Of a DNA stretch of 64,000 nt, positions 1-64,000 are shown piece after piece; the first letter of the stretch is position 1; each line of letters opens with the position of its first letter. A program made the position numbers and the translations under genes. The notes below the pieces were generated by a model. That model did no database searches. It saw only the letters and a program-made list of their open reading frames with translations, and was not told the origin of the DNA. The DNA is from Octadecabacter algicola (GTDB taxonomy: Bacteria > Pseudomonadota > Alphaproteobacteria > Rhodobacterales > Rhodobacteraceae): positions 248,001 through 312,000 of the forward strand of contig NZ_JAKGAR010000002.1 in the NCBI RefSeq assembly GCF_021532625.1, in the 5' to 3' direction.

Positions 1-865
1 GTTGACGATCACGGGTCCGTTCGTGAACGCGACGCTGTTTGAACAAGCTGGCGTAGACATGCCGGGTGCTGGTGCATCTTGGGATGACTGGGCGACTGCA
101 ACACGGGCAGTGACCGAAGCCACAGACGCTGATTTCCCAATGGCGATGGACCGTTCCGGTCACCGCGTTGCGGGCCCAGCTGTTTCCTATGGCGCAAAGT
201 ACTTTGACGCAGACGGTAATGGTTCTTTTGAAGGCTTTGACGCCTTTGCAGAAGCATTCGTAGGCTGGAACGAAGACGGCACAATGGCGCGCGACGTTTG
301 GGCAAGCCAAGGTGGGTCCACATACGCGGATGCCGCACAAGAATTCATCAACGGCGAAGTAGTCTTCTATTACTCCGGTTCTTGGCAGGTTGGTCGTATG
401 GACGAACAAGTCGGTGATTTCTTTGACTGGCAGGTTGTCGGATCCCCTTGTGGTCCAGCTGGTGCATGTTCCGGCATGCCGGGCGGTGCTGGTGTTGTCG
501 GCTTTGAACAGACAGAACACCCAGAAGTTGTTGCTGCGCTTATCGACTTCCTTGCTCAGGAAGAGATCTACGCTGAAGCTGCTGCACGCACAAAGAACCT
601 GCCTGCGCACCTTGGCGTCGCCTCTGCTGGCGTTGAGTTCCAAGACGCAAGCCCAGCTGCACAAGCCGCGTTGAACGGGTTTGCAGGCGCATTGCCAGAC
701 GTATCCCCAATCGCATTCGCGTATCAGGGCTATGCCGGCAACCGCGCAATGTTCGGCATCACTGTCGAACGTCTGAGCCAAGCGATTGTTGGCGAGTTGT
801 CTGTTGGAGACGCGATGATGCGCGCTTCCTCAGACCTCGAAGCAGCAATGGCAGAAGCCGACTAA
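1..865 (+). CDS. Sugar ABC transporter substrate-binding protein, C-terminal part
   Basis: Periplasmic extracellular solute-binding protein of the carbohydrate (MalE-like, family 1) type. The reading frame is open to the left edge, so the signal peptide and N-terminal lobe lie outside the window and about 287 residues remain. What is visible fits the family: a GxxGVVGF stretch around residue 165, the C-terminal lobe with an EIYAEAAAR helix, and an A-rich terminal helix ending EAD. A CGPAGAC pair of cysteines could form a disulphide. It is followed by a hairpin and then by two permeases and an ATPase on the same strand, so it should deliver a sugar or oligosaccharide to that importer. The actual substrate cannot be told from the sequence. 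The first usable TTG codon at position 2 is not a credible start. Confidence 0.9.
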   Translation, partial: LTITGPFVNATLFEQAGVDMPGAGASWDDWATATRAVTEATDADFPMAMDRSGHRVAGPAVSYGAKYFDADGNGSFEGFDAFAEAFVGWNEDGTMARDVWASQGGSTYADAAQEFINGEVVFYYSGSWQVGRMDEQVGDFFDWQVVGSPCGPAGACSGMPGGAGVVGFEQTEHPEVVAALIDFLAQEEIYAEAAARTKNLPAHLGVASAGVEFQDASPAAQAALNGFAGALPDVSPIAFAYQGYAGNRAMFGITVERLSQAIVGELSVGDAMMRASSDLEAAMAEAD

Positions 866-876
866 TCACACCACGG

Positions 877-910
877 CCCGCGGCGTTTCATGCGCCGCGG
901 GTTTTCTTTT
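877..910 (+). terminator. Intra-operon hairpin with U-tract after the binding-protein gene
   Basis: A 9-bp perfect GC stem (CCCGCGGCG at 877-885, CGCCGCGGG at 893-901) with a 7-base loop, followed directly by TTTTCTTTT. This is a textbook intrinsic terminator 11 bases after the binding-protein stop. Because the permeases continue on the same strand without a visible new promoter, it probably acts as a partial terminator or 3'-end stabiliser that makes more binding protein than permease. Confidence 0.85.
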
Positions 911-925
911 GGGGGGGGCGGTGCC

Positions 926-1894
926 ATGTTGAAAATCCTGACACCAATGATGCGGATTATCGAAGTTCCGATGCTTGCGTTGCAGCGCAAGATTGGGATC
1001 AACCGGCTGGCGTGGGCTTTCCTACTGCCGAACCTCGTTCTTTTTGGGCTGTTCGCCTTCTTGCCCGTTATTCTAAACGTGTTTTACGCCATGACAGGCG
1101 GAGACAATGTTTTGCTGGCGGATCGTCCTGACGTGGGCGCGCGCAATTTTGCGCAGTTATTAGATTGTTCCAACCATTTTGACCCCAACAGTTGCCGCGA
1201 AGATAAGTTCTGGCGTGCCGTTTGGAACACGATCTGGTTCGTTGTTTTGCAGGTCGGGTTTATGGTGGGCTTTGCCTTGCTCACCGCTTTGATCTTGAAC
1301 CGCGACATCCGCGCGCGCGGGTTCTTTCGCTCGGTCTTTTTCTTTCCTGTTTTGTTGTCCCCTGTCGTTGTCGCGCTCGTCTGGAAATGGATTTTGCAGC
1401 GCGAGGGCGTGTTGAACGCCTTTCTTGATTGGACAGGTGCGGGCGGCATCAATTGGCTGGTCGATGCGCAGTGGGCGTTCGGGTGGTCTGTGTTTATTTC
1501 CGTCTGGGCGCATATGGGGTTTTATACATTGATCCTATTGGCAGGCCTGCAGGCGATCCCGCGTGATGTTTATGACGCCGCCTTGATGGATCGCGCATCG
1601 GCGTGGCGCACGTTCCGGCGGATCACGCTTCCGCTGTTGTCACCGACCATGTTGGTGGTGCTGATCCTTGCGCTGATCAAAGGCGTGCAAACGTTCGATG
1701 AAATCTACGCCTTTACGGGTGGTGGCCCAGGCACGGCGACGACGTTTATCATTCAATATATTTACGAACGCGGCTTTGCAGGTGCACCGCGTCTATTTGG
1801 GCTTGCGGCGGCGGCATCGTTGCTCGTGGCTGGCGTGTTGGTCGTTCTGACGCTTGTGCAATTGCGGATCAGTAAGGAGAACGCCGATGGCTAA
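926..1894 (+). CDS. Carbohydrate ABC transporter permease (MalF/UgpA type)
   Basis: Inner-membrane subunit of the sugar importer, about 322 residues with six hydrophobic segments. The permease EAA loop is visible as DAALMDRASAWRTF followed by LPLLSP near residue 230, the contact site for the ATPase. The periplasmic loop after the first segment carries two cysteines (LDCSNHF and NSCRED) that may pair. An in-frame ATG at 890 lies inside the loop of the preceding terminator hairpin, so I prefer the ATG at 926, which is preceded by a G-rich Shine-Dalgarno-like tract. The stop overlaps the next permease start by 8 bases, implying translational coupling. Confidence 0.9.
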   Translation: MLKILTPMMRIIEVPMLALQRKIGINRLAWAFLLPNLVLFGLFAFLPVILNVFYAMTGGDNVLLADRPDVGARNFAQLLDCSNHFDPNSCREDKFWRAVWNTIWFVVLQVGFMVGFALLTALILNRDIRARGFFRSVFFFPVLLSPVVVALVWKWILQREGVLNAFLDWTGAGGINWLVDAQWAFGWSVFISVWAHMGFYTLILLAGLQAIPRDVYDAALMDRASAWRTFRRITLPLLSPTMLVVLILALIKGVQTFDEIYAFTGGGPGTATTFIIQYIYERGFAGAPRLFGLAAAASLLVAGVLVVLTLVQLRISKENADG

Positions 1895-2939
1895 AGTTCT
1901 ATCATTCCTGACTGCGACGCGGGGCAAGGGCCGCCTTCATTGGACCGACTGGGTGTCCTACGGGTATTTGATTTTCGGTGTTTTCCTGATGTTCGGCCCC
2001 GTTGTGTGGTTGCTGTTGTCCAGCTTCAAGACGCCTAATGAATTGGATCGGTTCCCGCCGCGTTTCTTGCCCTATGCACAAGAAACGCTTGTGGTTGACG
2101 GTTATGACGAACCGCTCTTGGCGTTTGTTGTCACCGAAGGCGAACTGGAAGGGCAAACCGTGGGGCAGACCCGCCGTGCGGCGGGCCGCTCAGAGGTCGT
2201 GTCACCGTCCAACCCAACAGAACGAGTACGCTTGACGACGGACCAACTCGAACCCATCGAAGGAATCGCCTTTGCTACGGAAAACTACACCCAGCTGTTT
2301 GAGCGGTTCAATTTTCTAAAATTCTTCTGGAATTCGACCTTCATTACGGTGACCGCAACGGTTCTGATGCTGCTTTTCAACTCAATGGCCGCCTTTGCGC
2401 TGTCCAAATACGAATTTAGGGGGCGAACGACGGTCCTGCTGTTGGTCATCGGCACTTTGATGATCCCTCAGACGGTAGTGCTTGTGCCGCTGTTCCTGAT
2501 TGTCACGGAACTGGGGATGTTCAACTCGCTATGGGGTGTCATCATTCCGGGAGCTGCGACACCGACCGGCGTGTTCCTGCTGCGGCAATATATGATCACG
2601 ATCCCTGATGAGATTTTGGATGCCGCGCGTATGGACAAAGCCAGCGAATGGAAGATTTTCTGGCGGATCATTTTGCCGCTGTCCGCGCCCGCGATTGCGG
2701 TTCTTGCGATCCTCGCGATCATGTGGCGTTGGAATGATTTCCTATGGCCACTCATCGTGTTGACACGCACCGAGAACTTCACCCTGCAATTGGCGCTGAA
2801 CTCGTTCCAAGGTGAGCTGCAAACTGACTGGCCAAGCCTGCTGGCGATGACAGTTTTGACGCTGCTGCCCATCGCAGCTGTCTTCATGTTCTTACAAAAA
2901 TACATCGCGACCGGCATTGCCTCTACGGGTGGTAAGTAA
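1887..2939 (+). CDS. Carbohydrate ABC transporter permease (MalG/UgpE type)
   Basis: Second membrane subunit of the sugar importer, about 350 residues. The start is taken at the ATG preceded by AAGGAG inside the end of the upstream permease. An EAA loop (DAARMDKASEWKIFWR, then LPLSAP) sits near residue 245. It is longer than the usual 280 residues because about 70 residues, with DGYDEPLLAFV and TVGQTRR stretches, are inserted in the periplasmic loop after the first membrane segment. The insert could contact the binding protein. Only 30 bases separate it from the ATPase gene. Confidence 0.9.
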   Translation: MAKVLSFLTATRGKGRLHWTDWVSYGYLIFGVFLMFGPVVWLLLSSFKTPNELDRFPPRFLPYAQETLVVDGYDEPLLAFVVTEGELEGQTVGQTRRAAGRSEVVSPSNPTERVRLTTDQLEPIEGIAFATENYTQLFERFNFLKFFWNSTFITVTATVLMLLFNSMAAFALSKYEFRGRTTVLLLVIGTLMIPQTVVLVPLFLIVTELGMFNSLWGVIIPGAATPTGVFLLRQYMITIPDEILDAARMDKASEWKIFWRIILPLSAPAIAVLAILAIMWRWNDFLWPLIVLTRTENFTLQLALNSFQGELQTDWPSLLAMTVLTLLPIAAVFMFLQKYIATGIASTGGK

Positions 2940-2969
2940 TGGCGCGTTCAATACCAAAGGAGGTCCAGC

Positions 2970-4049
2970 ATGGCGCGGATTGAGCTTAGAAATGTCCAGA
3001 AATCTTATGGGGCTGCCGAGGTCATCAAAGGCATTGATCTGGATATCCAGCACGGCGACTTCTGTGTTTTCGTCGGCCCGTCTGGCTGCGGGAAATCCAC
3101 ACTGCTGCGGATGATTTCGGGCCTTGAACCGATTTCGGGTGGTGACATCGTGATCGGCGAAGAGGTCGTGAATGACATCCCGGCCGCAGACCGTGGGCTT
3201 GCGATGGTGTTTCAGTCCTATGCTCTTTACCCGCATATGACTGTGCGCCAAAACCTGTCGTTCGGGTTGGAAAACCTGAACACGGCGCGCGCGGAAATCG
3301 ACAGTAAGGTTGGCGAAGTAGCGAAGATGTTGCAGATCGAACAGCTGCTTGATCGTCGCCCAAAGGACCTGTCCGGCGGGCAGCGCCAACGCGTAGCCAT
3401 TGGTCGTGCGGTCGTGCGCGAACCACGCGTTTTCTTGTTTGATGAACCACTTTCCAACCTTGATGCGGAACTGCGCGTGGATATGCGCGGGGAGATTACG
3501 CAGCTCCACCGTCGCCTGCAGAACACCATGATCTATGTGACCCACGATCAGGTCGAAGCCATGACAATGGCCGATAAGATCGCTGTGCTGCGCCTTGGTG
3601 AACTTGAACAGTTTGGGCGTCCGCTTGATCTGTATAACCGCCCCAAGAACATCTTTGTGGCGGGTTTTATAGGAAGCCCGAAGATGAATTTCCTGAAGGG
3701 GACCGTGTCTGCGGACGACGTGAACGTGGTCGATCTGGAAACAGGGGATGCGTTACGTCTTCCAGAGGGGCGGTTCAATCAAGTCGCTGGGCAAGACGTG
3801 TCCGTTGGCGTGCGCCCGAACCATCTTTCGATAGTTTCCGATGGGTCGATCAAAGTCACAGTCAAAAGCGTCGAGCAACTGGGCGGTGAGGCATATGTCT
3901 ATGCCGCGCTGAGCAACGATCAATCCTTCACGCTGCACATGCCGGGTCAAATCGGCGCGCAAATCGGCGAGACGTTATCTCTGTCGGCTGACGGCGATCA
4001 TATGCATCTGTTTGACACAGCGAGCGGTGACTCACTTAGGGCGGATTAA
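2970..4049 (+). CDS. Sugar ABC transporter ATP-binding protein (MsmK/UgpC/MalK type)
   Basis: Cytoplasmic ATPase of the sugar importer, 359 residues, normal family length. Walker A (GPSGCGKST, about residue 37), Q-loop (FQSYALYPH), signature (LSGGQ, about 133), Walker B with catalytic Glu ([12 protein letters not shown]) and switch His (YVTHDQ) are all intact. The C-terminal third, with VGVRPNHLS, is the OB-type regulatory domain of MalK-like proteins. A strong AAAGGAGG ribosome site lies 9 bases before the ATG. It closes the operon and is followed by a hairpin shared with the convergent minus-strand gene. Confidence 0.93.
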   Translation: MARIELRNVQKSYGAAEVIKGIDLDIQHGDFCVFVGPSGCGKSTLLRMISGLEPISGGDIVIGEEVVNDIPAADRGLAMVFQSYALYPHMTVRQNLSFGLENLNTARAEIDSKVGEVAKMLQIEQLLDRRPKDLSGGQRQRVAIGRAVVREPRVFLFDEPLSNLDAELRVDMRGEITQLHRRLQNTMIYVTHDQVEAMTMADKIAVLRLGELEQFGRPLDLYNRPKNIFVAGFIGSPKMNFLKGTVSADDVNVVDLETGDALRLPEGRFNQVAGQDVSVGVRPNHLSIVSDGSIKVTVKSVEQLGGEAYVYAALSNDQSFTLHMPGQIGAQIGETLSLSADGDHMHLFDTASGDSLRAD

Positions 4050-4055
4050 ACGGCA

Positions 4056-4082
4056 CGGGCTCCGCCTGATAAGGGGAGCCCG
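4056..4082. terminator. Hairpin between convergent genes
   Basis: An 8-bp stem CGGGCTCC/GGAGCCCG with an 11-base loop in the 78-base gap between the convergent ABC ATPase and Anbu genes. There is no long T-tract on either side, so it is a weak or factor-assisted bidirectional terminator. Confidence 0.55.
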
Positions 4083-4127
4083 AGTGTTAAATCTATTGCG
4101 ATATGTCAGGTCGAGCAGGCCTTTAGG

Positions 4128-4886
4128 TTACGACATTGTACCTTGGTCCGATTGCGAGATTGAGAGTTGCGCCATCTCGAGGAAGGCGTTCCGCAGCGAA
4201 TTCGACCAAGCGTCGGACAAGGCCAAATAATCGGGGTCATGATCATCGATCCGGCGCTTTTGCGCAAAGCGCAGCTCGTCTCGCGCAACAACGGACAGAT
4301 CCAGCGGCATTCCCACGGACAAGTTCGACCGCAGTGTTGAATCCATAGACAGCAAGGCGGCGGTCACGCAAACATCGACAGGGGTATCAACCGTAATCAC
4401 GCGATCCAAGATTGGTTTTCCGTATTTGTGTTCACCAATTTGGAAGAACGGTGTGTCTTCACCAGCTTCGATAAAGTTGCCTGCAGAATAGACGTAGAAC
4501 AGGCGCATTTCGCCGCCAGCACGCTGCCCGCCTACGATGATGGATGAGAGCGTGCTTTCGCCAGCTTGCGCAATATTACGCCCATATCTGTTTTGGATGA
4601 CACGCATCGCGTCGCCAACGATCTCAGCAATGCGGAACATTGAATCCGCATTTAGCAGTGTGTCGATGCCTTCTTGTGGCTTGTCGATGTTTTCCTGAAG
4701 CAAGCTTATGACGGCCTGAGTGACAGCCAAGTTGCCTGCGGTCATCATTGTGATGACGCGGTCACCCGGAACCTCCCAGGTAAACATCTTTTTATATTTC
4801 GAGATGTTATCGACACCTGCGTTGGTGCGGGTGTCGGACAGGAATACCATTCCGGCATTCGTTTTTAAGGCGACGCAATAAGTCAT
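4128..4886 (-). CDS. Anbu-type proteasome-like peptidase
   Basis: Ntn-hydrolase of the Anbu family (bacterial ancestral proteasome beta-subunit), 252 residues. The start MTYCVALKTN places Thr2 to become the N-terminal nucleophile after Met removal. Asp18 in SDTRTNAG and Lys32/Lys33 in SKYKKM match the proteasome catalytic triad positions. Known Anbu proteins assemble into self-compartmentalised spirals or rings, and their physiological substrates are unsettled. It is the last gene of a minus-strand run with the alpha-E and permuted ATP-grasp genes, the standard neighbourhood for Anbu, which argues that it processes or hydrolyses the peptide product of that cluster. The role is inferred, the family is clear. 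Confidence 0.93.
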   Translation of the reverse strand: MTYCVALKTNAGMVFLSDTRTNAGVDNISKYKKMFTWEVPGDRVITMMTAGNLAVTQAVISLLQENIDKPQEGIDTLLNADSMFRIAEIVGDAMRVIQNRYGRNIAQAGESTLSSIIVGGQRAGGEMRLFYVYSAGNFIEAGEDTPFFQIGEHKYGKPILDRVITVDTPVDVCVTAALLSMDSTLRSNLSVGMPLDLSVVARDELRFAQKRRIDDHDPDYLALSDAWSNSLRNAFLEMAQLSISQSDQGTMS

Positions 4887-4974
4887 CAGGCTGGGAGTAT
4901 CTCCGTTTGTGTGTGCCGGGATTCGGCCAACATTCGGTGTGCTTCTATCACCGCCTAACCACAGTTCCGAGCCG

Positions 4975-5955
4975 CTATTGTACAGTTTCTTTAGTTGCCG
5001 GCGGGTAATCTACCCCAAATCCGAAAGCTGCGGAGGTCGCTTGCGCCCTTAGGTTGGTCGCGGCGATGAAATCGGTCAGCCAATCGTGTAAGCCGTGTTC
5101 AAAAATAGCATCAACGCTTGTGTTGCGCAGGGTTGCTTCGGCATTGCGTGCATCGCTGGCGAGCTTTTGTTGGATTGGTAGCTCAGACGCGAGCTTATCC
5201 GATAAAGTCGCAATTTCAGCCATTGCTGTCATAAGGGATCGCGGGCTTTTCTCGTTCAGAACGAGCAGATCAACGACGCCCTGCGGGTCAACAACCCGAC
5301 TGTACAAGTGGCGGAAGGCGACTGCCGAATTGGCCGCCCGCAAGATTTGCACCCATTGTAGGTAGTCGATGCCACCGCCTACATCCGTCGCTTCCGGTAA
5401 GAGAACGTGGTATTTTACATCCAGAAGGCGTGCTGTGGCATCAGCCCGTTCAAACCACTTTCCTAGTTCAATGAACCGAAAGCCATCATCGCGCAGCATC
5501 GTGTTTTCGATTTTGCCAAGCGCAAGCCCGCCTTGATTTCGCACCCAATCCAAAAAGTAGGAAAGGTTCTCTCGGTCTTTCTCGACTCTCAGGTGTTCGT
5601 GAAGTTGTAAGCGCGTATCGTTTACCGCTTCCCAGACTTCAGCAGTGATCGCATTTCGCACGGCTTTTGCGTTCATTCGCGCGGCTTCGATGCATGATGT
5701 AATGGATGACGGATTAGAAATGTCACGGATCAAATGGTCCGAAACGGCGGCAACGTCCGCGTCTTCTAGGGCTGTTGGAAACGTACCGGAAGCGCCAGAT
5801 GCGACAACGATGGAACTCCATTCGTTGTAGTCTTGCGTCGGGTCCTTTGGCAGGCTCTCAAGACGCTGACCGGCATCAAGAAGACGCGCGACGTTTTCCA
5901 TGCGTTCGATGTAACGGCCCATCCAGAACAGGCCCTCTGCTGTGCGGCTCAACAT
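4975..5955 (-). CDS. Alpha-E domain protein (DUF403)
   Basis: All-helical alpha-E protein, about 326 residues. The diagnostic N-terminus LSRTAEGLFWMGRYIERMENVARLLD is visible, and helical DUF403 sequence runs to the end. A start 27 bases upstream is possible, but MLSRTAEG begins the family and its ATG overlaps the ATP-grasp stop as TAATG, typical of translational coupling. Comparative work on ATP-grasp and amidoligase clusters links alpha-E proteins to permuted ATP-grasps and transglutaminases in a predicted peptide-synthesis or modification pathway, but no biochemical activity is assigned to alpha-E itself. Confidence 0.92.
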   Translation of the reverse strand: MLSRTAEGLFWMGRYIERMENVARLLDAGQRLESLPKDPTQDYNEWSSIVVASGASGTFPTALEDADVAAVSDHLIRDISNPSSITSCIEAARMNAKAVRNAITAEVWEAVNDTRLQLHEHLRVEKDRENLSYFLDWVRNQGGLALGKIENTMLRDDGFRFIELGKWFERADATARLLDVKYHVLLPEATDVGGGIDYLQWVQILRAANSAVAFRHLYSRVVDPQGVVDLLVLNEKSPRSLMTAMAEIATLSDKLASELPIQQKLASDARNAEATLRNTSVDAIFEHGLHDWLTDFIAATNLRAQATSAAFGFGVDYPPATKETVQ

Positions 5956-7379
5956 TAGACAGCCCCCGCGTTCAGGACCCAAGTGTCTTTGACACCACCG
6001 CCTTGGCTTGAATTCACAACCAACGAGCCTTCACGAAGGGCGACGCGGCTTAGTCCACTCGGGACCATTTTTGTCGTCGCACCAGAAACCACGAAGGGGC
6101 GCAGGTCGACATGGCGTGGGATAAGCCCATCTTCCGCGAGGACAGGCGCAGATGAGAGCGATAATGTCGGTTGCGCGATGTAGTTGTTGGGGTTGGCTTT
6201 CACTTTAAGTGCGAATTCCTTGATTTCGTCCTTGGTTGAGGTTGGGCCGATAAGCATCCCGTAACCGCCTGAACCCTGAACTTCTTTCACAACCAAGTCG
6301 GACAAGTTATCTAATACATAGGCCAGATCATCGGCTTGATCGCAGCGGTAAGTCTCTACGTTGGGTATGATGGGCTCTTCGCCTAAATAGAACCGGATCA
6401 TGTCGGGCACGTAGGTGTAGACGGCTTTGTCATCTACGACTCCCGTGCCAGGCATGTTGATCACCGTGACGTTGCCGGCTTTCATCGCGTCCATAAGACC
6501 TGCGACACCAATCATGCTGTCCTTTTGGAACACGGCTGGATCAAGGAATGCGTCGTCAATCCGGCGATAAATGACGTGAAGTTGTTCGAACCCGCGTGTC
6601 GTGCGCATGTAGACCTTCTGATTTTCGACGACGATATCGGGGCCTTCGACCAATTCGATCCCCATCATATCCGCGAGGAATGAATGTTCAAAATATGCGG
6701 AATTGAACTGCCCCGGCGTGAGGATCGCCATCGTTGGCGTGCCGGTGCAATTGGGCGGGGCGACCGCTTGCATCGCTTCGGCAAGGAAATCGGTATAGCC
6801 GTCAACGGGACGAATTCTGCCGTCGCGGAAGAGTTCTGGGAACATTCGAGACATGACTTCGCGGTTCTGCAGAACGTAGGAGACGCCCGATGGGGTTCGG
6901 CAGTTGTCTTCGAGTACAAAGAATTCGTCGGGGCCTGTCCGCACAAGATCGACGCCGATGATATGCGCCCAAACGTCCAGCGGAGGGCGGTAGCCGTTCA
7001 TCAATTCTAGATAGGCGGGGTTTTTCGTGATCATGGCTTCGGGAACGATATCTGCTTTGACGATCTCGCGGGCGCCATAAGCATCGGCAATAAAGGCGTT
7101 CAGGGCATTGGCGCGCTGGATCGAACCGCTTTCGATCTTTTGCCATTCGGTTGCGTTAAATATCCGCGGGACCATGTCGAACGGGATCAACCGGTCCGGG
7201 TCACCGCCTTCGCCGTAGACGGCAAACGTAATCCCAATTCGCCGAAACAAGGCCTCGGCCTCAGCGCGGCGGGACTGCAATGCGTCTATTCCGTTTCGTT
7301 CTATCCAATCGACAACAACTTGATATTCAGGACGGAGCGTTGCCCCATTTTTCATCTCATTGAAGAAGTCGCCGTTCAT
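5955..7379 (-). CDS. Circularly permuted type 2 ATP-grasp protein (DUF404/DUF407)
   Basis: Predicted carboxylate-amine ligase with a circularly permuted ATP-grasp fold, about 474 residues. Family landmarks include FFNEMKNG at the start, GVDLVRTG..FFVLEDNCRTPSGVSYVLQNR, VYRR-type nucleotide strand (HVIYRRIDDAFLDP), and VVKEVQGSGGYGM near the C-terminus. The ATG preceded by AAGGGGCGACA is preferred over one 18 bases upstream that lacks a ribosome site. It begins the minus-strand run ATP-grasp, alpha-E, Anbu, and is divergent from the transglutaminase/amidoligase gene across 136 bases that must carry both promoters. Expected to join an amino acid or peptide with ATP use; the substrate is unknown. 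Confidence 0.93.
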   Translation of the reverse strand: MNGDFFNEMKNGATLRPEYQVVVDWIERNGIDALQSRRAEAEALFRRIGITFAVYGEGGDPDRLIPFDMVPRIFNATEWQKIESGSIQRANALNAFIADAYGAREIVKADIVPEAMITKNPAYLELMNGYRPPLDVWAHIIGVDLVRTGPDEFFVLEDNCRTPSGVSYVLQNREVMSRMFPELFRDGRIRPVDGYTDFLAEAMQAVAPPNCTGTPTMAILTPGQFNSAYFEHSFLADMMGIELVEGPDIVVENQKVYMRTTRGFEQLHVIYRRIDDAFLDPAVFQKDSMIGVAGLMDAMKAGNVTVINMPGTGVVDDKAVYTYVPDMIRFYLGEEPIIPNVETYRCDQADDLAYVLDNLSDLVVKEVQGSGGYGMLIGPTSTKDEIKEFALKVKANPNNYIAQPTLSLSSAPVLAEDGLIPRHVDLRPFVVSGATTKMVPSGLSRVALREGSLVVNSSQGGGVKDTWVLNAGAV

Positions 7380-7515
7380 TGTCGCCCCTTTATTCACATT
7401 AGGGTTGACCGTAACGGGTTCGGCCCGTCAGACAAGGAGGGGCGTCAAATTAGGAATAATTGAAGTCCGCAATTCTTGTATTTTTTCAAGTTTTGCCAAA
7501 ATAAAAGGCAACTGA

Positions 7516-10500
7516 GTGTCCATAAGCGTAGCGCTAAGCCATAGAACAACATACGAATATGACCGCCCCGTAAACTTGGCGCCCCATGTGGTGCGACTTC
7601 GACCGGCGCCACACAGCCGGACACCGATCAAGAGTTACAGCCTTCGAATTGAACCCGAAGACCACTTTATTAATTGGCAGCAAGACGCCTACGCTAACTG
7701 GAGCGCGCGACTGGTCTTTCAGAAGCCAACGCAGAAGTTTTCGGTCACTGTCGATCTTGTTGCGGACATGGTTGCGATTAATCCCTTTGATTTCTTTATT
7801 GAAGAATCCTGCGCAGAAGTTCCGTTTGCCTACACGAGTGACCAACTCAAAGACCTTCGACCCTACCTGAAAAAGGTTGGCCGCGGGCAAGCGTTCAAGG
7901 ACTTCGTTGACGAAGTGCCTGCGCAGTCTGGCACGACAAATGACTGGCTTGTCGCGGTGAACAGCTTTTTGGCGAACCGCATTGATTACACCATCCGCAT
8001 GGAACCTGGTGTGCAAAGGCCGTCGGTGACGATCCGTAAGGCGCTTGGATCGTGTCGTGACAGTGCATGGTTGATGGTCGCATTGCTGCGCGAGCTGGGT
8101 TACGCAGCGCGGTTCGTGTCGGGCTACCTCATTCAATTGACGGCAGACCAGAAACCGATCGAGGGGCCCGCTGGCCCTGAGGATGATTTCACCGATCTTC
8201 ATGCATGGTGCGAAGTTTATCTTCCCGGTGCGGGCTGGATCGGTATGGACCCAACGTCTGGGCTGTTTGCTGGTGAGGGGCATATCCCATTGGCCGCAAC
8301 GCCTGAGCCGACCTCAGCTGCTGCGATCACGGGTGCACATGAATTTGCCGAGGTCTCGTTTAGTTTTGATATGTCCGTGAAACGGATAGATGAACCGCCG
8401 CGCGTGACGCGTCCTCTGAGTCCCGAACAATGGGCCGAGATCGACCGCGCTGGGCAGGCGATTGATAAGAAACTCGAAGCGCAAGATATGCGGCTCACGA
8501 TGGGAGGCGAGCCGACGTTCGTTTCCGCAATCGATCGTGATGGCGAAGAATGGTCCACTGCCGCAGTCGGCCCGACCAAACGAACCTATGCTGATCGACT
8601 TGTGCGCCGTCTTCGGGAACGGTTTGCGCCTCACGGGGTTTTGCATCACGGGCAGGGCAAGTGGTACCCCGGTGAACCGCTGCCGCGCTGGGCCTATTCG
8701 TTGATTTGGCGCGGTGATGGGCTGCCTCTTTGGTCTAACGCTGACCTTTTGGCGCAAGAGAACACAGGCACCGCAACTTATGAAACCGCCGAGGAATTTT
8801 CGGAAAAACTGTTGGATGCCCTTGAACTGGGGGATGAAGCCGTCGCGCATCCGGTCTACGAGGATCCGCTTCATTTTATGGGTAAAGAAGCGATGTTGCC
8901 CGACAACGTGTCGGTTGAAGATAGCCAGTTGGAAGACCCTCAAGAACGCGCGCGTATGGTGCGTATGCTGAACAACGGTCTTTCCAATCCGGTCAGCTAT
9001 GTCATTCCAATCCAGTTGGCCCAAGCCAAAGCCAGCGCACGCAGGCGGTTCCGCTGGGCGTCAGATGTTTGGGGAACGCGCCGCGATAAGTTGTTCTTGA
9101 TGCCGGGCGACAGCCCGGCTGGCTACCGTTTGCCGCTGAACTCGCTCGATAAATCCGAAGAGTTTAAGCAGTATTTCCGCGATACCATGTTGCGACGTAA
9201 ACGTGGTTTACCCGCGCGACGTGCGGTTCGTCGGGGGGATGAACCCGAAGGCGGCGCTGATGATAATCACGTCCTAAACACCCCTGTTTTTGGGACCGGT
9301 TACGGTCAACCGACGTCGGTAAATCCTACGCGACAGGTCCGCCAACAACGCGGCGATGCGGCGCCTGGTCCTGCACAGAATTTTGGCGAAGATGTTTGGA
9401 TGCGCGACGTCGAAACCTCGGATGATTGGCTCATGGGAGAGCATAGTTTCTGGGTCGAGGGCATGCCTGTGCGCACGGCGCTAGCGGTTGAACCGCGCGA
9501 CGGTATTTTGCATGTCTTCATGCCGCCAACGGGGTCGTCTGATGAATATCTCGATCTTGTTGAAGCCGTAGAAGAGACCGCCGCGTCTATGGATTTGCCC
9601 GTTCGCATCGAAGGGTATGAACCGCCGAATGACGGCAACATCAATGTCATTCGCGTGACCCCTGATCCGGGTGTCATCGAGGTTAACATTCACCCCGCTA
9701 AAAGCTGGCAGTCGTTGAAGGAAATCAACGAAGCCCTCTATGAGGAAGCGCGCCAATGTGGGTTGGATAGTTTCACGTTCATGGTGGACGGACGGCTTAC
9801 GGGATCGGGCGGCGGCAACCATATCGTTGTTGGTGGTGCGACACCTGCGGACAGCCCGTTCTTGCGGCGGCCTGATCTTATTGGATCGCTGATCCGATAT
9901 TGGCAGCGGCATCCGTCCCTGTCCTACCTATTTTCTGGCACCTTCATTGGCCCGACCAGCCAAGCCCCGCGTTTCGACGAAGGCTTGCCTGACAAGGTTT
10001 ATGAGATGGAAATCGCGCTGAATGAGTTGACCCGAATTCAAAAGAGCGGCCAGTCTTTTCCCTGGTTATCGGATCGCATTTTGCGACACCTTTTGACTGA
10101 TTTGACGGGTAATACACATCGCGCCGAAATCTGTATCGACAAAATGTATTCGCCAGACAGTCCGACGGGGCGTCTCGGACTTGTGGAATTTCGTGGGTTT
10201 GAAATGCCACCGCATTGGCAGATGAGCATGGCGCAATCGCTCGTGATGCGCGGGTTGCTAGCGTGGTTTTGGGATACGCCGTATGAAGAGCCGCTCGAAC
10301 ATTGGGGCCAGACGCTGCACGATAAGTTCCTGTTGCCGCATCATTGCCGCGCTGATTTCAATTCAGTGCTGGAAGACCTAAGCGGAGCGCACGGGTTTGC
10401 ATTCAGACCAGATTGGTATGACGCGCAATATGAGATGCGGTTCGGCGAAGTCGGACACACCCATGTTGAGGGGCTAAAGCTGACCCTGCGCAACGGCATC

Positions 10501-10977
10501 GAACCTTGGTTGGTCCTTGGCGAAGAGGCTACGGGCGGGGGTACGTCACGATATGTGGACAGCTCCCTTGAACGCGTGGAGCTGAAGATCGAAGGCGATC
10601 TTGGTGAGCGGTTTGTCATCACGTGCAATCAAGTTGAGGTCCCGCTCGAGAAGGTCGGCCCGGATACATACGTCGCTGGCATTCGGTTCCGCAGTTGGCA
10701 GCCTTGGTCGTCGCTTCATCCGACGATTCCGGCACATGCGCCGCTTGTTTTCGACGTTTATGATCGGATTTCAGGGCGGTCTGTTGGTGGGCTAAAGTAT
10801 TTGGTGGCCCATGAAGGTGGCCGCGCCCATGAGACGCGCCCCGTAAACGAGCTGGAGGCCGAAGGACGCAGACGTGTGCGTTTTCAAGAGGGACAACATA
10901 CGCCGTTCCGGTTCGACCCGATCAAACCACGGGCCAACCAATGGAACGCTGCGACGCTTGATTTGCGGTTTATCTAG
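7516..10977 (+). CDS. Transglutaminase-like / DUF2126 putative amidoligase fusion
   Basis: A 1153-residue cytoplasmic protein. Residues 1-100 are the bacterial transglutaminase-like N-terminal domain (SHRTTYEYDRPV). A transglutaminase core follows, with the Cys180-His229-Asp245 triad visible in GSCRDSAW, DLHAWCEV and GMDPTSG. From about residue 330 to the end is DUF2126, recognised by LTMGGEPTFVS, VDGRLTGSGGGNH and FEMPPHWQMS and described as a putative COOH-NH2 amidoligase. It starts with GTG. Divergent from the ATP-grasp/alpha-E/Anbu run, it completes the classic set: two ligase folds, a transglutaminase-fold protease or transferase and a proteasome-like peptidase. The pathway product is unknown. 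Confidence 0.93.
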   Translation: MSISVALSHRTTYEYDRPVNLAPHVVRLRPAPHSRTPIKSYSLRIEPEDHFINWQQDAYANWSARLVFQKPTQKFSVTVDLVADMVAINPFDFFIEESCAEVPFAYTSDQLKDLRPYLKKVGRGQAFKDFVDEVPAQSGTTNDWLVAVNSFLANRIDYTIRMEPGVQRPSVTIRKALGSCRDSAWLMVALLRELGYAARFVSGYLIQLTADQKPIEGPAGPEDDFTDLHAWCEVYLPGAGWIGMDPTSGLFAGEGHIPLAATPEPTSAAAITGAHEFAEVSFSFDMSVKRIDEPPRVTRPLSPEQWAEIDRAGQAIDKKLEAQDMRLTMGGEPTFVSAIDRDGEEWSTAAVGPTKRTYADRLVRRLRERFAPHGVLHHGQGKWYPGEPLPRWAYSLIWRGDGLPLWSNADLLAQENTGTATYETAEEFSEKLLDALELGDEAVAHPVYEDPLHFMGKEAMLPDNVSVEDSQLEDPQERARMVRMLNNGLSNPVSYVIPIQLAQAKASARRRFRWASDVWGTRRDKLFLMPGDSPAGYRLPLNSLDKSEEFKQYFRDTMLRRKRGLPARRAVRRGDEPEGGADDNHVLNTPVFGTGYGQPTSVNPTRQVRQQRGDAAPGPAQNFGEDVWMRDVETSDDWLMGEHSFWVEGMPVRTALAVEPRDGILHVFMPPTGSSDEYLDLVEAVEETAASMDLPVRIEGYEPPNDGNINVIRVTPDPGVIEVNIHPAKSWQSLKEINEALYEEARQCGLDSFTFMVDGRLTGSGGGNHIVVGGATPADSPFLRRPDLIGSLIRYWQRHPSLSYLFSGTFIGPTSQAPRFDEGLPDKVYEMEIALNELTRIQKSGQSFPWLSDRILRHLLTDLTGNTHRAEICIDKMYSPDSPTGRLGLVEFRGFEMPPHWQMSMAQSLVMRGLLAWFWDTPYEEPLEHWGQTLHDKFLLPHHCRADFNSVLEDLSGAHGFAFRPDWYDAQYEMRFGEVGHTHVEGLKLTLRNGIEPWLVLGEEATGGGTSRYVDSSLERVELKIEGDLGERFVITCNQVEVPLEKVGPDTYVAGIRFRSWQPWSSLHPTIPAHAPLVFDVYDRISGRSVGGLKYLVAHEGGRAHETRPVNELEAEGRRRVRFQEGQHTPFRFDPIKPRANQWNAATLDLRFI

Positions 10978-11183
10978 GGCGCCATCCACGGACCGCCCGC
11001 GTTGTGGGCTTTCGGCCGTGGTTGGTTTGCTTTCGCAGATACGAAGTCGCTCGCGATTCTTCACCAATTGGATTTGATCCAAGACAATACGCGAGGGCCG
11101 GTTATCATGTTAGACGGTTCAAAGGTTGTGCCCAGCACACTGAGAATTGAAGAAACGTGCGTAAAAAGGTCAGGTATTTCTAA

Positions 11184-12404
11184 ATGTCGAAGGATGAAGA
11201 CACTTCCCTAGGGCTTCCTTTGGAAGACGCAGGATTGACGAAAGCAGAACCGGCAAACGCCCCTAGAACGGCGGGCAGGTCGCGGTTGCTGCTTATCCCG
11301 CTTCTGTTGGGCACCCTATTTACGGGGGCTGTAATCGGTATGTATTTCCAACCGCCGGGGTTGCGCGCTTTCTTTAATACGACAGGGTTAGAACCGGGCG
11401 CAGGGACGGATACGCCCATCGCCGTTGCCATTCAGCAGGTCGTAGATCAAGAACAGATTGCGGTTATCAGCGAGGGCGATGTCGTTGCCTTGGGCCGTAT
11501 CATTCCGCGTGGCGATGTTATCAGCGTTGCAACACCATCGGGTGGGGCGGACGCACGGATTGCGCAATTGCAGGTCGCTGTTGGCGATGACGTCGAAGCG
11601 GGTGATATCCTTGCGGTGCTTGATAACCTGACCCAACTGGAAAGCGCTGTGGCCTCAGCGCAAGCCGAAGTGCGCGTGCGAGAGGCAACTTTGGCCCAAA
11701 CTCGCGCATCCAATACAGCAAGTCAGGCAGAGGCGCAGGCCTCGCTTGAACGTGCAGAGGCTTCGGCAACGGTTGCTCAATCTGAGCTGGATCGTGTCAC
11801 GACCCTGTTTGAACGAGGTGTTATTACGCGTGCGAGTTTTGATCAGACGGTCGCTACGGCCACTCAAGCCGCGCGCGACGTTGAACGCGCCAAGGCGACG
11901 TTGTCACGATATGAAACCGGTTCGGAAACAGTGCAGGCTGATATTGCCGTCGCCGAAGCTAACCTTGCCGCGGCGCGGGCTACCCTTGTCGCGTCCCAGA
12001 CCGACTTGGACAGCGCTTATGTGCGCGCACCCGAGCGTGGTCGGATCCTTGATATCAACGTGCGGCCAGGGGAACGCCCTGGAACGGAAGGTATTATCGA
12101 CCTCGGAGACACCTCGCAAATGACGGTCGAAGCAGAAGTCTATCAAACGATGATTGGCCGCGTCACAATTGGCGATCCGGCGATTATACAAGCCGATGCT
12201 CTGGCTCAGGATTTGATCGGAACGGTTTCGGCGATCGGGCTTGAGATCGGACGGCAATCGATTACCTCCGATGATCCGGCGGCCAATACGGACGCGCGGG
12301 TGGTTTCTGTGATCATCACCCTTGATGCGGACTCTTCCCCAATCGCGGCACCGTTTACCAACCTCGAAGCTATTGTCCGGATCGACGCCGGCCGCACACC
12401 TTGA
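11184..12404 (+). CDS. devB: HlyD-family periplasmic adaptor of a DevBCA-type exporter
   Basis: Membrane-fusion (adaptor) protein, 406 residues. One N-terminal membrane anchor (LLLIPLLLGTLFTGAVIG, residues 36-55) is followed by a split lipoyl domain (GRIIPRGDVISVATPSGG and the VRAPERGRIL half) around a long Ala/Glu-rich coiled-coil hairpin (residues 155-265). The ending with YQTMIGRV is characteristic of DevB-like adaptors. It connects the inner-membrane DevAC pump to an outer-membrane TolC, which is not encoded here. Its stop overlaps the permease start. The symbol follows family naming; the cargo in this organism is unknown. Confidence 0.88.
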   Translation: MSKDEDTSLGLPLEDAGLTKAEPANAPRTAGRSRLLLIPLLLGTLFTGAVIGMYFQPPGLRAFFNTTGLEPGAGTDTPIAVAIQQVVDQEQIAVISEGDVVALGRIIPRGDVISVATPSGGADARIAQLQVAVGDDVEAGDILAVLDNLTQLESAVASAQAEVRVREATLAQTRASNTASQAEAQASLERAEASATVAQSELDRVTTLFERGVITRASFDQTVATATQAARDVERAKATLSRYETGSETVQADIAVAEANLAAARATLVASQTDLDSAYVRAPERGRILDINVRPGERPGTEGIIDLGDTSQMTVEAEVYQTMIGRVTIGDPAIIQADALAQDLIGTVSAIGLEIGRQSITSDDPAANTDARVVSVIITLDADSSPIAAPFTNLEAIVRIDAGRTP

Positions 12405-13576
12405 GCCGCCTGCTCACCCTGTTGTTCGGCCGCTTGCCCATTGGCTGGCTGCAACTGACCCATAGCCGTGGCCGATTTTTCGCGGCAGTGGCAGGCGTAG
12501 CTTTTGCGAATCTTCTGGTGTTTATGCAGCTTGGGATCATGGGGGCGCTGAACACATCAACGGTGGCCCCCTATGCGATGTTAGATGCCGATATCATTTT
12601 ATCGTCCGAAGACGGAAACACGCTGACAGATGATGGGCACATACCCCGTGCCCGAATGTATCAAGCACTTGGCGTTGCGGGCGTTATGGATGCCACGCCC
12701 CTTTTTATTGGGAACCTGCCTTTCACCCTCGAAGATGGATCTTCGGTCTCTCTTCTTAGTTTTGGGATGGATGTGACAAAGCCGCAGTTCAGCGCCTCGT
12801 CCATTGCGCCTGTGTTGAGCAAACTGAGCCTTGAAAGCACAGCTTTATTGGATGAAGGAACCCGTGGCATGCCCGACTCTGTCGTTGAGGAACTTATGAG
12901 CGGGGGCCGTTTTGTATTTGAAACGGGCGGTAATACACTGACTGCGATCGGCACAATGGATGTCGGTGGCGGTTTTTTAGCGGATGGCATGATGATCATG
13001 TCCGACCAGACTTTTTTGCGGGTGTTTCCGAGCAGAACCAGCGGTGCGCCAAATCATATCTTGATCCAGACCGTTGACGGCGTTGCCGTTGATACCGTCG
13101 TGGCTCGTCTGGACGCCGCCCTTCCAAGCGGCAACTTACGCATCCAAAGTATGGAGGCGTCCGCCTCCAACGATCTAGCCTACATGGCGACGGAACGCCC
13201 GACAGGCATCATCTTTGGTTTTGGTGTGTTCATGGGTATTCTTGTGGGGCTGGTCATTGTCTATCAGGTGCTGTCGACAGACGTTGCCGATCACCTGCGC
13301 GAATACGCCACGTTCAAAGCCATGGGGTATGGTCAGCCGTTCTTCCTTGGCATTGTCTTTGAGGAGGCCATTGTTCTTGCCGTGTTCGGTTTCATCCCCG
13401 GTTTCTTCGTTTCAATGGGGCTTTATGCGGGGCTGGTGTCGGTTACTGGCTTGCCCGTTGAAATGGACGCCAGCCGTGCGATCCTGGTATTTCTGGGCAC
13501 CCTTGCCGCATGTAGCCTGTCAGGAGCGATTGCCACGCGGCGGCTCGCCAATGCTGATCCGGCGGAGTTGTTCTGA
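12401..13576 (+). CDS. devC: DevC/MacB-like ABC exporter permease
   Basis: Exporter permease of the FtsX/MacB fold, 391 residues. It has one N-terminal membrane segment (residues 25-50), a large periplasmic domain (50-265) and three C-terminal segments (FGFGVFMGILVGLVIVYQVL and onward). The VYQVLSTDVADHLREYATFKAMGY stretch is a strong DevC signature. It initiates with TTG inside the adaptor stop (TTGA overlap), and its own stop overlaps the ATPase start as TGATG, so all three genes are translationally coupled. Confidence 0.9.
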   Translation: MSRLLTLLFGRLPIGWLQLTHSRGRFFAAVAGVAFANLLVFMQLGIMGALNTSTVAPYAMLDADIILSSEDGNTLTDDGHIPRARMYQALGVAGVMDATPLFIGNLPFTLEDGSSVSLLSFGMDVTKPQFSASSIAPVLSKLSLESTALLDEGTRGMPDSVVEELMSGGRFVFETGGNTLTAIGTMDVGGGFLADGMMIMSDQTFLRVFPSRTSGAPNHILIQTVDGVAVDTVVARLDAALPSGNLRIQSMEASASNDLAYMATERPTGIIFGFGVFMGILVGLVIVYQVLSTDVADHLREYATFKAMGYGQPFFLGIVFEEAIVLAVFGFIPGFFVSMGLYAGLVSVTGLPVEMDASRAILVFLGTLAACSLSGAIATRRLANADPAELF

Positions 13577-14265
13577 TGAACGATGCCGTTATCTCCACCC
13601 GCAACCTTGATCATTTTTTCGGCACGGGTGACGCGCGAAAACAGGCGATTTTTGATATCAATCTGGAGATCGCGCGAGGCAGTCTAACGATCCTTATGGG
13701 GCCGTCTGGGTCTGGGAAAACGACACTGCTGACGTTGATCGGCTGCTTGCGCGATGTGAAAGACGGTCAGGTGCACGTTCTCGGCCATGAGTTGAATGGC
13801 GCAAGTGAGGCGGTGCTTGTGGGGCTGCGCCGTCGTCTTGGGTTTATCTTTCAGGCGCACAATCTACACGAAAGTCTAACAGCCACGCAAAACGTGACGA
13901 TGGGGCTGCAGGTCCATGGGCATGGGGATGCTGTGAAGCAACGAAAAGCCGCGCACCACGTCCTTGATTTGCTTGGCCTCGCAGATCGGCGTGATTATCT
14001 GCCGGCAAGTCTATCTGGCGGTCAAAAGCAACGAGTCGCCGTTGCCCGTGCGTTGGTGTCCAACCCAGAGATAATACTGGCTGATGAACCGACAGCTGCC
14101 TTGGACAAGGAATCTGGGCACACAGTCGTCCAAATGCTAAAATCCCTTGGCAAGGCGCGCGGTACCACCACAGTGATGGTCACACATGACCCGCGTATCC
14201 TTGAGATGGCTGACCGGATTATTACCCTCGAAGACGGGCGGGTCATTTCGGACGAGCTGCAATAG
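13576..14265 (+). CDS. devA: DevA-type exporter ATP-binding protein
   Basis: Nucleotide-binding subunit of the DevBCA pump, 229 residues. It shows Walker A (GPSGSGKTT), Q-loop (FQAHNLHESL), signature (LSGGQKQ), Walker B (IILADEPTAALD) and switch His (VTHDPR), all as expected for LolD/MacB-group ATPases. In cyanobacteria the homologous pump exports heterocyst glycolipids. In alphaproteobacteria the substrate is not established, and a lipid, peptide or drug is possible. Confidence 0.9.
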   Translation: MNDAVISTRNLDHFFGTGDARKQAIFDINLEIARGSLTILMGPSGSGKTTLLTLIGCLRDVKDGQVHVLGHELNGASEAVLVGLRRRLGFIFQAHNLHESLTATQNVTMGLQVHGHGDAVKQRKAAHHVLDLLGLADRRDYLPASLSGGQKQRVAVARALVSNPEIILADEPTAALDKESGHTVVQMLKSLGKARGTTTVMVTHDPRILEMADRIITLEDGRVISDELQ

Positions 14266-14470
14266 CATTCCTGTCGAGTTCGATTGGGGGCGCTGGGCAC
14301 GTACACTGTTGCTATTTGTTGCTAAACTCTTGGGCAAAAATGGCTGAAATAGTGCAATTATCGGGGGTCTCATTCGTCAGGAACGACGAACGCTATGCAA
14401 AACTCCCCCTGTACCTTTAGGTGTACTTGTCTAAACCAGAGATGAGATTTTTGAGAAAGAGGAGCTCTCG

Positions 14471-16714
14471 GTGCGAAAATTGTTAGGTGGGGCTGTCATT
14501 GTTGCTGGCGTTGTGGGGACCGGATGGTACGGATCCGCAAACAATGCCAAGACGATGCAAGGCGAAATCACAGACGCCGCGGCAGGTGCTGCGCAGGGGA
14601 CGATCCATCCGATCGAAACCCAAGTGTCTGGTCGCGATATTATGGTTTCTGGGATCGCGAACAGCGATGCGGAACGTGAAGAAATTCTTGCAAGCATGAA
14701 TGAATTGGATGGGCGCCGCGTTGTGCGCGATGATTTGCGCGTCCTAGAGACAGCTAGCCCTTATTTGTTCAATGCAGCCAAAGATGCCGATGGGACAACT
14801 CATTCAGGCATGACCCCAACTGAGGCCGATCGCGCTGTATTGGCGGAACGCATTGGAGCGGATGCTGACACTCTCGATCTGATGGCAGGTGCGCCTGAGG
14901 GCGATTGGACTGGCGTTGTTGGTCAAGGCCTTAACAGCCTTGAAGCGTTGCAGGGCGGGGCATTGACCGTTTCGGACAGTGTTATCACCGTTACTGGCGA
15001 TGCTTTGACACCTGAAAATGACATGGCTGCGCGGTCTGCATTGGCTGATCTGCCAGACGGGTTTGAAGCGAACTTCGATATCAATGTACTTGATGACGGT
15101 ACACCGCTTCGCCTGACTTTGGATCTTGGCGAAGATGGTTCTGTTTCTTCGGCAGGCAAGATCCCGTCCACACTTGAAATTGCTGACCTTTCTGCATCCT
15201 TGGGGTCCGATGTAGGGGACGGCATTGCGCAAAGCGCATTGGCACCTGCTTTGGCGGATTGGGCTGAGGCATCTAAGACGGGCGCAGCCGCCTTAGGCGA
15301 GCTGGAATCTGGTCAGATGCAAATGATAGAAGACACACTTGCTATCACAGGTGTTGCGACGCCAGATGGCAAAGCAGCAGCCGAAGAATTGCTTGCGGCG
15401 ATGCCGGAAGGTTTCACAGCGACCAGTGACATCACTCTTTATGACGATGGTGAGCCGTTCGCTCTGGAAATGACAAGTGACGACGCCGGAATGACGGCAC
15501 GTGGTAAATTCCCGGCGGACCTTGCTGCTTCTGCTATTATTGGTGATGTGCCTGCTGGCGATATTCGCAACGCCTTCATTGGTGACGACACTGGTTTTGC
15601 AGCCGTGGCCGCATCAGGCGTTGAGGCATTGGGCCTTCTCGAAGAAGGCACGTTGAGCATCGTTGGGACTGACGTTTCATTGAAGGGTGTCGCACGGACA
15701 CCAACAGAGGCAGACGCGGCCACAGCACTGTTTGGAGATCTTCCAGACGGCTTCACGACAGCCTTTGATATCACGGCAATCGACGATGGAACGCCGCCAA
15801 ACTTTAATGTTGTTTACACGGCTGCCGATGGGGCAACCGTCTCAGGCAAGCTTCCTGCAGATACGGACATTACTGACCTTACAGCGGCACTTGATGTCGA
15901 CGCCGTGTCAGGCGACGCCGTGCAAGGTTTGGTTGGTGAAGGCGCTCAAGCGACCGAAAGGCTCGCTGCAGTGTCAAACTGGTTACCTGAACTGGAAACG
16001 CTGACCTTTAACAGCAACGATGCAGCGATCACCGTGGACGCAGTTGCCTCCCCTGGTGTTAACGTTGACCTGATCCAAGCGGGTCTTGCCGAAGCTGCGG
16101 GTTCTGATGCCGCTGTGACGGTATCCGCGGCAACGGATTTACCTGATGACGGGACCACGCGGACGAACCAAGCGACTGGACGCGTTGAGACGCTAACAAA
16201 CGGCTTCTGGCTGCCGATCTTTGACTTTGTGTCAGATGCCGATAGCTGCAACGCGCAATCCGCTGAGGCCCTACAGGCCAATCGCATCAACTTCGTTACT
16301 GGCTCTGCCCAGTTGGATGCTCAATCCGTACGGGCCATCAACTCGGTAGCGGCAATTGTACGCAAATGCCTGTCTGAGACTGATCTGAACGTCGAAATTG
16401 GCGGACACACTGACAGTCAGGGCGGCGAAGACTTGAACCTTCAGCTGTCGCAGGAACGCGCCAGTTCTGTTCGCACGGCTTTGATTGCACGCGGTGCTGC
16501 GGATGCTGAAATCGTTGCTTTGGGCTATGGTGAAGCCGAGCCAATTGCAGACAATGAAACGGCCGAAGGCCGTGCTGAAAATCGAAGAACGACAATTCGC
16601 TGGTTCACACCAGTGGTCGAGGAAATCGAGGAACCAGCGACAGAAACACCACAAGATGACGGCGCGACTGACGATGCCGCTATTACAGACACCAATACGG
16701 AAGTAGGAGAATAA
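14471..16714 (+). CDS. OmpA-family protein with internal repeats
   Basis: Envelope protein of 747 residues, GTG start preceded by AGGAG. Residues 5-25 are a signal peptide or anchor. Residues 40-100 resemble a BON-like unit (VSGRDIMVSGIANSDAER). At least three degenerate repeats of about 130 residues follow, each containing a version of LPDGFxAxFDIxxxDDGTP. The C-terminal OmpA peptidoglycan-binding domain (residues 605-705) has FVTGSAQLD, GHTDSQGGEDLNLQLSQERA and AENRRTTI, with the Asp/Arg expected to bind diaminopimelate. A Pro/Glu/Thr/Asp-rich tail ends it. Probably anchors the envelope to the cell wall. It is co-transcribed with the next gene, one base apart. Confidence 0.85.
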   Translation: MRKLLGGAVIVAGVVGTGWYGSANNAKTMQGEITDAAAGAAQGTIHPIETQVSGRDIMVSGIANSDAEREEILASMNELDGRRVVRDDLRVLETASPYLFNAAKDADGTTHSGMTPTEADRAVLAERIGADADTLDLMAGAPEGDWTGVVGQGLNSLEALQGGALTVSDSVITVTGDALTPENDMAARSALADLPDGFEANFDINVLDDGTPLRLTLDLGEDGSVSSAGKIPSTLEIADLSASLGSDVGDGIAQSALAPALADWAEASKTGAAALGELESGQMQMIEDTLAITGVATPDGKAAAEELLAAMPEGFTATSDITLYDDGEPFALEMTSDDAGMTARGKFPADLAASAIIGDVPAGDIRNAFIGDDTGFAAVAASGVEALGLLEEGTLSIVGTDVSLKGVARTPTEADAATALFGDLPDGFTTAFDITAIDDGTPPNFNVVYTAADGATVSGKLPADTDITDLTAALDVDAVSGDAVQGLVGEGAQATERLAAVSNWLPELETLTFNSNDAAITVDAVASPGVNVDLIQAGLAEAAGSDAAVTVSAATDLPDDGTTRTNQATGRVETLTNGFWLPIFDFVSDADSCNAQSAEALQANRINFVTGSAQLDAQSVRAINSVAAIVRKCLSETDLNVEIGGHTDSQGGEDLNLQLSQERASSVRTALIARGAADAEIVALGYGEAEPIADNETAEGRAENRRTTIRWFTPVVEEIEEPATETPQDDGATDDAAITDTNTEVGE

Positions 16715-16715
16715 G

Positions 16716-17327
16716 ATGTTTCGTGAATGGGGATTTCTACTAACAGAGATTTGGGTCCTTCTTGCTATTGCAGCATTGCTAGGCCTTTTGGCAGGGTGGA
16801 TCATTTGGGGCCGTCGGTCTGAAGTGAACATCGACACCGGCGAAGCCGACAAACTGCGTGCTGATCTTGACGCATGCCGTGCCAAGCACGCTGAGAAAGA
16901 TGCGCAGATCGATGATCTTAATGCACGCTTGGCAGCGGTTCCTGCGCCTGCGCCTGTGGCTTCTGCGGCGCCAGTCGCTGCGGCTGCGCCTGAAGGTCAA
17001 GACTTCGATGGCGACGGTGTAATTGAAGGCAAGAACGAGGGCGAAAAGCCAACGACCCTGTCTGAGCCTCGTGCTGGGGGCGCAGATGATCTTAAGAAGA
17101 TCAAAGGCGTTGGACCCAAGATGGAGAAGCTTTGTAACTCGCTTGGTTTCTGGCACTTCGATCAGGTCGCCAGCTGGACTGAGGCAGAAGTTGCATGGGT
17201 CGATGCAAACCTTGAAGGGTTCAGCGGTCGTGTTAGCCGAGACAATTGGGTCGAACAGGCGGCGCTGCTTGCCACGGGTGGCGAGACCGAGTTTTCTAAA
17301 AAGGTCGACAAAGGCAACGTGTACTAA
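16716..17327 (+). CDS. Membrane protein with C-terminal helix-hairpin-helix (COG3743-like) domain
   Basis: A 203-residue protein with one N-terminal membrane segment (IWVLLAIAALLGLLAGWIIW), a short coiled coil (about 45-75), an Ala/Pro linker and a C-terminal helix-hairpin-helix region (LKKIKGVGPKMEKLCNSLG, then W-rich helices) resembling the H3TH domain annotated as predicted 5' DNA nuclease. No catalytic nuclease residues are evident, so DNA cleavage is doubtful. Its position directly after the OmpA-like gene suggests an envelope role, and the pair appears to be one operon ending at a strong terminator. Confidence 0.75.
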   Translation: MFREWGFLLTEIWVLLAIAALLGLLAGWIIWGRRSEVNIDTGEADKLRADLDACRAKHAEKDAQIDDLNARLAAVPAPAPVASAAPVAAAAPEGQDFDGDGVIEGKNEGEKPTTLSEPRAGGADDLKKIKGVGPKMEKLCNSLGFWHFDQVASWTEAEVAWVDANLEGFSGRVSRDNWVEQAALLATGGETEFSKKVDKGNVY

Positions 17328-17356
17328 GCGAAAGCCATTCGATCCGATTTACACTG

Positions 17357-17387
17357 AAACAGCCCCGCTATTCGCGGGGCTGTTTTT
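17357..17387 (+). terminator. Rho-independent terminator
   Basis: A 12-bp stem (AAACAGCCCCGC, 17357-17368, with GCGGGGCTGTTT, 17374-17385), five-base loop and T-tract, 29 bases after the helix-hairpin-helix gene. The A-rich left flank also makes it usable in reverse for the convergent binding-protein gene. Confidence 0.93.
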
Positions 17388-17429
17388 CGTTGAGCTGGTT
17401 CTGACGTCTTGCAACTTTGCGAGTGGCCG

Positions 17430-18440
17430 CTACTCATCTTGTACAATCGCGTCCTCCCACTCACGGATAAAAGCAGCGCGTTTCATTTGATCTAGATAGG
17501 TCATGAGTGCGGGGTTAAGCGCGATGGTTGTCTGGCCTTCGTTCGCTTCGGTGGCGGATAGGGGCGGAAGAGGGAAACGTGCCGGATCGCCAACAGCCTG
17601 AAGTGTCAAAAGATGGCGCACGAAGTCTTCGGCGACCAGCGGGTCGGACGCTGTGCTTGAGGCCAGAACGGTACGCATCATCGTCGTTGGAAATTCTGAC
17701 GGCAAGATGACCAAAATGTCGTTCGATGCTTGCGCGCGTACCTGTGCGTAGCTTCCCAAGACATTGTACGCCATGATCAGTTCGCCCGAGATCAGGTCAT
17801 CGATCATTTGACCGGAACAGCAATAAAGGCGCGCGTTGATGCGGCCCATAACCTCGGTCAGGCGCCAGAACGTTTCCGAGGCGCGGGCGTCTTGAGTGGC
17901 GAACAGGTAGCCCAAGCCCGATTGTCGAACGTCATAGGTTCCGACCTTACTTTGAAAACGGTCGGGATTATCCCGCATCAATTGGATTAGGTCTTGGCGG
18001 GTGTTGGGGATCGGCAAATCACCCAGCGCGCTGCGGTTTACGACAATTGCTGCTGGTTCGGATGTAAATGCAAACAGGCTATCGTGCCATTGGGCCCAAT
18101 CGGGGTGGCTGACGTCCAACAGCCGCGCTGCAAATCCGTCGTTGGCAAGTTTCAGTTGCAGGTCCATCGCGCTGGAGATGACCACATCGAAATCATCGGG
18201 TGTTTCGCGGAAAATCTTGTTGAGGTCGGCGGTTCCGGTCACAAGGTATTCTACGGACACCGCTGGATTGGCCGCGATGAAGTCATCAATGATAGGCGCA
18301 AAGAACGAGGTGTCTGTGCTGGACAGAATCCGGAGGATTGTATCGGCGTTCTCAGCGCCGAACATTTTCTGGTCTTCCCAATCTTGTGCCTTTGCGATCA
18401 GTGGCGCCAAACACAAGGCTAGAAGTGCAAGGTAACGCAT
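17430..18440 (-). CDS. Periplasmic substrate-binding protein linked to a two-component system
   Basis: Periplasmic binding protein of the iron(III)/phosphoglycerate-like class, 336 residues, with a clear signal peptide (YLALLALCLAPLIAKAQ). The fold is suggested by IIDDFIAANPAVSVEYL, FDVVISSAMDLQ, IMAYNVLGSYAQ and FVRHLL. It carries a CC pair near residue 205. It has no permease or ATPase beside it. Instead its start overlaps the histidine kinase gene by 22 bases. This matches systems where a binding protein presents ligand to the kinase (PgtC/PgtB-like), so I infer a sensing rather than a transport role. Confidence 0.8.
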   Translation of the reverse strand: MRYLALLALCLAPLIAKAQDWEDQKMFGAENADTILRILSSTDTSFFAPIIDDFIAANPAVSVEYLVTGTADLNKIFRETPDDFDVVISSAMDLQLKLANDGFAARLLDVSHPDWAQWHDSLFAFTSEPAAIVVNRSALGDLPIPNTRQDLIQLMRDNPDRFQSKVGTYDVRQSGLGYLFATQDARASETFWRLTEVMGRINARLYCCSGQMIDDLISGELIMAYNVLGSYAQVRAQASNDILVILPSEFPTTMMRTVLASSTASDPLVAEDFVRHLLTLQAVGDPARFPLPPLSATEANEGQTTIALNPALMTYLDQMKRAAFIREWEDAIVQDE

Positions 18441-19789
18441 GCGCCGCCCTCCGGTCTATTATGTAAAGACATTGTACCACCATGTGCAGTAGTGACTTCT
18501 TTGGCGATCGTCAGGCCCAGACCTGACCCCACCTTGTTTCCCGTATCTTTGCCACGCACGAACCTGCCTGACAGGGTCGCAATCTCGTCGGGGGCAAAAC
18601 CGGGCCCGCCGTCCAGAACGCTGATGTTTACAGTTGGTGTAGCTGAGACATCAATGACGACCGCTGTTTCAGCTGGCGCATATTTCAGCGCGTTGTCGAT
18701 CAGATTGCGCAGCGCGTTTTGCAGCAAGATAGCATCGCCAGATAGGACGGCGGGGCTGTCCGACTTCAAGGTCAACGTGATGTCTTTCATGTCCGCTACG
18801 GGTGTCATCCGTTGAACCAGTTCGCGTAGGAGTTCGACCAGATCGACGTCTTCCGTTTCGAGGTTCTCGGCGCGAAACGTGACCATGGCATGATCGAGCA
18901 ACTGGCCAGCGGCGCGACTGCTTTCGTCGATTGCACGCACCATAGATTGCAGGGCCGCGCGATTGTCGGCGTGTTCTACCCGCTGCAACGTGGCTTCGGC
19001 ATGAGACCGCACAGTGGCAAGCGGGGTACGAATGCGGTGAGCGGCTTCGGCAATGAAATCCTCAGATTGGGTCAGCGTATGATCAAGGCGCGACATGAAT
19101 GTGTTGAGCGATCCTACAAGAGGACCCATTTCGCTGGGAACCGCTTTTGTAACGGGGCTGAGGTCTTGGGGGCCGCGACGGGTTACTGAGCGCGTTAGCC
19201 GGTGCAACTGGCCACTTGTTGACGACGCGGCCCAAAGGGCGAGGGCGGATGACAGCACAAAGAATCCCAACCCAATCAGCGCGACATTGCGCGAGATCGT
19301 ATTGAGCGTGTCCGACAGCGCGTCTTGGGTTTGTGCGATGGAAACCGACACCGTGCGTGGTCCGTCGGCCCCGATCAAAGTCCGCATGCCGGTCGCCATG
19401 CGGATGGGGTCGCCGTTGAATGTGGTGCTGGTGAATTCCGTCTGATCGGGAGTGGGCGCGGTGGGTGACTGCAAAGTGTCATAGCCTGATAGCAAACTGC
19501 CATTTTCATAAACTGCATAGAAAACGCGGTCGTCGGCAGTGGTTCCCAGCATGGACAGAGATGAATAGGGGAAATCCAACGTCACACTTCCGTCACGGAT
19601 AATGGCGGTATCCAAGATGGACGACATAGAAGCATTGAGAATGTTGTCTTGGCCTTGTTGGGCGACCTGTGTTGCAAGTGCGCGAACGACGACGAACAAG
19701 ATTGCAGCCAAGACAGCCGCGCCGCCCGTCAGGATCAATGCCAAACGGTTTCGTAGCGATCCTGAGACGTTCACATCATCCGTCATCAT
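18419..19789 (-). CDS. tctE: Sensor histidine kinase, TctE-like
   Basis: Membrane histidine kinase of 456 residues. There are two membrane segments (about 15-35 and 170-190) flanking a periplasmic sensor domain of about 130 residues, then a linker, HisKA with phospho-acceptor His in AAHRIRTPLA (about residue 252), and HATPase with N-box (NALRNLIDNALKYA), G1 (DGGPGF) and G2 (GSGLGL). It should respond to a carboxylate ligand, perhaps via the co-encoded binding protein, and phosphorylate the regulator whose gene overlaps its own by 14 bases. The symbol is by family and context. Confidence 0.88.
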   Translation of the reverse strand: MMTDDVNVSGSLRNRLALILTGGAAVLAAILFVVVRALATQVAQQGQDNILNASMSSILDTAIIRDGSVTLDFPYSSLSMLGTTADDRVFYAVYENGSLLSGYDTLQSPTAPTPDQTEFTSTTFNGDPIRMATGMRTLIGADGPRTVSVSIAQTQDALSDTLNTISRNVALIGLGFFVLSSALALWAASSTSGQLHRLTRSVTRRGPQDLSPVTKAVPSEMGPLVGSLNTFMSRLDHTLTQSEDFIAEAAHRIRTPLATVRSHAEATLQRVEHADNRAALQSMVRAIDESSRAAGQLLDHAMVTFRAENLETEDVDLVELLRELVQRMTPVADMKDITLTLKSDSPAVLSGDAILLQNALRNLIDNALKYAPAETAVVIDVSATPTVNISVLDGGPGFAPDEIATLSGRFVRGKDTGNKVGSGLGLTIAKEVTTAHGGTMSLHNRPEGGACVTLHF

Positions 19790-20444
19790 CCAGCCTATAC
19801 CCTAATCCACGCAGGGTCTTGATTTGAACGCGCGACCCTTCGAGGTGCTTACGTAGGCGGCCAATATAAACTTCGATGGCGTTTTCGGATACGTCATCAT
19901 CGTAAGAAAACAACCGATCAACCAGCTTCTGTTTCGAGAACACCTTACCCTGAGATGTTATCAGCAGTTCCAGCAGCCGCAGTTCGCGATTGCGCAGGTT
20001 TATGCTTTGGCCTTTGACGCTAAGGTGACCCGCAAGGGTGTCAAATTCCACGTCGCCAACTGTCAAAACAGACTGCGCAGAACCGGATTTTCGACGTAAC
20101 ACAGCGCGACATCTGGCCTGTAATTCGGAGTGGTCGAAAGGCTTTGTGACGTAATCGTCGGCCCCTAAGTCCAACATACTGATTCGATCAGACACCTGAC
20201 TGCGAGCTGTCAGAACGATGATTGGCGTGTCGTTTTGGGCCGCGCGTTGCTGTTTTAGGAAGCTGCGGCCATCCCCGTCAGGTAGCATAATATCGAGCAA
20301 TATTAGGTCGTAATCGCCGGTTGATGCAAAGGCCGTCGCATCTGCGATTTTTGCAGCGTGATCAACGATATGCCCATCAAGACGGATGCGCGATGAAATC
20401 GCGTTTGCAAGGTCCATGTTGTCTTCGACGAGCAGGTATTTCAT
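19776..20444 (-). CDS. tctD: OmpR-family response regulator, TctD-like
   Basis: Response regulator of 222 residues. The receiver domain has the acidic pair near the N-terminus (VEDN), phospho-acceptor Asp in LILLDIMLPDGDG (about residue 51), Thr in VLTAR and Lys in VTKPFDH. The C-terminal winged helix has LRNRELRLLELL and VYIGRLRKHLEG. It is divergent from the tctC gene with about 100 bases between, so it most likely activates the tctCBA transporter. Confidence 0.92.
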   Translation of the reverse strand: MKYLLVEDNMDLANAISSRIRLDGHIVDHAAKIADATAFASTGDYDLILLDIMLPDGDGRSFLKQQRAAQNDTPIIVLTARSQVSDRISMLDLGADDYVTKPFDHSELQARCRAVLRRKSGSAQSVLTVGDVEFDTLAGHLSVKGQSINLRNRELRLLELLITSQGKVFSKQKLVDRLFSYDDDVSENAIEVYIGRLRKHLEGSRVQIKTLRGLGYRLDDDG

Positions 20445-20547
20445 AGGCGTAAGTTATCCGATTTTGGGCATGACAGGTCCATGTCAGGTTGTTGTGGTTT
20501 GGTGTCCGCAGGGGCCGTGGGAGACGGCTACCAAATGGGAGAAGAAC

Positions 20548-21534
20548 ATGACAACGATGAAAATGGGCCGTCGCGCCCTGATTGCAACTGCGGTTGCTAC
20601 CTTGGGTCTTGGCAATGCAGCCTTCGCTGATGGCCACCAAGTCCTTGATGATATCCACTTCATTATTCCTGGTGGCGCCGGTGGCGGCTGGGACGGCACG
20701 GCTCGCGGAACTGGTGAAGCCTTGACCGAAGCAGGCATCGTCGGCTCTGCGTCTTATGAAAACATGTCCGGTGGCGGCGGTGGCGTCGCGATCGGCTACA
20801 TGATCGAAAATGCAGACAGCAACCACGGTACGTTGATGGTCAACTCGACCCCGATCGTGATCCGGTCGCTGACGGGCGTATTCCCGCATAACTTCCGCGA
20901 CCTCACATTGGTGTCCGGCACAATCGGCGATTACGCTGCAATTGTTGTGCCAGCGGGTAGCGACATTTCCAACATGGAAGAGTTCTTGGCCGTGTTTGAC
21001 GCGGATCCAGCTGGCACACCGATTGGTGGCGGGTCTGTTCCGGGCGGTATGGATCACCTCGTTGCAGCCATGGTTATGGAAGCATCCGGTCGTGACGCAT
21101 TGGGTGTGAACTACATCCCATACGATGCTGGTGGTACAGCTATGGCGGCATTGCTGTCTGGCGAAATCAAAGCGCTTTCTACAGGCTTTTCTGAAGCGGT
21201 CGATCTGGCCAATCAGGGCGAAGTTCAGATCATTGGTGTGACATCTGACGCCCGCGTTGACGCGGCACCAGAAGCCATGACCATGATGGAGCAAGGCATC
21301 GACACAACCTTCGTCAACTGGCGCGGTTTCTTTGCGGTACCTGGCCTGCCAGAAGAGCAGCTGACAGCGTACCAAGATGCGATTGCTGCGATGTATGAGA
21401 CCGAAGAATGGGAAGCCGTTCGCGCCCGTAACGGTTGGGTCAACATCCACAACTCAGGTGATGATTTCCAAACGTTCCTTGAAGAGCAGGAAACGGTGAT
21501 TGGCGATCTAATGACAAAACTGGGCTTCCTTTAA
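20548..21534 (+). CDS. tctC: Tripartite tricarboxylate transporter substrate-binding protein
   Basis: Periplasmic TctC/Bug-family binding protein, about 328 residues. The ATG preceded by GGAGAAG gives a good signal peptide ending AAFA-DG. Family features are FIIPGGAGGGWDGTARG, VNSTPIVIRSL, GGGSVPGGMDH and FVNWRGFFAVPG. It delivers a carboxylate to TctBA. It is first in the operon and followed by a strong hairpin before tctB. The ligand is not determined; citrate or related acids are usual. Confidence 0.92.
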   Translation: MTTMKMGRRALIATAVATLGLGNAAFADGHQVLDDIHFIIPGGAGGGWDGTARGTGEALTEAGIVGSASYENMSGGGGGVAIGYMIENADSNHGTLMVNSTPIVIRSLTGVFPHNFRDLTLVSGTIGDYAAIVVPAGSDISNMEEFLAVFDADPAGTPIGGGSVPGGMDHLVAAMVMEASGRDALGVNYIPYDAGGTAMAALLSGEIKALSTGFSEAVDLANQGEVQIIGVTSDARVDAAPEAMTMMEQGIDTTFVNWRGFFAVPGLPEEQLTAYQDAIAAMYETEEWEAVRARNGWVNIHNSGDDFQTFLEEQETVIGDLMTKLGFL

Positions 21535-21547
21535 GAGAAGACCATTG

Positions 21548-21572
21548 GGCAGAGCGGGTTACCCGCTCTGCC
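21548..21572 (+). terminator. Intra-operon hairpin after tctC
   Basis: A 12-bp perfect inverted repeat (GGCAGAGCGGGT and ACCCGCTCTGCC around one base) followed by a T-rich run, 13 bases after tctC and 35 bases before tctB. It probably raises binding-protein message relative to the membrane subunits. Confidence 0.85.
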
Positions 21573-21606
21573 ATTTCTTATTTCTTTACAATTTGGGAGT
21601 GGGCTG

Positions 21607-22089
21607 ATGGCCTTGGATCGTTGGATCGCACTTGTCCTGTTGGGCATCTGCATCGTTTATGGATACACCGCGTGGTTCACGATGGACGGAAGTCTTGCGC
21701 CATTCATGCGCCGAAATCCGATCTGGCCAAGCACATTTCCCAAGGTGCTTTCGATTATCGGCATCGTTGCCTCGCTCGTTATTTTGCTCGGGCTAGAGAA
21801 GGGCGAAGAGAAGATCGGCGATATCGACCACCGTCGTTTGGGCGATTACTTCATCGGGCAGGCGTTGTTCTTGTTGGGCTTGATGGTTGTTTATGCCTTG
21901 TGCTTGCGCCCGTTGGGATTTGTGTTCTCAACCTCTGCATTTTTGATCATCGGGTCTTTTATTTTGGGCGAGCGTAAGTGGCACGTGATGGTTCCCGTCG
22001 CGCTGATCGCCACAGGCGCCGTGTGGTATCTCGTGCAAGAGGTGCTGGGCATCTTCTTGCGTCCTTTGCCGTTCTTCATGGGGGTGTAG
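21607..22089 (+). CDS. tctB: Tripartite tricarboxylate transporter small membrane subunit
   Basis: TctB-family protein of 160 residues with four hydrophobic segments (about 8-25, 45-62, 80-110, 125-145). It has the RNPIWPSTFPKVL motif after the first segment typical of this subunit. It pairs with TctA in the inner membrane. Five bases separate it from tctA. Confidence 0.9.
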   Translation: MALDRWIALVLLGICIVYGYTAWFTMDGSLAPFMRRNPIWPSTFPKVLSIIGIVASLVILLGLEKGEEKIGDIDHRRLGDYFIGQALFLLGLMVVYALCLRPLGFVFSTSAFLIIGSFILGERKWHVMVPVALIATGAVWYLVQEVLGIFLRPLPFFMGV

Positions 22090-22093
22090 AGCA

Positions 22094-23575
22094 ATGCTTG
22101 AAGGTATTCTGATTGGCCTGCAAACGGCACTGTCTTTGCAAAACCTATTGGTCGTCATCGGCGGCTGTTTGATCGGCACATTCATCGGCATGTTGCCGGG
22201 ACTTGGTCCGATGTCGATCATCGCAATCATGATCCCTGTCGCGATTACTATGGGTGATCCGTCTGCAGCTTTGATCTTATTGGCGGGCGTGTATTACGGC
22301 GCGATCTTTGGGGGATCAACGTCCTCGATTTTGCTGAACGCACCCGGAGTCGCGGGCACCGTGGCGTCCAGTTTCGACGGCTACCCCATGGCGCGGCAAG
22401 GTAAGGCTGGTAAGGCTTTGACGATTGCTGCGATCTCCAGTTTCGCAGGCGGCACGATTGGCGCGATCCTTTTGATGATTTTCGCGCCGATGTTGTCATC
22501 GGTGGCGTTGCTGTTTCATTCGGCGGAATACTTCGCGCTGATGGTTGTGGGCCTGTCTGCTATCGCGGCCTTTGCTGGTCCGGGGCAAGTAACAAAAGCA
22601 GTCATGATGACCGTATTGGGCCTGATCATGGCAACGGTAGGCGAGGGGGCGTTGTTCAACATGCCACGGTTTACCGCAGGCATCATGGACCTTCAGTCAG
22701 GCTTTGGCTTTATCACTTTGGCGATGGCGATGTTCGCGCTGCCCGAAGCTATTTTCCTTGTCCTGAAACCTAAAAACCTTGGGGATGATGGTGGTGAGAT
22801 CAAGGATTTGCGCATTACACGTTCCGAAGCACGGGCGATCGCGCCGGTCATTGGGCGCCAATCAGTGCAAGGTTTCTTTATCGGGGTTTTGCCAGGGGCG
22901 GGCGCTACGATTGCGTCTTTCTTGGGGTATGCGGTTGAACGCAACATTGCACCGAAGGAAGAACAAGACGAGTTTGGCAAAGGATCTATCAAGGGCCTCG
23001 CTGCACCAGAGACGGCAAATAATGCGGCCTGCACAGGGTCATTTGTACCGCTTTTGACATTGGGCATTCCGGGGTCTGGGACCACGGCGATCCTTCTTGG
23101 CGCATTGATTGCACTGAATGTCACACCGGGCCCACGCCTTATGATCGATGAGCCACAGATTTTCTGGGCCGTCATCATGTCGATGTTCATCGGTAACTTG
23201 GTTTTGTTGATCCTAAACCTGCCATTGATCCCCTACATTGCGAAACTGCTGGCGATCCCGCGCAATTTCCTGATCCCTTTCATCTTATTCTTTACGTTGA
23301 TGGGGGCCTACATCGGCCAAAACAACGCAACTGAATTGCTCATATTGGTTGGCTTCGGGATCTGCGGCATCGCGCTGAAATTCGCGAATTTCCCGCTGCC
23401 ACCTTTGTTGATCGGGTTTATTCTGGGCGGCATGATGGAAGACAACTTCTCTCGTTCAATGCAGCTTTATGGTGGGGTGTCGTTTATCTTTGAACGACCA
23501 ATGACACTGGGTCTTCTGGTCGTTGCTGCTGGATTGATTGTCCTTCCGATCCTAAGGGCGCGGAAAGCTAAGTAA
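22094..23575 (+). CDS. tctA: Tripartite tricarboxylate transporter large permease
   Basis: TctA permease, 493 residues, with about eleven membrane segments. Conserved stretches are GTFIGMLPGLGPMS near residue 35, YYGAIFGGSTSSILLNAPG near 80, VLPGAGATIASFLGYAVER near 270 and FVPLLTLGIPGSGTTAILLGAL near 320. Ion-gradient-driven import of a di- or tricarboxylate is expected, with TctB and TctC. An amidohydrolase relic lies just downstream on the other strand. Confidence 0.95.
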   Translation: MLEGILIGLQTALSLQNLLVVIGGCLIGTFIGMLPGLGPMSIIAIMIPVAITMGDPSAALILLAGVYYGAIFGGSTSSILLNAPGVAGTVASSFDGYPMARQGKAGKALTIAAISSFAGGTIGAILLMIFAPMLSSVALLFHSAEYFALMVVGLSAIAAFAGPGQVTKAVMMTVLGLIMATVGEGALFNMPRFTAGIMDLQSGFGFITLAMAMFALPEAIFLVLKPKNLGDDGGEIKDLRITRSEARAIAPVIGRQSVQGFFIGVLPGAGATIASFLGYAVERNIAPKEEQDEFGKGSIKGLAAPETANNAACTGSFVPLLTLGIPGSGTTAILLGALIALNVTPGPRLMIDEPQIFWAVIMSMFIGNLVLLILNLPLIPYIAKLLAIPRNFLIPFILFFTLMGAYIGQNNATELLILVGFGICGIALKFANFPLPPLLIGFILGGMMEDNFSRSMQLYGGVSFIFERPMTLGLLVVAAGLIVLPILRARKAK

Positions 23576-23580
23576 GCCTG

Positions 23581-23614
23581 GGTTCACGGCGCTTGAAAAC
23601 AAGTGCCGTGAACC
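23581..23614 (+). terminator. Hairpin after tctA
   Basis: A stem of 10 perfect pairs (GGTTCACGGC with GCCGTGAACC), extendable by four more including one G-U, with a GAAAAC loop, starting five bases after the tctA stop. No T-tract follows, so it may need Rho or act as an mRNA 3' stabiliser. Confidence 0.6.
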
Positions 23615-23705
23615 GCTGATTTGTCTGGCGCATACAGAAATGTTGTAGTGTTGGCCAAGTTTGGCCTTGGTGTCACTGGCGCGTAGCACTGGGACATCCG
23701 AAGTC

Positions 23706-24180
23706 CTAATTCGATAACAGCCTATAGGCTTCAACGGCGTTGGTGCCAAAAATTGAGACACTTTCAAGTACATAGGGATTGAAGGACATCGCCAAATCCA
23801 TCCATGTTCCATAGTCGCTTGCAATCGTAAGCACCGGCCAATCGCTTCCCCAAATGAGCCTTTGCGTCCCAAATTGTTCCACCAGATGTGCGACATACGG
23901 GGCGACGTCGTCTGGCCTCCAATCTTCGCCAGCTTTGGTCAATAGGCCAAACAGTTTGCAATAGTCCTTGGTTTCTTTGGCAAGGGTGGTCATGCCCTTG
24001 GCCAATCCTCAGACATGGCGCCTGCTATATCGGGTTTGGCGGCGTGGTCGATTACGGTACGCAGGTTTGGGCGGCGGGACAGCAGCTTTCGAAGTTGAGG
24101 AAGGTGACGTCTATAGCCGCATCCTCAAACGTTAAACTCTCACCGTAACCGATTATTTGAACGCTCCGGCTAACTGCAAA
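23706..24180 (-). pseudogene. Frameshifted, truncated amidohydrolase (amidohydrolase 2 / TIM-barrel lactonase family)
   Basis: The C-terminal 99 residues are intact, with LFGLLTKAGEDW, YVAHLVEQFGTQRLIWGSDWPVL and the metal-site Asp in GSDWP. Immediately upstream, RTVIDHAAKPDIAGAMSEDW continues the same family (the usual DHxAKP strand) but in another frame that ends at TGA, so one base has been gained or lost near 24000. Further upstream only weak, again shifted, similarity remains (HLPQLRKLLSRRPNL) and the N-terminal metal ligands are missing. I infer a dead gene that once belonged with the carboxylate transporter, perhaps as a lactonase. Confidence 0.75.
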
Positions 24181-24226
24181 CTGTATCAATCTTGCAGACC
24201 TTGGTTCGAGGCTTAACGAACGGAGA

Positions 24227-24934
24227 TTATTGCGGATGACTTGCCAATCGATTGGCTGCCATGGGTCGAGGTTGGCGCAGGGTCTTCCAGAGCCAGAACA
24301 GCATTAAAAGGATGATGGTCAGTTCAGGCAGCGACAGTAAGCCAGAGTTTTGCACGGCGTCTGGAAACACGGATGCCCCAGGTCCTGTAAAGGCTGATCC
24401 AGCCGCGATGAAGAAGCCGATACACATCCGCAAAAGATGCTGGGCGATCCGATGTTTGCTTGAAATCGTTGTTCCAAAAACCATGCGGACATCGCCACCA
24501 CTGGCAATGGCTGCCATGCCGAACAAGAAAAAGTAGTCTTCAGCCGCGAAGCCGAACAAACGCGCGTCTGGCAATGTCGTAGCGTACCAGCCCGCAAAGA
24601 AAAGAGTGGCCGCGTTCAGGCCATTTACCACCGCTACTGCGATGAACAGTCTTTTTGCGGCCCGCGCACGAATGCGTACAGCCAACACACCGCTTGCGAC
24701 CAATGTCGCGCCGAGGATGCCCGCATGAAACGTAATCCAAAACGTCTCGTACTTGAGCGCTCCAAGGATCGCGCCCAACACGGATGCCAGCCCCATACTT
24801 AGAACAAACACACGACCAGCGCTTATATGAAGGCTGCGCCCCTTGCGTGATCCTAGGGCGATGGCGCCCACTATGACGGCCAAAGTGCCAAGAGTTACAT
24901 GTGCAAACAATGCTATGATATCTGCGGTGGGCAT
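24227..24934 (-). CDS. Seven-segment membrane protein, DUF2306-like
   Basis: Integral membrane protein of about 235 residues with seven predicted segments. The early HVTLGTLAVIVGAIAL plus KGRSLHISAGRVFV pattern matches DUF2306-type proteins; their function is unknown. The ATG preceded by an AGGA ten bases upstream and followed directly by a membrane segment is chosen over an upstream start that adds 24 basic residues. It is divergent, across 145 bases, from a membrane-anchored AraC regulator, which is its likely controller. Confidence 0.7.
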   Translation of the reverse strand: MPTADIIALFAHVTLGTLAVIVGAIALGSRKGRSLHISAGRVFVLSMGLASVLGAILGALKYETFWITFHAGILGATLVASGVLAVRIRARAAKRLFIAVAVVNGLNAATLFFAGWYATTLPDARLFGFAAEDYFFLFGMAAIASGGDVRMVFGTTISSKHRIAQHLLRMCIGFFIAAGSAFTGPGASVFPDAVQNSGLLSLPELTIILLMLFWLWKTLRQPRPMAANRLASHPQ

Positions 24935-25079
24935 AACGTATCCTATCCGTTGTTTTGGTTTTGTCCGGGTTATACGTGCCTTCGCGCCGTCCTGTCGTCC
25001 GCGCATGACGGCGAGGACATTTTTCTTTCATACGATCTGTTTCGTTGATGATGCCGTTCAAACCAGCGTATCAAGGAGA

Positions 25080-26213
25080 ATGGAGAACGCGGCTGTTGTT
25101 ACCCTCGCCGGACTTTGTCTAGGCATTGCCCTGACCGGACTACTTTCCGTTGTATTGCGGAAAGGTGGACTGCGTGAACGGTTCAGCCTTGGGTTCGTAT
25201 ACGTGGGATTCATTGGAATGATCGCACTGCCGATCGTCAGAGCCTTCGCCGAACCTGTATTGATAAATTATATGCCATTGTTGTTGGTCATACTGTTGGC
25301 GCTGCCACCAGCTTTTTATCACTACATTGCGGCCAGAACAGGCGCGGGACCATCGTTGAAAATCCCTTGGCGTGATTTGGCATTGCCATTGGCGGGGGGC
25401 GTTGTGTGCATCGGATATTGGATACTCCCTGCGCAAGCCAAGACAGCGATGTTCGTTTTGGGTGAATTGCCATCGGGGTTTTTGCCGGTTGCTCTCGCCC
25501 TCGCGACGTTTTTCTTGATCGTAGTTTGGTTCTTCGCGTCCTTCGCCTACCTTGTAGCGATACTGCGCCGACTTGCGGCTTACCGTGCCCAAATCCGGCA
25601 ACTGTACTCGGACGTCGAAAAACGGGATCTACGCTGGATCGATGTGGTGATGGGACTGCTCACAATGATCTGGGCTGTCGGGGCGCTATGCCTCGCAGAT
25701 GAAAACTTTGCGGGTGGCACGTTGTTCGTCGAAACGCTTTTTCTAGCGCTGATCGCTGGCGGCTTGTTGATCTTGAATATCTTTGCGCCGATCGCGCCGC
25801 CAGAACTAGAATTATCAGTCGAAGAACACGAACCCGATCTCAAGTATTCCCGCTCCGCGTTAACGCCTTCCCACGCCGCAAAGTTGGCAGCTAGGCTGGA
25901 AACGGCGATGCAAAAAGACACGTTATTTCTTGACCCGAGCTTATCGTTACAAAGACTGTCGCAGCATGTGGGCGCATTGCCAAACCAAGTGTCACAAACA
26001 CTGAATCAAGAGATCGGTGCATCCTTCTTTGATTACGTCGCACGCTGGCGGATAGAGGCGTCAAAGCCGCTGATCATGAAAGGTGATGCATCGGTTTTAG
26101 CCGTTGCGCTAGACGTTGGATTCAATTCCCGCTCAACGTTCTACAAAGCCTTCAAACGTGAAACGGGCATGACGCCGAAAGCCTATCGCGCTTCGCTGGC
26201 GATTGCAGATTAA
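25080..26213 (+). CDS. Membrane-anchored AraC-family regulator
   Basis: About 377 residues. The N-terminal half holds seven hydrophobic segments (first AAVVTLAGLCLGIALTGLL, last ETLFLALIAGGLLIL). The C-terminal AraC domain, about residues 275-375, has LSLQRLSQHVGALPNQVSQTLN for the first helix-turn-helix and VLAVALDVGFNSRSTFYKAFKRETGMTPKAYR for the second. AAGGAGA abuts the chosen ATG, which is unusually close, so the true start could differ by a few codons. The sensor is probably the membrane domain itself, with the adjacent divergent membrane-protein gene as target. Confidence 0.85.
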   Translation: MENAAVVTLAGLCLGIALTGLLSVVLRKGGLRERFSLGFVYVGFIGMIALPIVRAFAEPVLINYMPLLLVILLALPPAFYHYIAARTGAGPSLKIPWRDLALPLAGGVVCIGYWILPAQAKTAMFVLGELPSGFLPVALALATFFLIVVWFFASFAYLVAILRRLAAYRAQIRQLYSDVEKRDLRWIDVVMGLLTMIWAVGALCLADENFAGGTLFVETLFLALIAGGLLILNIFAPIAPPELELSVEEHEPDLKYSRSALTPSHAAKLAARLETAMQKDTLFLDPSLSLQRLSQHVGALPNQVSQTLNQEIGASFFDYVARWRIEASKPLIMKGDASVLAVALDVGFNSRSTFYKAFKRETGMTPKAYRASLAIAD

Positions 26214-26273
26214 ATCAACTTAGATCCCTCACACGCAATGGACCGCTGCGCCGGGTAGTTGTGCATTTTTTGA

Positions 26274-28106
26274 TTAGGCAACACGGATCGGTTTTTGTGG
26301 CACGATATCTTCGATGTAGGCTTGCTCTTGAACGTGACGGACATTCGACAGTGAAATGCTCATCATGGATTCAAGTGTGAAATAAGCGCGGATAATTCGG
26401 AAGATCAGATATTCGGGCAAACAAAGAATTCCACGCGGCATACCGTTTAGAAGTGTCGCAAAGATCGCCATGATCGATGGTGCGCCCAAGAAAACGGCGA
26501 GGATCGCTTGCCAGATTAAGGGGCTTTGGGGGTTGAAGGCAGTTACATACTCTAGGATGCCGAAGAATATTAGAGGGACCAACATCGCGCGACGCGCAGA
26601 GTTTACCAGCATGTAAGGCAGCATCAGTTTGCCACGGATCGACACCCAGTCCGAATAGATCAAATCACGGCAGCGCGATGACACATGATAGATTGAGCGA
26701 AACCAGCGCATGCGTTGTTCGCGCATATGGGCGTATTCTGTTGGGACTTCGGAAACATAGCGGATGCGCGGATCGACAACGGATTTGAAGCCCAGCTCAC
26801 CGATACGCAATGAAATGTCGGTGTCTTCGCCGTTCATGCCTTCGACAAAACCGCCCAAGTAACGGGGGTGTTCTGCGCGGTAGACTACGAACATTCCGGG
26901 AATGCCGACGACCCCTTTGATGGCCCCCATTGCCACGGAATAGAACCCGTGTTTCACCATCACTTCGAGCAAACGTGCGCGGTCAAACAGGCCACCACCC
27001 GGAGGGATAGGTACGCCGCCAACAACGCCGACCTCTGGATCAGTGAAGTACGGGATCGCGCGGCTAAGGTTGTCTTCGCCGAGAAGTGTGTCGGCGTCGA
27101 CCCGTACCAGCAACTCGGTTTCGCAGGCGTCCATTCCGTCATTCAAAGCGTGTGATTTTCCTGGAGTCGGTACATCGATCACTCGGCCCGTTGCAGCTGT
27201 GCACGCGTTGATGGCATTTGTGGCAAGCTCAGCCGTGTTGTCGGTGGAATTGTTATTCATGATCAATATTCGCACGTCACCGCCATAGTGTTTGGCGGCT
27301 TTGTCCATCGCTTTGATGGTCCGTTCGATGATGTAGGATTCATTGTGGGCGGGTACGATGATACTGACCGATGGTTTTACAGGCGCTGGGCGCATCAACA
27401 AAACATCCATCACGGCAAGAATGTAGAGTTGGCCGAAAAACACCGGCAAAAACAAGAACACGCCAGGGCCAATACCCCCGAGCAACGCCCAGTTGCGCAT
27501 GAAGTCAACAAGAGGCCAGTCGGCTCTGGAGGAGGTAATTGCTACAGATGATGCGACACCGAACGTAATGAAAAGACGAACCAATGCACTTCGTTCGTTT
27601 GTAGGGCGGTGTTCAACACGGATGCGTGCGGGCATATTGCCCCATTCCAACAATTTTACGGAATAGACTGCGAAGCCCAGCAATCCACTGACGATCTGAG
27701 AAAAGCTAAGACCATACCCATAACCCATGGTTAGGTAGAATCCTGCGTTTAGCAGATCTAGGATTGCGCAGCCGAACATGAAGGTAAGGATAAGATCCGC
27801 CCCAAACAGCAGCCGCATCTTCGGCGTGCCACCTGCGAATGCGGAAAATGAGATATAGAAAGACAGCACAAATATACGCATCGCGACGACGTGGTTGCCC
27901 TCATAAGGGGAGAACGTCCAATCGTGATTTGGGAAAATCGCGGCAACTGATGGCATGTTCACAAGGAACAATTGTGCGGTAGCGACGACTACAAATAGCA
28001 AGAGTGATGCCGGCGCGCGCCATTGTGGGACCGCTCCGGCAAAACGCTTGGGCGCGCTGTCCACGGATACAAAGTTAATCGCTTTGGTTTCGGTTGTCTT
28101 GGTCAT
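26274..28106 (-). CDS. Processive GT2 polysaccharide synthase (cellulose-synthase-like)
   Basis: A 610-residue inner-membrane glycosyltransferase with about six N-terminal membrane segments (residues 35-235), a GT2 catalytic domain (about 245-480) and further C-terminal segments. Catalytic features visible are SIIVPAHNE, MNNNSTDNT, the DxD in VRVDADTLL, the acceptor-site ED in MNGEDTDISL and the Q-x-x-R-W motif (EQRMRWFRS). The last marks processive synthases such as BcsA and HasA. No PilZ domain is present, so direct c-di-GMP control as in BcsA is unlikely. Its start overlaps the BcsB-like gene stop by ATGA. It should polymerise and translocate a beta-linked polymer; the sugar is unknown, and the SqdB-like neighbour suggests a sulfonated or related hexose. 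Confidence 0.88.
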   Translation of the reverse strand: MTKTTETKAINFVSVDSAPKRFAGAVPQWRAPASLLLFVVVATAQLFLVNMPSVAAIFPNHDWTFSPYEGNHVVAMRIFVLSFYISFSAFAGGTPKMRLLFGADLILTFMFGCAILDLLNAGFYLTMGYGYGLSFSQIVSGLLGFAVYSVKLLEWGNMPARIRVEHRPTNERSALVRLFITFGVASSVAITSSRADWPLVDFMRNWALLGGIGPGVFLFLPVFFGQLYILAVMDVLLMRPAPVKPSVSIIVPAHNESYIIERTIKAMDKAAKHYGGDVRILIMNNNSTDNTAELATNAINACTAATGRVIDVPTPGKSHALNDGMDACETELLVRVDADTLLGEDNLSRAIPYFTDPEVGVVGGVPIPPGGGLFDRARLLEVMVKHGFYSVAMGAIKGVVGIPGMFVVYRAEHPRYLGGFVEGMNGEDTDISLRIGELGFKSVVDPRIRYVSEVPTEYAHMREQRMRWFRSIYHVSSRCRDLIYSDWVSIRGKLMLPYMLVNSARRAMLVPLIFFGILEYVTAFNPQSPLIWQAILAVFLGAPSIMAIFATLLNGMPRGILCLPEYLIFRIIRAYFTLESMMSISLSNVRHVQEQAYIEDIVPQKPIRVA

Positions 28107-29671
28107 TGGCGCGGTGCCATCGACAGTCGGTCCTCTACAACGGGCGAAATAGCCAAAACAATGGCGCTACTTGCAACGTCATTTTCGCCCGCGGTTACAT
28201 CGGCTGATCGGGTCACGATGGCGCGTTTGTTGGCATCTAATCCGACAAACAATGCGGTCGAATGCAACGTACCGGCAACCGATACGATGTCGGCGCGACG
28301 AACCGCCGCCAAAGCCGCAGGGCCATCTACAACCTGTAACTCGGTGTCCGTCGTGATTAGATCAAGCGTCAAATCCAGCATGCGTTGTGCTTCGACAAGT
28401 GACATGTTGTCAGGGAAACTGATTGTGACAGGCTGGCGTCGATTGAGCATGCTTGCCGCTGCACGCAGATCATCCTCGAAGGTTTCACCGCCCTGTAAGA
28501 GACGTGTGCTAGAACGCAGTTCTGCAAACAGGTCTGGGCCGTTGTTGCAAACGCCGACGGCTTCATAATTTGACATAGCCGTGATTTCGATCAGGTTGCT
28601 GTCGAGCACCTCAACGTCGGTCAGATCCAAACGCCCAGAATGGATACCACCGTTGGTGGCAACTTCTGTGGCCTCCAGGATCGAACCGTTGTGGGTTACA
28701 ATAACAGTCCATTTTGCATCGCCCGGTAGCGGGCCAAGCATGACTTCATAGTCAAATTCGCCGGGGGCCGACAAATGCGCGCGCGGACCGACACGGTACC
28801 AATGGCGCCATGTTGTCGTTTCCTTGAAAGTGCGGTGACCAGCATTCGCGCCGGCGGCTGCAATGTACTCGGGCCATGCGGGAATGGCTTCTTGAACCGC
28901 AAACGCGGGCGCACCAGACGCAACGAGCTCCCGAAGGGCTTTACCGGATAGCGTTTCACTGTCGGGCGCGTCCACAAACCGGACCTGATAACCGCGTGTT
29001 GTTAATTCTGCTGCGGCCAACCAACGTTCTTGGCGTTTTTCTTCGGGCAACCATTCAGGCCAGCCAAGCAATACCACATTGCCCCATGCTGCGACCTGAT
29101 CGCGCGGTGTGAGCGCGGTGTCATCAATATTCAGCAGAACGCGGGTATCTTGTTCGATCTCAACGACGTTGGACCAGTCGCTATCCGGCGAACAGGATCC
29201 TGTATCATCAGCGACAAGCAATGCGTACCGCACACCAAGCGTATCGGACGCAAGATCGTCCGCAGTCAGTTCGATTTCCGTATTGATGTCATACTGACCG
29301 GGCCGCAAAAGAACTTCGCCGCGGATTTCGTTGCCGACCAGAACGCGCAAAAGGCTGTGCTGGCCGTCAGCGATCTGTGCAGTCGCACTCAGCGCAAGTG
29401 ATCCGGTACGCAATGAAACGTCTTGTGGCATCTGAAACCGAGCAGTTTGGGCGCGGTTCGAAGTCGTCAACAAAAGCACGCCTTCGGGACGCGCGCGAAA
29501 CAGACTGATGTAGGATGAAAAGTCTTCAGCGGCTGGTGTAATTTCGAATGTCAGCTTGGTATCGCGACCTGCAAAAAGTTGCGGAACGCGTTCAACAAGA
29601 CCGAGCTTTGAAATACCCAGTGCGACTCCGGCCAGTAAGAAAACCAGAATTGATAAAATTAACATTCTCAT
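28103..29671 (-). CDS. BcsB-like periplasmic partner of the GT2 synthase
   Basis: About 522 residues with one N-terminal membrane segment (MLILSILVFLLAGVALGIS) and a large periplasmic part. It resembles BcsB: jelly-roll-like sequence with LLRVLVGNEIRGEVLLRPG, then the DDTGSCSPDSDWSNVVEIEQDTRVLLN stretch, the place where BcsB proteins have a Cys-Asp-Pro..Trp..Ser pattern. Further on are AWGNVVLLGWPEW and FPDNMSLVEAQRMLDL, resembling alternating flavodoxin-like domains. BcsB's C-terminal membrane anchor is absent, so assignment rests on pattern and on tight coupling to the GT2 gene. The start seven codons inside the longest frame puts the basic residue before the membrane segment. Confidence 0.6.
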   Translation of the reverse strand: MRMLILSILVFLLAGVALGISKLGLVERVPQLFAGRDTKLTFEITPAAEDFSSYISLFRARPEGVLLLTTSNRAQTARFQMPQDVSLRTGSLALSATAQIADGQHSLLRVLVGNEIRGEVLLRPGQYDINTEIELTADDLASDTLGVRYALLVADDTGSCSPDSDWSNVVEIEQDTRVLLNIDDTALTPRDQVAAWGNVVLLGWPEWLPEEKRQERWLAAAELTTRGYQVRFVDAPDSETLSGKALRELVASGAPAFAVQEAIPAWPEYIAAAGANAGHRTFKETTTWRHWYRVGPRAHLSAPGEFDYEVMLGPLPGDAKWTVIVTHNGSILEATEVATNGGIHSGRLDLTDVEVLDSNLIEITAMSNYEAVGVCNNGPDLFAELRSSTRLLQGGETFEDDLRAAASMLNRRQPVTISFPDNMSLVEAQRMLDLTLDLITTDTELQVVDGPAALAAVRRADIVSVAGTLHSTALFVGLDANKRAIVTRSADVTAGENDVASSAIVLAISPVVEDRLSMAPRQ

Positions 29672-29761
29672 GATCAACCCCACGTATCTCAAGATTTACT
29701 AATACTGGAACGGATGCGGGCACCCTGACGAACAGGGAACCCGCAGGTCTTTCGAAGTGGC

Positions 29762-30970
29762 TTACTCAGCTGCCATTTTGTTTAGAACACCGGGCTTCTG
29801 ATTGTCGGTCCATGTGGACACGCACGGGATCATTTCCATGCGGCAACGGTCAGCGTACTTTTGGGACACTTCCATTGTTTCGGTAAGCAAGCCTTTTGCC
29901 AACGTCATTGGCTCAAGCCCAAGATCGATGAAGCCTTTGTTTGAGACGCGCAGATCGTTTTCAGCGGCCTCGTTGCGCGGGTTATCGACCATTGCAACCT
30001 TTGCACCGGATGCGTCTGCAACCATCTGCGCCAAGTCACGCACGCGGTGGGTTTCAGTCATCTGGTTGAGGATCTTAACTTTGTCACCACGAGCAGGCGG
30101 GTTCGCGATTGCCAACGCCAAGCACTGGACTGTGTCTTGGATGTGGATGAATGCGCGTGTCTGGCCACCAGTGCCGTGCACTGTCAGCGGGTGACCAACA
30201 GCCGCTTGCATCAAGAAGCGGTTCAACACTGTGCCGTAATCACCATCATAGTCGAAGCGGTTCAACAGCGCGTCGTGACGACGTGTTTCTTCTGTTTGGG
30301 TGCCCCAAACGATGCCCTGATGCAAATCAGTGATGCGCATGTTGTCGTTCTTGGCATAGAATTGGAACATCAGCTGATCCATGGACTTCGTCATGTGATA
30401 AACGCTGCCCGGGTTTGTTGGGTACAGGATGTCGCGCTGGAAAATCGTGCGGTCATCGCCTGGTACGTATACTTTCAGGTAGCCTTCTGGGATTTCCAGG
30501 CCGTCGCCATCATAGCCGTAAACGCCCATCGTACCGAGGTGAACAACGTGGATGTCTTCGCGCAATTCGGCAATTGCCGTCAGCAAGTTGTGCGTAGCGC
30601 CGATGTTGTTGTTGACCGTGTACAACTTGCCGTTTTCGTTTTTCATTGAATATGGAGCGGCACGCTGCTCAGCGAATTGGATCACTGTGTCTGGCTTGAT
30701 CTCTTCGATCAGGTTGCGGAGAGCGGCGTAGTCTTGTGCCACATCAAAGTTGTGAAAACCAATCGGGCTGCCACCGGTTTCTTCCCATGCGGCGAGACGC
30801 TCTTCCATGGATGCGATTGGTGTCAGGCTGTCTGCGCCCAGTTCTTCATCGATAGCTCGACGGGACAGGTTGTCCACAATGTGCACATCGTGACCCTGTG
30901 CGCTGAGATAAAGGGATGTTGGCCATCCGCAGAAGCCGTCGCCACCAAGTACGATAATTTTCTTAGACAT
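29762..30970 (-). CDS. SqdB-like NAD-dependent sugar-nucleotide enzyme (UDP-sulfoquinovose synthase family)
   Basis: Extended short-chain dehydrogenase of 402 residues. The NAD site is GGDGFCGWPTSLYLS at the N-terminus. The catalytic Thr147 (HLGTMGVYG), Tyr191 and Lys195 (YHMTK) fit SqdB. Very SqdB-like are FAEQRAAPYSM, NRFDYDGDYGTVLNRFLMQAAVGHPLTVHGTGGQTRAFIHIQDTVQC and the WGTQTEET segment. SqdB makes UDP-sulfoquinovose from UDP-glucose and sulfite. Differences from plant and cyanobacterial SqdB around residues 150-180 leave room for another product. No SqdA/C/D lipid genes accompany it. It is the first gene of the operon with the BcsB-like and GT2 genes, which points to polymer rather than lipid synthesis. 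Confidence 0.8.
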   Translation of the reverse strand: MSKKIIVLGGDGFCGWPTSLYLSAQGHDVHIVDNLSRRAIDEELGADSLTPIASMEERLAAWEETGGSPIGFHNFDVAQDYAALRNLIEEIKPDTVIQFAEQRAAPYSMKNENGKLYTVNNNIGATHNLLTAIAELREDIHVVHLGTMGVYGYDGDGLEIPEGYLKVYVPGDDRTIFQRDILYPTNPGSVYHMTKSMDQLMFQFYAKNDNMRITDLHQGIVWGTQTEETRRHDALLNRFDYDGDYGTVLNRFLMQAAVGHPLTVHGTGGQTRAFIHIQDTVQCLALAIANPPARGDKVKILNQMTETHRVRDLAQMVADASGAKVAMVDNPRNEAAENDLRVSNKGFIDLGLEPMTLAKGLLTETMEVSQKYADRCRMEMIPCVSTWTDNQKPGVLNKMAAE

Positions 30971-31317
30971 TGTGTATATCCTTACGTTTCCATGTTCGTT
31001 AACGGATCATTAATTTGAAAAGTGGCGGCTTTGTGCACCAGCTTGGGCAAACCAGCGGTAATGTTGTGGTTTTGGAAACATTTGGCGGGTTCCCTTGCGT
31101 CAAGAAGGACCCTTCTGCGGGGAGAAAAACGCCACAGTTCCCCACAAATCGTTGGTTGCGGGCGATTTCAGCGGTTTTTGGGCGCACCACTTGCATGTGC
31201 GGGAATCGCCGATTTGGAAACAACCGACGTAGTTTCGCAAGAATTTAATCAAAGTTCCGCCTTATTGAAGCGGCATCATCAGAAGGAACAAGCACACTAT
31301 AATATTGAGATCCGATC
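30971..31317. other. Divergent intergenic region, SqdB-like / beta-barrel genes
   Basis: A 347-base gap holding the CtrA box. The rest shows no credible gene; short open frames here lack ribosome sites and family features. It should contain promoters for both directions. Confidence 0.6.
30999..31013. promoter_or_regulatory. CtrA box (TTAA-N7-TTAA)
   Basis: TTAACGGATCATTAA is a perfect match to the alphaproteobacterial CtrA consensus TTAA-N7-TTAA. It sits 29 bases upstream of the SqdB-like start and about 305 bases upstream of the divergent beta-barrel gene. It implies cell-cycle, motility or c-di-GMP-linked control of the polysaccharide operon, known for CtrA in this group. Confidence 0.7.
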
Positions 31318-32274
31318 ATGACGAAAATTTGGGACCGCGCCCGCGCACTGGCAACGAAGAGTGTGGCAGCACCGCTTTGGCTCGCGTCCCTTGTGATCGT
31401 CCCAGAGACCGTCGCAGCCGATCTAGCGGACATTCAATGGTCTTCTACGTTGAGCTTTGATCGGGAAATGCAAATGACGTGGGACGAAGGCACGTTAAAC
31501 ACCGAGTTTGCAGCGGCCCCGTCTTTTCTGACAACCGCGAAAACGTCAACGTCGCTGCCCAATGGTGCACATCTTTCTTTTGGTGCGGACGTTCTGTTAA
31601 CGGGAAACGGTGTTGCGACAACCAATGGTGAAACCGAACTAGAAGGTGGCCTGTCATTCAATTACCGGCAGAAATTCGGGACGAACAATGACTGGCAGTA
31701 TCAGGTGCGCGGTGAATCCGATATTCTGATGTCCAACGAAGAATTGGTTTTTCAGCGCCAGCGCCTGGGGTTCCACCTTAAATATCGACTTAGCCCCGAA
31801 CACTCGACCGCCGGATTTGTCCGTTTTGGGTATCGGGATCAGAACGACGATCGTCTTTTAGGATACGACCAGACGGAATTTCTGGGGTCGCTGACCCACA
31901 CGTGGAGGCCAGAGGACAGCGATTTGACGTTCGCAGGCACCGTCTACACCGAAACACGGCGCGCCGATTATGCGCAGTACAGTTATGATGAAGTTGGCTT
32001 AAGGTTCATGGCCCGCACACCATTGTCTGAAACAAACGAAATGACCGCGCGCCTTTCAATCTATCAGCGGGAATTTCAGGATGGGTATTCTGCAACCAAC
32101 CCGACCCATCGCGATGATACACGAATAAAGCTATCGGTTGAGGTCGAACATACTTTCTCAGATCAATTATCTGGCAGCGCCTATGCCGGTTGGGACGGCA
32201 ATGGATCGACCATTTCCGGCTTGTCCTACGATGGCCCAATTGCGGGCGTCGCGATCACGTATCAATGGCAATGA
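31318..32274 (+). CDS. Outer-membrane beta-barrel protein
   Basis: 318 residues. The N-terminus is Arg/Lys-bearing with a hydrophobic stretch (SVAAPLWLASLVIVPETVAA) that serves as signal peptide. The remainder is alternating, Tyr/Gln/Thr-rich beta sequence (HLKYRLSPEHSTAGFVRFGYRD, LTFAGTVYTETRR) with about twelve to fourteen strands and an ending VAITYQWQ close to a barrel-assembly signal. No family name is claimed. Divergent from the SqdB-like/BcsB-like/GT2 operon, it is a candidate outer-membrane export pore, as BcsC's barrel is for cellulose, but it has no TPR domain. Confidence 0.65.
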   Translation: MTKIWDRARALATKSVAAPLWLASLVIVPETVAADLADIQWSSTLSFDREMQMTWDEGTLNTEFAAAPSFLTTAKTSTSLPNGAHLSFGADVLLTGNGVATTNGETELEGGLSFNYRQKFGTNNDWQYQVRGESDILMSNEELVFQRQRLGFHLKYRLSPEHSTAGFVRFGYRDQNDDRLLGYDQTEFLGSLTHTWRPEDSDLTFAGTVYTETRRADYAQYSYDEVGLRFMARTPLSETNEMTARLSIYQREFQDGYSATNPTHRDDTRIKLSVEVEHTFSDQLSGSAYAGWDGNGSTISGLSYDGPIAGVAITYQWQ

Positions 32275-32614
32275 AACGTCAGGGATCCGTCGAACCTGCT
32301 TGCTCGTTGAGCCATAACTCATGAGTCGAAACGCCGAAACCCAAGCCTGAACTTGCTGGATTGGGTCGCGTTTCATGATTCGAATTAGGCCAATTTTGCT
32401 CGCCTTGGCGTAAAATAAAGTGCGCCTAACGTTTACTCGGTCTTCATGAAATCGAGCAATTTCATGCGAAATGCCCGTTATAGCTCTCGCTATAGAAACA
32501 ATGACCCTCTGTCCAATCTTTTGTCCACGCGCCCTTAAAAATAAGGCTGGCCAGAGGCGTGCATCCTCTGCTACCGCCATAATCAGGACACATTTGGAAA
32601 GGGTTTCTGCACTT
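32275..32614. other. Intergenic region without clear gene
   Basis: A 340-base stretch. An in-frame extension of the next gene to 32471 is open but its residues (Cys/Arg-rich, no family match) and lack of ribosome site argue it is not translated. Nothing else seen. Confidence 0.5.
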
Positions 32615-33358
32615 ATGTTGGATGGTCGTAGTTTCACCAAACTGATTTCTCTCAACGTTGAGGGTGCACGCCACCTTGATCGGGTCCTGCCATTTCTGGC
32701 GAAAGAAAGCCCTGATACAATTGCCCTGCTAGAGGCGCCCGAATTCCTCGAATCCACATTGTCAGAACTTGGGTATCACACGACCTTTGCCCCTATGATG
32801 ATCCGCACCCAGGCGGGCCAAGAATTTCAAGAAGGCGTTTTGTTTGCCAGTCGAGAGCAGCACAGCGCGCAGCCGCATTACTACTATCGCGCGGACGCGG
32901 AGATTGTCCCTTTTGTAAAGGACGACAAGCGAAACTCGATTTCACACGTGGCGCTTCATGCGAAGATTGGCGATCTTGACATAGTGGCCACGCATTTCAC
33001 ATGGAACCGTTCCGGAGAAACCGCGGACCAGCATCAAAAGAATGACATGCGCTCACTCCTTGACGTTCTCGATCAATTACCAGCGCATGTCTTGTGCGGC
33101 GATATGAACATTCCCCGAAACGAGAATGAGCTTTATGACGTATTGTGTGAACGTTACGCCGACAATGTCCCGCAGACTTATGCTTCTAGTCTCGATCGAG
33201 ACTTTCATCGCTTAGGCAATGATCCCGACCTTACCAAACTTTTTGAACGATTTATGGTCGATTATGTCTTCACCCAAGATTGCCACGTTGCATCTGATGT
33301 TCGACTGGAGTTCGGGATCAGTGACCACGCGGCAGTTGTGGCCCATCTTAGCGTTTAA
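32615..33358 (+). CDS. Endonuclease/exonuclease/phosphatase (EEP) family protein
   Basis: About 247 residues, cytoplasmic by lack of signal peptide. EEP-fold landmarks are ISLNVEG at the start, ALLEAPEF with the metal Glu, THFTWNR, VLCGDMNIPRNENE (GDxN motif) and the terminal ISDHAAV (SDH motif). All catalytic positions are present, so Mg-dependent phosphodiester hydrolysis is likely; DNA, RNA, lipid or nucleotide substrates are all possible. Start chosen at MLDGRSF with AAAGGG upstream. It is monocistronic between the barrel gene and a convergent RTX gene. Confidence 0.85.
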   Translation: MLDGRSFTKLISLNVEGARHLDRVLPFLAKESPDTIALLEAPEFLESTLSELGYHTTFAPMMIRTQAGQEFQEGVLFASREQHSAQPHYYYRADAEIVPFVKDDKRNSISHVALHAKIGDLDIVATHFTWNRSGETADQHQKNDMRSLLDVLDQLPAHVLCGDMNIPRNENELYDVLCERYADNVPQTYASSLDRDFHRLGNDPDLTKLFERFMVDYVFTQDCHVASDVRLEFGISDHAAVVAHLSV

Positions 33359-33470
33359 CGACGTGTGCAATAACGTTTCGAAAAGCCCCGCCGTCAACGC
33401 AGTCGAAGTTTCCAAACTAAGGCCGCGATGATGAAAGGTTAGTCAGCCCTGGGCGGACACGCGGGTCCTT

Positions 33471-35204
33471 CTAAATGAGGATTAAAAGGTCATCATCAAA
33501 GACCGCGATGTCTGTATTTTCGAACGTGGCTTGGACATCACCAGATACAAACTCGACGTTGGCACCGTTCTGAGTGAAAGCTGCCTGCGCTGTAGCTAAA
33601 TCAGCAAACTGGAAATCAGTGACATCAATGCTGTCCCAAGCTTCAAGATTTAGAACGCGATCATTGCCTGCATGGGTTTCTTGGAAAATGAAAAGGTCTG
33701 ATCCATGCCCACCTGCAATTACGTCATTTCCAGCGCCGCCATCAATTACGTCACCTTCCACGTTTTCACGCATCCAGTCTTCCAAAGAGTCTGCTGTTTT
33801 GTCACGGAATTCACTGGATTGGGCAAACCCACGGACAACTTCGGTCCGTGATGCACCGTTTTCTAGGTCGCTGACCCATCGGGCCAGGCCTGCATCATCA
33901 GCACTCCGATCCAGAACGTTTTGGTAGAGTAACTCAACGAAGTCGGCATTGCTTAGATTAGCGCCATAAGTGTTCTTAAATTCAGTCGAGTTCACAAAAC
34001 CAGCAGCCTCATCCAAATACTCGGTACCAGATCCGAGGCGCTCTGTTCGGTTAAACATTCCGTTCACATCTGGTGCACGATCTAGCGTGGCCTGATAAAG
34101 GCGGAACACGTCATCGGCCCAAATTTGTTGTGTGTTGCCTTGCGCGAATTGGGCTGCATCTGTCGCAGTGTTGGTTTTGAATTCTTTGCTATTGGAAAAG
34201 CCCAAGACGACCTGCGCTCGTGACACGCCGGTTTCTAGGTCACCAACCCATCGGGCCAAGCCAGCATCATCAGCATCACGACCCAATACGTTTTGATAAA
34301 GGAGGTTAACAAAGCCAGCGTCACCGAGTGAGCCATAAGTATTTTGAAATTCTAACGATCCAACAAACCCATTGGCTGCTTCCAACAGCGTTAGTCCGTC
34401 CAATTCTAAACGTGTGGTCCAGTTTTGATGGCCGTTTGCGTCCGGCTCACGGCCAAGCGTCGCTTGATATAATCTGTAAACAGAGGCGGCCGTTTCAGCG
34501 AAAAAGGCAACGGGTAGGTCGTCAGAGACAAGTAAGTCATCGTCGTCACCGCCATATAGAAAATCTATGCCTTCACCGCCGGTAATAGTGTCATTACCCG
34601 CGCCGCCGAAAAGGATATCGTTATCCTCATCCCCCGTGATGGTGTCCCCGCCATTGTCGCCAAAGAGTATATCTGCGCCGCCATCACCGCTAATGACGTC
34701 CGCACCGTCGCCACCTTGAATAATATCGTCCCCGCCTAAGCCTTCAAAAGTGTCGTCGCCTGAGAGGGAGAACAACGTTGTTACAGTAATAGAGTCATCT
34801 TCGTCGCTACCTGAAAACGACCAATCCAAATCCGAAAATTGTTCGATAAGGTATTCCAGATTTAGCTGTGCAGATACGGTGTTATCGATCTGGCTTTGGA
34901 TTGTATAAAGCCCGCCCGCAGAGAAGGTCGGTAAGTCGATTTCAATCAAGTCCACAAATTGAGGAGACCCTTGCCCGATAATGATCTGGGTAAAGTCAAT
35001 TTCGTTGATGTATCCTCGTAATAGTTGACTACCTGTTGAGTTTACAAACAGACCACTACCACCCAGCGACGCGGCTTTCAGCCCATTCCCGCCAATCGAA
35101 ATACTTGATCCAACCCCTCTTGCCACTCCTGAGGCTAGTGTCTCAATGAGGTCAAAGGTATGTTCACTCAAAGAGCCTGATACAAAAACGGAATTAGTCG
35201 ACAT
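33471..35204 (-). CDS. RTX / DUF4214 exoprotein
   Basis: About 577 residues, very acidic, no signal peptide: the profile of a type I secreted protein. Residues 155-240 are calcium-binding nonapeptide repeats (GGDGADVISGDGGAD, GGAGNDTITGGEG). Two to three DUF4214 units follow (VYRLYQATLGREPDANG, LLYQNVLGRDADDAGLARWV and similar). A second short RTX block (GGAGNDVIAGGHGSDLF) precedes a C-terminal secretion region ending in FDDDLLILI. DUF4214 occurs in surface and EPS-linked proteins, including glycosyltransferase-associated ones. The start MSTNSVF lacks a good ribosome site. No type I secretion genes are in the window. Confidence 0.88.
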   Translation of the reverse strand: MSTNSVFVSGSLSEHTFDLIETLASGVARGVGSSISIGGNGLKAASLGGSGLFVNSTGSQLLRGYINEIDFTQIIIGQGSPQFVDLIEIDLPTFSAGGLYTIQSQIDNTVSAQLNLEYLIEQFSDLDWSFSGSDEDDSITVTTLFSLSGDDTFEGLGGDDIIQGGDGADVISGDGGADILFGDNGGDTITGDEDNDILFGGAGNDTITGGEGIDFLYGGDDDDLLVSDDLPVAFFAETAASVYRLYQATLGREPDANGHQNWTTRLELDGLTLLEAANGFVGSLEFQNTYGSLGDAGFVNLLYQNVLGRDADDAGLARWVGDLETGVSRAQVVLGFSNSKEFKTNTATDAAQFAQGNTQQIWADDVFRLYQATLDRAPDVNGMFNRTERLGSGTEYLDEAAGFVNSTEFKNTYGANLSNADFVELLYQNVLDRSADDAGLARWVSDLENGASRTEVVRGFAQSSEFRDKTADSLEDWMRENVEGDVIDGGAGNDVIAGGHGSDLFIFQETHAGNDRVLNLEAWDSIDVTDFQFADLATAQAAFTQNGANVEFVSGDVQATFENTDIAVFDDDLLILI

Positions 35205-35427
35205 AAAGTAAACTTTCGGTAGCGCTGTTTCGTTCGTTGCCAAAAGGTTTGAAACCGGCGGCACATGGGCTTTGAGACGTCATACTCAGTTGATAAGATA
35301 ACTATATTGATGGCTGCAATAGCCGCTTGACCCTATTCGAGCTTCTCGTTCAGGTTGATGAACTGGGTGATCAGGTTTCGGTCTCCGGTATCTACAACTT
35401 CGGCTGAGCAGAGACGTAAAAAGGCGT

Positions 35428-37164
35428 TTACCCGAAGGACATCGCGAGAGCTAAGACAGGAAGCACAGCCAAGAGCATTGAGAGCCCCATGTCGTCTGCG
35501 ACGTCTAGCATCGGCTCTTCATCGTCCTCAATCGCATCATCTGTTGAAGACGCTGTTTCATGCGCGGAGGCCGAGGCGAATTCGGCCAGCGGTTCAAACG
35601 CTGTAAAGTCGTCTTCGTTCGATTGCTCCCCGATAAACGGCGCCAATTGATCTGTGGGAACTACGCCCTTTACGACGACTTGCAGGATTTCGGCGGGATC
35701 GAGGCTGACGTTCAACGTTCCATCGTCGTAAACGAGGGTGTGGTCTACTGTTTCTAGCTCTGCGTGGGTCTTATTGTATCCAATGTTTCCGCCCTCTTCG
35801 ACGCCAAGAATGGTCAGTTCCATTGTGTCGAAATCAACAAGAAGGCTGCTCAGGTCCAAATTGGTTGACGTCACGCCCTCGTGGTTTGTGCCCGTGACAT
35901 ACAGCAAGAGTTCGCCTTCACCCGCAAAACCGTGGACGTTAATATCGCTCAATTCCGCTTCTGTGTGCCGGTCGATATCCGGATGGAAATCCAATAAGGT
36001 CTTTCCTGGCAGGTTTTCCGCCATCATCTGAAACATCGCTCCGGGTGCATTTGTTTCAGCGTACTCCCATTTGCTGCTAAGAGAATTGTCAGTCAAGTGA
36101 GTCAGTGGCCATACTTGGGCATGATCAACGCCAACTTTGATGAATTCCTCCATGATGTTTAACATCTCTTCGGCTTGATGCAGGCCGTAGTCTTCGTAGC
36201 GTTCCAGCTGGTCGGTCACGCCTTTCATGTTCCATTCGGTTACATGGACTTGCATGTCAGGGTATTCTGCCATCCACGTCTCTTCGAGTACGCCAAGGCT
36301 CGACTCACGCGACCATTCGTTGGCGTCACCAAGGCTGTAAACATGAGAAATGATGCCATCTACATCGTCGATCGTGCCGTCGTCTTCGAATTGTTTGATA
36401 AGAATTTTGTTATGTACATAGCTCCAGTTGACCTGCCCGCTATTGTACAACGCATCAGCATCGAGCGAGAGACCGTAGTCGGAATTCAAGGCATCGATAG
36501 CTTGTTCCGGTGTGACGTCGTCATAGTCATCATTCAATCGAGCAGCAGCAAAATTCTGTCCCATTTGAACGGTGATTTGAATATTGCCAGCCTCAGCGTT
36601 GTCGACTGCAACCTTGTCCAATTCATCGCGAATTACGTCGGTCATCTCGGATGCGAGGCGACCATATTCGACTGTATTCATATAGCCGGAATGCCAGTAT
36701 TCGTTCCCGATCTCGAAAGCTCGGATATCAGGTGACCCATATTCACCTGATGCGACATCTCGAACGAAAGTCCGGAGGTCATCTTCGCTGAAATCCGGCC
36801 ATCTGTTGCCGTCCTCATCAGTCTCTTCGGATAGGTTGAACCGAGTCGGGATGACGACCGACACAGGGTGATCATTGTCCTCGGCATACCCGAAGAAGTC
36901 AGACAACGAGATCCAGCTGTTTTCTTCGCCAGTGTTTGCGTCAATGACAGTCTCAGCATTCGGGTTATTAATATCGAAGCATTTCTCAGTCCGAGATCCA
37001 CCGGGATACCGCAGGGACGTTACACCCAGATCGTTAATGGCTGTATCGTATTGGCCGTCCCCAAATAACTCGCCACTATTGGCCAGAATATTTCCACCAA
37101 ACAGATCTACGGAAATCTCGTCTCCGACGGTCGATGCAATTTCCAAAATATTCTGGTTTTTCAT
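35428..37164 (-). CDS. Clan GH-A-like glycoside hydrolase with hydrophobic C-terminal tail
   Basis: A 578-residue, strongly acidic protein. A (beta/alpha)8 glycosidase of clan A is suggested by LRYPGGSRTEKCFD early on, the acid/base Glu in FEIGNEYWH (about residue 152) and the nucleophile Glu in VHVTEWNMKG (about 299). The arrangement resembles GH39/GH51/GH79-type enzymes. A beta domain follows to about 520, then an Asp/Glu/Ser/Thr linker and a hydrophobic tail (SMLLAVLPVLALAMSFG) at the very end. No N-terminal signal peptide is seen, so export must use another route, perhaps type I. The hydrophobic tail could be a secretion signal or anchor. Substrate unknown; it may trim an exopolysaccharide. 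Confidence 0.7.
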   Translation of the reverse strand: MKNQNILEIASTVGDEISVDLFGGNILANSGELFGDGQYDTAINDLGVTSLRYPGGSRTEKCFDINNPNAETVIDANTGEENSWISLSDFFGYAEDNDHPVSVVIPTRFNLSEETDEDGNRWPDFSEDDLRTFVRDVASGEYGSPDIRAFEIGNEYWHSGYMNTVEYGRLASEMTDVIRDELDKVAVDNAEAGNIQITVQMGQNFAAARLNDDYDDVTPEQAIDALNSDYGLSLDADALYNSGQVNWSYVHNKILIKQFEDDGTIDDVDGIISHVYSLGDANEWSRESSLGVLEETWMAEYPDMQVHVTEWNMKGVTDQLERYEDYGLHQAEEMLNIMEEFIKVGVDHAQVWPLTHLTDNSLSSKWEYAETNAPGAMFQMMAENLPGKTLLDFHPDIDRHTEAELSDINVHGFAGEGELLLYVTGTNHEGVTSTNLDLSSLLVDFDTMELTILGVEEGGNIGYNKTHAELETVDHTLVYDDGTLNVSLDPAEILQVVVKGVVPTDQLAPFIGEQSNEDDFTAFEPLAEFASASAHETASSTDDAIEDDEEPMLDVADDMGLSMLLAVLPVLALAMSFG

Positions 37165-37414
37165 TCTCTAATTACCCGGGACATTTGGTCAAGCAAGTTA
37201 GAAACCGTTTCAGATTTAGCCCTCTGATGAATAAGGGTTAACGTCTGCGTTTCTATGCTTGCGACTATTGTCCTAATTACCGATTAAAATTTTATGTTGC
37301 TTCGAATTTGTCGGGCAAAGCAGGCGTGAATGAGCCGGGAATTTGACAATAAGCGGTCAAATTTTGGGTGGGTCTAGTTCATTGAATCTAGGTGATTTTT
37401 TCATTTTCTGGTAA

Positions 37415-37434
37415 AAGTGACCTAGACGTCACTT
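37415..37434. promoter_or_regulatory. Dyad AAGTGAC-N6-GTCACTT, possible operator
   Basis: A 20-base perfect dyad with 7-base arms, about 250 bases upstream of the glycosidase start. The spacing and length suit a dimeric regulator, but none is known for it. Confidence 0.35.
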
Positions 37435-37606
37435 CTTGGAAATACCGTAATCTTTGCCACATTTTCGTTAAATTTTACCAAGCAGGGCCGGCGCCAGAGT
37501 GCCAGTTACTAGAGACTCAGGGAAGAATCGCTATTCCGTTTTGTGGAGATTAGAAACACACTTCTAATTCGTTGCGCAGCGTTTCGCGAAAGCGATGATA
37601 AAGTGG

Positions 37607-37630
37607 TATTGTTAAGCCTTTATAACAATA
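37607..37630. repeat. Inverted repeat TATTGTTA-N8-TAACAATA
   Basis: Perfect 8-base arms around eight bases in AT-rich sequence; operator or cruciform-prone site. AT content makes chance occurrence plausible. Confidence 0.3.
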
Positions 37631-38008
37631 CACATTAGAATTTTGCATCACTTCCGATGTCCCACAGGCGGCCGCGGTTCAGCCCGTGATCACGACTGGG
37701 TTTAGATCGGTTGATAGAAGTTAAGGCAAAGATTTGAACGTGAGCATTTATTGTTTACAGATTCGAATATTGGCCGTTCATTTTTGGAACCAGATCACCG
37801 TTACAACATGTCTGGCATGACACAATTGGACAGGTGAACAATTTTAGGTTGTGGCGGTGCTCAGGCGAAGACATTCCGCCTAAAAGGTCGTTGATATCAC
37901 TTCGATTGGGAGCACATTAGGCGGAAATTATGGCAGTGCCAAATTAGGTTTAAGCGCAATATGAGCTAAAATTCACGTTTTGCAGCCCGCATCGGTGTGC
38001 CAATTGGA

Positions 38009-39355
38009 TCAAAGGGTCGGCCCGATTTTTAGGCGAGATCCATCAAAAAATCGCGATAACCGGAAACGGTGAAGATCGTGCCCCAGATCATTTCCTGTCA
38101 CGAGGTCAGCGATTACTCGTCCGAAACCGGGACCGATGCCAAACCCATGTCCCGACATACCCGTGGCAACCGTTAAACCGGGGATGCTGTCGACATGATC
38201 CACCACAGGCACCGCGTCGGGCAGGGTGTCGATCATGCCCGCCCACGTTGTTTCGACGCCAACTGCACCAAGTTCCGGAAATGTTTGAGCGAAGAGGTTG
38301 GCCAGTTTGGCCACTGTTCCTTTGTGTGGCGCGGGGTTGAGGATGCGCATCGCCTCAAATGGGCTTGGTTTATCGAACCGCCAGCGGCGCGATGTGCCCC
38401 AAGCGTCGGGGTATCCACGCGGCGCAAATGGGCGATAATTTGTGCCAAATGGATCGGCCTTCAATTGAGGTAAGTACTTTCTGAATGCGCGAAACGCATC
38501 TGGCCCGATAAGCAGTTCATGAAAGGCTTCGGGCGCGAGGTTGTAGCCGCCGTCTTCGCGTCGCCGAAACGCAAACCGATGATCCGCCGCGCAGCCGTTA
38601 TAAACGTTCTGTACGGCTTGTGTCGCGACGACCGTTGCGCGCACAGAAAGCTGTGGGATGTTCACCCCGTGGCGACGTAAGAAAAGCGAAGACCACGCCC
38701 CGCCTGCCAAAACGACCTTGTCACAGGATATCGTTCCTTGCTCGGTGATCACGCCACTCACCGAACCGGTTTTGCGCTCCAACCCTCTCGCGGCGCAGTT
38801 TTCAACAATTCTTACCCCGTCCGCTGACGCAGAGCGCGCGATTGCAGGTACCGTAACCCAAGGTTCAGCCCGTAGGTCCGAGGCGGTCCAAAGGGCGCCG
38901 TGCCAACGATGTGCTGCACTAGGCAGCATCGCGGCTACCTCCACACTGCTCAGCAGTCGGGTGTCGAGATCGTGGGCTTTGGCATGCGGCAACCATGCTT
39001 CGTAGCGGGCCATTTCGGCGGCACCTTTTGCTAAGTACAGAGTGCCGGTTTGAGCCAATCCAATTTCTGCGCGTAGCGCGACGTCCATTTCGCGCCAGAT
39101 GCGATTGGATTCGATCATAATCGGCAATTCAGCCGGATCGCGCCCTTGTTGGCGAATCCAGCCCCAATTTCGACTAGACTGTTCGGCTGCGATGCGGCCT
39201 TTTTCGACTACGACAACACGCAGCCCTTTGCGCGCTATAAACCATGCCGTCATAACACCGATCACACCGCCGCCAATGACAACGACATCCGCCACCGTCG
39301 GCAGCGGGCCTGAGTGTTCTACAGGATTTTCAATCCGGATCGGGAATGGTTTCAT
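38009..39355 (-). CDS. FAD-dependent oxidoreductase (DadA/glycine-oxidase type)
   Basis: About 448 residues. It has a dinucleotide-binding site near the start (VVVIGGGVIGVMTAWFIARKG) and VVVEKGRIAAEQSSRNWGWIRQQGRDP, a pattern seen in DAO-family dehydrogenases or oxidases of this bacterial group. The C-terminus has TVATGMSGHGFGIGPGFGR for FAD. It probably oxidises an amino acid or secondary amine; the substrate is open. A start six codons upstream (MHERSA) cannot be excluded because neither has a clear ribosome site. It stands alone between two non-coding gaps. Confidence 0.85.
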   Translation of the reverse strand: MKPFPIRIENPVEHSGPLPTVADVVVIGGGVIGVMTAWFIARKGLRVVVVEKGRIAAEQSSRNWGWIRQQGRDPAELPIMIESNRIWREMDVALRAEIGLAQTGTLYLAKGAAEMARYEAWLPHAKAHDLDTRLLSSVEVAAMLPSAAHRWHGALWTASDLRAEPWVTVPAIARSASADGVRIVENCAARGLERKTGSVSGVITEQGTISCDKVVLAGGAWSSLFLRRHGVNIPQLSVRATVVATQAVQNVYNGCAADHRFAFRRREDGGYNLAPEAFHELLIGPDAFRAFRKYLPQLKADPFGTNYRPFAPRGYPDAWGTSRRWRFDKPSPFEAMRILNPAPHKGTVAKLANLFAQTFPELGAVGVETTWAGMIDTLPDAVPVVDHVDSIPGLTVATGMSGHGFGIGPGFGRVIADLVTGNDLGHDLHRFRLSRFFDGSRLKIGPTL

Positions 39356-39726
39356 CGCGCTACGCTCATGCAATTACTTCTAAAGTGCAATGCAATAAGG
39401 CCCTCAAATGGATGCCGATGTTCTTAGAAAAACGGGGCAGTCAAAGAATATGGGCCGGTTCAGTTCGATCTTCGCGGGGGCTTGGTGCAATGAAAATGAA
39501 GTTGCCCCATTGTCTTTCGGAACAGCCTAGGGTTGTCTGTTGGCTATCGCTGGATGACTTTGCACAGGCTCAACATGGTGTGCAGGTCGCGCAAGCCGAT
39601 CTTTGGACCGCGCATTTGGCCGTTCCTGCCCAATACTTGGGATGGCTACTTGTTTGTTACGTTCCAACCATACTGTGGTCTTTGCGGTCTGCGTCTCTGC
39701 TGGGACCGCCAAATTAGGAGAATGAT
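39356..39726. other. Intergenic region
   Basis: About 370 bases. A 123-codon plus-strand frame covers most of it but is Trp/Leu/Cys-rich with no family features and no ribosome site, so I do not call it. It ends with the TAGGAG ribosome site of the nuclease gene. Confidence 0.5.
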
Positions 39727-42700
39727 ATGTCGTTGATAATTACAGGTGTTTTGGACGGTCCATTAAGCGGTGGGTTGCCTAAGGCGGTAGAGCTTTTCGT
39801 GACTGCCGACATCGCCGATCTCTCAAGTTATGGTTTAGGATCAGCAAATAACGGGGGTGGATCGGACGGAGAAGAGTTTACCTTTCCCGCCGTGGCGGCC
39901 GCTGCTGGGTCTTATATCTATGTGGCCTCTGAAACAGTCGGGTTTACCGAATTTATGGGGTTTGCCCCCGATTACACAGCGGGGGCACTGTCGGTGAACG
40001 GCGATGATGCGATTGAGCTGTACGCATTTGGATCGGTCAGTGATCTTTTCGGCGACATTAATGTTGATGGAAATGGCCAGCCTTGGGAATACCTAGATGG
40101 ATGGGCTGCACGAAACCCCGGGTCGACCGCCAGTCCTATTTTTGACGTGGCCGATTGGACCCTGTCGGGAGCAAACGCCTTTGATGGGCAAACGAGTAAT
40201 GCAACCGCGGCAACGCCGTTCCCAACTGGGTCCTTTGAAAATGTTGTGACGGCACCGACTTTCGTGATTAACGAAATCGACGCAGATCAGGACAGTACCG
40301 ATAGCCAAGAATTCATCGAGATCTACGATGGAGGAGTTGGTAATGCGTCACTGGATGGGCTGACACTCGTGCTCTTTAACGGGAACGGCGAAGCGAGCTA
40401 TGATACGATTTCCCTAGACGGGTTCACCACAAACGCCGATGGCTTCTTTGTTGTTGGGTCTGCCGATGTTCCCAATGTTGATCTGGTCGAGTTCACGACT
40501 AACGGGCTGCAAAACGGCGCGGACGCAGTTGCTCTTTATGAAGGGACCGCGCCGACCACTGCCACAACCGTAAACTTGGTGGACGCTATCGTTTACGGAA
40601 CCAATGACGCCGACGACGCTGAGCTTTTGGCTGCTCTCGGCCAAAGCGTTCAAGCGAATGAAAGCGCCAATGGCACGTCGACGTCAGATGCGCTGGCCCG
40701 CCAACCTGACGAAACGGGTGATTTCGTTGCTCAAGCCCCGACGCCGGGCGCCAGCAACTTTATAGAGCCACCGGCTGAAATCACACTGATCAGTGAAATT
40801 CAGGGCAGCGTCGGAACCGGCGATCTGGATGTGATCGGCGTTGATGATCGAAGCGCGCTAGAAGGTCAGATTGTGACGGTCAGCGCCATCGTCACAGCCG
40901 ATTTTCAGGATGGCCTGTTTGGCACACAGGGTGATTTGAACGGTTTTTATATTCAGGAAGAAGAAATCGACTACGATTTCAACGACCTAAGTTCTGAAGG
41001 CATCTTTATTTTCGATGGCACAGCGCCACTGGTGGACGTGAACATTGGTGATCTGGTCGAAATCACAGGCACCGTCAGTGAATTCTTTGGTCAGACCCAG
41101 CTCTCGGCGACGTCCGTGGTCGTGATGGACACAGATCAACCGATACCTCCTGCGATGGACGTCGTGTTCCCGACAGCCAACATCATGGATGATGGCAGCG
41201 GTAACTATGTTGCCAACCTCGAAGCATATGAAGGCATGTTGGTTAACGTCGCTCAGGACATGACAGTATCCGAAATGTTCAATCTTGATCGTTTTGGCCA
41301 ATACAACGTCACTGCCGACGGACGGGTAACTCAGTTTACCCAAAACAATGACCCGGACGCCGAAGGTTATGAACAACACCTACAAGACACAGCGTCCCGC
41401 ACATTGGTTTTGGATGATGGCTTGTCAGCCCAAAACCCTGACACGCTGAAAATTATCGATGGCAATGACGGTGTGCTCACCGCAGAGGACAGTTTCCGAA
41501 TGGGAGACGAGATTTCTTCGATCGAAGGCGTCGTGGGGTATTCCTTCGGGGAATTCCGCATAAATGATGCAACCGGTGTCTATGATCAAACCAACCCTCG
41601 TGATGAGACCCCAGAAGACATTGGCGGCAATTTCACAGTCGCCAGCCTGAACGTGCTCAACTATTTCACTACAATCGATGAAACCGGCGTCACCACAGAC
41701 AACGGGTCCGATCCGCGTGGTGCCGACAGCCTTGAAGAGTTCGAGCGTCAGGCCGACAAGCTGGTAAAGGCAATTGTTGCAATCGATGCGGATGTATTGG
41801 GGCTTATTGAAATCGAAAACGACTTCGCTGGCGACACTTTTGCGATTAAGGATATTGTCGAACGTGTAAACGCCGACCTTGGGTCGGAAATCTATGCCTT
41901 CGCTGATCCGAAACAGGAATTCGTCGGTGGCGACGCTATTTCCAACGGGTTGATCTACAAGGTGAACGACGTCGGCCTTAAGGGCGACATGGCTATACTC
42001 GAAACCTTCAACGGACAGAGCTTCCTTGATCCTTTGGGCGCGGGCCGAGACCTGAACCGTCCTGCGATTGCACAGACGTTTGAAGATTTGGACACAGGGC
42101 AAACACTCACCGTGTCTGTTAACCACCTCAAGTCCAAGGGGTCGCTATCAGGGCTCGCAGAAGACGAAGCGCAGGGGGACGGTCAGGGTAACAACAATGC
42201 GACCCGAACCGAAGCAGCAAGTATCCTTGCTCAGTGGCTGAACGATGATCCAACAGGTCAGGGGTCAGAAAACACGCTGATTTTGGGCGATTTGAATGCC
42301 TACGCCAAAGAAGACCCTCTTACGACTTTGTCCGACGCGGGTTTCACAGATCTTGCGGCGACAGAACTGGGCGACGACGCATATTCCTATGTGTTCGATG
42401 GTCAGATTGGCACGCTCGATTATGCATTGGCCAATGATGCGCTTGCTGAAAACCTCGCTGGGGTCACGGAATGGCATATCAATTCTGATGAGGCAGATGC
42501 GCTGGATTATAACCTCGATTTCGGACGGGACCCGACCCTTTACAGTGATGATAGCCCAGCCCGAAATTCTGATCATGATCCAGTGATCGTTAGCTTTGAT
42601 TTCGATCCCGTTTACAATCTGATTGCAGGCACAAATCGCAGGGACTTCTTGTCTGGCACTGAAGGTCGCGACCAGATCGACGGTATGAGTGGAAATGATT

Positions 42701-43125
42701 TCATATTCGCCGCTGGCGGGGATGATCTTATTTTCGGCGGCAGCGGAAACGACAAGATTTTCGCGGGCAACGGGAACGATGATATCGATGCCGGTAGCGG
42801 CAACGATTTTGTTTTCGCTGGAGACGGTGATGACGTCATCAGAGCGGGCGACGGCAAACGGGACAAATATTGGGGCGGCGATGGTGCCGACACGTTTGTA
42901 TTCTCCGCCGAATTTGCCGAGGATCGTACACGCGATAACAGTATCATATTCGACTTCAATGTGTCTGAGGACGTCATCGACTTGGGCGGTGCAGCAATCG
43001 ACGATGTCCGGGAATATTGGGGCTCGGTCCGGATCTCCCTTGAGGGAGGCAATGATCGTATTACTTTGTTGGGCGTGTCTGATTTTGACGACATCGTCTT
43101 TGCAGACGAGTTTGCGATTGCATAA
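39727..43125 (+). CDS. ExeM/NucH-type extracellular endonuclease with RTX repeats
   Basis: An 1132-residue secreted nuclease without N-terminal signal peptide. Order: lamin-tail domain (residues 2-160), a second lamin-tail domain (TFVINEIDADQDS.., 175-340), an OB-type domain (about 350-500), and an EEP nuclease domain (about 635-960) with LNVLNYF, GLIEIEND, NHLKSKGS, LGDLNAY and the terminal NSDHDPV. RTX nonapeptides follow (GGDDLIFGGSGNDKIFAGNGND, 980-1060) and a C-terminal type I signal region (FVFSAEF.. onward). It should degrade extracellular DNA for phosphate or biofilm turnover. ExeM proteins without the RTX tail are about 870 residues, so the RTX unit is an addition. TAGGAGAATGAT precedes the ATG. 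Confidence 0.93.
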   Translation: MSLIITGVLDGPLSGGLPKAVELFVTADIADLSSYGLGSANNGGGSDGEEFTFPAVAAAAGSYIYVASETVGFTEFMGFAPDYTAGALSVNGDDAIELYAFGSVSDLFGDINVDGNGQPWEYLDGWAARNPGSTASPIFDVADWTLSGANAFDGQTSNATAATPFPTGSFENVVTAPTFVINEIDADQDSTDSQEFIEIYDGGVGNASLDGLTLVLFNGNGEASYDTISLDGFTTNADGFFVVGSADVPNVDLVEFTTNGLQNGADAVALYEGTAPTTATTVNLVDAIVYGTNDADDAELLAALGQSVQANESANGTSTSDALARQPDETGDFVAQAPTPGASNFIEPPAEITLISEIQGSVGTGDLDVIGVDDRSALEGQIVTVSAIVTADFQDGLFGTQGDLNGFYIQEEEIDYDFNDLSSEGIFIFDGTAPLVDVNIGDLVEITGTVSEFFGQTQLSATSVVVMDTDQPIPPAMDVVFPTANIMDDGSGNYVANLEAYEGMLVNVAQDMTVSEMFNLDRFGQYNVTADGRVTQFTQNNDPDAEGYEQHLQDTASRTLVLDDGLSAQNPDTLKIIDGNDGVLTAEDSFRMGDEISSIEGVVGYSFGEFRINDATGVYDQTNPRDETPEDIGGNFTVASLNVLNYFTTIDETGVTTDNGSDPRGADSLEEFERQADKLVKAIVAIDADVLGLIEIENDFAGDTFAIKDIVERVNADLGSEIYAFADPKQEFVGGDAISNGLIYKVNDVGLKGDMAILETFNGQSFLDPLGAGRDLNRPAIAQTFEDLDTGQTLTVSVNHLKSKGSLSGLAEDEAQGDGQGNNNATRTEAASILAQWLNDDPTGQGSENTLILGDLNAYAKEDPLTTLSDAGFTDLAATELGDDAYSYVFDGQIGTLDYALANDALAENLAGVTEWHINSDEADALDYNLDFGRDPTLYSDDSPARNSDHDPVIVSFDFDPVYNLIAGTNRRDFLSGTEGRDQIDGMSGNDFIFAAGGDDLIFGGSGNDKIFAGNGNDDIDAGSGNDFVFAGDGDDVIRAGDGKRDKYWGGDGADTFVFSAEFAEDRTRDNSIIFDFNVSEDVIDLGGAAIDDVREYWGSVRISLEGGNDRITLLGVSDFDDIVFADEFAIA

Positions 43126-43135
43126 ATTCTAAAAC

Positions 43136-43166
43136 GGCCTTGCGCGGTGGAAAATCGCGCAAGGCC
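43136..43166 (-). terminator. Hairpin between convergent nuclease and transpeptidase-like genes
   Basis: An 11-bp perfect stem (GGCCTTGCGCG / CGCGCAAGGCC, nine-base loop). On the minus strand it is followed by GTTTTAG, on the plus strand by a mixed run, so it favours termination of the minus-strand gene but may serve both. Confidence 0.75.
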
Positions 43167-43278
43167 CGACTCTTCTATGGAACGCCTCTTTCAGGGAACG
43201 ACGTATCTTGCGACCCCTGTGCGTTGCGTGGTCCGCCGCGATTTAGCTATCTGATAATCGACAAAGTACATCGAGCCT

Positions 43279-44271
43279 TCATTGGCAAATCGGTAGGGGG
43301 CTGTAACTCGGCGTAGGCAGTGAGGCCCTCCATTCGCGAATAATCGGTTCGAGCTGGCGTCTTGGCCAGAACCTTGGCGCGCCAATTTGGTTAAGGCAGG
43401 AGCTGTTCCAGTAGAGACCTTGCTCAGAGAGCGAACGCCCATTGCTCACGGCAGTTCCAACCGCATCAATGTCCCGAGATTCTGGGTAAATATATAGCGA
43501 GGTCCTGTTCCCATCGACCAACGAAATGATTTGCTGAGAGACGTCTTCGGACCAGGTCGTGCATCCGTTGCTCCGCCCGCTCGTATAGTCAATCAACCGG
43601 CCGAACCGTATAAACCCACTTTCGTCTGCATGCGGGCTGCTCGGCACACTCATCCGGCATTGTGACCGGACAAACGCTGCCATATGGCCGCCAATCGCGC
43701 GTTCTCGTGCGTTCGACGTTTCTCTCATTCCGTCAAAGACAAGGAACGTGCGGTTGAACGGCACCGTCTGCCCGTTTTGCCTGATATATCCCTTATGAGA
43801 CGTGCGCGCTTCCGCTGTGAGGTATGCGCCGCCCATCGTCAGGTTCGACCCCAACGCATTGCTGAAATGCCGCGCACATTCTCGACCATTCGAGAAATCT
43901 GCTCCTGGAATGCTGCGTCCGTTCCCGTATCCAGACGACACTGCAGTGAACGAACCCTGTTCTTCACAGACAATGTAATAGCGCTGCGTTGGTGTGCCGT
44001 TAGAAGACGTGCTTGGTCGCGTCGCATCCATGGCCATATAGCAAGGGTTGCGAACGCCAGCGCGCCGCCACTGTTGCTGATAGAGATCGCGCGCGCGTTC
44101 CAGAACGACAGGTGCAATCTGCCCTTCACCTGTGCCCACATGCTGCTGCAACCACGAGGGGATGTCCCGTGAGATTGACTGCGCCGAAGCCGGCGTTTGA
44201 AACGCTAACGCACCCGCAACCATTAACACGAACCGAAGGCTATGAATAAGTCGTTTCACCCTTAGCCCCAT
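43279..44271 (-). CDS. Exported L,D-transpeptidase-like protein (murein transpeptidase catalytic domain type)
   Basis: About 330 residues. The chosen ATG gives a good signal peptide (VKRLIHSLRFVLMVAGALAFQTPASA-Q) and a GGAG-containing leader; longer starts put this peptide internally. The catalytic motif appears as SNGCTTWS with Cys237, and an upstream His196 in GGHMAAFV could be its partner; NRTFLVFDGM and SSPHADESGF flank it. This resembles the YkuD_2/murein L,D-transpeptidase catalytic group, acting on periplasmic peptidoglycan, but similarity outside the motif is modest. Cysteine-rich with possible disulphides (Cys77, Cys102, Cys132, Cys205). Confidence 0.6.
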   Translation of the reverse strand: MGLRVKRLIHSLRFVLMVAGALAFQTPASAQSISRDIPSWLQQHVGTGEGQIAPVVLERARDLYQQQWRRAGVRNPCYMAMDATRPSTSSNGTPTQRYYIVCEEQGSFTAVSSGYGNGRSIPGADFSNGRECARHFSNALGSNLTMGGAYLTAEARTSHKGYIRQNGQTVPFNRTFLVFDGMRETSNARERAIGGHMAAFVRSQCRMSVPSSPHADESGFIRFGRLIDYTSGRSNGCTTWSEDVSQQIISLVDGNRTSLYIYPESRDIDAVGTAVSNGRSLSEQGLYWNSSCLNQIGAPRFWPRRQLEPIIREWRASLPTPSYSPLPICQ

Positions 44272-44591
44272 ACCTGCCGCTCCATCGCCAATATCGCTAT
44301 AGCGGACCCGTTCATCGCAAACCGTTCCAGTCACTTTCCAACCAATCATGTGGGTCTCCTGCAAATGCTCTCGTTAGGAGCTTAACAAACGCCAACCAGC
44401 ATTGGACAGTCTTTTGCTACCTGGTTTCCCGACCCCGCTGACAGGCTCACTGATAGCTCTTTAGGAAAGTCTACGGCGAAAGGGTATTAGCACGGGTTCG
44501 CAACAAAATCGTTCTTGTACCCCGGGATTGAAAGTCAATTTCGAGAACGAACAAACATTCTAAAGCGGTATGTTCATGCCGAAAACTCCTC

Positions 44592-45055
44592 TCAAACGTC
44601 AGAACGGGTCTGCAATATTTCATCCTGAAGCGAGTTGCGTGCCTCAGCCATCAACGGTTGGTCGTGGACAAAACCAGAAGTCTTGCGCACCGCGTGGCGG
44701 GCTTTGCGTTCGACAGTCTTTTGCGCAGAGATCGCAGCTTTGCGGGGTTTGACGACCAGTTTGCGTGCTTTGGGCGGTAATTGATCCAGACCGGACGTCT
44801 CGGGCGACGACATCGCAGCATCCGCAGTATCGATCCATTCGTCAAAGCCTTGTCGGGTGCAACAGCGGTGGGCTGCGGGGTTGGAATTGCGCTGCGGTTT
44901 GGTCACGCCGAAAGCAAGCCGAGCCCGATCGACACAAGCAAGCCGCCCGCAGGATTGTCACGGACAGTTCCCCAAGCTTTCTGTGCCAGATCGCTCCCTA
45001 TGTCGGTGGCCGTCTATACCCCGAGCATCTGCAGTTCGGCTCGCAACGTGAGAAT
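44592..45055 (-). pseudogene. Degenerate DUF3618-like membrane stress protein
   Basis: On the minus strand, LRAELQMLGV-stop-TATDIGSDLAQKAWGTVRDNPAGGLLVSIGLGLLSA-stop carries the VRDNPxxxxLxSIGLGLL pattern of DUF3618/DUF883-like proteins, in which a helix precedes a short membrane segment. A downstream shifted frame continues with DEWIDTADAAMSSPETSG and AQKTVERKARHAVRKTSGFVHDQP. Stops and at least one frameshift break the sequence. The family guess rests on a short motif. Confidence 0.4.
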
Positions 45056-45242
45056 TGGCTAGATTAGGTCGATCGAAGAGCTAATGGAGTGGATGGCGAA
45101 TTGCACTAGGCCGCTGCCATAATCTAACCTGAGCTCTAATTAAGACACCCGCTTCCCCCGATGATGATTGGGGGTGGCGGGAACTGGGGCATTCAGACCG
45201 CTCTAGCGAACGAAAACATCTGCAATTACTTAAGGAAAGAGC

Positions 45243-45262
45243 TGGCTGGGGTGGTAGGATTC
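45243..45262 (-). repeat. 20-base tRNA 3'-end fragment (tRNA-Gln-like), possible att site
   Basis: Read on the minus strand, GAATCCTACCACCCCAGCCA has the exact layout of a tRNA 3' end: four T-loop bases, a five-base T-stem strand (CCTAC), a seven-base acceptor strand (CACCCCA), discriminator G and CCA. The acceptor bases suit tRNA-Gln (TGGGGT.. at the 5' end). The similarity stops abruptly at 45262, and no tRNA body is present. Confidence 0.55.
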
Positions 45263-45598
45263 CCAGTGGACTTTGTAACTCATTGTGTTTGCAATAAAAA
45301 ATTTCGAACACTTCACAACGTGATGCAGTTGTGTTGCACATGGGCGGGGTGGTGGTCAATGTTTCACAGCCTGATGCAAAGGCGTGCCGCTATCGAGGGC
45401 TTGGGTGATGGTTAAGATGGCGGCGAATATCGTTACTGTGGCTTTGCAATTGATACTGACAGCCCGGCTGACATCGGCGTCGCTATCAACCCATAATCTC
45501 CCTCGCGATTGCTTCCAAGTTTCTGAAACGGCCACTGATGATCAACGCAGCGAAGGCAAGCTTGGTTCACAATTGGCATTAGAGAGCGTTTCTGTCGC

Positions 45599-46204
45599 CT
45601 AGGCCAAGCGGGTGCGCTGACGTCGCAGATTGTTAGTAACGCGATACAGCTCAAGCGCGGCGAGTGGGGTGAAATGCACCAGCGCAGCGCCGACGCCACT
45701 CCAATCATGCAAAGCGGCCCAGTGGAGCAGCGTTAAGACAGCCGCTGCGTAGACGAAGCGTTGCAGGCTTTTCCATTTCGTGCCTAACGACTTCACCCAG
45801 CCGTCTGTGGACGTAACTGCAAGCGGAACAAAAATAAAAAACGCGAGCCAGCCTGTCCAGATATAGAGCTTTGAGATTTCTCCGCCGGTGAACGCCACCA
45901 AACCTTCGTCAATTAGATATAAAATTGTATGCGCAAGGGCATAGCCAAACGCCGCAACACCCAAAAAGCGCCGGCGTTTCATCAACCAACGCGGGCCGCG
46001 CCAACCTTTGAACAGCATCATCAGCGGCGTGATCATCATTGAGATGATCATGAACCGTGCAGCGAATTCGCCTGTCGGGTGGAGCAGTTGATGCACGGCG
46101 CGTGGGTCACCGGTGGTAAGCGCCATAAACATAGGGATCGCTGGTAGGCTGAGGATCGCCCAGAAGGTATAGGGGTGATTGAAAAACGATTTTACGGCCG
46201 ACAT
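45599..46204 (-). CDS. MsrQ-like ferric-reductase-type heme membrane protein
   Basis: 201 residues with six predicted membrane segments. It follows the MsrQ/YedZ plan: PTGEFAARFMIISMMITPL, RRRFLGVAAFGYALAHTILYL, FVPLAVTSTDGWVKSLGTKWKSLQRFVYAAAVLTLLHWAA, with His residues in ALAHT and LLHW placed to bind heme. MsrQ passes electrons to the periplasmic methionine-sulfoxide reductase MsrP. No msrP is next to it, so the electron acceptor may be different or encoded elsewhere. It is last in a LysR-linked minus-strand operon, 42 bases after the SDR gene. Confidence 0.85.
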   Translation of the reverse strand: MSAVKSFFNHPYTFWAILSLPAIPMFMALTTGDPRAVHQLLHPTGEFAARFMIISMMITPLMMLFKGWRGPRWLMKRRRFLGVAAFGYALAHTILYLIDEGLVAFTGGEISKLYIWTGWLAFFIFVPLAVTSTDGWVKSLGTKWKSLQRFVYAAAVLTLLHWAALHDWSGVGAALVHFTPLAALELYRVTNNLRRQRTRLA

Positions 46205-46246
46205 TTCATTTTCTCCGATTTAACATAAAGTTTTTACGTAGCGCGG

Positions 46247-47107
46247 TTAGGTATCCGTCGCGGACGTCGCCAAATTTTCAAAATATTCATCCCAGCTTTG
46301 GTGAGCCCGCCCGACGACGGTTTCGAAGTCGCTTGGTCCGTCATAAATGCCTTGACGGATTCCTTCGTAAATGCCGCCGATGATCGGGCCGATAAAGTCG
46401 CCTAATTCCGCCTTACGATCCGCAATGAACGCGTCCGGTGTCATTTCCCGATACTTGAGAGACGTGCCAAATGCGCTGTTCAGATAGTCAGTCAGTTGTG
46501 TCTGAGACATCGCCACTCCGTAGAGTTTGAACGTTTGGCTATTAAACTTGTCAGACGTCAAAAGGCTGGTGTAGGCGGTAGCCAGTTCAGCGCGTGTTGT
46601 ATAGCCGCATTTGCCTGTTCCCGCGCTGTTTGCGATTTCGCCGCGGGCTTTGTAGCTGTCGATATATTCGACGTCAGGTTCAATATAGATCCCGTTTCGT
46701 CCGATAGCATATTTAAGCCCGCTTGCCTGCACGTCGGCTTCGGTCTGTCGATTGCTTTGAACCACGGTAGAGAAAGCGGTGCCTTCCTCGACGCCCTGAA
46801 TACTCGTATAAACGATCTTGCGCACGCCCGCAGTTTTCGCGGCGTTGATAACGTTGCGGTGCTGCTTTATGCGGACTTCTGGCGCGTCCATGCCGGATAC
46901 GAGAAGAAGGGTATCAACCCCTTGCAATGATTGGCGCAGCTGGGCGAGTTGGTCGTAGTCACCGGGACGAATTTCAATCCCAAGGTCTGGCGCCTTGGCT
47001 GGCGTGCGGGCAAGGCCAATGACGGTTTCGCCGGGATGCGTTGCGATCAGCGTGCGGGCGATTTCGCTGCCCAGTTGGCCGGATACGGCTGTTATTGCGA
47101 TGGTCAT
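46247..47107 (-). CDS. NmrA/QorB-like NAD(P)-binding SDR protein
   Basis: 286 residues. Atypical short-chain dehydrogenase with N-terminal VSGQLGSEIARTL (nucleotide-binding loop), GLARTP, DTLLLVSGM and NAAKTAGVRKIVYTS, as in the QorB/NmrA group that binds NADP(H), sometimes as a redox sensor rather than an enzyme. The chosen ATG is preceded by AGGAGACCAAC; the longer frame merely reads through the intergenic hairpin. Member of the LysR-linked operon. Confidence 0.88.
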   Translation of the reverse strand: MTIAITAVSGQLGSEIARTLIATHPGETVIGLARTPAKAPDLGIEIRPGDYDQLAQLRQSLQGVDTLLLVSGMDAPEVRIKQHRNVINAAKTAGVRKIVYTSIQGVEEGTAFSTVVQSNRQTEADVQASGLKYAIGRNGIYIEPDVEYIDSYKARGEIANSAGTGKCGYTTRAELATAYTSLLTSDKFNSQTFKLYGVAMSQTQLTDYLNSAFGTSLKYREMTPDAFIADRKAELGDFIGPIIGGIYEGIRQGIYDGPSDFETVVGRAHQSWDEYFENLATSATDT

Positions 47108-47126
47108 GTTGGTCTCCTGGATTGAA

Positions 47127-47155
47127 CCAAGTGGGCGCAGATTGCGCCCACTTGG
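47127..47155 (-). terminator. Intercistronic hairpin, 13-bp stem
   Basis: A perfect 13-bp stem (CCAAGTGGGCGCA / TGCGCCCACTTGG, three-base loop) between the NTF2-like and SDR genes. The following TTCAATCC is only slightly U-rich, so attenuation or mRNA stabilisation is more likely than full termination. Confidence 0.7.
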
Positions 47156-47162
47156 AGGTGAT

Positions 47163-47654
47163 CTAACCGTGGTAGGCTTGGCTGACGGCGAAACTGTCTT
47201 CGAACCAATTCCACAGGACCACTTGGCCATCACGGACTTTGGCGCGCAAGGCAAAGGTGAATTCACCGATCTCCTTGCCGCTGTGGGTCGTTATTCCATT
47301 CATGCGGCCGAACACCGCAACGGTATCACCAGACGCAAATGCATCTAAGTTTTCCCATTTGGTGGTTTGAAAATTTGCTGAAAAGACACCAAGGAATTCA
47401 AAGATTGCCTCTTTGCCGGCGGTCTCGCCAACCCAGGGTAGGGACGTATCACCTTCGTTGTGCCAGACCATGTCATCCGCCATCAAGTTCCCCATGGTTT
47501 CCATATCGCCACTCCCCATTGCGCCCATAAAGGCCATGACGGTGTCAAAGCTTGCTTGTGTTGTTTCGTCCATGTCTTGTGCTCCTGCTTGAGTTCCAAG
47601 GATCACCGCAAGCGATGCGCCGAGGGAGGTCGTCAGTAAAGTTCTGCGGTTCAT
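47163..47654 (-). CDS. Exported SnoaL/NTF2-like protein
   Basis: 163 residues. The N-terminus NRRTLLTTSLGASLAVILGTQAGAQ looks like a Tat or Sec signal peptide. The mature part is an NTF2-like cone fold (FDTVMAFMGAMGSGDMETM.., ADDMVWHNEGD, FALRAKVRDGQVVLWNWFEDSFA). Such proteins are small-molecule binders, isomerases or cyclases; no catalytic assignment is possible. Second protein of this fold in the operon. Confidence 0.85.
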   Translation of the reverse strand: MNRRTLLTTSLGASLAVILGTQAGAQDMDETTQASFDTVMAFMGAMGSGDMETMGNLMADDMVWHNEGDTSLPWVGETAGKEAIFEFLGVFSANFQTTKWENLDAFASGDTVAVFGRMNGITTHSGKEIGEFTFALRAKVRDGQVVLWNWFEDSFAVSQAYHG

Positions 47655-47672
47655 AGTACGCTCCTATGGATT

Positions 47673-47692
47673 GGACCGGATTTCTCCGGTCC
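47673..47692 (-). terminator. Intercistronic hairpin, 8-bp stem
   Basis: GGACCGGA / TCCGGTCC with a four-base loop between the two NTF2-like genes; weak terminator or stabilising stem. Confidence 0.5.
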
Positions 47693-47706
47693 ATAGTTCA
47701 AGTGGC

Positions 47707-48177
47707 TTAGTTGCCAGCGAGTTGCTGCAATGCGCCTGCCCAGTCTTCAACGTGGTAAGTCCGAGCGATGAGGCCGTCTTCCAACTCGTGGATATCGATG
47801 GTCAGGATGTCAAAGCTTCGGCCTTCGCCATCCACACCGAAGAACGGGGCGACAGGTGTACCGGTCGCACGGCTGCGTACGATCACAGTGTTACCGTCTT
47901 GGTGCATGTCCTGAATTTCCCAATTCAGATCAGGCATCAGTTGGGCGAAACCGCCCATTTGGCCTAAAAAGGCGTCGCGCGTTTTGTCGTTTCCGGAATA
48001 GTCGCCAACGCTGATCCAGTCTTCGGATGTGGCATCTTGGAATTCAGCGACAAGGTCCTGAGAGCCTGGATTGCTCAGCAGGTCGTAGAATGTTGTGACT
48101 GTGGCTGTGTCGTCAGCGAATGCACCTGATGCCAAAGTGGCGAGTGTGGCGGATGCGATAAATGCTTTAAAGGTCAT
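47707..48177 (-). CDS. Exported SnoaL-like (ester cyclase-type) protein
   Basis: 156 residues with a Sec signal peptide (FIASATLATLASGAFA-DD). The mature part follows the SnoaL polyketide-cyclase-like pattern (FYDLLSNPGS.., FLGQMGGFAQLMPDLNWEIQDMHQDGNTVIVRSRATGT, FDILTIDIHELEDGLIARTYHVEDW). The acidic/His pair in DIHELEDG and TYHVEDW matches this group. Substrate unknown. It is 51 bases downstream of the DUF2218 gene. Confidence 0.87.
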   Translation of the reverse strand: MTFKAFIASATLATLASGAFADDTATVTTFYDLLSNPGSQDLVAEFQDATSEDWISVGDYSGNDKTRDAFLGQMGGFAQLMPDLNWEIQDMHQDGNTVIVRSRATGTPVAPFFGVDGEGRSFDILTIDIHELEDGLIARTYHVEDWAGALQQLAGN

Positions 48178-48228
48178 GGGCTTCTCCAGTTTGAGTTTGG
48201 GGTGTTGTGGTTGGTTCGTGTTGAATGG

Positions 48229-48522
48229 TCAGGTGTCAGCAAATGGCCGCCATGTGATTTCGGGATTTTCACGAAATGCGAACCGTTCGAGGTGGCTTGC
48301 GATAACGCGTTCGGCCTTGGTCAGATTTGCTTGCGACTGAGCGGTGATAATCAAAGCTAGGGTCGTGTCGTTAGCTTTCAATTCGCACTGTCCGAATGGG
48401 AACTTGATTTGCCCTGACTGTGGATCAAATCGCACTTCAGCCTTGTGTCCGAAGTGTTTGCTAAGTTGCTGTAGATATGTGCTTGCGCGCTCTGTTGTGA
48501 CGTTTGCTGTGCTTGTGATCAT
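48229..48522 (-). CDS. DUF2218 family protein
   Basis: 97 residues, cytoplasmic. It opens with the DUF2218 pattern TANVTTERASTYLQQLSKHFGHK and has a C-terminal LERFAFRENPEITW. DUF2218 proteins often sit beside siderophore or redox genes; their activity is unknown. It is the first gene of the operon and divergent from the LysR gene across 94 bases. Confidence 0.9.
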   Translation of the reverse strand: MITSTANVTTERASTYLQQLSKHFGHKAEVRFDPQSGQIKFPFGQCELKANDTTLALIITAQSQANLTKAERVIASHLERFAFRENPEITWRPFADT

Positions 48523-48616
48523 TGCTGTCTCCTTTCTGATGAACCTAGAAATAGACAGGCAGCGCCTTTTTGATTATCCCAAGATTAAAGAAATCATTTT
48601 TATAGGAATTAGAAAG

Positions 48617-49510
48617 ATGATTGACGATTACCGAAGCCTTGCCGTGTTTGTTGCGATTGCTGATACTGGCAGCCTTAGTGCGGCAGGGCGGCGTCTAAAG
48701 TTATCGACATCCGTGATAAGCCATCATCTGTCACGCCTTGAAGAACGGCAGGGCGTGACGCTATTTTTCCGGTCGACGCGGTCGATGTCGTTGACGCCCG
48801 AGGGCCAGATTGCCCTTGATCCTGCGCGCCGGATGGTTTCGGCGGGGGAGGAGGCGTTGGATGCGATCCACACAGGAAATGATGAACCTGTTGGTGCTCT
48901 TCGGATTGCAATGCCGGCTTTTGGAGAGCAAAGCAGACTTCATCGGGAGATGTGGAACTTTGCCAAAGCTCACCCGATGGTGGCGATTTCACTCGAGTGT
49001 AGTGATGTTCCGACAGATTTGATCAAAGATGGCTTTGATTTGGCGATCCGGCTTGGCACATTGAGCACCAGCAGCCTGAAAAACCGAAAGATCGCCAATT
49101 TTGACCGACGCCTTGTTGCGTCGCCTGATTATCTTTCTAGGCAAGGATTACCGGAACACCCGCAAGATTTGGCTGAGCACGATTTTATCTCGGTGACGCA
49201 AATCCCATCCAGGATGACGTTGGATCGATTGGGGCAGTCTGTCAGCTTTGAACCGACAAACATTCGGGTTGAGGTCAATACAGTGCATGCCGCCAAAGCC
49301 GCCGTTCTGACGGGGCTTGGAATTTGGCATCTACCTCTCAGTGAGATCGAGAAAGAACTTGCGAGCGGTGAGCTGGTTCATCTGTTGCCAGGATGGGCGC
49401 TACCAGTTCTAGGTATTTATGCAGTTTGGCCGGATATTGGACCACAAAAAGCATTAACGCGACGGCTGATTGATCATCTAGTCGAGCACCGCTCGAAACT
49501 CATGTTGTGA
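48617..49510 (+). CDS. LysR-family transcriptional regulator
   Basis: 297 residues, standard LysR length. N-terminal winged helix (DYRSLAVFVAIADTGSLSAAGRRLKLSTSVISHHLSRLEERQG, residues 3-45) and a periplasmic-binding-like effector domain (GALRIAMPAFGEQS.., AKAAVLTGLGIWHLPLSE). The start at MIDDYRS, preceded by AGGA, is the family position; the frame is open far upstream but meaningless. Divergent arrangement implies control of the DUF2218-SnoaL-NTF2-SDR-MsrQ operon. Confidence 0.93.
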   Translation: MIDDYRSLAVFVAIADTGSLSAAGRRLKLSTSVISHHLSRLEERQGVTLFFRSTRSMSLTPEGQIALDPARRMVSAGEEALDAIHTGNDEPVGALRIAMPAFGEQSRLHREMWNFAKAHPMVAISLECSDVPTDLIKDGFDLAIRLGTLSTSSLKNRKIANFDRRLVASPDYLSRQGLPEHPQDLAEHDFISVTQIPSRMTLDRLGQSVSFEPTNIRVEVNTVHAAKAAVLTGLGIWHLPLSEIEKELASGELVHLLPGWALPVLGIYAVWPDIGPQKALTRRLIDHLVEHRSKLML

Positions 49511-49599
49511 ATTGGGTGAGTGGACGACCTCCAGCTTTGAGTTTCTTGTTCAAAATCTGACGCACTTTGATACCAGTTCCGTCTGCGACCATTGTCACC

Positions 49600-50007
49600 T
49601 CTAGGGAATCCAATCCGCGTGTGTTTGAAATTTACTTAATGGATGGGGATCGCGGAACGGATCTGTGGGATGTCGTGCGCGAAGCTGGTCAGCCGTGGGG
49701 CATAGGGCCATGGAACCCAAATCCGGTTGAGCGCGTTGGAAGCGCGCTGCTGTCTTATGGTGGGGACACAGATGATACGACAAACCCATATGAGGTGCGG
49801 CTCGGCTAGTATGTGGACTTGGACTTTGCCGATGACGTGATTGGCATTCAGGTGCTTCGAATTATTAATGCGGATGGTTCAAAGCTGCATCAAATGGGAA
49901 TCGTGTTGGACAAGCAATCGCAACAGGCAGGCCACGCCGTTTGGTATTATGTTTATAAAGGCGGGCAGTTGATCGGCCAGATGACCAACGGTGGTTGGTC
50001 ACCGTGA
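49600..50007 (+). pseudogene. Relic of a GcvT/DmdA-family aminomethyltransferase
   Basis: One frame reads FEIYLMDGDRGTDLWDVVREAG, PNPVERVGSALLSYGGDTDD, NPYEVRLG, then TAG at 49807, then YVDLDFADDVIGIQVLR and GGQLIGQMTNGGWSP before a final stop. The order matches the C-terminal half of folate-dependent aminomethyltransferases, including the DMSP demethylase DmdA group (ERVESGLLSYG, NPYECGLGK). The N-terminal folate-binding half is absent, an in-frame stop interrupts the remainder, and the C-terminus is cut. Hence a pseudogene. Confidence 0.75.
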
Positions 50008-50134
50008 AAGCAGACGTTAAATTGGTTTTGGATTGCTGAACGTGGATGAGGTGGCGGGTGACCAAATTGCTTTATTGAAAAACGGCAAACTTCGGACTGG
50101 AACAATCTGCGACTTGCCATTTTTCTAAAGCCGG

Positions 50135-51160
50135 TCAGAGCGCCAAGTCGTCAGTCCCGAAGAAGTGCAGGTTTTCTTTTTCGAACGACAGGCCAACTGC
50201 TTGACCTTCAATGTCTGGCATAGCGCCAGAGCTGCGGACGGTCAGCAAACCAAGTGGGCCACAATCGACATAGTGGAAGAAGTCCGCACCAAGATATTCG
50301 CTGACTTGCACGACACCATCGCAGTGTCCGCCACCCGCGTCGCTGATCCCGATATGCTCAGGGCGAATGCCGAGCTGCACGGCGCCAGCGGGTTTTGAGG
50401 GGGCTGTGGTGAAGCCTCCGTCCGTGGTACATGGCATCAAGTTCATTTTTGGCGATCCGATGAACTGCGCCACGAACACGTTGTCCGGCTTTTCGTATAA
50501 TTCACGGGGGGTGCCGACCTGCATGATCAACCCGTCCTTCAACACTACAATCCGGTCGGCCAAAGTCATAGCCTCGACCTGATCGTGGGTCACATAGACC
50601 ATTGTTGTCTCTAACATCTTATGCAAGCGTGCGATCTCGAACCGCATATCAACCCGCAATGATGCATCCAGGTTGGACAGTGGTTCATCGAACAAGAAAC
50701 CTTTAGGTTTACGCACGATCGCGCGACCAATAGCCACGCGTTGGCGTTGCCCGCCTGATAGATCCTTGGGGCGGCGATCCATGTAATCATCGAGCTTGAG
50801 GATATCCGCGGCATTGCCAACCTTTTCGTCAATCTCGGACTTGGGCGCGCCAGCGGTCATCAAGGCAAAGCCCATGTTCTCACGGACGCTCAGGTGTGGA
50901 TAGAGAGCGTAGGATTGGAACACCATCGCAAGCTCGCGTTCTGACGGAACCATATGGGTCATTTCGTCGCCATCAAGGTGGATTTGGCCTCGGCTGGTTT
51001 CTTCTAAACCGGCGATCATCCGCAACAGAGTGGATTTCCCGCAACCGGACGGTCCGACGAAAATGATCAGCTCACCGTCCTGAATATCTAGGTCGATGCC
51101 TTTAATAACTTGCGCATCGCCGAACCATTTTTCGACTGATTTGAGTCTAATAGATCCCAT
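50135..51160 (-). CDS. Sugar ABC transporter ATP-binding protein (MsmK/UgpC type)
   Basis: 341 residues. Walker A (GPSGCGKST), Q-loop (FQSYALYPH), signature (LSGGQRQ), Walker B ([12 protein letters not shown]), switch His (YVTHDQ) and the C-terminal MalK-like regulatory domain (LGIRPEHIG) are all intact. Closely similar to the ATPase at 2970-4049, though in a different operon. It ends a LacI-headed operon and powers the two unusual permeases. Confidence 0.93.
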
Positions 51161-51181
51161 GAGTAAATTCCTTTGTCGGGT

Positions 51182-52465
51182 TTATGCCGCACCGCTTAAT
51201 TTTGTTGCGTTTTGCCAAGACAACCAAACCGCTGCCGTCCATGAGAAGTTTGCGCCGACGCAGCCTTCCCCTGTGAGGGGGTCAAAGCATTCCCAAAAAC
51301 CGGATTTTTCGATGGCGTTGTTCAGGGCATCGCGAATAGTTCGTGCCATTTCGGGTTCACTTTGTTCTTCCAAACCGAGAGCCGTCATGTAGTTCATCTG
51401 TGGCCACATCGGTCCGCACCAATACCGCTGGGGTTCAAAGTCCGGCGCATCCGGATCCCAGCTGGGAAGCATATAGGATACTTTGTTTTCGACACGCTGC
51501 AGGTGCGCAAGAACTCGTGCCCGTTGTTCCTTCGTTCCTGTGTCAGCGTAAAAACACAAAGCGCTGCAATTGCTAAATCCGTCGGAGAATTTTCCCGTGC
51601 GTATGTCTCGGGCAGAAAATGCACCGAGTTCTTCGTTCCAGATGTAGTCTGTTGCAGCTTCACCTTTGGCAATCCATGCGCGGATTTGCTCGCAAGTTTC
51701 AACTGGTTCGCCTATCTCTTCGGCCATCGCCAATAGGTCTTTGTCCGCGCGCAATAGAACGAAATGGATGTTTGGGTCGGCCATCAAAAATGGGCCTTCG
51801 TTTGTCAGTCGGCGTTGGTCCCATCCGATCCCATCGCCGAAATGAACGATAGTAAGGTATTTGTCGTACTGTTCCTGTGTTGGCCTGTGATGCGGATTAA
51901 CGTGCTTGTTGTCCATTCGGGTGTATGGAGGCAGGTCTGGCGCGACCTCCATCAGGTCGAGCCCGATGTTCCATTCGGGGCAGTTATCGCGCCCAGTTTC
52001 CCACGGATGAACCGTTGCGACGATACCACTAGCGGTTCGGGCATCGTGGAACCATTTGTGCCATGCGAAAATAGCATCGAACACTTCAGCGCGGCGTGCG
52101 ATTCCCTTTGAGCCTTGAGTGATTTGCCGCACGACAGTTGCCAAAACGGGCGGCTGTGAGACCCCAGTTGAAGGAATGGCGCCGTGCGTTTTACCCCATC
52201 GGGAGGGCCCGGGAAAATAGTCTGGGTTGTCATCGCGAAAGATGATGCTCGGGATCATGCCATCTGGCCATTGGCCTTCGATCAATGTCGTGATTTCGCG
52301 CCACGCCCGATCCATGTCATAGGTCGCGATGCCAAGAGCGACGAACGCAGAGTCCCAGTTCCATTGATAGGGGTAGAGTCCTGCGGTCGGGATGGTGAAA
52401 CCGCCGCGGTCGTTTAGATTCAACGTGTTGATTGCCGTTTGTTGCAGGCTTAACTTTTGAGACAT
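51182..52465 (-). CDS. GH63-type glycoside hydrolase (mannosyl/glucosylglycerate hydrolase-like)
   Basis: A 427-residue cytoplasmic (alpha/alpha)6-barrel enzyme. LYPYQWNWDSAFVALG near the N-terminus, WETGRDNCPEWN with candidate catalytic acid Asp160, and GEGCVGANFSWTAA with candidate base Glu400 match MGH1-like GH63 enzymes, whose characterised bacterial members hydrolyse alpha-mannosyl- or alpha-glucosyl-glycerate. Lying between a permease and the ATPase gene of one operon, it must act on the imported solute. With a D-lyxose/D-mannose isomerase divergent, mannosylglycerate is my preferred substrate; an alpha-glucoside is the alternative. Confidence 0.8.
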   Translation of the reverse strand: MSQKLSLQQTAINTLNLNDRGGFTIPTAGLYPYQWNWDSAFVALGIATYDMDRAWREITTLIEGQWPDGMIPSIIFRDDNPDYFPGPSRWGKTHGAIPSTGVSQPPVLATVVRQITQGSKGIARRAEVFDAIFAWHKWFHDARTASGIVATVHPWETGRDNCPEWNIGLDLMEVAPDLPPYTRMDNKHVNPHHRPTQEQYDKYLTIVHFGDGIGWDQRRLTNEGPFLMADPNIHFVLLRADKDLLAMAEEIGEPVETCEQIRAWIAKGEAATDYIWNEELGAFSARDIRTGKFSDGFSNCSALCFYADTGTKEQRARVLAHLQRVENKVSYMLPSWDPDAPDFEPQRYWCGPMWPQMNYMTALGLEEQSEPEMARTIRDALNNAIEKSGFWECFDPLTGEGCVGANFSWTAAVWLSWQNATKLSGAA

Positions 52466-52468
52466 AAT

Positions 52469-53701
52469 TTATCCTTTCACGGATCCAGCGGTCAGACCCG
52501 CAACAAGGAAACGTTCGAACCACAAAAAGAGGGCCAGCACCGGAACAGTCGCAATTACGGCACCTGCCATCAGGTGTTGGCGTGGAACTTCGGACGAGTT
52601 CAATTCTGCAATCCCTCGCGACAGCGTGTAGAGGTCAACGTTGTCGAGGAACATGAAGGCGAAAAGGAATTCGTTCCACGCAATCATGAAGACATAGAGG
52701 GCAACCGAAGCCATGGCGGGCAGGGCGAGTGGCATGGTGATTTTACGGATCACGTTCAGGCGGGACAGCCCGTCCATTAGACCCGCTTCTTCCAGTTCGG
52801 CAGGGATGCCACGGAAGTAGCCTTGGAGCATGTAGAGCGCGACAGGGATCGTTGTGGCCGGATAGACCAGCATCAGCCCCCAGAGCGTATTTCGCATCCC
52901 GAGTTGGCTGAAAATCGCATAGAGCGGGATCACCAATACGATCATCGGTACCATGTAGATCAACAGAATTGAGCGGCTAAGAAAGTTTTGGCCGGGAAAT
53001 TTCAATCGGGCGACAGCGTAGGCGCCGGGAACCGCGAAGAACAAGGTGATCAGCACTGTTACGACAGAAACCATCGCTGAGTTCATCAGGTAGCTGCCAA
53101 AGTGGTATTGGCTGAACAATTCGATATAGCTTCGGAACAGGGCGCTGAACCCTTGCGAAAAGTCGATCGAGAAGTCGAGCGGGTTGGAAAGCAGCAATTG
53201 CTGGTTCTTCAGGCTCATCATCACCATTACGAAGAACGGCAAGGCGACGGCGATGGTGAAGGCCACGATCCCGAAACCTTTGATAAACCGTAAGCAGATG
53301 ACTTCAACGTTATAACGGCGTTCGCGGCATGGACCAAAACCGATAGCATTTAAGTGGATCGCCTGGACTACCAGAAACGCAATGATTGCGGTGAAAATCA
53401 ATTGCCCGATTGAATACGTCGAAAGCCCTAGCCCCATCGGCGTCGCGCCTGAGCCGACGGTCAGCACCAGAATAAACGCTAATCCCGCCAAAAGGCGGAT
53501 TCCTACGGTACGTCTTTCGGAACGAAACCCCGTCAGAACGGCAGCTGTGATCAGCCCCGCAATTGCCCCCGCAGTGATTTGAGGTTGAAAAGGTTCACCA
53601 GAAATGAACAGCGCGAGAAGCGTGATCAGTAGCGTTGCGATTGCACCCCAAAGGGCTCCAAACAGCAGGCAAAGGTAGAAGATATTACCGAAACGGCTCA
53701 T
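52469..53701 (-). CDS. Carbohydrate ABC transporter permease with extra N-terminal membrane domain
   Basis: About 410 residues instead of the usual 280. The start overlaps the preceding permease stop as ATGA; the longer open frame upstream is Arg/Cys-rich and unlikely. Residues 1-130 hold about four additional membrane segments (YLCLLFGALWGAIATLLITL, ITAGAIAGLITAAVL, LLAGLAFILVLTVG, LIFTAIIAFLVVQ) with no counterpart in MalG. The canonical part follows: EAA loop EEAGLMDGLSRLNVIRKITMPLALP and terminal FLVAGLTAGSVKG. Confidence 0.88.
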   Translation of the reverse strand: MSRFGNIFYLCLLFGALWGAIATLLITLLALFISGEPFQPQITAGAIAGLITAAVLTGFRSERRTVGIRLLAGLAFILVLTVGSGATPMGLGLSTYSIGQLIFTAIIAFLVVQAIHLNAIGFGPCRERRYNVEVICLRFIKGFGIVAFTIAVALPFFVMVMMSLKNQQLLLSNPLDFSIDFSQGFSALFRSYIELFSQYHFGSYLMNSAMVSVVTVLITLFFAVPGAYAVARLKFPGQNFLSRSILLIYMVPMIVLVIPLYAIFSQLGMRNTLWGLMLVYPATTIPVALYMLQGYFRGIPAELEEAGLMDGLSRLNVIRKITMPLALPAMASVALYVFMIAWNEFLFAFMFLDNVDLYTLSRGIAELNSSEVPRQHLMAGAVIATVPVLALFLWFERFLVAGLTAGSVKG

Positions 53702-54990
53702 GCGTCGTCCTCCGGTGAAAATTTGAAGAAGATGACAGAGAAGAACAACAAAATCAGGAACACGACCACGGCGACGGCGGCACCTGCGCCAAGGTTGGAC
53801 ACGGCGAAGGCCTGTTCGTAGACATTGACCGTTAGCGTCCGTGTACCAGCAGCACCACCTGTTAGCAGGAAGATGTCGTCGAATTTGTTGAACGTCCATA
53901 TAAACCGCAGCAGGAACAGGACGGCCATAATTCCCATTAGTTGCGGCAGTGAGATAAAGCGGAACTGTTGGATCGGAGTTGCACCATCGATCTCGGCTGC
54001 CTCATAGATATCCGTGGACATCGACTGCATCCGCGCAAGGATGAACAACATTGCCAGCGGAAAGTAGCGCCAGATTTCGAAGATGATGACCACCGTCAGC
54101 GCAACAGGGAAGTCGAACGTAAGACCGAGAAAATTGATTTCGGCCACCCGTTGCCCAAGGAAACTGATAGGCCCGTCAATTACACCCAATTGCAGGAGAA
54201 GAGCGTTCAAAGTGCCTCCGGGTCCTGGGTCCAGTAGCAGCACCCAAGCAAGGGCAACAGCGATGACAGGTGCAACATAGGGCGATAAGTAAAGCCCACG
54301 CAGGAAGCTGCGACCGCGGAAGGTCATGTTCATCAGTTGCGCGGCGAACAAGCCCATTACCAGTGCGCCCACAGTTCCGGCGATGGTGTAATAGAGCGAG
54401 GCCCAAAGGACCTGCCAGAAGTCGGAAGCGTTAAACACCTTGCGGAAATTCTCGAGCGTGAAATCGTCGTTGGTTAGGATGTTTTCAGGCTCAAACTCAA
54501 ACGCAGATTCCGTGTCTTTCACGTTGATCGGCTCATCAAGGAACGCCTGTGTCGCGGCGACGTGAACAATGATGTCTTCGCGTTTTCCGGCTTCGTAGTC
54601 ACCAAGGTCACAGGCGAGGGCGGCTCCATCCAGTGTGCAATGTTCGTCAATTGAAAGAATGTCGAGGGATGCGGGTAGCGTGTCTGTCATGAACACGTCC
54701 GCGATATCGCTCTGACGCGATGAATTCCTAATACGGTAACGGATGTCGGCCTCGTCGCCTACGGCTTCAAGGTCACCCATCAAGCGTTCGTTAACGAGGA
54801 TGGAAGGTGCCCGAAGGTCCCCCAATGTTACAGGTTTGAAACTGATCCAAACATTGGCCACCAGCGGAAACAGAACCACCGATAACACGATCAGGAATGT
54901 CGGCAACAGCAGCATGTAAGCGAAACGCATTTCGCGTTTTGCCAGTGGGCCTAGTCCTTTTGGGGGTTTGGGGGCGTTGTCGAGTGACAT
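53698..54990 (-). CDS. Carbohydrate ABC transporter permease with periplasmic DUF11-like domain
   Basis: 430 residues. After the first membrane segment (YMLLLPTFLIVLSVVLFPLV, about 24-48) comes a periplasmic insert of about 120 residues. Part of it (IRYRIRNSSRQSDIADVFMTDTLPASLDILS.., CDLGDYEAGKREDIIVHVAA) fits the DUF11 immunoglobulin-like repeat normally seen in surface proteins, with its Cys pair. The rest is a normal MalF-type permease with EAA loop EAAEIDGATPIQQFRFISLP. The insert could hold the binding protein or a polymeric ligand near the channel. It follows the binding-protein gene after a terminator-like hairpin. Confidence 0.88.
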   Translation of the reverse strand: MSLDNAPKPPKGLGPLAKREMRFAYMLLLPTFLIVLSVVLFPLVANVWISFKPVTLGDLRAPSILVNERLMGDLEAVGDEADIRYRIRNSSRQSDIADVFMTDTLPASLDILSIDEHCTLDGAALACDLGDYEAGKREDIIVHVAATQAFLDEPINVKDTESAFEFEPENILTNDDFTLENFRKVFNASDFWQVLWASLYYTIAGTVGALVMGLFAAQLMNMTFRGRSFLRGLYLSPYVAPVIAVALAWVLLLDPGPGGTLNALLLQLGVIDGPISFLGQRVAEINFLGLTFDFPVALTVVIIFEIWRYFPLAMLFILARMQSMSTDIYEAAEIDGATPIQQFRFISLPQLMGIMAVLFLLRFIWTFNKFDDIFLLTGGAAGTRTLTVNVYEQAFAVSNLGAGAAVAVVVFLILLFFSVIFFKFSPEDDA

Positions 54991-55017
54991 CAGCGTATCC
55001 AGTATTCGTTCGGAAAA

Positions 55018-55041
55018 GGCGGCGCGGTGTAACGCGCCGCC
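55018..55041 (-). terminator. Intra-operon hairpin with U-tract after the binding-protein gene
   Basis: A 9-bp GC stem (GGCGGCGCG / CGCGCCGCC, six-base loop) followed on the minus strand by TTTT, about 10 bases after the binding-protein stop and 28 before the permease. Confidence 0.85.
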
Positions 55042-55050
55042 TGTTTTCGA

Positions 55051-56397
55051 TTACAGATCAAGAGCCATGTGCTCTTCGACAATCTTTGCGGCCGCTTCCT
55101 CAACGGTCAGATCGCCGTCTGTCATTTCACGAATGACACGAGACATGATCTGGGAGTTGACGATCTTGGAGGCTGTTGCCAGTTGGCCGTCAGCCACGCC
55201 CCAACGGTCACCAACAGAAAGGCCTTCGACGATGTCGTCGATCACAGACTGTGGGTAGATGTCGCCAAGCGGAGCCTTGCGGTCAACGCCAACGTCCAAG
55301 CCTGCCCACGCCATTTCGAAGGAGGTGTCACCAGCTTCAGAGCCGCGGCGCACTGGGAACTTGCCTTCTGGCGCTTGTGACAGCCACTGGCTGTAGCCTT
55401 CGGACATCACGTACTCGACGAATTCCTGTGCAACACTTGTGTTCGCATCAGCAGTAATGCCGAGGTAGCGAACGTCAGCATATGCTGCGCCGTCTGCGTT
55501 GCCGGGGCCAGATATAACGGTTGAGAAGCCGGTCATTTCAGCCAGTGCAGTTGTCATAGGGTCGTCATCGATTGTGACAGGTGCGCTGTCACGCAACCCG
55601 CCAAGCTCGTCGAGGATAGACGGGGACCAGATCACCATTGCGGCCTTACCATCGAGGTAAAGTTCACGAGACTGGGACCAGTACAGATCACCTTCAGGGG
55701 AATTTGCAACCAGGCCCGTGTAAAGCTCGAGCAACTCAACAAGGTGTGTTGTGTCTTCGTTGATTGACCCATCTGCGTTGACAGGGGAATAACCGGTCGC
55801 GAGCGAGAGGTGCTCGATCAGCTGCATCATGTAGCCTTCGTCGATCTTAGTTGCAGCAACGAAACCATACATTTCCGGTGGACTGTGTAACGCTTCCATT
55901 GCGGCGTTCATTGCGTCGAATGTGGATGGAATTTCAAGGCCAGCGGCTTCGAACAGGTCTGCGCGGTACACGACCAGTTGGGTCCAGCCATCAGAAGGAA
56001 CCGCAACGATTTCGCCGTCAGACATCGCCATGCCTACAGGGCCTTCGGCGAAGGTATCAACGCCAAGGTTGTCCATGACTTCAGAAGCGGCACCTGCATC
56101 CAGAAGGCCAGCTTCGGAGTATGGCAGAATGTGACTGACTGTCAGGTTGATCACGTCAGGGAGGTCGCCTGCCGCGAATGCAGCAGTCGCACGTGTTTGG
56201 ATGTCAGACTCTTCGACAGGGATGATTTCGACTGTGTGACCCGTCGCAGCCTCAAAGCCAGCGACCATTTCCTCTTGAACGGCAATGCGCTCTGGTTGAA
56301 CTTCCATGGTCCAGAAGCGGATATTATCCGCGTTTGCGGCCCCCGCTAGAACCGTTGATGCCAGCAAGCCAGCCATTAGGTGTGTTGTGCGTTTCAT
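55051..56397 (-). CDS. Sugar ABC transporter substrate-binding protein
   Basis: 448-residue periplasmic binding protein (MalE-like) with a signal peptide (HLMAGLLASTVLAGAANA-DN). Family features: EEMVAGFEAATGHTVEII, VPSDGWTQLVVYRADLFEAAGL, KAAMVIWSPSILDEL and AQEFVEYVMSEGY. Its ATG overlaps the lacI stop (ATGA) and its AGGA ribosome site lies inside lacI. It would present the solute, proposed mannosylglycerate, to the two permeases. Confidence 0.92.
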   Translation of the reverse strand: MKRTTHLMAGLLASTVLAGAANADNIRFWTMEVQPERIAVQEEMVAGFEAATGHTVEIIPVEESDIQTRATAAFAAGDLPDVINLTVSHILPYSEAGLLDAGAASEVMDNLGVDTFAEGPVGMAMSDGEIVAVPSDGWTQLVVYRADLFEAAGLEIPSTFDAMNAAMEALHSPPEMYGFVAATKIDEGYMMQLIEHLSLATGYSPVNADGSINEDTTHLVELLELYTGLVANSPEGDLYWSQSRELYLDGKAAMVIWSPSILDELGGLRDSAPVTIDDDPMTTALAEMTGFSTVISGPGNADGAAYADVRYLGITADANTSVAQEFVEYVMSEGYSQWLSQAPEGKFPVRRGSEAGDTSFEMAWAGLDVGVDRKAPLGDIYPQSVIDDIVEGLSVGDRWGVADGQLATASKIVNSQIMSRVIREMTDGDLTVEEAAAKIVEEHMALDL

Positions 56398-57464
56398 GTG
56401 GTTTCCTCCCTAGTTGAAACGAGTTTTTGATCCGCTGCAGTGTGCATCGGGCCGTCTGTCATGCGGCGCAGCAATTGCGCGCGCTGCAATTCTTGGTGTT
56501 TGGACGGTTTATCGCCATCAATAATCGCCATGAGCATGTCGCCTAATCGTCGCCCGGCATGTGCCTGAGGTTGAGCCATAGTCGTAAGGGGGGGGTTGGA
56601 ATGGTTGCCAAATTGCAAGCCATCATAACCGATCACGGAAACGTGGACGCCTGGGCGTAGGCCTCGTCCACGAATGGCCGCCAAAGCACCCAATGCCATT
56701 GTATCGGAGACACAGACAATCGCTGTCGGTGGCTGCGGCAAATCCAAAAGAATGTTTGTTGCCGCTTCCCCCCCATCATCGCTGAATTCGGCAATCTGAA
56801 TTAGATCCTTATCAACGGTCAGTCCGTTAACGACCATGCCGCGTTCGTATCCAATCAGGCGGTCCTGAGCGAATTGGAATTGCAATGGTGAACCGACAAA
56901 AGCAATCCGGCTGTGACCAAGCCCAACAAGGTGGTTCACCGAGGTCACAAACGCATCTTCGCCGTCAACGTCATACCATGCATAGTCAGTGCTCGAGCCT
57001 GTCCGCCCATGGACCACAAAGGGGAATTTCAAATCCTGCAAAAGCTGGAGGCGGGGGTCGTTTCGAAGTGGGCGAGAGATAACCAAGCCGCTTACGCGCC
57101 CTGATCTGGTCAACTTCTCAATCTGTGCGAGTTCATCACTGGCGGACTCAGCGTGCGACACCAACAGGTCCCAGTGGCGCTTGCCAAGGGCCTCTCCCAA
57201 TCCTTGCAATAATTGGGCGACGAAAGGTTGAGCAATCGACTGGCCAATTCGTGGCATGAGATACCCTACTGTTTCAGGGTTTCCGATCGACAGCCGTCTT
57301 GCGTTTTGGTTCGGGCGATACCCGAGTTCGTCGGCCGCGCGCCGTACACGTTCTCGCGTGGCCGGGCTGATGTCGGCATATCCGTTCAGCGCTCGGCTGA
57401 CGGTCGGAACCGTAAGGCCAAGGTGCGCGGCTAGAACCTTCAAGCTGACTGGCTTGTTAGACAT
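56394..57464 (-). CDS. LacI-family repressor of the transport/hydrolase operon
   Basis: About 356 residues. The helix-turn-helix and hinge are clear (SLKVLAAHLGLTVPTVSRALNGY.., GYRPNQNARRL, residues 6-58), followed by a ribose-binding-like effector domain (SGLVISRPLRNDP, DGEDAFVTSVNHLVGLGHSRIAFVG, AIVCVSDTMALGALAAIRGRG, VIGYDGLQ). The start is set by GGGAGGAGATTCG upstream. It is the first gene of the operon it should control, with a perfect palindromic operator 30 bases upstream. Confidence 0.94.
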   Translation of the reverse strand: MSNKPVSLKVLAAHLGLTVPTVSRALNGYADISPATRERVRRAADELGYRPNQNARRLSIGNPETVGYLMPRIGQSIAQPFVAQLLQGLGEALGKRHWDLLVSHAESASDELAQIEKLTRSGRVSGLVISRPLRNDPRLQLLQDLKFPFVVHGRTGSSTDYAWYDVDGEDAFVTSVNHLVGLGHSRIAFVGSPLQFQFAQDRLIGYERGMVVNGLTVDKDLIQIAEFSDDGGEAATNILLDLPQPPTAIVCVSDTMALGALAAIRGRGLRPGVHVSVIGYDGLQFGNHSNPPLTTMAQPQAHAGRRLGDMLMAIIDGDKPSKHQELQRAQLLRRMTDGPMHTAADQKLVSTREETT

Positions 57465-57493
57465 CGAATCTCCTCCCATTGTCCAAAACGCTA

Positions 57494-57511
57494 ACCGAAA
57501 CCGGTTTCGGT
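57494..57511. promoter_or_regulatory. LacI/GalR-type operator palindrome
   Basis: ACCGAAACCGGTTTCGGT is a perfect 18-base palindrome with the central CpG-like step (CC|GG) and A/T triplets typical of LacI-family operators. It lies between lacI and the divergent D-lyxose isomerase gene, 94 bases from the latter, and probably controls both arms. Confidence 0.85.
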
Positions 57512-57604
57512 GCACAAGAAATTAATTTACAGTCGGTTGAAATTGAGTCGTTCGCCCTCTCTGATTGGGCAGTGTGCGACGGCGACGTCTGGAGAAGCAA
57601 CAAC

Positions 57605-58291
57605 ATGAAACGCTCACGCATTAACGATATTATCGAAGAGTCTGACGACATGATGCGGTCGCACGGATTTGTGCTGCCGCCGTTCGCATATTGGACGCCG
57701 GATGAGTTCAAATCGCGAAAATCCGACGCGAAGAATGTGATTGATGCGGGATGTGGATGGGATGTTACCGACTACGGCGCGGGCGATTATGACAAGATGG
57801 GCCTGTTTTTGTTTACGCTGCGCAACGGCCGTTTGGCAGACCTGCAACGCGGCGGGGGCATGTGTTATGCGGAAAAGCTGCTTATCTCAAAGCAAGACCA
57901 GCTCAGCCCGATGCACACGCATGTCATAAAGGCCGAGGACATCATCAACCGTGGCGGGGCGACGCTTGTGGTCGAATTGTTCGGGTCAGATTCTGACGGA
58001 AACTTTGACGAGTCTAAGGGTGGCACTGTGTTCTGTGATGGCATCCAAAGAGACTTTCGACCGGGTGAAAAACTTCGCCTTGCCCCAGGTGAAAGTGTGA
58101 CGCTAATGCCCGGCGATTGGCATGCGTTTTGGGGGGACGGCGGCGATGTTTTGATCGGTGAAGTTTCGACCGTAAATGACGACGAAACCGACAACATTTT
58201 CCGCGAACCGATAGGGCGGTTTGCAACGATTGAAGAAGATGTAGATCCGGCCCATCTGCTGGTTAGCGACTATCGAACATGGTTGGCCTAA
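57605..58291 (+). CDS. D-lyxose ketol-isomerase
   Basis: 228-residue cupin-fold isomerase. The family pattern is clear: KRSRINDIIEESDD, LPPFAYWTPDEF, WDVTDYGAGDYDKMGLFLFTLRNG, the metal-binding PMHTHVIKAEDIINRGG (two His and a Glu), LAPGESVTLMPGDWHAFWG (His) and GEVSTVNDDETDN. Known enzymes interconvert D-lyxose/D-xylulose and D-mannose/D-fructose. GGAGAAG precedes the ATG; the longer frame would run through the LacI operator. Divergent from lacI, it should turn mannose released by the GH63-type hydrolase into fructose. Confidence 0.93.
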   Translation: MKRSRINDIIEESDDMMRSHGFVLPPFAYWTPDEFKSRKSDAKNVIDAGCGWDVTDYGAGDYDKMGLFLFTLRNGRLADLQRGGGMCYAEKLLISKQDQLSPMHTHVIKAEDIINRGGATLVVELFGSDSDGNFDESKGGTVFCDGIQRDFRPGEKLRLAPGESVTLMPGDWHAFWGDGGDVLIGEVSTVNDDETDNIFREPIGRFATIEEDVDPAHLLVSDYRTWLA

Positions 58292-58294
58292 TCC

Positions 58295-58759
58295 ATGATT
58301 GAAGACGCGTCCGCCGACCCAACGTTCTTAAAATCCTTGGCTGCGGCGTTGTCGGCGGACTTACGTGGCTTGTCCGATCAGGGCGTGATTGACAGCATCA
58401 ATCTTGTCGTGAGCTCTCCTGACGGGGAGTTGATTGCGGGTTTGGCAGGCACAACGTCTTACGGCTGGTTACGCGTGAACATGTTGTGGGTCTCGAAAAA
58501 CCAACGCCGGACTGGGATCGGTAGTGATCTGATGCAGCGGGCTATGGACCTTAGCATCTCCCGGGGGTGTCACTCGGCTTGGCTTGAAACATCGAACCCT
58601 GAGGCCTGTGCGTTCTACGAACGCCTCGGATTCTCTCAATTCGCCAACCTAAGCAACGATGGCTTTCCTCCGCCGATACATTCGCGTTGGTTTCTGCGGC
58701 GGTCGTTGACTGGAATCTTTGCAGACAAGGCAGGACGGCAAAATTCCAAGTCAAGCTGA
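58295..58759 (+). CDS. GNAT-family N-acetyltransferase
   Basis: 154 residues, three bases after the isomerase gene and so in its operon. The acetyl-CoA site is visible as VSKNQRRTGIGSDLMQRAMD (Q/RxxGxG/A), followed by WLETSNPEACAFYERLGFSQF. Acceptor unknown; it may acetylate a sugar acid, an amine or a protein. The last 20 residues are basic and may be an altered C-terminus, since KLTAEEEQKLQEF continues in another frame just downstream. Confidence 0.85.
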   Translation: MIEDASADPTFLKSLAAALSADLRGLSDQGVIDSINLVVSSPDGELIAGLAGTTSYGWLRVNMLWVSKNQRRTGIGSDLMQRAMDLSISRGCHSAWLETSNPEACAFYERLGFSQFANLSNDGFPPPIHSRWFLRRSLTGIFADKAGRQNSKSS

Positions 58760-59120
58760 CGGCTGAGGAAGAGCAGAAGCTTCAAGAATTTGTTTATCGC
58801 ATGGTCTCTTTTCAGGTGGCAAAAAGATCAGATGGCACAAGCTCAGACTGACATATGTATGACAGCTTTTGGTTGCATTTAACGGGCGTCGATTTCATTA
58901 AAAAACCGTTAGCAGAATTTGACCTGCTCGCGGTTGATCGGGTCGAGGGAGTGAAAACACATTGTCGTTCATTTCTTGTCAGGTCGTTTTGGTCCGTCAA
59001 CGGCAAGCCACTTCTCGCAGCGGTCATTCATAGTTGAGAATATGATTGGCCGCTTTGCGGAAAAAAGCTGACCTTGCACTTGCTGAGACCAATGTCTGCT
59101 ATCGTGCTGCCGAACTAGTA
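58760..59120. other. Intergenic region without clear gene
   Basis: A 361-base gap between convergent genes. The first 90 bases can be read as LTAEEEQKLQEFVYRMVSFQVAKRSDG in the frame of no neighbouring gene, perhaps a gene remnant. The rest contains short frames with no family features. Confidence 0.5.
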
Positions 59121-60236
59121 TTACACAGCGCCAGTTTCTAATTGAGTTAATAAGGGCGTGCGAAAAACTGCATCGATACCGGCGTATTTTGGCCCAAATA
59201 TCGAAAGCCCCTCGTCCGTTAAGAATTGCTTGGGGGCCGGAAGGATCACGACAGCGATCGTTTGCTCAGCGCAGCAATCAGGGTTGGCGATGGGCGCACC
59301 ACTGTCGGTATCAAACAGACAAATCAGGTCGGGAACCGTCGCGTAGACCGCCCCGTCCAGCCAGCAGGCCATGTTCTCGTTCTTGACGCTGATGCGCATG
59401 GTTTCGCCGCTCGGCGCCACAATATCGATTTGACCGACTGTGAAGCCCCTATCGGTTTTGTAGGTCACGTGCTCCACAACGCCCTCGAACACAATTGCGC
59501 CCTTTCCGGCTACGGCGACTGCCGATGCGGGATTTCCTTTTGATGCAAGGCTCTCTCGCCAAACCTCGCCAAGCTTCATCGCCTTGGATATTGTGCCCGG
59601 AATAAGAACGCCGCGCAGGTCCCGCATCGGCAGCGCGTGATCAATTGCAGCAATGTCGTTGCGGCTGACCTGGCACAAGGCGCGCACAAGGGTTTCGGCA
59701 CGCTGGTCGTCTTTGACTTTGTCGATCAGAAACGACTCTCCGAATTGGTTCACTGCATAGATTGGTGCGGCTGGCAGCCCTGCGAGATAATAGGTCGAAT
59801 GGGTGATCTCGGGCACTGCGCGCCCTGCGGGGTCTGCGTCGATGATTTTGTGCCCGTTCATTGCAGCGGGAAAAAAGGCAGCGGCAGTGTTGGAGCCGCC
59901 AAGCTCGCAAGCGGTGGTGCCGTAGAATTCCTGACCCAAATGATTCTGAAATTCAACATAAGCTTGCAGCATCGGGTGCTGATCCGTGGGGGCAAGTCCC
60001 GCATAAAGCTGTTCTTCTTCGGGCGTCATCGGGGAAATCGCGCCAAGCAGATAGGGCGTGCAAATGAGCGCGTCGTCGGGGACATCATCTACGCTGACCA
60101 AATCAAACGTCTTGCCCGCTGCCAGACACCGATCAATCAACGCCATGCCTTCACGGATATCACCGCCGCCACCTGCGCCCAATATGACCGCGCCGAGCAA
60201 GATATCTTCGAGATTTTGCCGTGTCAGTTCAGTCAT
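59121..60236 (-). CDS. DUF917 / S-methyl-thiohydantoin desulfurase-domain protein
   Basis: 371 residues. The DUF917 opening ILLGAVILGAGGGGDIREG, PYLLGAISPMTPEE, ELGGSNTAAAFFPAAMNGHKIIDADPAGRAVPEI and the C-terminal TVPDLICLFDTDSG are all typical. DUF917 proteins occur beside hydantoinases; one member is described as an S-methyl-thiohydantoin desulfurase in ergothioneine breakdown. It is the last gene of the Pot-type ABC operon, one base after the permease, so its substrate is probably what the transporter brings in, perhaps a hydantoin- or thiohydantoin-related nitrogen compound. Confidence 0.85.
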   Translation of the reverse strand: MTELTRQNLEDILLGAVILGAGGGGDIREGMALIDRCLAAGKTFDLVSVDDVPDDALICTPYLLGAISPMTPEEEQLYAGLAPTDQHPMLQAYVEFQNHLGQEFYGTTACELGGSNTAAAFFPAAMNGHKIIDADPAGRAVPEITHSTYYLAGLPAAPIYAVNQFGESFLIDKVKDDQRAETLVRALCQVSRNDIAAIDHALPMRDLRGVLIPGTISKAMKLGEVWRESLASKGNPASAVAVAGKGAIVFEGVVEHVTYKTDRGFTVGQIDIVAPSGETMRISVKNENMACWLDGAVYATVPDLICLFDTDSGAPIANPDCCAEQTIAVVILPAPKQFLTDEGLSIFGPKYAGIDAVFRTPLLTQLETGAV

Positions 60237-60237
60237 A

Positions 60238-61029
60238 TCATTCGTCCTTTTCTGTTCCGAAAAGCGCCACCAGATCGGTCACACGTGACAAAATTAGAAG
60301 CCCCGTCACCGTTAACACGACAAACAGCATGGAGGCGGCTGCAACCACGGGCGAGTAGCCGTAGCGCACGTTGTTGAAAATCTTGATCGGTAGGGTTTCA
60401 ACTACAAAGCCAGAGATCATATTAGCGATCAGGTATTCGTTGACACTGATGATCGCCACCAGCGTGAAACCCGTCAGCACATAGGGCGCAATCAGCGGCA
60501 AGACGACGGTCCGAAACACTTGCATGGGGGTTGCGCCCATGGTTTGGGCTGCTTCGACAACTTCGTCAGTAAGAGCAGCGAACCCGCGTGCGATAATGAC
60601 CAGCGGCAGCGTGACGAAGAACACTCCGTGGGACACAATCGTTGCCTCCATACGCCCGTACCAACCCACTTCGGCCCAGAACAGGCTTGCACCAAGCGCA
60701 AGGATAATCGGGGGCAACAGGAACGGGCCGAGGCCAAGCGCAAAGGTCAGTTTCGCAAACCCCGAGCCCGTACGCCATAACACATAGTTGATGGCCAGCG
60801 CGAGCGTGGTGGAAATGATGCCGGCACACAGCGCGATGAACAACGATCTCCCGATGGCGAGCAGCCACTCAGATTCCGTCAAAAGTTCCGTGTACCATTC
60901 AAGCGACAAAGCCTCTGGAGGAAATGAGATGTTCTTGGATGCACCAATCGACACGCCCAGAACGATCACAAAGGGCGCAATCAGCATGGCAGCAATCAGC
61001 CATAAATAAGCGTTGCGCAGGGACGTCAT
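60238..61029 (-). CDS. ABC transporter permease (PotC type)
   Basis: 263 residues, six membrane segments beginning NAYLWLIAAMLIAPFVIVLGV. EAA loop VEAAQTMGATPMQVFRTVVLPLIAP around residue 170. Second inner-membrane subunit of the spermidine/putrescine-family importer. Its start overlaps the preceding permease stop as ATGA. Confidence 0.92.
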   Translation of the reverse strand: MTSLRNAYLWLIAAMLIAPFVIVLGVSIGASKNISFPPEALSLEWYTELLTESEWLLAIGRSLFIALCAGIISTTLALAINYVLWRTGSGFAKLTFALGLGPFLLPPIILALGASLFWAEVGWYGRMEATIVSHGVFFVTLPLVIIARGFAALTDEVVEAAQTMGATPMQVFRTVVLPLIAPYVLTGFTLVAIISVNEYLIANMISGFVVETLPIKIFNNVRYGYSPVVAAASMLFVVLTVTGLLILSRVTDLVALFGTEKDE

Positions 61030-61871
61030 GTTTGCCTCCCTCGCGTTGCCAGCGCCGAAATGAGCAAAACGACAACTGTCACAATCAACATGACCACGGC
61101 CAGCGCCGCTCCAAGCGGCAGATTGGCATCGCCAAGCGCCTTGTCACTGATGATCACCGTCATGGTCCAGTCTTTGGGACGGCCAAGCATTGTCGGCATG
61201 ACGAAGACTCCAAGGAGATAGACGAACATAGTGAGTGTGACCGAGATCAAAGACGTGCGGAACGTCGGCAGCAGGACTTTGAAGAAGACCATCGCGGGCG
61301 GAGTCCCGAGGGTTACTGCGGCCTCTTCGATACTGCGATCACGGCGCGCGACGGAGGGGTACAGGATCAGTGAAACGATCGAAAAGCCAAGGTATACAAG
61401 GCCGATCATCATCGCGCCAAAACTGGGTGAGAGAGAGCGAGGATCGGCCCATAGCCCGACCCACTCAAGGAACCGCGGCACGCCCGCGCTTTCGGACATC
61501 AAGATCAGCCATGCAAAGCCGATGATGACTTCGCTGAAGCACATCAGTGACAGCAGCAGGATGATCCAGAACAGCTGCCATTTGCGCGACACGTCAGAAA
61601 TGGCGAGGACCAATGGAAAGGCCAAGGCGACCACCAGAACGGCCCCGAAGATCGCGGAGTACAGCGAGCGCCATGAGACTTTGTAATAGAAGCTTGAGAA
61701 GAACTTTGCGTAGTTTTCCCACACGAAATCAACCTTATAGAACCCCATCGGGTCCGGTTGATAAAAGCTGACGACAATCATGAAGATCAGTGGGATCACA
61801 AAGAACACTGCCATGACGCCAAAGGCCAGACCGCTTATCAAACGAGGGCCGAATGTGCGTGCAGGCGTCAT
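61026..61871 (-). CDS. ABC transporter permease (PotB type)
   Basis: About 281 residues, six membrane segments starting LISGLAFGVMAVFFVIPLIFMIV. EAA loop EEAAVTLGTPPAMVFFKVLLPTFR near residue 195. The start overlapping the ATPase stop (ATGA) is chosen over one five codons upstream. First permease of the Pot-type importer. Confidence 0.92.
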   Translation of the reverse strand: MTPARTFGPRLISGLAFGVMAVFFVIPLIFMIVVSFYQPDPMGFYKVDFVWENYAKFFSSFYYKVSWRSLYSAIFGAVLVVALAFPLVLAISDVSRKWQLFWIILLLSLMCFSEVIIGFAWLILMSESAGVPRFLEWVGLWADPRSLSPSFGAMMIGLVYLGFSIVSLILYPSVARRDRSIEEAAVTLGTPPAMVFFKVLLPTFRTSLISVTLTMFVYLLGVFVMPTMLGRPKDWTMTVIISDKALGDANLPLGAALAVVMLIVTVVVLLISALATRGRQT

Positions 61872-62833
61872 TGCGGCAAGGCCCATGCTTTGTCGTCAGA
61901 CCACGACACCATGACCTCTGCGCCATCTTCAAGGTGGGTACCTTGATCGGCAAATTCACTTTGGTGCACGATTTGGGTGCCGACCAAGATTTCGCGTTCC
62001 ATCAATGCACCAAGGCGGCGTTGACGCGTGATCCGACCACTAAGGCCTTGGCCCGACGTAGCCAAAGATATGGCTTCAGGGCGCACGGCGATTGTGGGGT
62101 TGCCGCTGACCTCAAATATATTGTTGATGCCGATAAATTCTGCAACGAAACGCGACGTTGGCCGTGCATAAAGTTCATCGGGTGCGCCCGCCTGTTCGAT
62201 AATCCCACCATTCATGACAACGATCCGGTCCGCCAGCGCCATGGCCTCGCGTTGGTCGTGGGTGACGAAAACAGTCGTAACGCTAAGGTCGCGCTGGATG
62301 CGTTTGACCTCTTCTTGCATTTGGTCTCGCAGGCCCGCATCCAATGCGGAAAACGGCTCATCCATCAAGAACACGTCCGGTTTCAGGGCCAGCGCTCGAG
62401 CAATGGCCACCCGTTGGCGTTGCCCCCCCGACAGAGCCGCAACTGAGCGTTTTTCCAGCCCCGATAGCCCGACCATATCGAGCAGTTGGGTAACACGCGG
62501 CCCGGCTTTGTCTTTGGATACCCCCGCAAGACGCATGCCGTAGGCAACATTGTCGCCAACATTGAGGTGCGGGAACAGTGCGAGGGATTGAAACACCATT
62601 CCAATATTTCGTTTGTGACTCGGAATTGGGGTCAGGTCGTTGCCGCCCAACAAAAGCGTACCCTGATCATGGGTTTCTAGTCCTGCGATCAGGCGTAACA
62701 ACGTCGTCTTTCCGCAGCCAGAACCGCCCAAAAGGCAAATAAATTCGCCCGATGCCACTTCAATAGATATATCGCGCAGAGCGACGTGATTGCCGAACGA
62801 CTTGCTCAGGTTGGTGATTTGTAAGTTGGACAT
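61868..62833 (-). CDS. ABC transporter ATP-binding protein (PotA type)
   Basis: 321 residues. Walker A (GGSGCGKTT), Q-loop (FQSLALFPHLN), signature (LSGGQRQ), Walker B (VFLMDEPFSALD), switch His (FVTHDQ) and a C-terminal TOBE region (AVRPEAISL) are intact. ATPase of the Pot-type importer; it lies between the binding-protein and permease genes. Confidence 0.93.
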   Translation of the reverse strand: MSNLQITNLSKSFGNHVALRDISIEVASGEFICLLGGSGCGKTTLLRLIAGLETHDQGTLLLGGNDLTPIPSHKRNIGMVFQSLALFPHLNVGDNVAYGMRLAGVSKDKAGPRVTQLLDMVGLSGLEKRSVAALSGGQRQRVAIARALALKPDVFLMDEPFSALDAGLRDQMQEEVKRIQRDLSVTTVFVTHDQREAMALADRIVVMNGGIIEQAGAPDELYARPTSRFVAEFIGINNIFEVSGNPTIAVRPEAISLATSGQGLSGRITRQRRLGALMEREILVGTQIVHQSEFADQGTHLEDGAEVMVSWSDDKAWALPQ

Positions 62834-62861
62834 GACCCCCCCATTGCGTGGCCGTCATCAT

Positions 62862-62888
62862 GTGGCGAGGCGAAACCTACCCCGCCAC
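62862..62888 (-). terminator. Hairpin after the Pot-type binding-protein gene
   Basis: A 9-bp stem including one G-U (GTGGCGAGG / CCCCGCCAC, nine-base loop), about 10 bases after the binding-protein stop. No U-tract follows, so more likely a processing or stability element. Confidence 0.55.
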
Positions 62889-62897
62889 TTGGATCAT

Positions 62898-63947
62898 TTA
62901 TTGAGCAATCATTTCCTGATACTTAGTTTCCAACCAATCGCCTTCGCGAAGGTGGATGTGCGTTTGAACACGGATCGGCTCAATGTCGCTGCTGACGGCG
63001 GCGAAATCTTCATCCGACAGATCAAGGCTGTCGCGCGGCACGATCGGCGCCACGCCCATGGTCAAGGCCATCTGCGCCTGAACCTCTGGGCGGCTCATGT
63101 AGTCAAGGAACTGCTCAGCCGAAGCGATATTTTCGGATGCGGCGGGAACCACCCAATAGGCGTCCGACACGATCCCACCCTCGGTTGGGAAGGTCGACGC
63201 AACGGGTAGACCGTCCCAAATCGAAAGCATGGTCACATCGTGGTAATACAGACCAGCGTTCAGTTCCCCTGATTCAAGAGACTGCTGAAACTGCCCTTCG
63301 TCACGATACCACAGGCTGACCTGCGGTTTGAGTTCAGCAATTTTGGCGATTACTTCTTCCAGACCTTCACGCGTCTCCATGATCTCGTAGCCACCAAAGA
63401 ACGTCTTGGCCGTTACTTCGATCAGCCCGGAGTTTGGTGTCGTTACAATACCAAGTTTGCCATCCCATTGCGGTTCCCACAATTCAGCCCAGCTTGCCGG
63501 TGCATCTGCCGCGTAGTCGGTATTGGTGACGAACGTCGTGTAGAAGGCCAATGCGCCGACCGCATAGGCATTACCAGCATCGTTGAGTTTCACATAGCCA
63601 TCGATCAACGCCTCAGTGCCTGCCATATTGGCTGGGTCCAGCTCAGCCCACAAACCGACTTCGTTGCCGCGATACAGCACTTCGTCCACGACCAACGACA
63701 AATCGGCAGGCGCCTGGCCTGCACGGTTGGCCGCCATCAGCTGTGTCATCCACGTGGAATCTTCGGGTTGGGCAATAGAACGCACTTCGATCCCTGTTTC
63801 AGCTGTGAAACCAGGATAGATTTCGGCTGCCAATGTCTCTTCAAAGAAGCCGCCCCATGCACTGATGGTCAGTTCTTCTGCGTGCGTCGCGGTGCCTGCT
63901 ACCATGAGCAGCCCAGCAATTTTCGCCATTGAAGTGGTGGTTTTCAT
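62898..63947 (-). CDS. ABC transporter substrate-binding protein (PotD-like)
   Basis: 349 residues with a signal peptide (MAKIAGLLMVAGTATHA-EE). Family features are LTISAWGGFFEETLAAEIYPGFTAETGIEV, DLSLVVDEVLYRG, GALAFYTTFVTNTD, APASWAELWEPQWDGKLGI and AEQFLDYMSRPEVQ. It is first in the Pot-type operon (binding protein, ATPase, two permeases, DUF917 protein). Acidic amine, polyamine or heterocycle substrates are all possible. Confidence 0.92.
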   Translation of the reverse strand: MKTTTSMAKIAGLLMVAGTATHAEELTISAWGGFFEETLAAEIYPGFTAETGIEVRSIAQPEDSTWMTQLMAANRAGQAPADLSLVVDEVLYRGNEVGLWAELDPANMAGTEALIDGYVKLNDAGNAYAVGALAFYTTFVTNTDYAADAPASWAELWEPQWDGKLGIVTTPNSGLIEVTAKTFFGGYEIMETREGLEEVIAKIAELKPQVSLWYRDEGQFQQSLESGELNAGLYYHDVTMLSIWDGLPVASTFPTEGGIVSDAYWVVPAASENIASAEQFLDYMSRPEVQAQMALTMGVAPIVPRDSLDLSDEDFAAVSSDIEPIRVQTHIHLREGDWLETKYQEMIAQ

Positions 63948-64000
63948 GAGTCTTTTCCTTAGGTGTCGGATTGGTGATTGATTCTACGATTCATGCTAGG

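What the first reader, a model, noticed from the sequence alone, without database searches (positions are those of the whole stretch)
26274..32274. Candidate synthase-dependent polysaccharide export system built on a SqdB-like enzyme
Seen: a GT2 synthase with DxD, ED and Q-x-x-R-W motifs and many membrane segments, coupled by ATGA to an anchored periplasmic protein with BcsB-like pattern, behind a SqdB-family gene; an outer-membrane barrel gene is divergent. Known: processive GT2 plus BcsB plus an outer-membrane barrel is the layout for cellulose export, and SqdB makes UDP-sulfoquinovose. Inference: the cell makes and exports a beta-linked polymer containing sulfoquinovose or a related modified hexose. 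I know of no described bacterial synthase-dependent system of this composition.
Basis: partly seen in the sequence, partly recalled or inferred. Interest (0 to 1): 0.78.

Follow-up and report, generated by a model that had tools for sequence, protein, structure and literature searches.

The report
Sulfosugar enzyme tied to polymer exporter
Three neighbouring genes, repeated in many bacteria, look like a machine that makes a sulfur-bearing sugar, strings it into a chain and pushes it out of the cell; the product has not been seen and the searches made here found no paper on such a machine.

Summary
On the minus strand lie a SqdB-family gene (29762-30970), an N-terminally anchored periplasmic protein (28103-29671) and, joined by ATGA, a multi-TM GT2 synthase with DAD, GED and QxxRW (26274-28106); a barrel gene is divergent (31318-32274). 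Models place the periplasmic protein with BcsB (22 best PDB hits; whole-chain TM only 0.27-0.32) and the barrel with 14-strand porins. The genome holds a second module. Of the 80 best GT2 relatives, 76 have SqdB and 79 the BcsB-like gene in the locus, 74 in the same order, reaching Sphingomonadales, Rhizobiales, Alloalcanivorax, Nocardia and Gordonia; 22 have the barrel. Module SqdBs keep YxxxK (78 of 78), and sulfolipid (sqdBDC) SqdBs nest among them, so UDP-sulfoquinovose is the likeliest product. Against: the window SqdB has Gln at a His that Agl3 needs; the GT2 is no BcsA by sequence; most SqdBs of the family lie outside modules; no chemistry exists. I read it as a dedicated synthase-dependent exporter of a sulfoquinovose-containing polymer, a new variant of a known kind. 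Ten capped full-text searches found no description.

The parts
29762..30970 (-). SqdB-family enzyme (402 aa), predicted UDP-sulfoquinovose synthase, first gene of the module
   Evidence: phmmer SQD1 1qrr E=3.2e-96; NCBIfam UDPsulfquin_syn 341.7 bits, under the 575 cut-off, which none of the 9 other SqdB-like proteins scored reached either; catalytic residues
28103..29671 (-). N-terminally anchored periplasmic protein, BcsB-like co-polymerase (522 aa)
   Evidence: AlphaFold2 pLDDT 73.8, two beta domains alternating with two alpha/beta domains; Foldseek: the 22 best PDB hits are all from entries on BcsB or the cellulose synthase complex, E 4.5e-17 to 4.1e-12
26274..28106 (-). GT2 membrane synthase (610 aa) with DAD, GED, QRMRW; ATGA overlap with the BcsB-like gene; no PilZ hit
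   Evidence: Pfam and NCBIfam; alignment A2; QxxRW in 80 of 80 relatives
31318..32274 (+). 14-strand outer-membrane beta-barrel (318 aa), divergent from sqdB; likely export pore
   Evidence: AlphaFold2 pLDDT 86.1; Foldseek best hits OmpG and CymA, E from 1.5e-9; relatives near the synthase in 22 of 80 loci

Best explanation
A dedicated synthase-dependent export system for a sulfoquinovose-containing polysaccharide. SqdB turns UDP-glucose and sulfite into UDP-sulfoquinovose (inferred from homology, kept residues and tree position). The GT2 synthase polymerises it, alone or alternating with a common UDP-sugar, and threads the chain through the inner membrane (inferred from QxxRW and topology). 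The BcsB-like protein receives and guides the chain in the periplasm (shown by model: fold; inferred: role). The 14-strand barrel, or another outer-membrane protein in some genomes, lets it out (shown by model and repeated adjacency: barrel; inferred: role). Gene linkage, order and conservation are shown; substrate, linkage and product are not.
For: SqdB (E<=1e-30) in 76 and BcsB-like gene (profile E<=1e-3) in 79 of the 80 best GT2 relatives, colinear in 74; the 4 genomes without a neighbouring SqdB have one elsewhere. Other direction: the 8 BcsB-like places in 149 family genomes (own genome included) all share a cluster with a SqdB. Second module in the same genome (SqdB 74%, GT2 67% identical). 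Both SqdBs of this genome lie in modules and no SqdD was found in it (the same query finds SqdD by BLAST in 6 other sqdBDC loci). In L108, L109 and L112 the module's SqdB is the genome's only one at E<=1e-30. BcsB fold. SqdBs of sqdBDC operons nest among module SqdBs. Sulfate-permease relatives in 6 of 80 loci, 4 of 4 actinobacterial ones among them.
Against: Gln98 replaces the His that Agl3 needs (window and 4 relatives; His in 72 of 78, gap in 1). NCBIfam equivalog cut-off not met, though no SqdB scored here meets it. TM-scores to BcsB are low. The GT2 profile reaches no BcsA in the PDB at E<=0.001. The barrel was not found near 58 of 80 modules. L096 and L113 have SqdB and GT2 without a detectable BcsB-like gene; L114 has SqdB, BcsB-like gene and a barrel relative but no GT2 in the stretch, which ends with the contig. 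Of 42 long SqdB matches in the 149 family genomes only 8 are in modules, so the SqdB clade has other uses. The SqdB-GT2 distance correlation (0.94 over 75 loci) is also expected from shared descent.
Confidence: 0.62

Rival explanations
1. The synthase makes a plain beta-glucan or similar homopolymer from UDP-glucose, and SqdB serves something else in the cell surface, such as side-chain decoration or a glycolipid.
For: Known GT2-BcsB pairs mostly use UDP-glucose (recalled); the GT2 shows generic motifs only; 5 sphingomonad loci carry a GH10 gene, a family of beta-1,4 endo-hydrolases (function recalled; Pfam on two, BLAST on all five).
Against: SqdB accompanies the pair in 76 of 80 loci in Alphaproteobacteria, one gammaproteobacterium and Actinomycetota, and no other recurring neighbour family comes near that rate; both SqdBs of this genome lie in modules; no SqdD found.
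Confidence: 0.17
2. SqdB of this clade makes another C6-modified UDP-hexose (for example the 5,6-ene or a different addition product), so the polymer is modified but not sulfonated.
For: Val for the Glu of the Agl3 dehydration step, and Gln for the essential His in the window protein; Agl3 gives UDP-glucose-5,6-ene without sulfite (PMC4388408, passages).
Against: Val is shared by all 7 sqdBDC SqdBs examined, and sqdB of that operon is needed for sulfolipid in R. sphaeroides (PMC11346425, passages); sqdBDC SqdBs nest among module SqdBs.
Confidence: 0.14
3. The genes are neighbours by chance or the module is decayed.
For: Only the lack of a Pfam hit for the BcsB-like protein.
Against: Same order in 74 of 80 loci; two modules in one genome with open frames throughout.
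Confidence: 0.02

Closest known systems
Bacterial cellulose synthase BcsA-BcsB(-BcsC)
   Same: Processive-type GT2 in the membrane, BcsB-like periplasmic partner, outer-membrane barrel
   Different: No PilZ hit; N-terminal anchor only, where BcsB has a C-terminal one (recalled); 14-strand barrel without a TPR part where BcsC has one (recalled); dedicated SqdB; GT2 only 15.3 bits against CelA, cut-off 699
PgaC/IcaA poly-beta-1,6-GlcNAc synthase
   Same: Best NCBIfam hit of the GT2 domain (75 bits)
   Different: Far under the 422 cut-off; none of the module's genes is annotated as a PgaB-type deacetylase
BgsA mixed-linkage beta-glucan synthase of rhizobia
   Same: GT2 synthase of Alphaproteobacteria without a PilZ domain (PMC5567048, passages)
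   Different: The main text of that paper holds neither BcsB nor BgsB; SqdB was not looked for there; the two GT2s were not aligned here
sqdBDC sulfolipid operon, Rhodobacter sphaeroides type
   Same: SqdBs of such operons are 61-65% identical to the window's and nest among module SqdBs; operon role from PMC11346425 (passages)
   Different: Carries SqdD (GT8) and SqdC; neither was found in the 80 module loci at E<=1e-10 and 1e-30
Agl3 of Sulfolobus acidocaldarius
   Same: UDP-sulfoquinovose synthase feeding a surface glycan (PMC4388408, abstract and passages; protein-bound hexasaccharide, PMC9549778, one passage)
   Different: The sugar goes into protein glycans; no processive synthase known there (recalled)

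Membership tests
UDP-sulfoquinovose synthase (SqdB/SQD1/Agl3) | Sequence homology over the full length | tested here: met
   SQD1 E=3.2e-96 over residues 3-387 of 402
UDP-sulfoquinovose synthase (SqdB/SQD1/Agl3) | NCBIfam NF041015 equivalog cut-off | tested here: not met
   341.7 of 575 bits; sqdBDC SqdBs L013 and L014 have 333.9 and 329.5 and the best of 9 others 452.3, so the cut-off does not discriminate here
UDP-sulfoquinovose synthase (SqdB/SQD1/Agl3) | Catalytic residues (Thr145, Tyr182, Lys186 of SQD1; His95, Met145 of Agl3) | tested here: inconclusive
   Present except the His, which is Gln98; Agl3 positions mapped by motif only, its Arg101 not mapped
UDP-sulfoquinovose synthase (SqdB/SQD1/Agl3) | Makes UDP-sulfoquinovose | not testable with these tools
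   Needs an enzyme assay
BcsB co-polymerase | Two beta domains alternating with two flavodoxin-like domains (order recalled) | tested here: met
   Model order beta, alpha/beta, beta, alpha/beta; 22 best PDB hits BcsB or cellulose synthase complex; whole-chain TM 0.27-0.32
BcsB co-polymerase | C-terminal membrane anchor packing on BcsA (recalled) | tested here: not met
   Only one N-terminal segment in 8 of 8 proteins
BcsB co-polymerase | Pfam PF03170 | tested here: inconclusive
   Window protein no hit; paralogue 21.5 bits at cut-off 21
Cellulose synthase BcsA | TIGR03030 cut-off and PilZ domain | tested here: not met
   15.3 of 699 bits; no PilZ hit
Processive GT2 synthase | DxD, ED and QxxRW motifs with TM segments | tested here: met
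Sulfolipid operon sqdBDC | SqdD and SqdC beside SqdB | tested here: not met
   None in the 80 loci at the thresholds; no SqdD found in the whole genome

The most novel reading that the evidence does not exclude
A widespread, unnamed class of bacterial exporters makes a sulfonated polymer built mainly or wholly of sulfoquinovose, a carbon-sulfur analogue of cellulose-type chains, in marine roseobacters, sphingomonads and some actinobacteria; and the sulfolipid SqdB of Rhodobacteraceae descends from the polymer enzyme.
Probability: 0.33. Interest if true: 0.9.

Novelty: new variant of a known kind. Interest (0 to 1): 0.72.

Why it matters
Sulfoquinovose is known mainly from sulfolipids and archaeal protein glycans (recalled). 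A sulfonated exopolysaccharide made by common marine bacteria would be an unrecognised source of organic sulfur and a new polyanion for biofilms and surfaces. Surveys by BcsB or GT2 profiles may have counted such loci as divergent cellulose operons (inference): PMC7112194 reports divergent BcsB without BcsC in alphaproteobacteria, and its main text holds neither sulfoquinovose nor sqd. The nearest published hint seen is a metagenome study that lists UDP-sulfoquinovose synthase among sugar-nucleotide enzymes of EPS production (PMC12555021, one figure legend). The three-gene unit is compact, so the claim is directly testable.

Tried and rejected
Chance adjacency was rejected on the linkage survey. 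Filing the GT2 as cellulose synthase was rejected. Recent duplication of the module was rejected: the two SqdBs sit in different parts of the tree. NCBIfam's equivalog cut-off as a test of function was dropped because no SqdB scored here meets it. A profile of the BcsB-like proteins found no PDB chain by sequence at E<=1, so beside one marginal Pfam hit only the fold comparison supports that link. The class-wide survey with the BcsB-like profile (5 of 385 genomes) was of little use: the first look scored at most 3 candidates a genome, and 2 of the 5 (G385, G418) are short partial matches in long frames, in genomes where one search lists no SqdB at E<=1e-40. The 35428-37164 protein found no Pfam match at E<=0.01 and no PDB match at E<=0.1. 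Promoter and terminator scans gave no more than shuffles; no tRNA was found. Ten full-text searches listed no paper that links SqdB with a GT2-BcsB system; two searches asked about other things. I saw capped listings and abstract beginnings (for example 15 of 179, 25 of 4,016, 20 of 450, 15 of 1,600) and passages of six papers.
Full report
What is there. The window is contig C8 248001-312000 of a 3.45 Mb genome; the nearest rows to its SqdB in the tree are from Flavimaricola and other Rhodobacteraceae. On the minus strand, in order of transcription, lie a SqdB-family gene (29762-30970), a gene for an anchored periplasmic protein (28103-29671) and a GT2 synthase (26274-28106); the last two overlap by ATGA. 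A barrel gene starts 347 bases beyond the start of sqdB on the other strand (31318-32274).

SqdB. The protein matches Arabidopsis SQD1 over its length (E=3.2e-96). By PMC4388408 (abstract and passages) the SQD1 triad is Thr145, Tyr182, Lys186; in Agl3 alanine at His95, Arg101, Met145, Tyr182 or Lys186 kills activity, T144A keeps it, and changes of Glu147 and Tyr148 strongly impair the conversion of UDP-glucose. I mapped Agl3 positions by motif, not by alignment, and did not map its Arg101. Over 78 module SqdBs (76 from the loci, the window and the C7 copy), Tyr191, His192, Lys195 and Tyr151 are kept in 78, Thr147 in 77, Met148 in 76; position 98, the His, is His in 72, Gln in 5 (window, L033, L034, L035, L046) and a gap in 1; the Glu is Val in all 78 and in all 7 sqdBDC SqdBs (the 8 rows counted there include L027, which has no SqdD or SqdC hit). 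The Gln is the main residue-level result against the reading.

The periplasmic protein. AlphaFold2 on 8 sequences gave pLDDT 73.8 and pTM 0.66: beta strands 66-182, alpha/beta 189-260, beta 279-393, alpha/beta about 399-510, the BcsB domain order (recalled). Foldseek's 22 best PDB hits are all from entries on BcsB or the cellulose synthase complex, E 4.5e-17 to 4.1e-12, probability 1.00; the next hit is at 4.5e-9. Whole-chain TM-scores (query-normalised) are only 0.27-0.32, so the placing of the domains is not matched. A single membrane segment lies at the N-terminus in 8 of 8 proteins. The protein changes fast: mean pairwise identity 28%, against 55% for GT2 and 69% for SqdB, over 75 loci.

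The barrel. An alignment of 17 relatives gave a 14-strand model at pLDDT 86.1. Best PDB matches are OmpG and CymA; 4y25, titled bacterial polysaccharide outer membrane secretin, is at rank 30. Relatives lie in 22 of 80 loci, by BLAST with two of them and by profile alike (15 of the 17 profile rows are themselves from these loci). In 14 of the 22 the gene follows the GT2 directly on the same strand, in 6 of these with an overlap of at most 4 bases. The rest: one fused frame (L069), one 1.7 kb downstream (L052), three upstream on the same strand (L081, L087, L102), one upstream on the other strand as in the window (L112), two behind the GT2 on the other strand (L084, L105). In L069 one open frame holds GT2 (1-588) and barrel (647-916) parts. 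A different 376- to 429-codon gene, which I take for a porin from its look only, lies upstream in L019 (the same contig as L086), L020, L096 and L113; L096 and L113 are 47-48% identical to it and are the two loci without a BcsB-like gene.

Linkage survey. In 149 genomes of the family, own genome included, the BcsB-like protein was found in 7 genomes, 8 places; each shares a cluster with a SqdB. The other way round the tie is loose: of 42 long SqdB matches in those genomes (E<=1e-50) 8 are in modules. I fetched 20 of the 42: 6 modules, 7 sqdBDC operons, 7 with neither. The GT2 alignment found 129 relatives in GTDB genomes, of which the best 80 were returned. SqdB is present in 76, BcsB-like in 79, both in 75, colinear in 74; L086 has SqdB convergent. 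L071, L073, L084 and L093 lack a neighbouring SqdB, but each of these 4 genomes has one outside the fetched stretch. The loci are mostly Rhodobacteraceae in the wide sense, with Sphingomonadales, Rhizobiales, Alloalcanivorax, two Nocardia and two Gordonia. The search patterns (MNGEDTD, IGPGVFLF) make conservation of those two stretches a selection effect; QxxRW in 80 of 80 is not.

The class-wide sample is thinner: SqdB at E<=1e-40 in 31 of 385 genomes (32 places), BcsB-like at E<=1e-10 in 5. All 18 places over 60% identity outside the own genome were fetched, the 12 at 38-45% were not. Of the 18, L115 holds SqdB, BcsB-like gene, GT2 and barrel (it has the contig length of L082, so is probably that locus); L114 holds SqdB, BcsB-like gene and a barrel relative but no GT2 up to the contig end; L113 holds SqdB and GT2; L122 and L125 hold SqdD and SqdC; 13 have other neighbours, a few of them with polysaccharide genes, judged by eye only. 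So this SqdB clade serves several settings and is not exclusive to the module.

Tree. In a tree of 92 SqdBs the 7 sqdBDC rows form one clade (100/100) that lies among the 78 module rows; well-supported branches force 2 changes of the module label. Rows of the type nearer SQD1 and Agl3 (TMGEYG; L028 and L029 score 450-452 bits on NF041015) lie outside; SQD1, Agl3 and R. sphaeroides SqdB themselves were not in the tree. The bootstrap had not settled, the tool warns of long branches (outgroup rows, L086, L106, L076, L096), some inner supports are weak, and all 7 sqdBDC rows come from one family. Since deleting sqdB of the sqdBDC operon in R. sphaeroides abolishes sulfolipid (PMC11346425, passages), UDP-sulfoquinovose is the most economical product for module enzymes too. 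G025 carries both a module SqdB and a sqdBDC SqdB, which suggests separate jobs; in L108, L109 and L112 the module's SqdB is the only one in its genome.

Second copy and context. The genome has a second module at C7, about 1347-1352 kb, with SqdB 74%, GT2 67% and BcsB-like about 34% identical in local alignment, beside a hybrid histidine kinase. Relatives of that kinase lie in 33, of a LuxR-type regulator in 32 and of a 165-residue protein in 31 of 80 loci, perhaps a regulatory set in place of PilZ control. GH10 genes lie in 5 sphingomonad loci. Sulfate-permease relatives lie in 6 loci: all 4 actinobacterial ones, and more weakly L068 and L034. The permease fits a sulfur need, but SulP proteins carry other anions as well (recalled).

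Mechanism and verdict. Shown: gene set, order, recurrence and kept SDR triad; by model, the BcsB-like fold and the barrel. Inferred: UDP-sulfoquinovose as product, its use by the GT2, chain transfer and export. It works like a BcsAB-type exporter but fails membership of cellulose synthase, so I rate it a new variant of a known kind. That it is not in print rests on ten capped searches of an open-access library.

Noticed in passing
window 35428-37164 (-) and 33471-35264 (-): A 578-residue protein with a glycosidase-like look (GNE and TEWN stretches) but no Pfam or PDB match, beside a DUF4214/RTX protein; no BLAST relative of it in the 80 module loci at E<=1e-4.
   Followed up: partly
L002 (G000 C7) 9754-13592: Hybrid histidine kinase, 164-residue protein with a weak molybdopterin-domain hit and a LuxR-type regulator beside the second module; relatives in 33, 31 and 32 of 80 loci.
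   Followed up: partly
L069 7983-10742: One open frame with GT2 (1-588) and barrel (647-916) parts in a Marinicaulis MAG; real fusion or assembly error.
   Followed up: partly
L082, L083, L090, L097, L099: GH10 gene near the module in sphingomonads, a hint at beta-1,4 links.
   Followed up: partly
L096 and L113: SqdB and GT2 directly adjacent without a BcsB-like gene, each with a porin-like gene upstream that resembles the one in L019.
   Followed up: partly
L032 4351-7231: SqdB-like gene with the same Gln at the His position beside a Stf0 sulfotransferase gene and a relative of it.
   Followed up: no
window 39727-43125 (+): Large protein with lamin-tail, endonuclease/phosphatase and RTX parts, perhaps a secreted nuclease.
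   Followed up: no
window 7516-10977 (+) and 4975-5982 (-): DUF2126 amidoligase/transglutaminase gene and an Alpha-E gene, a pair often seen together (recalled).
   Followed up: no
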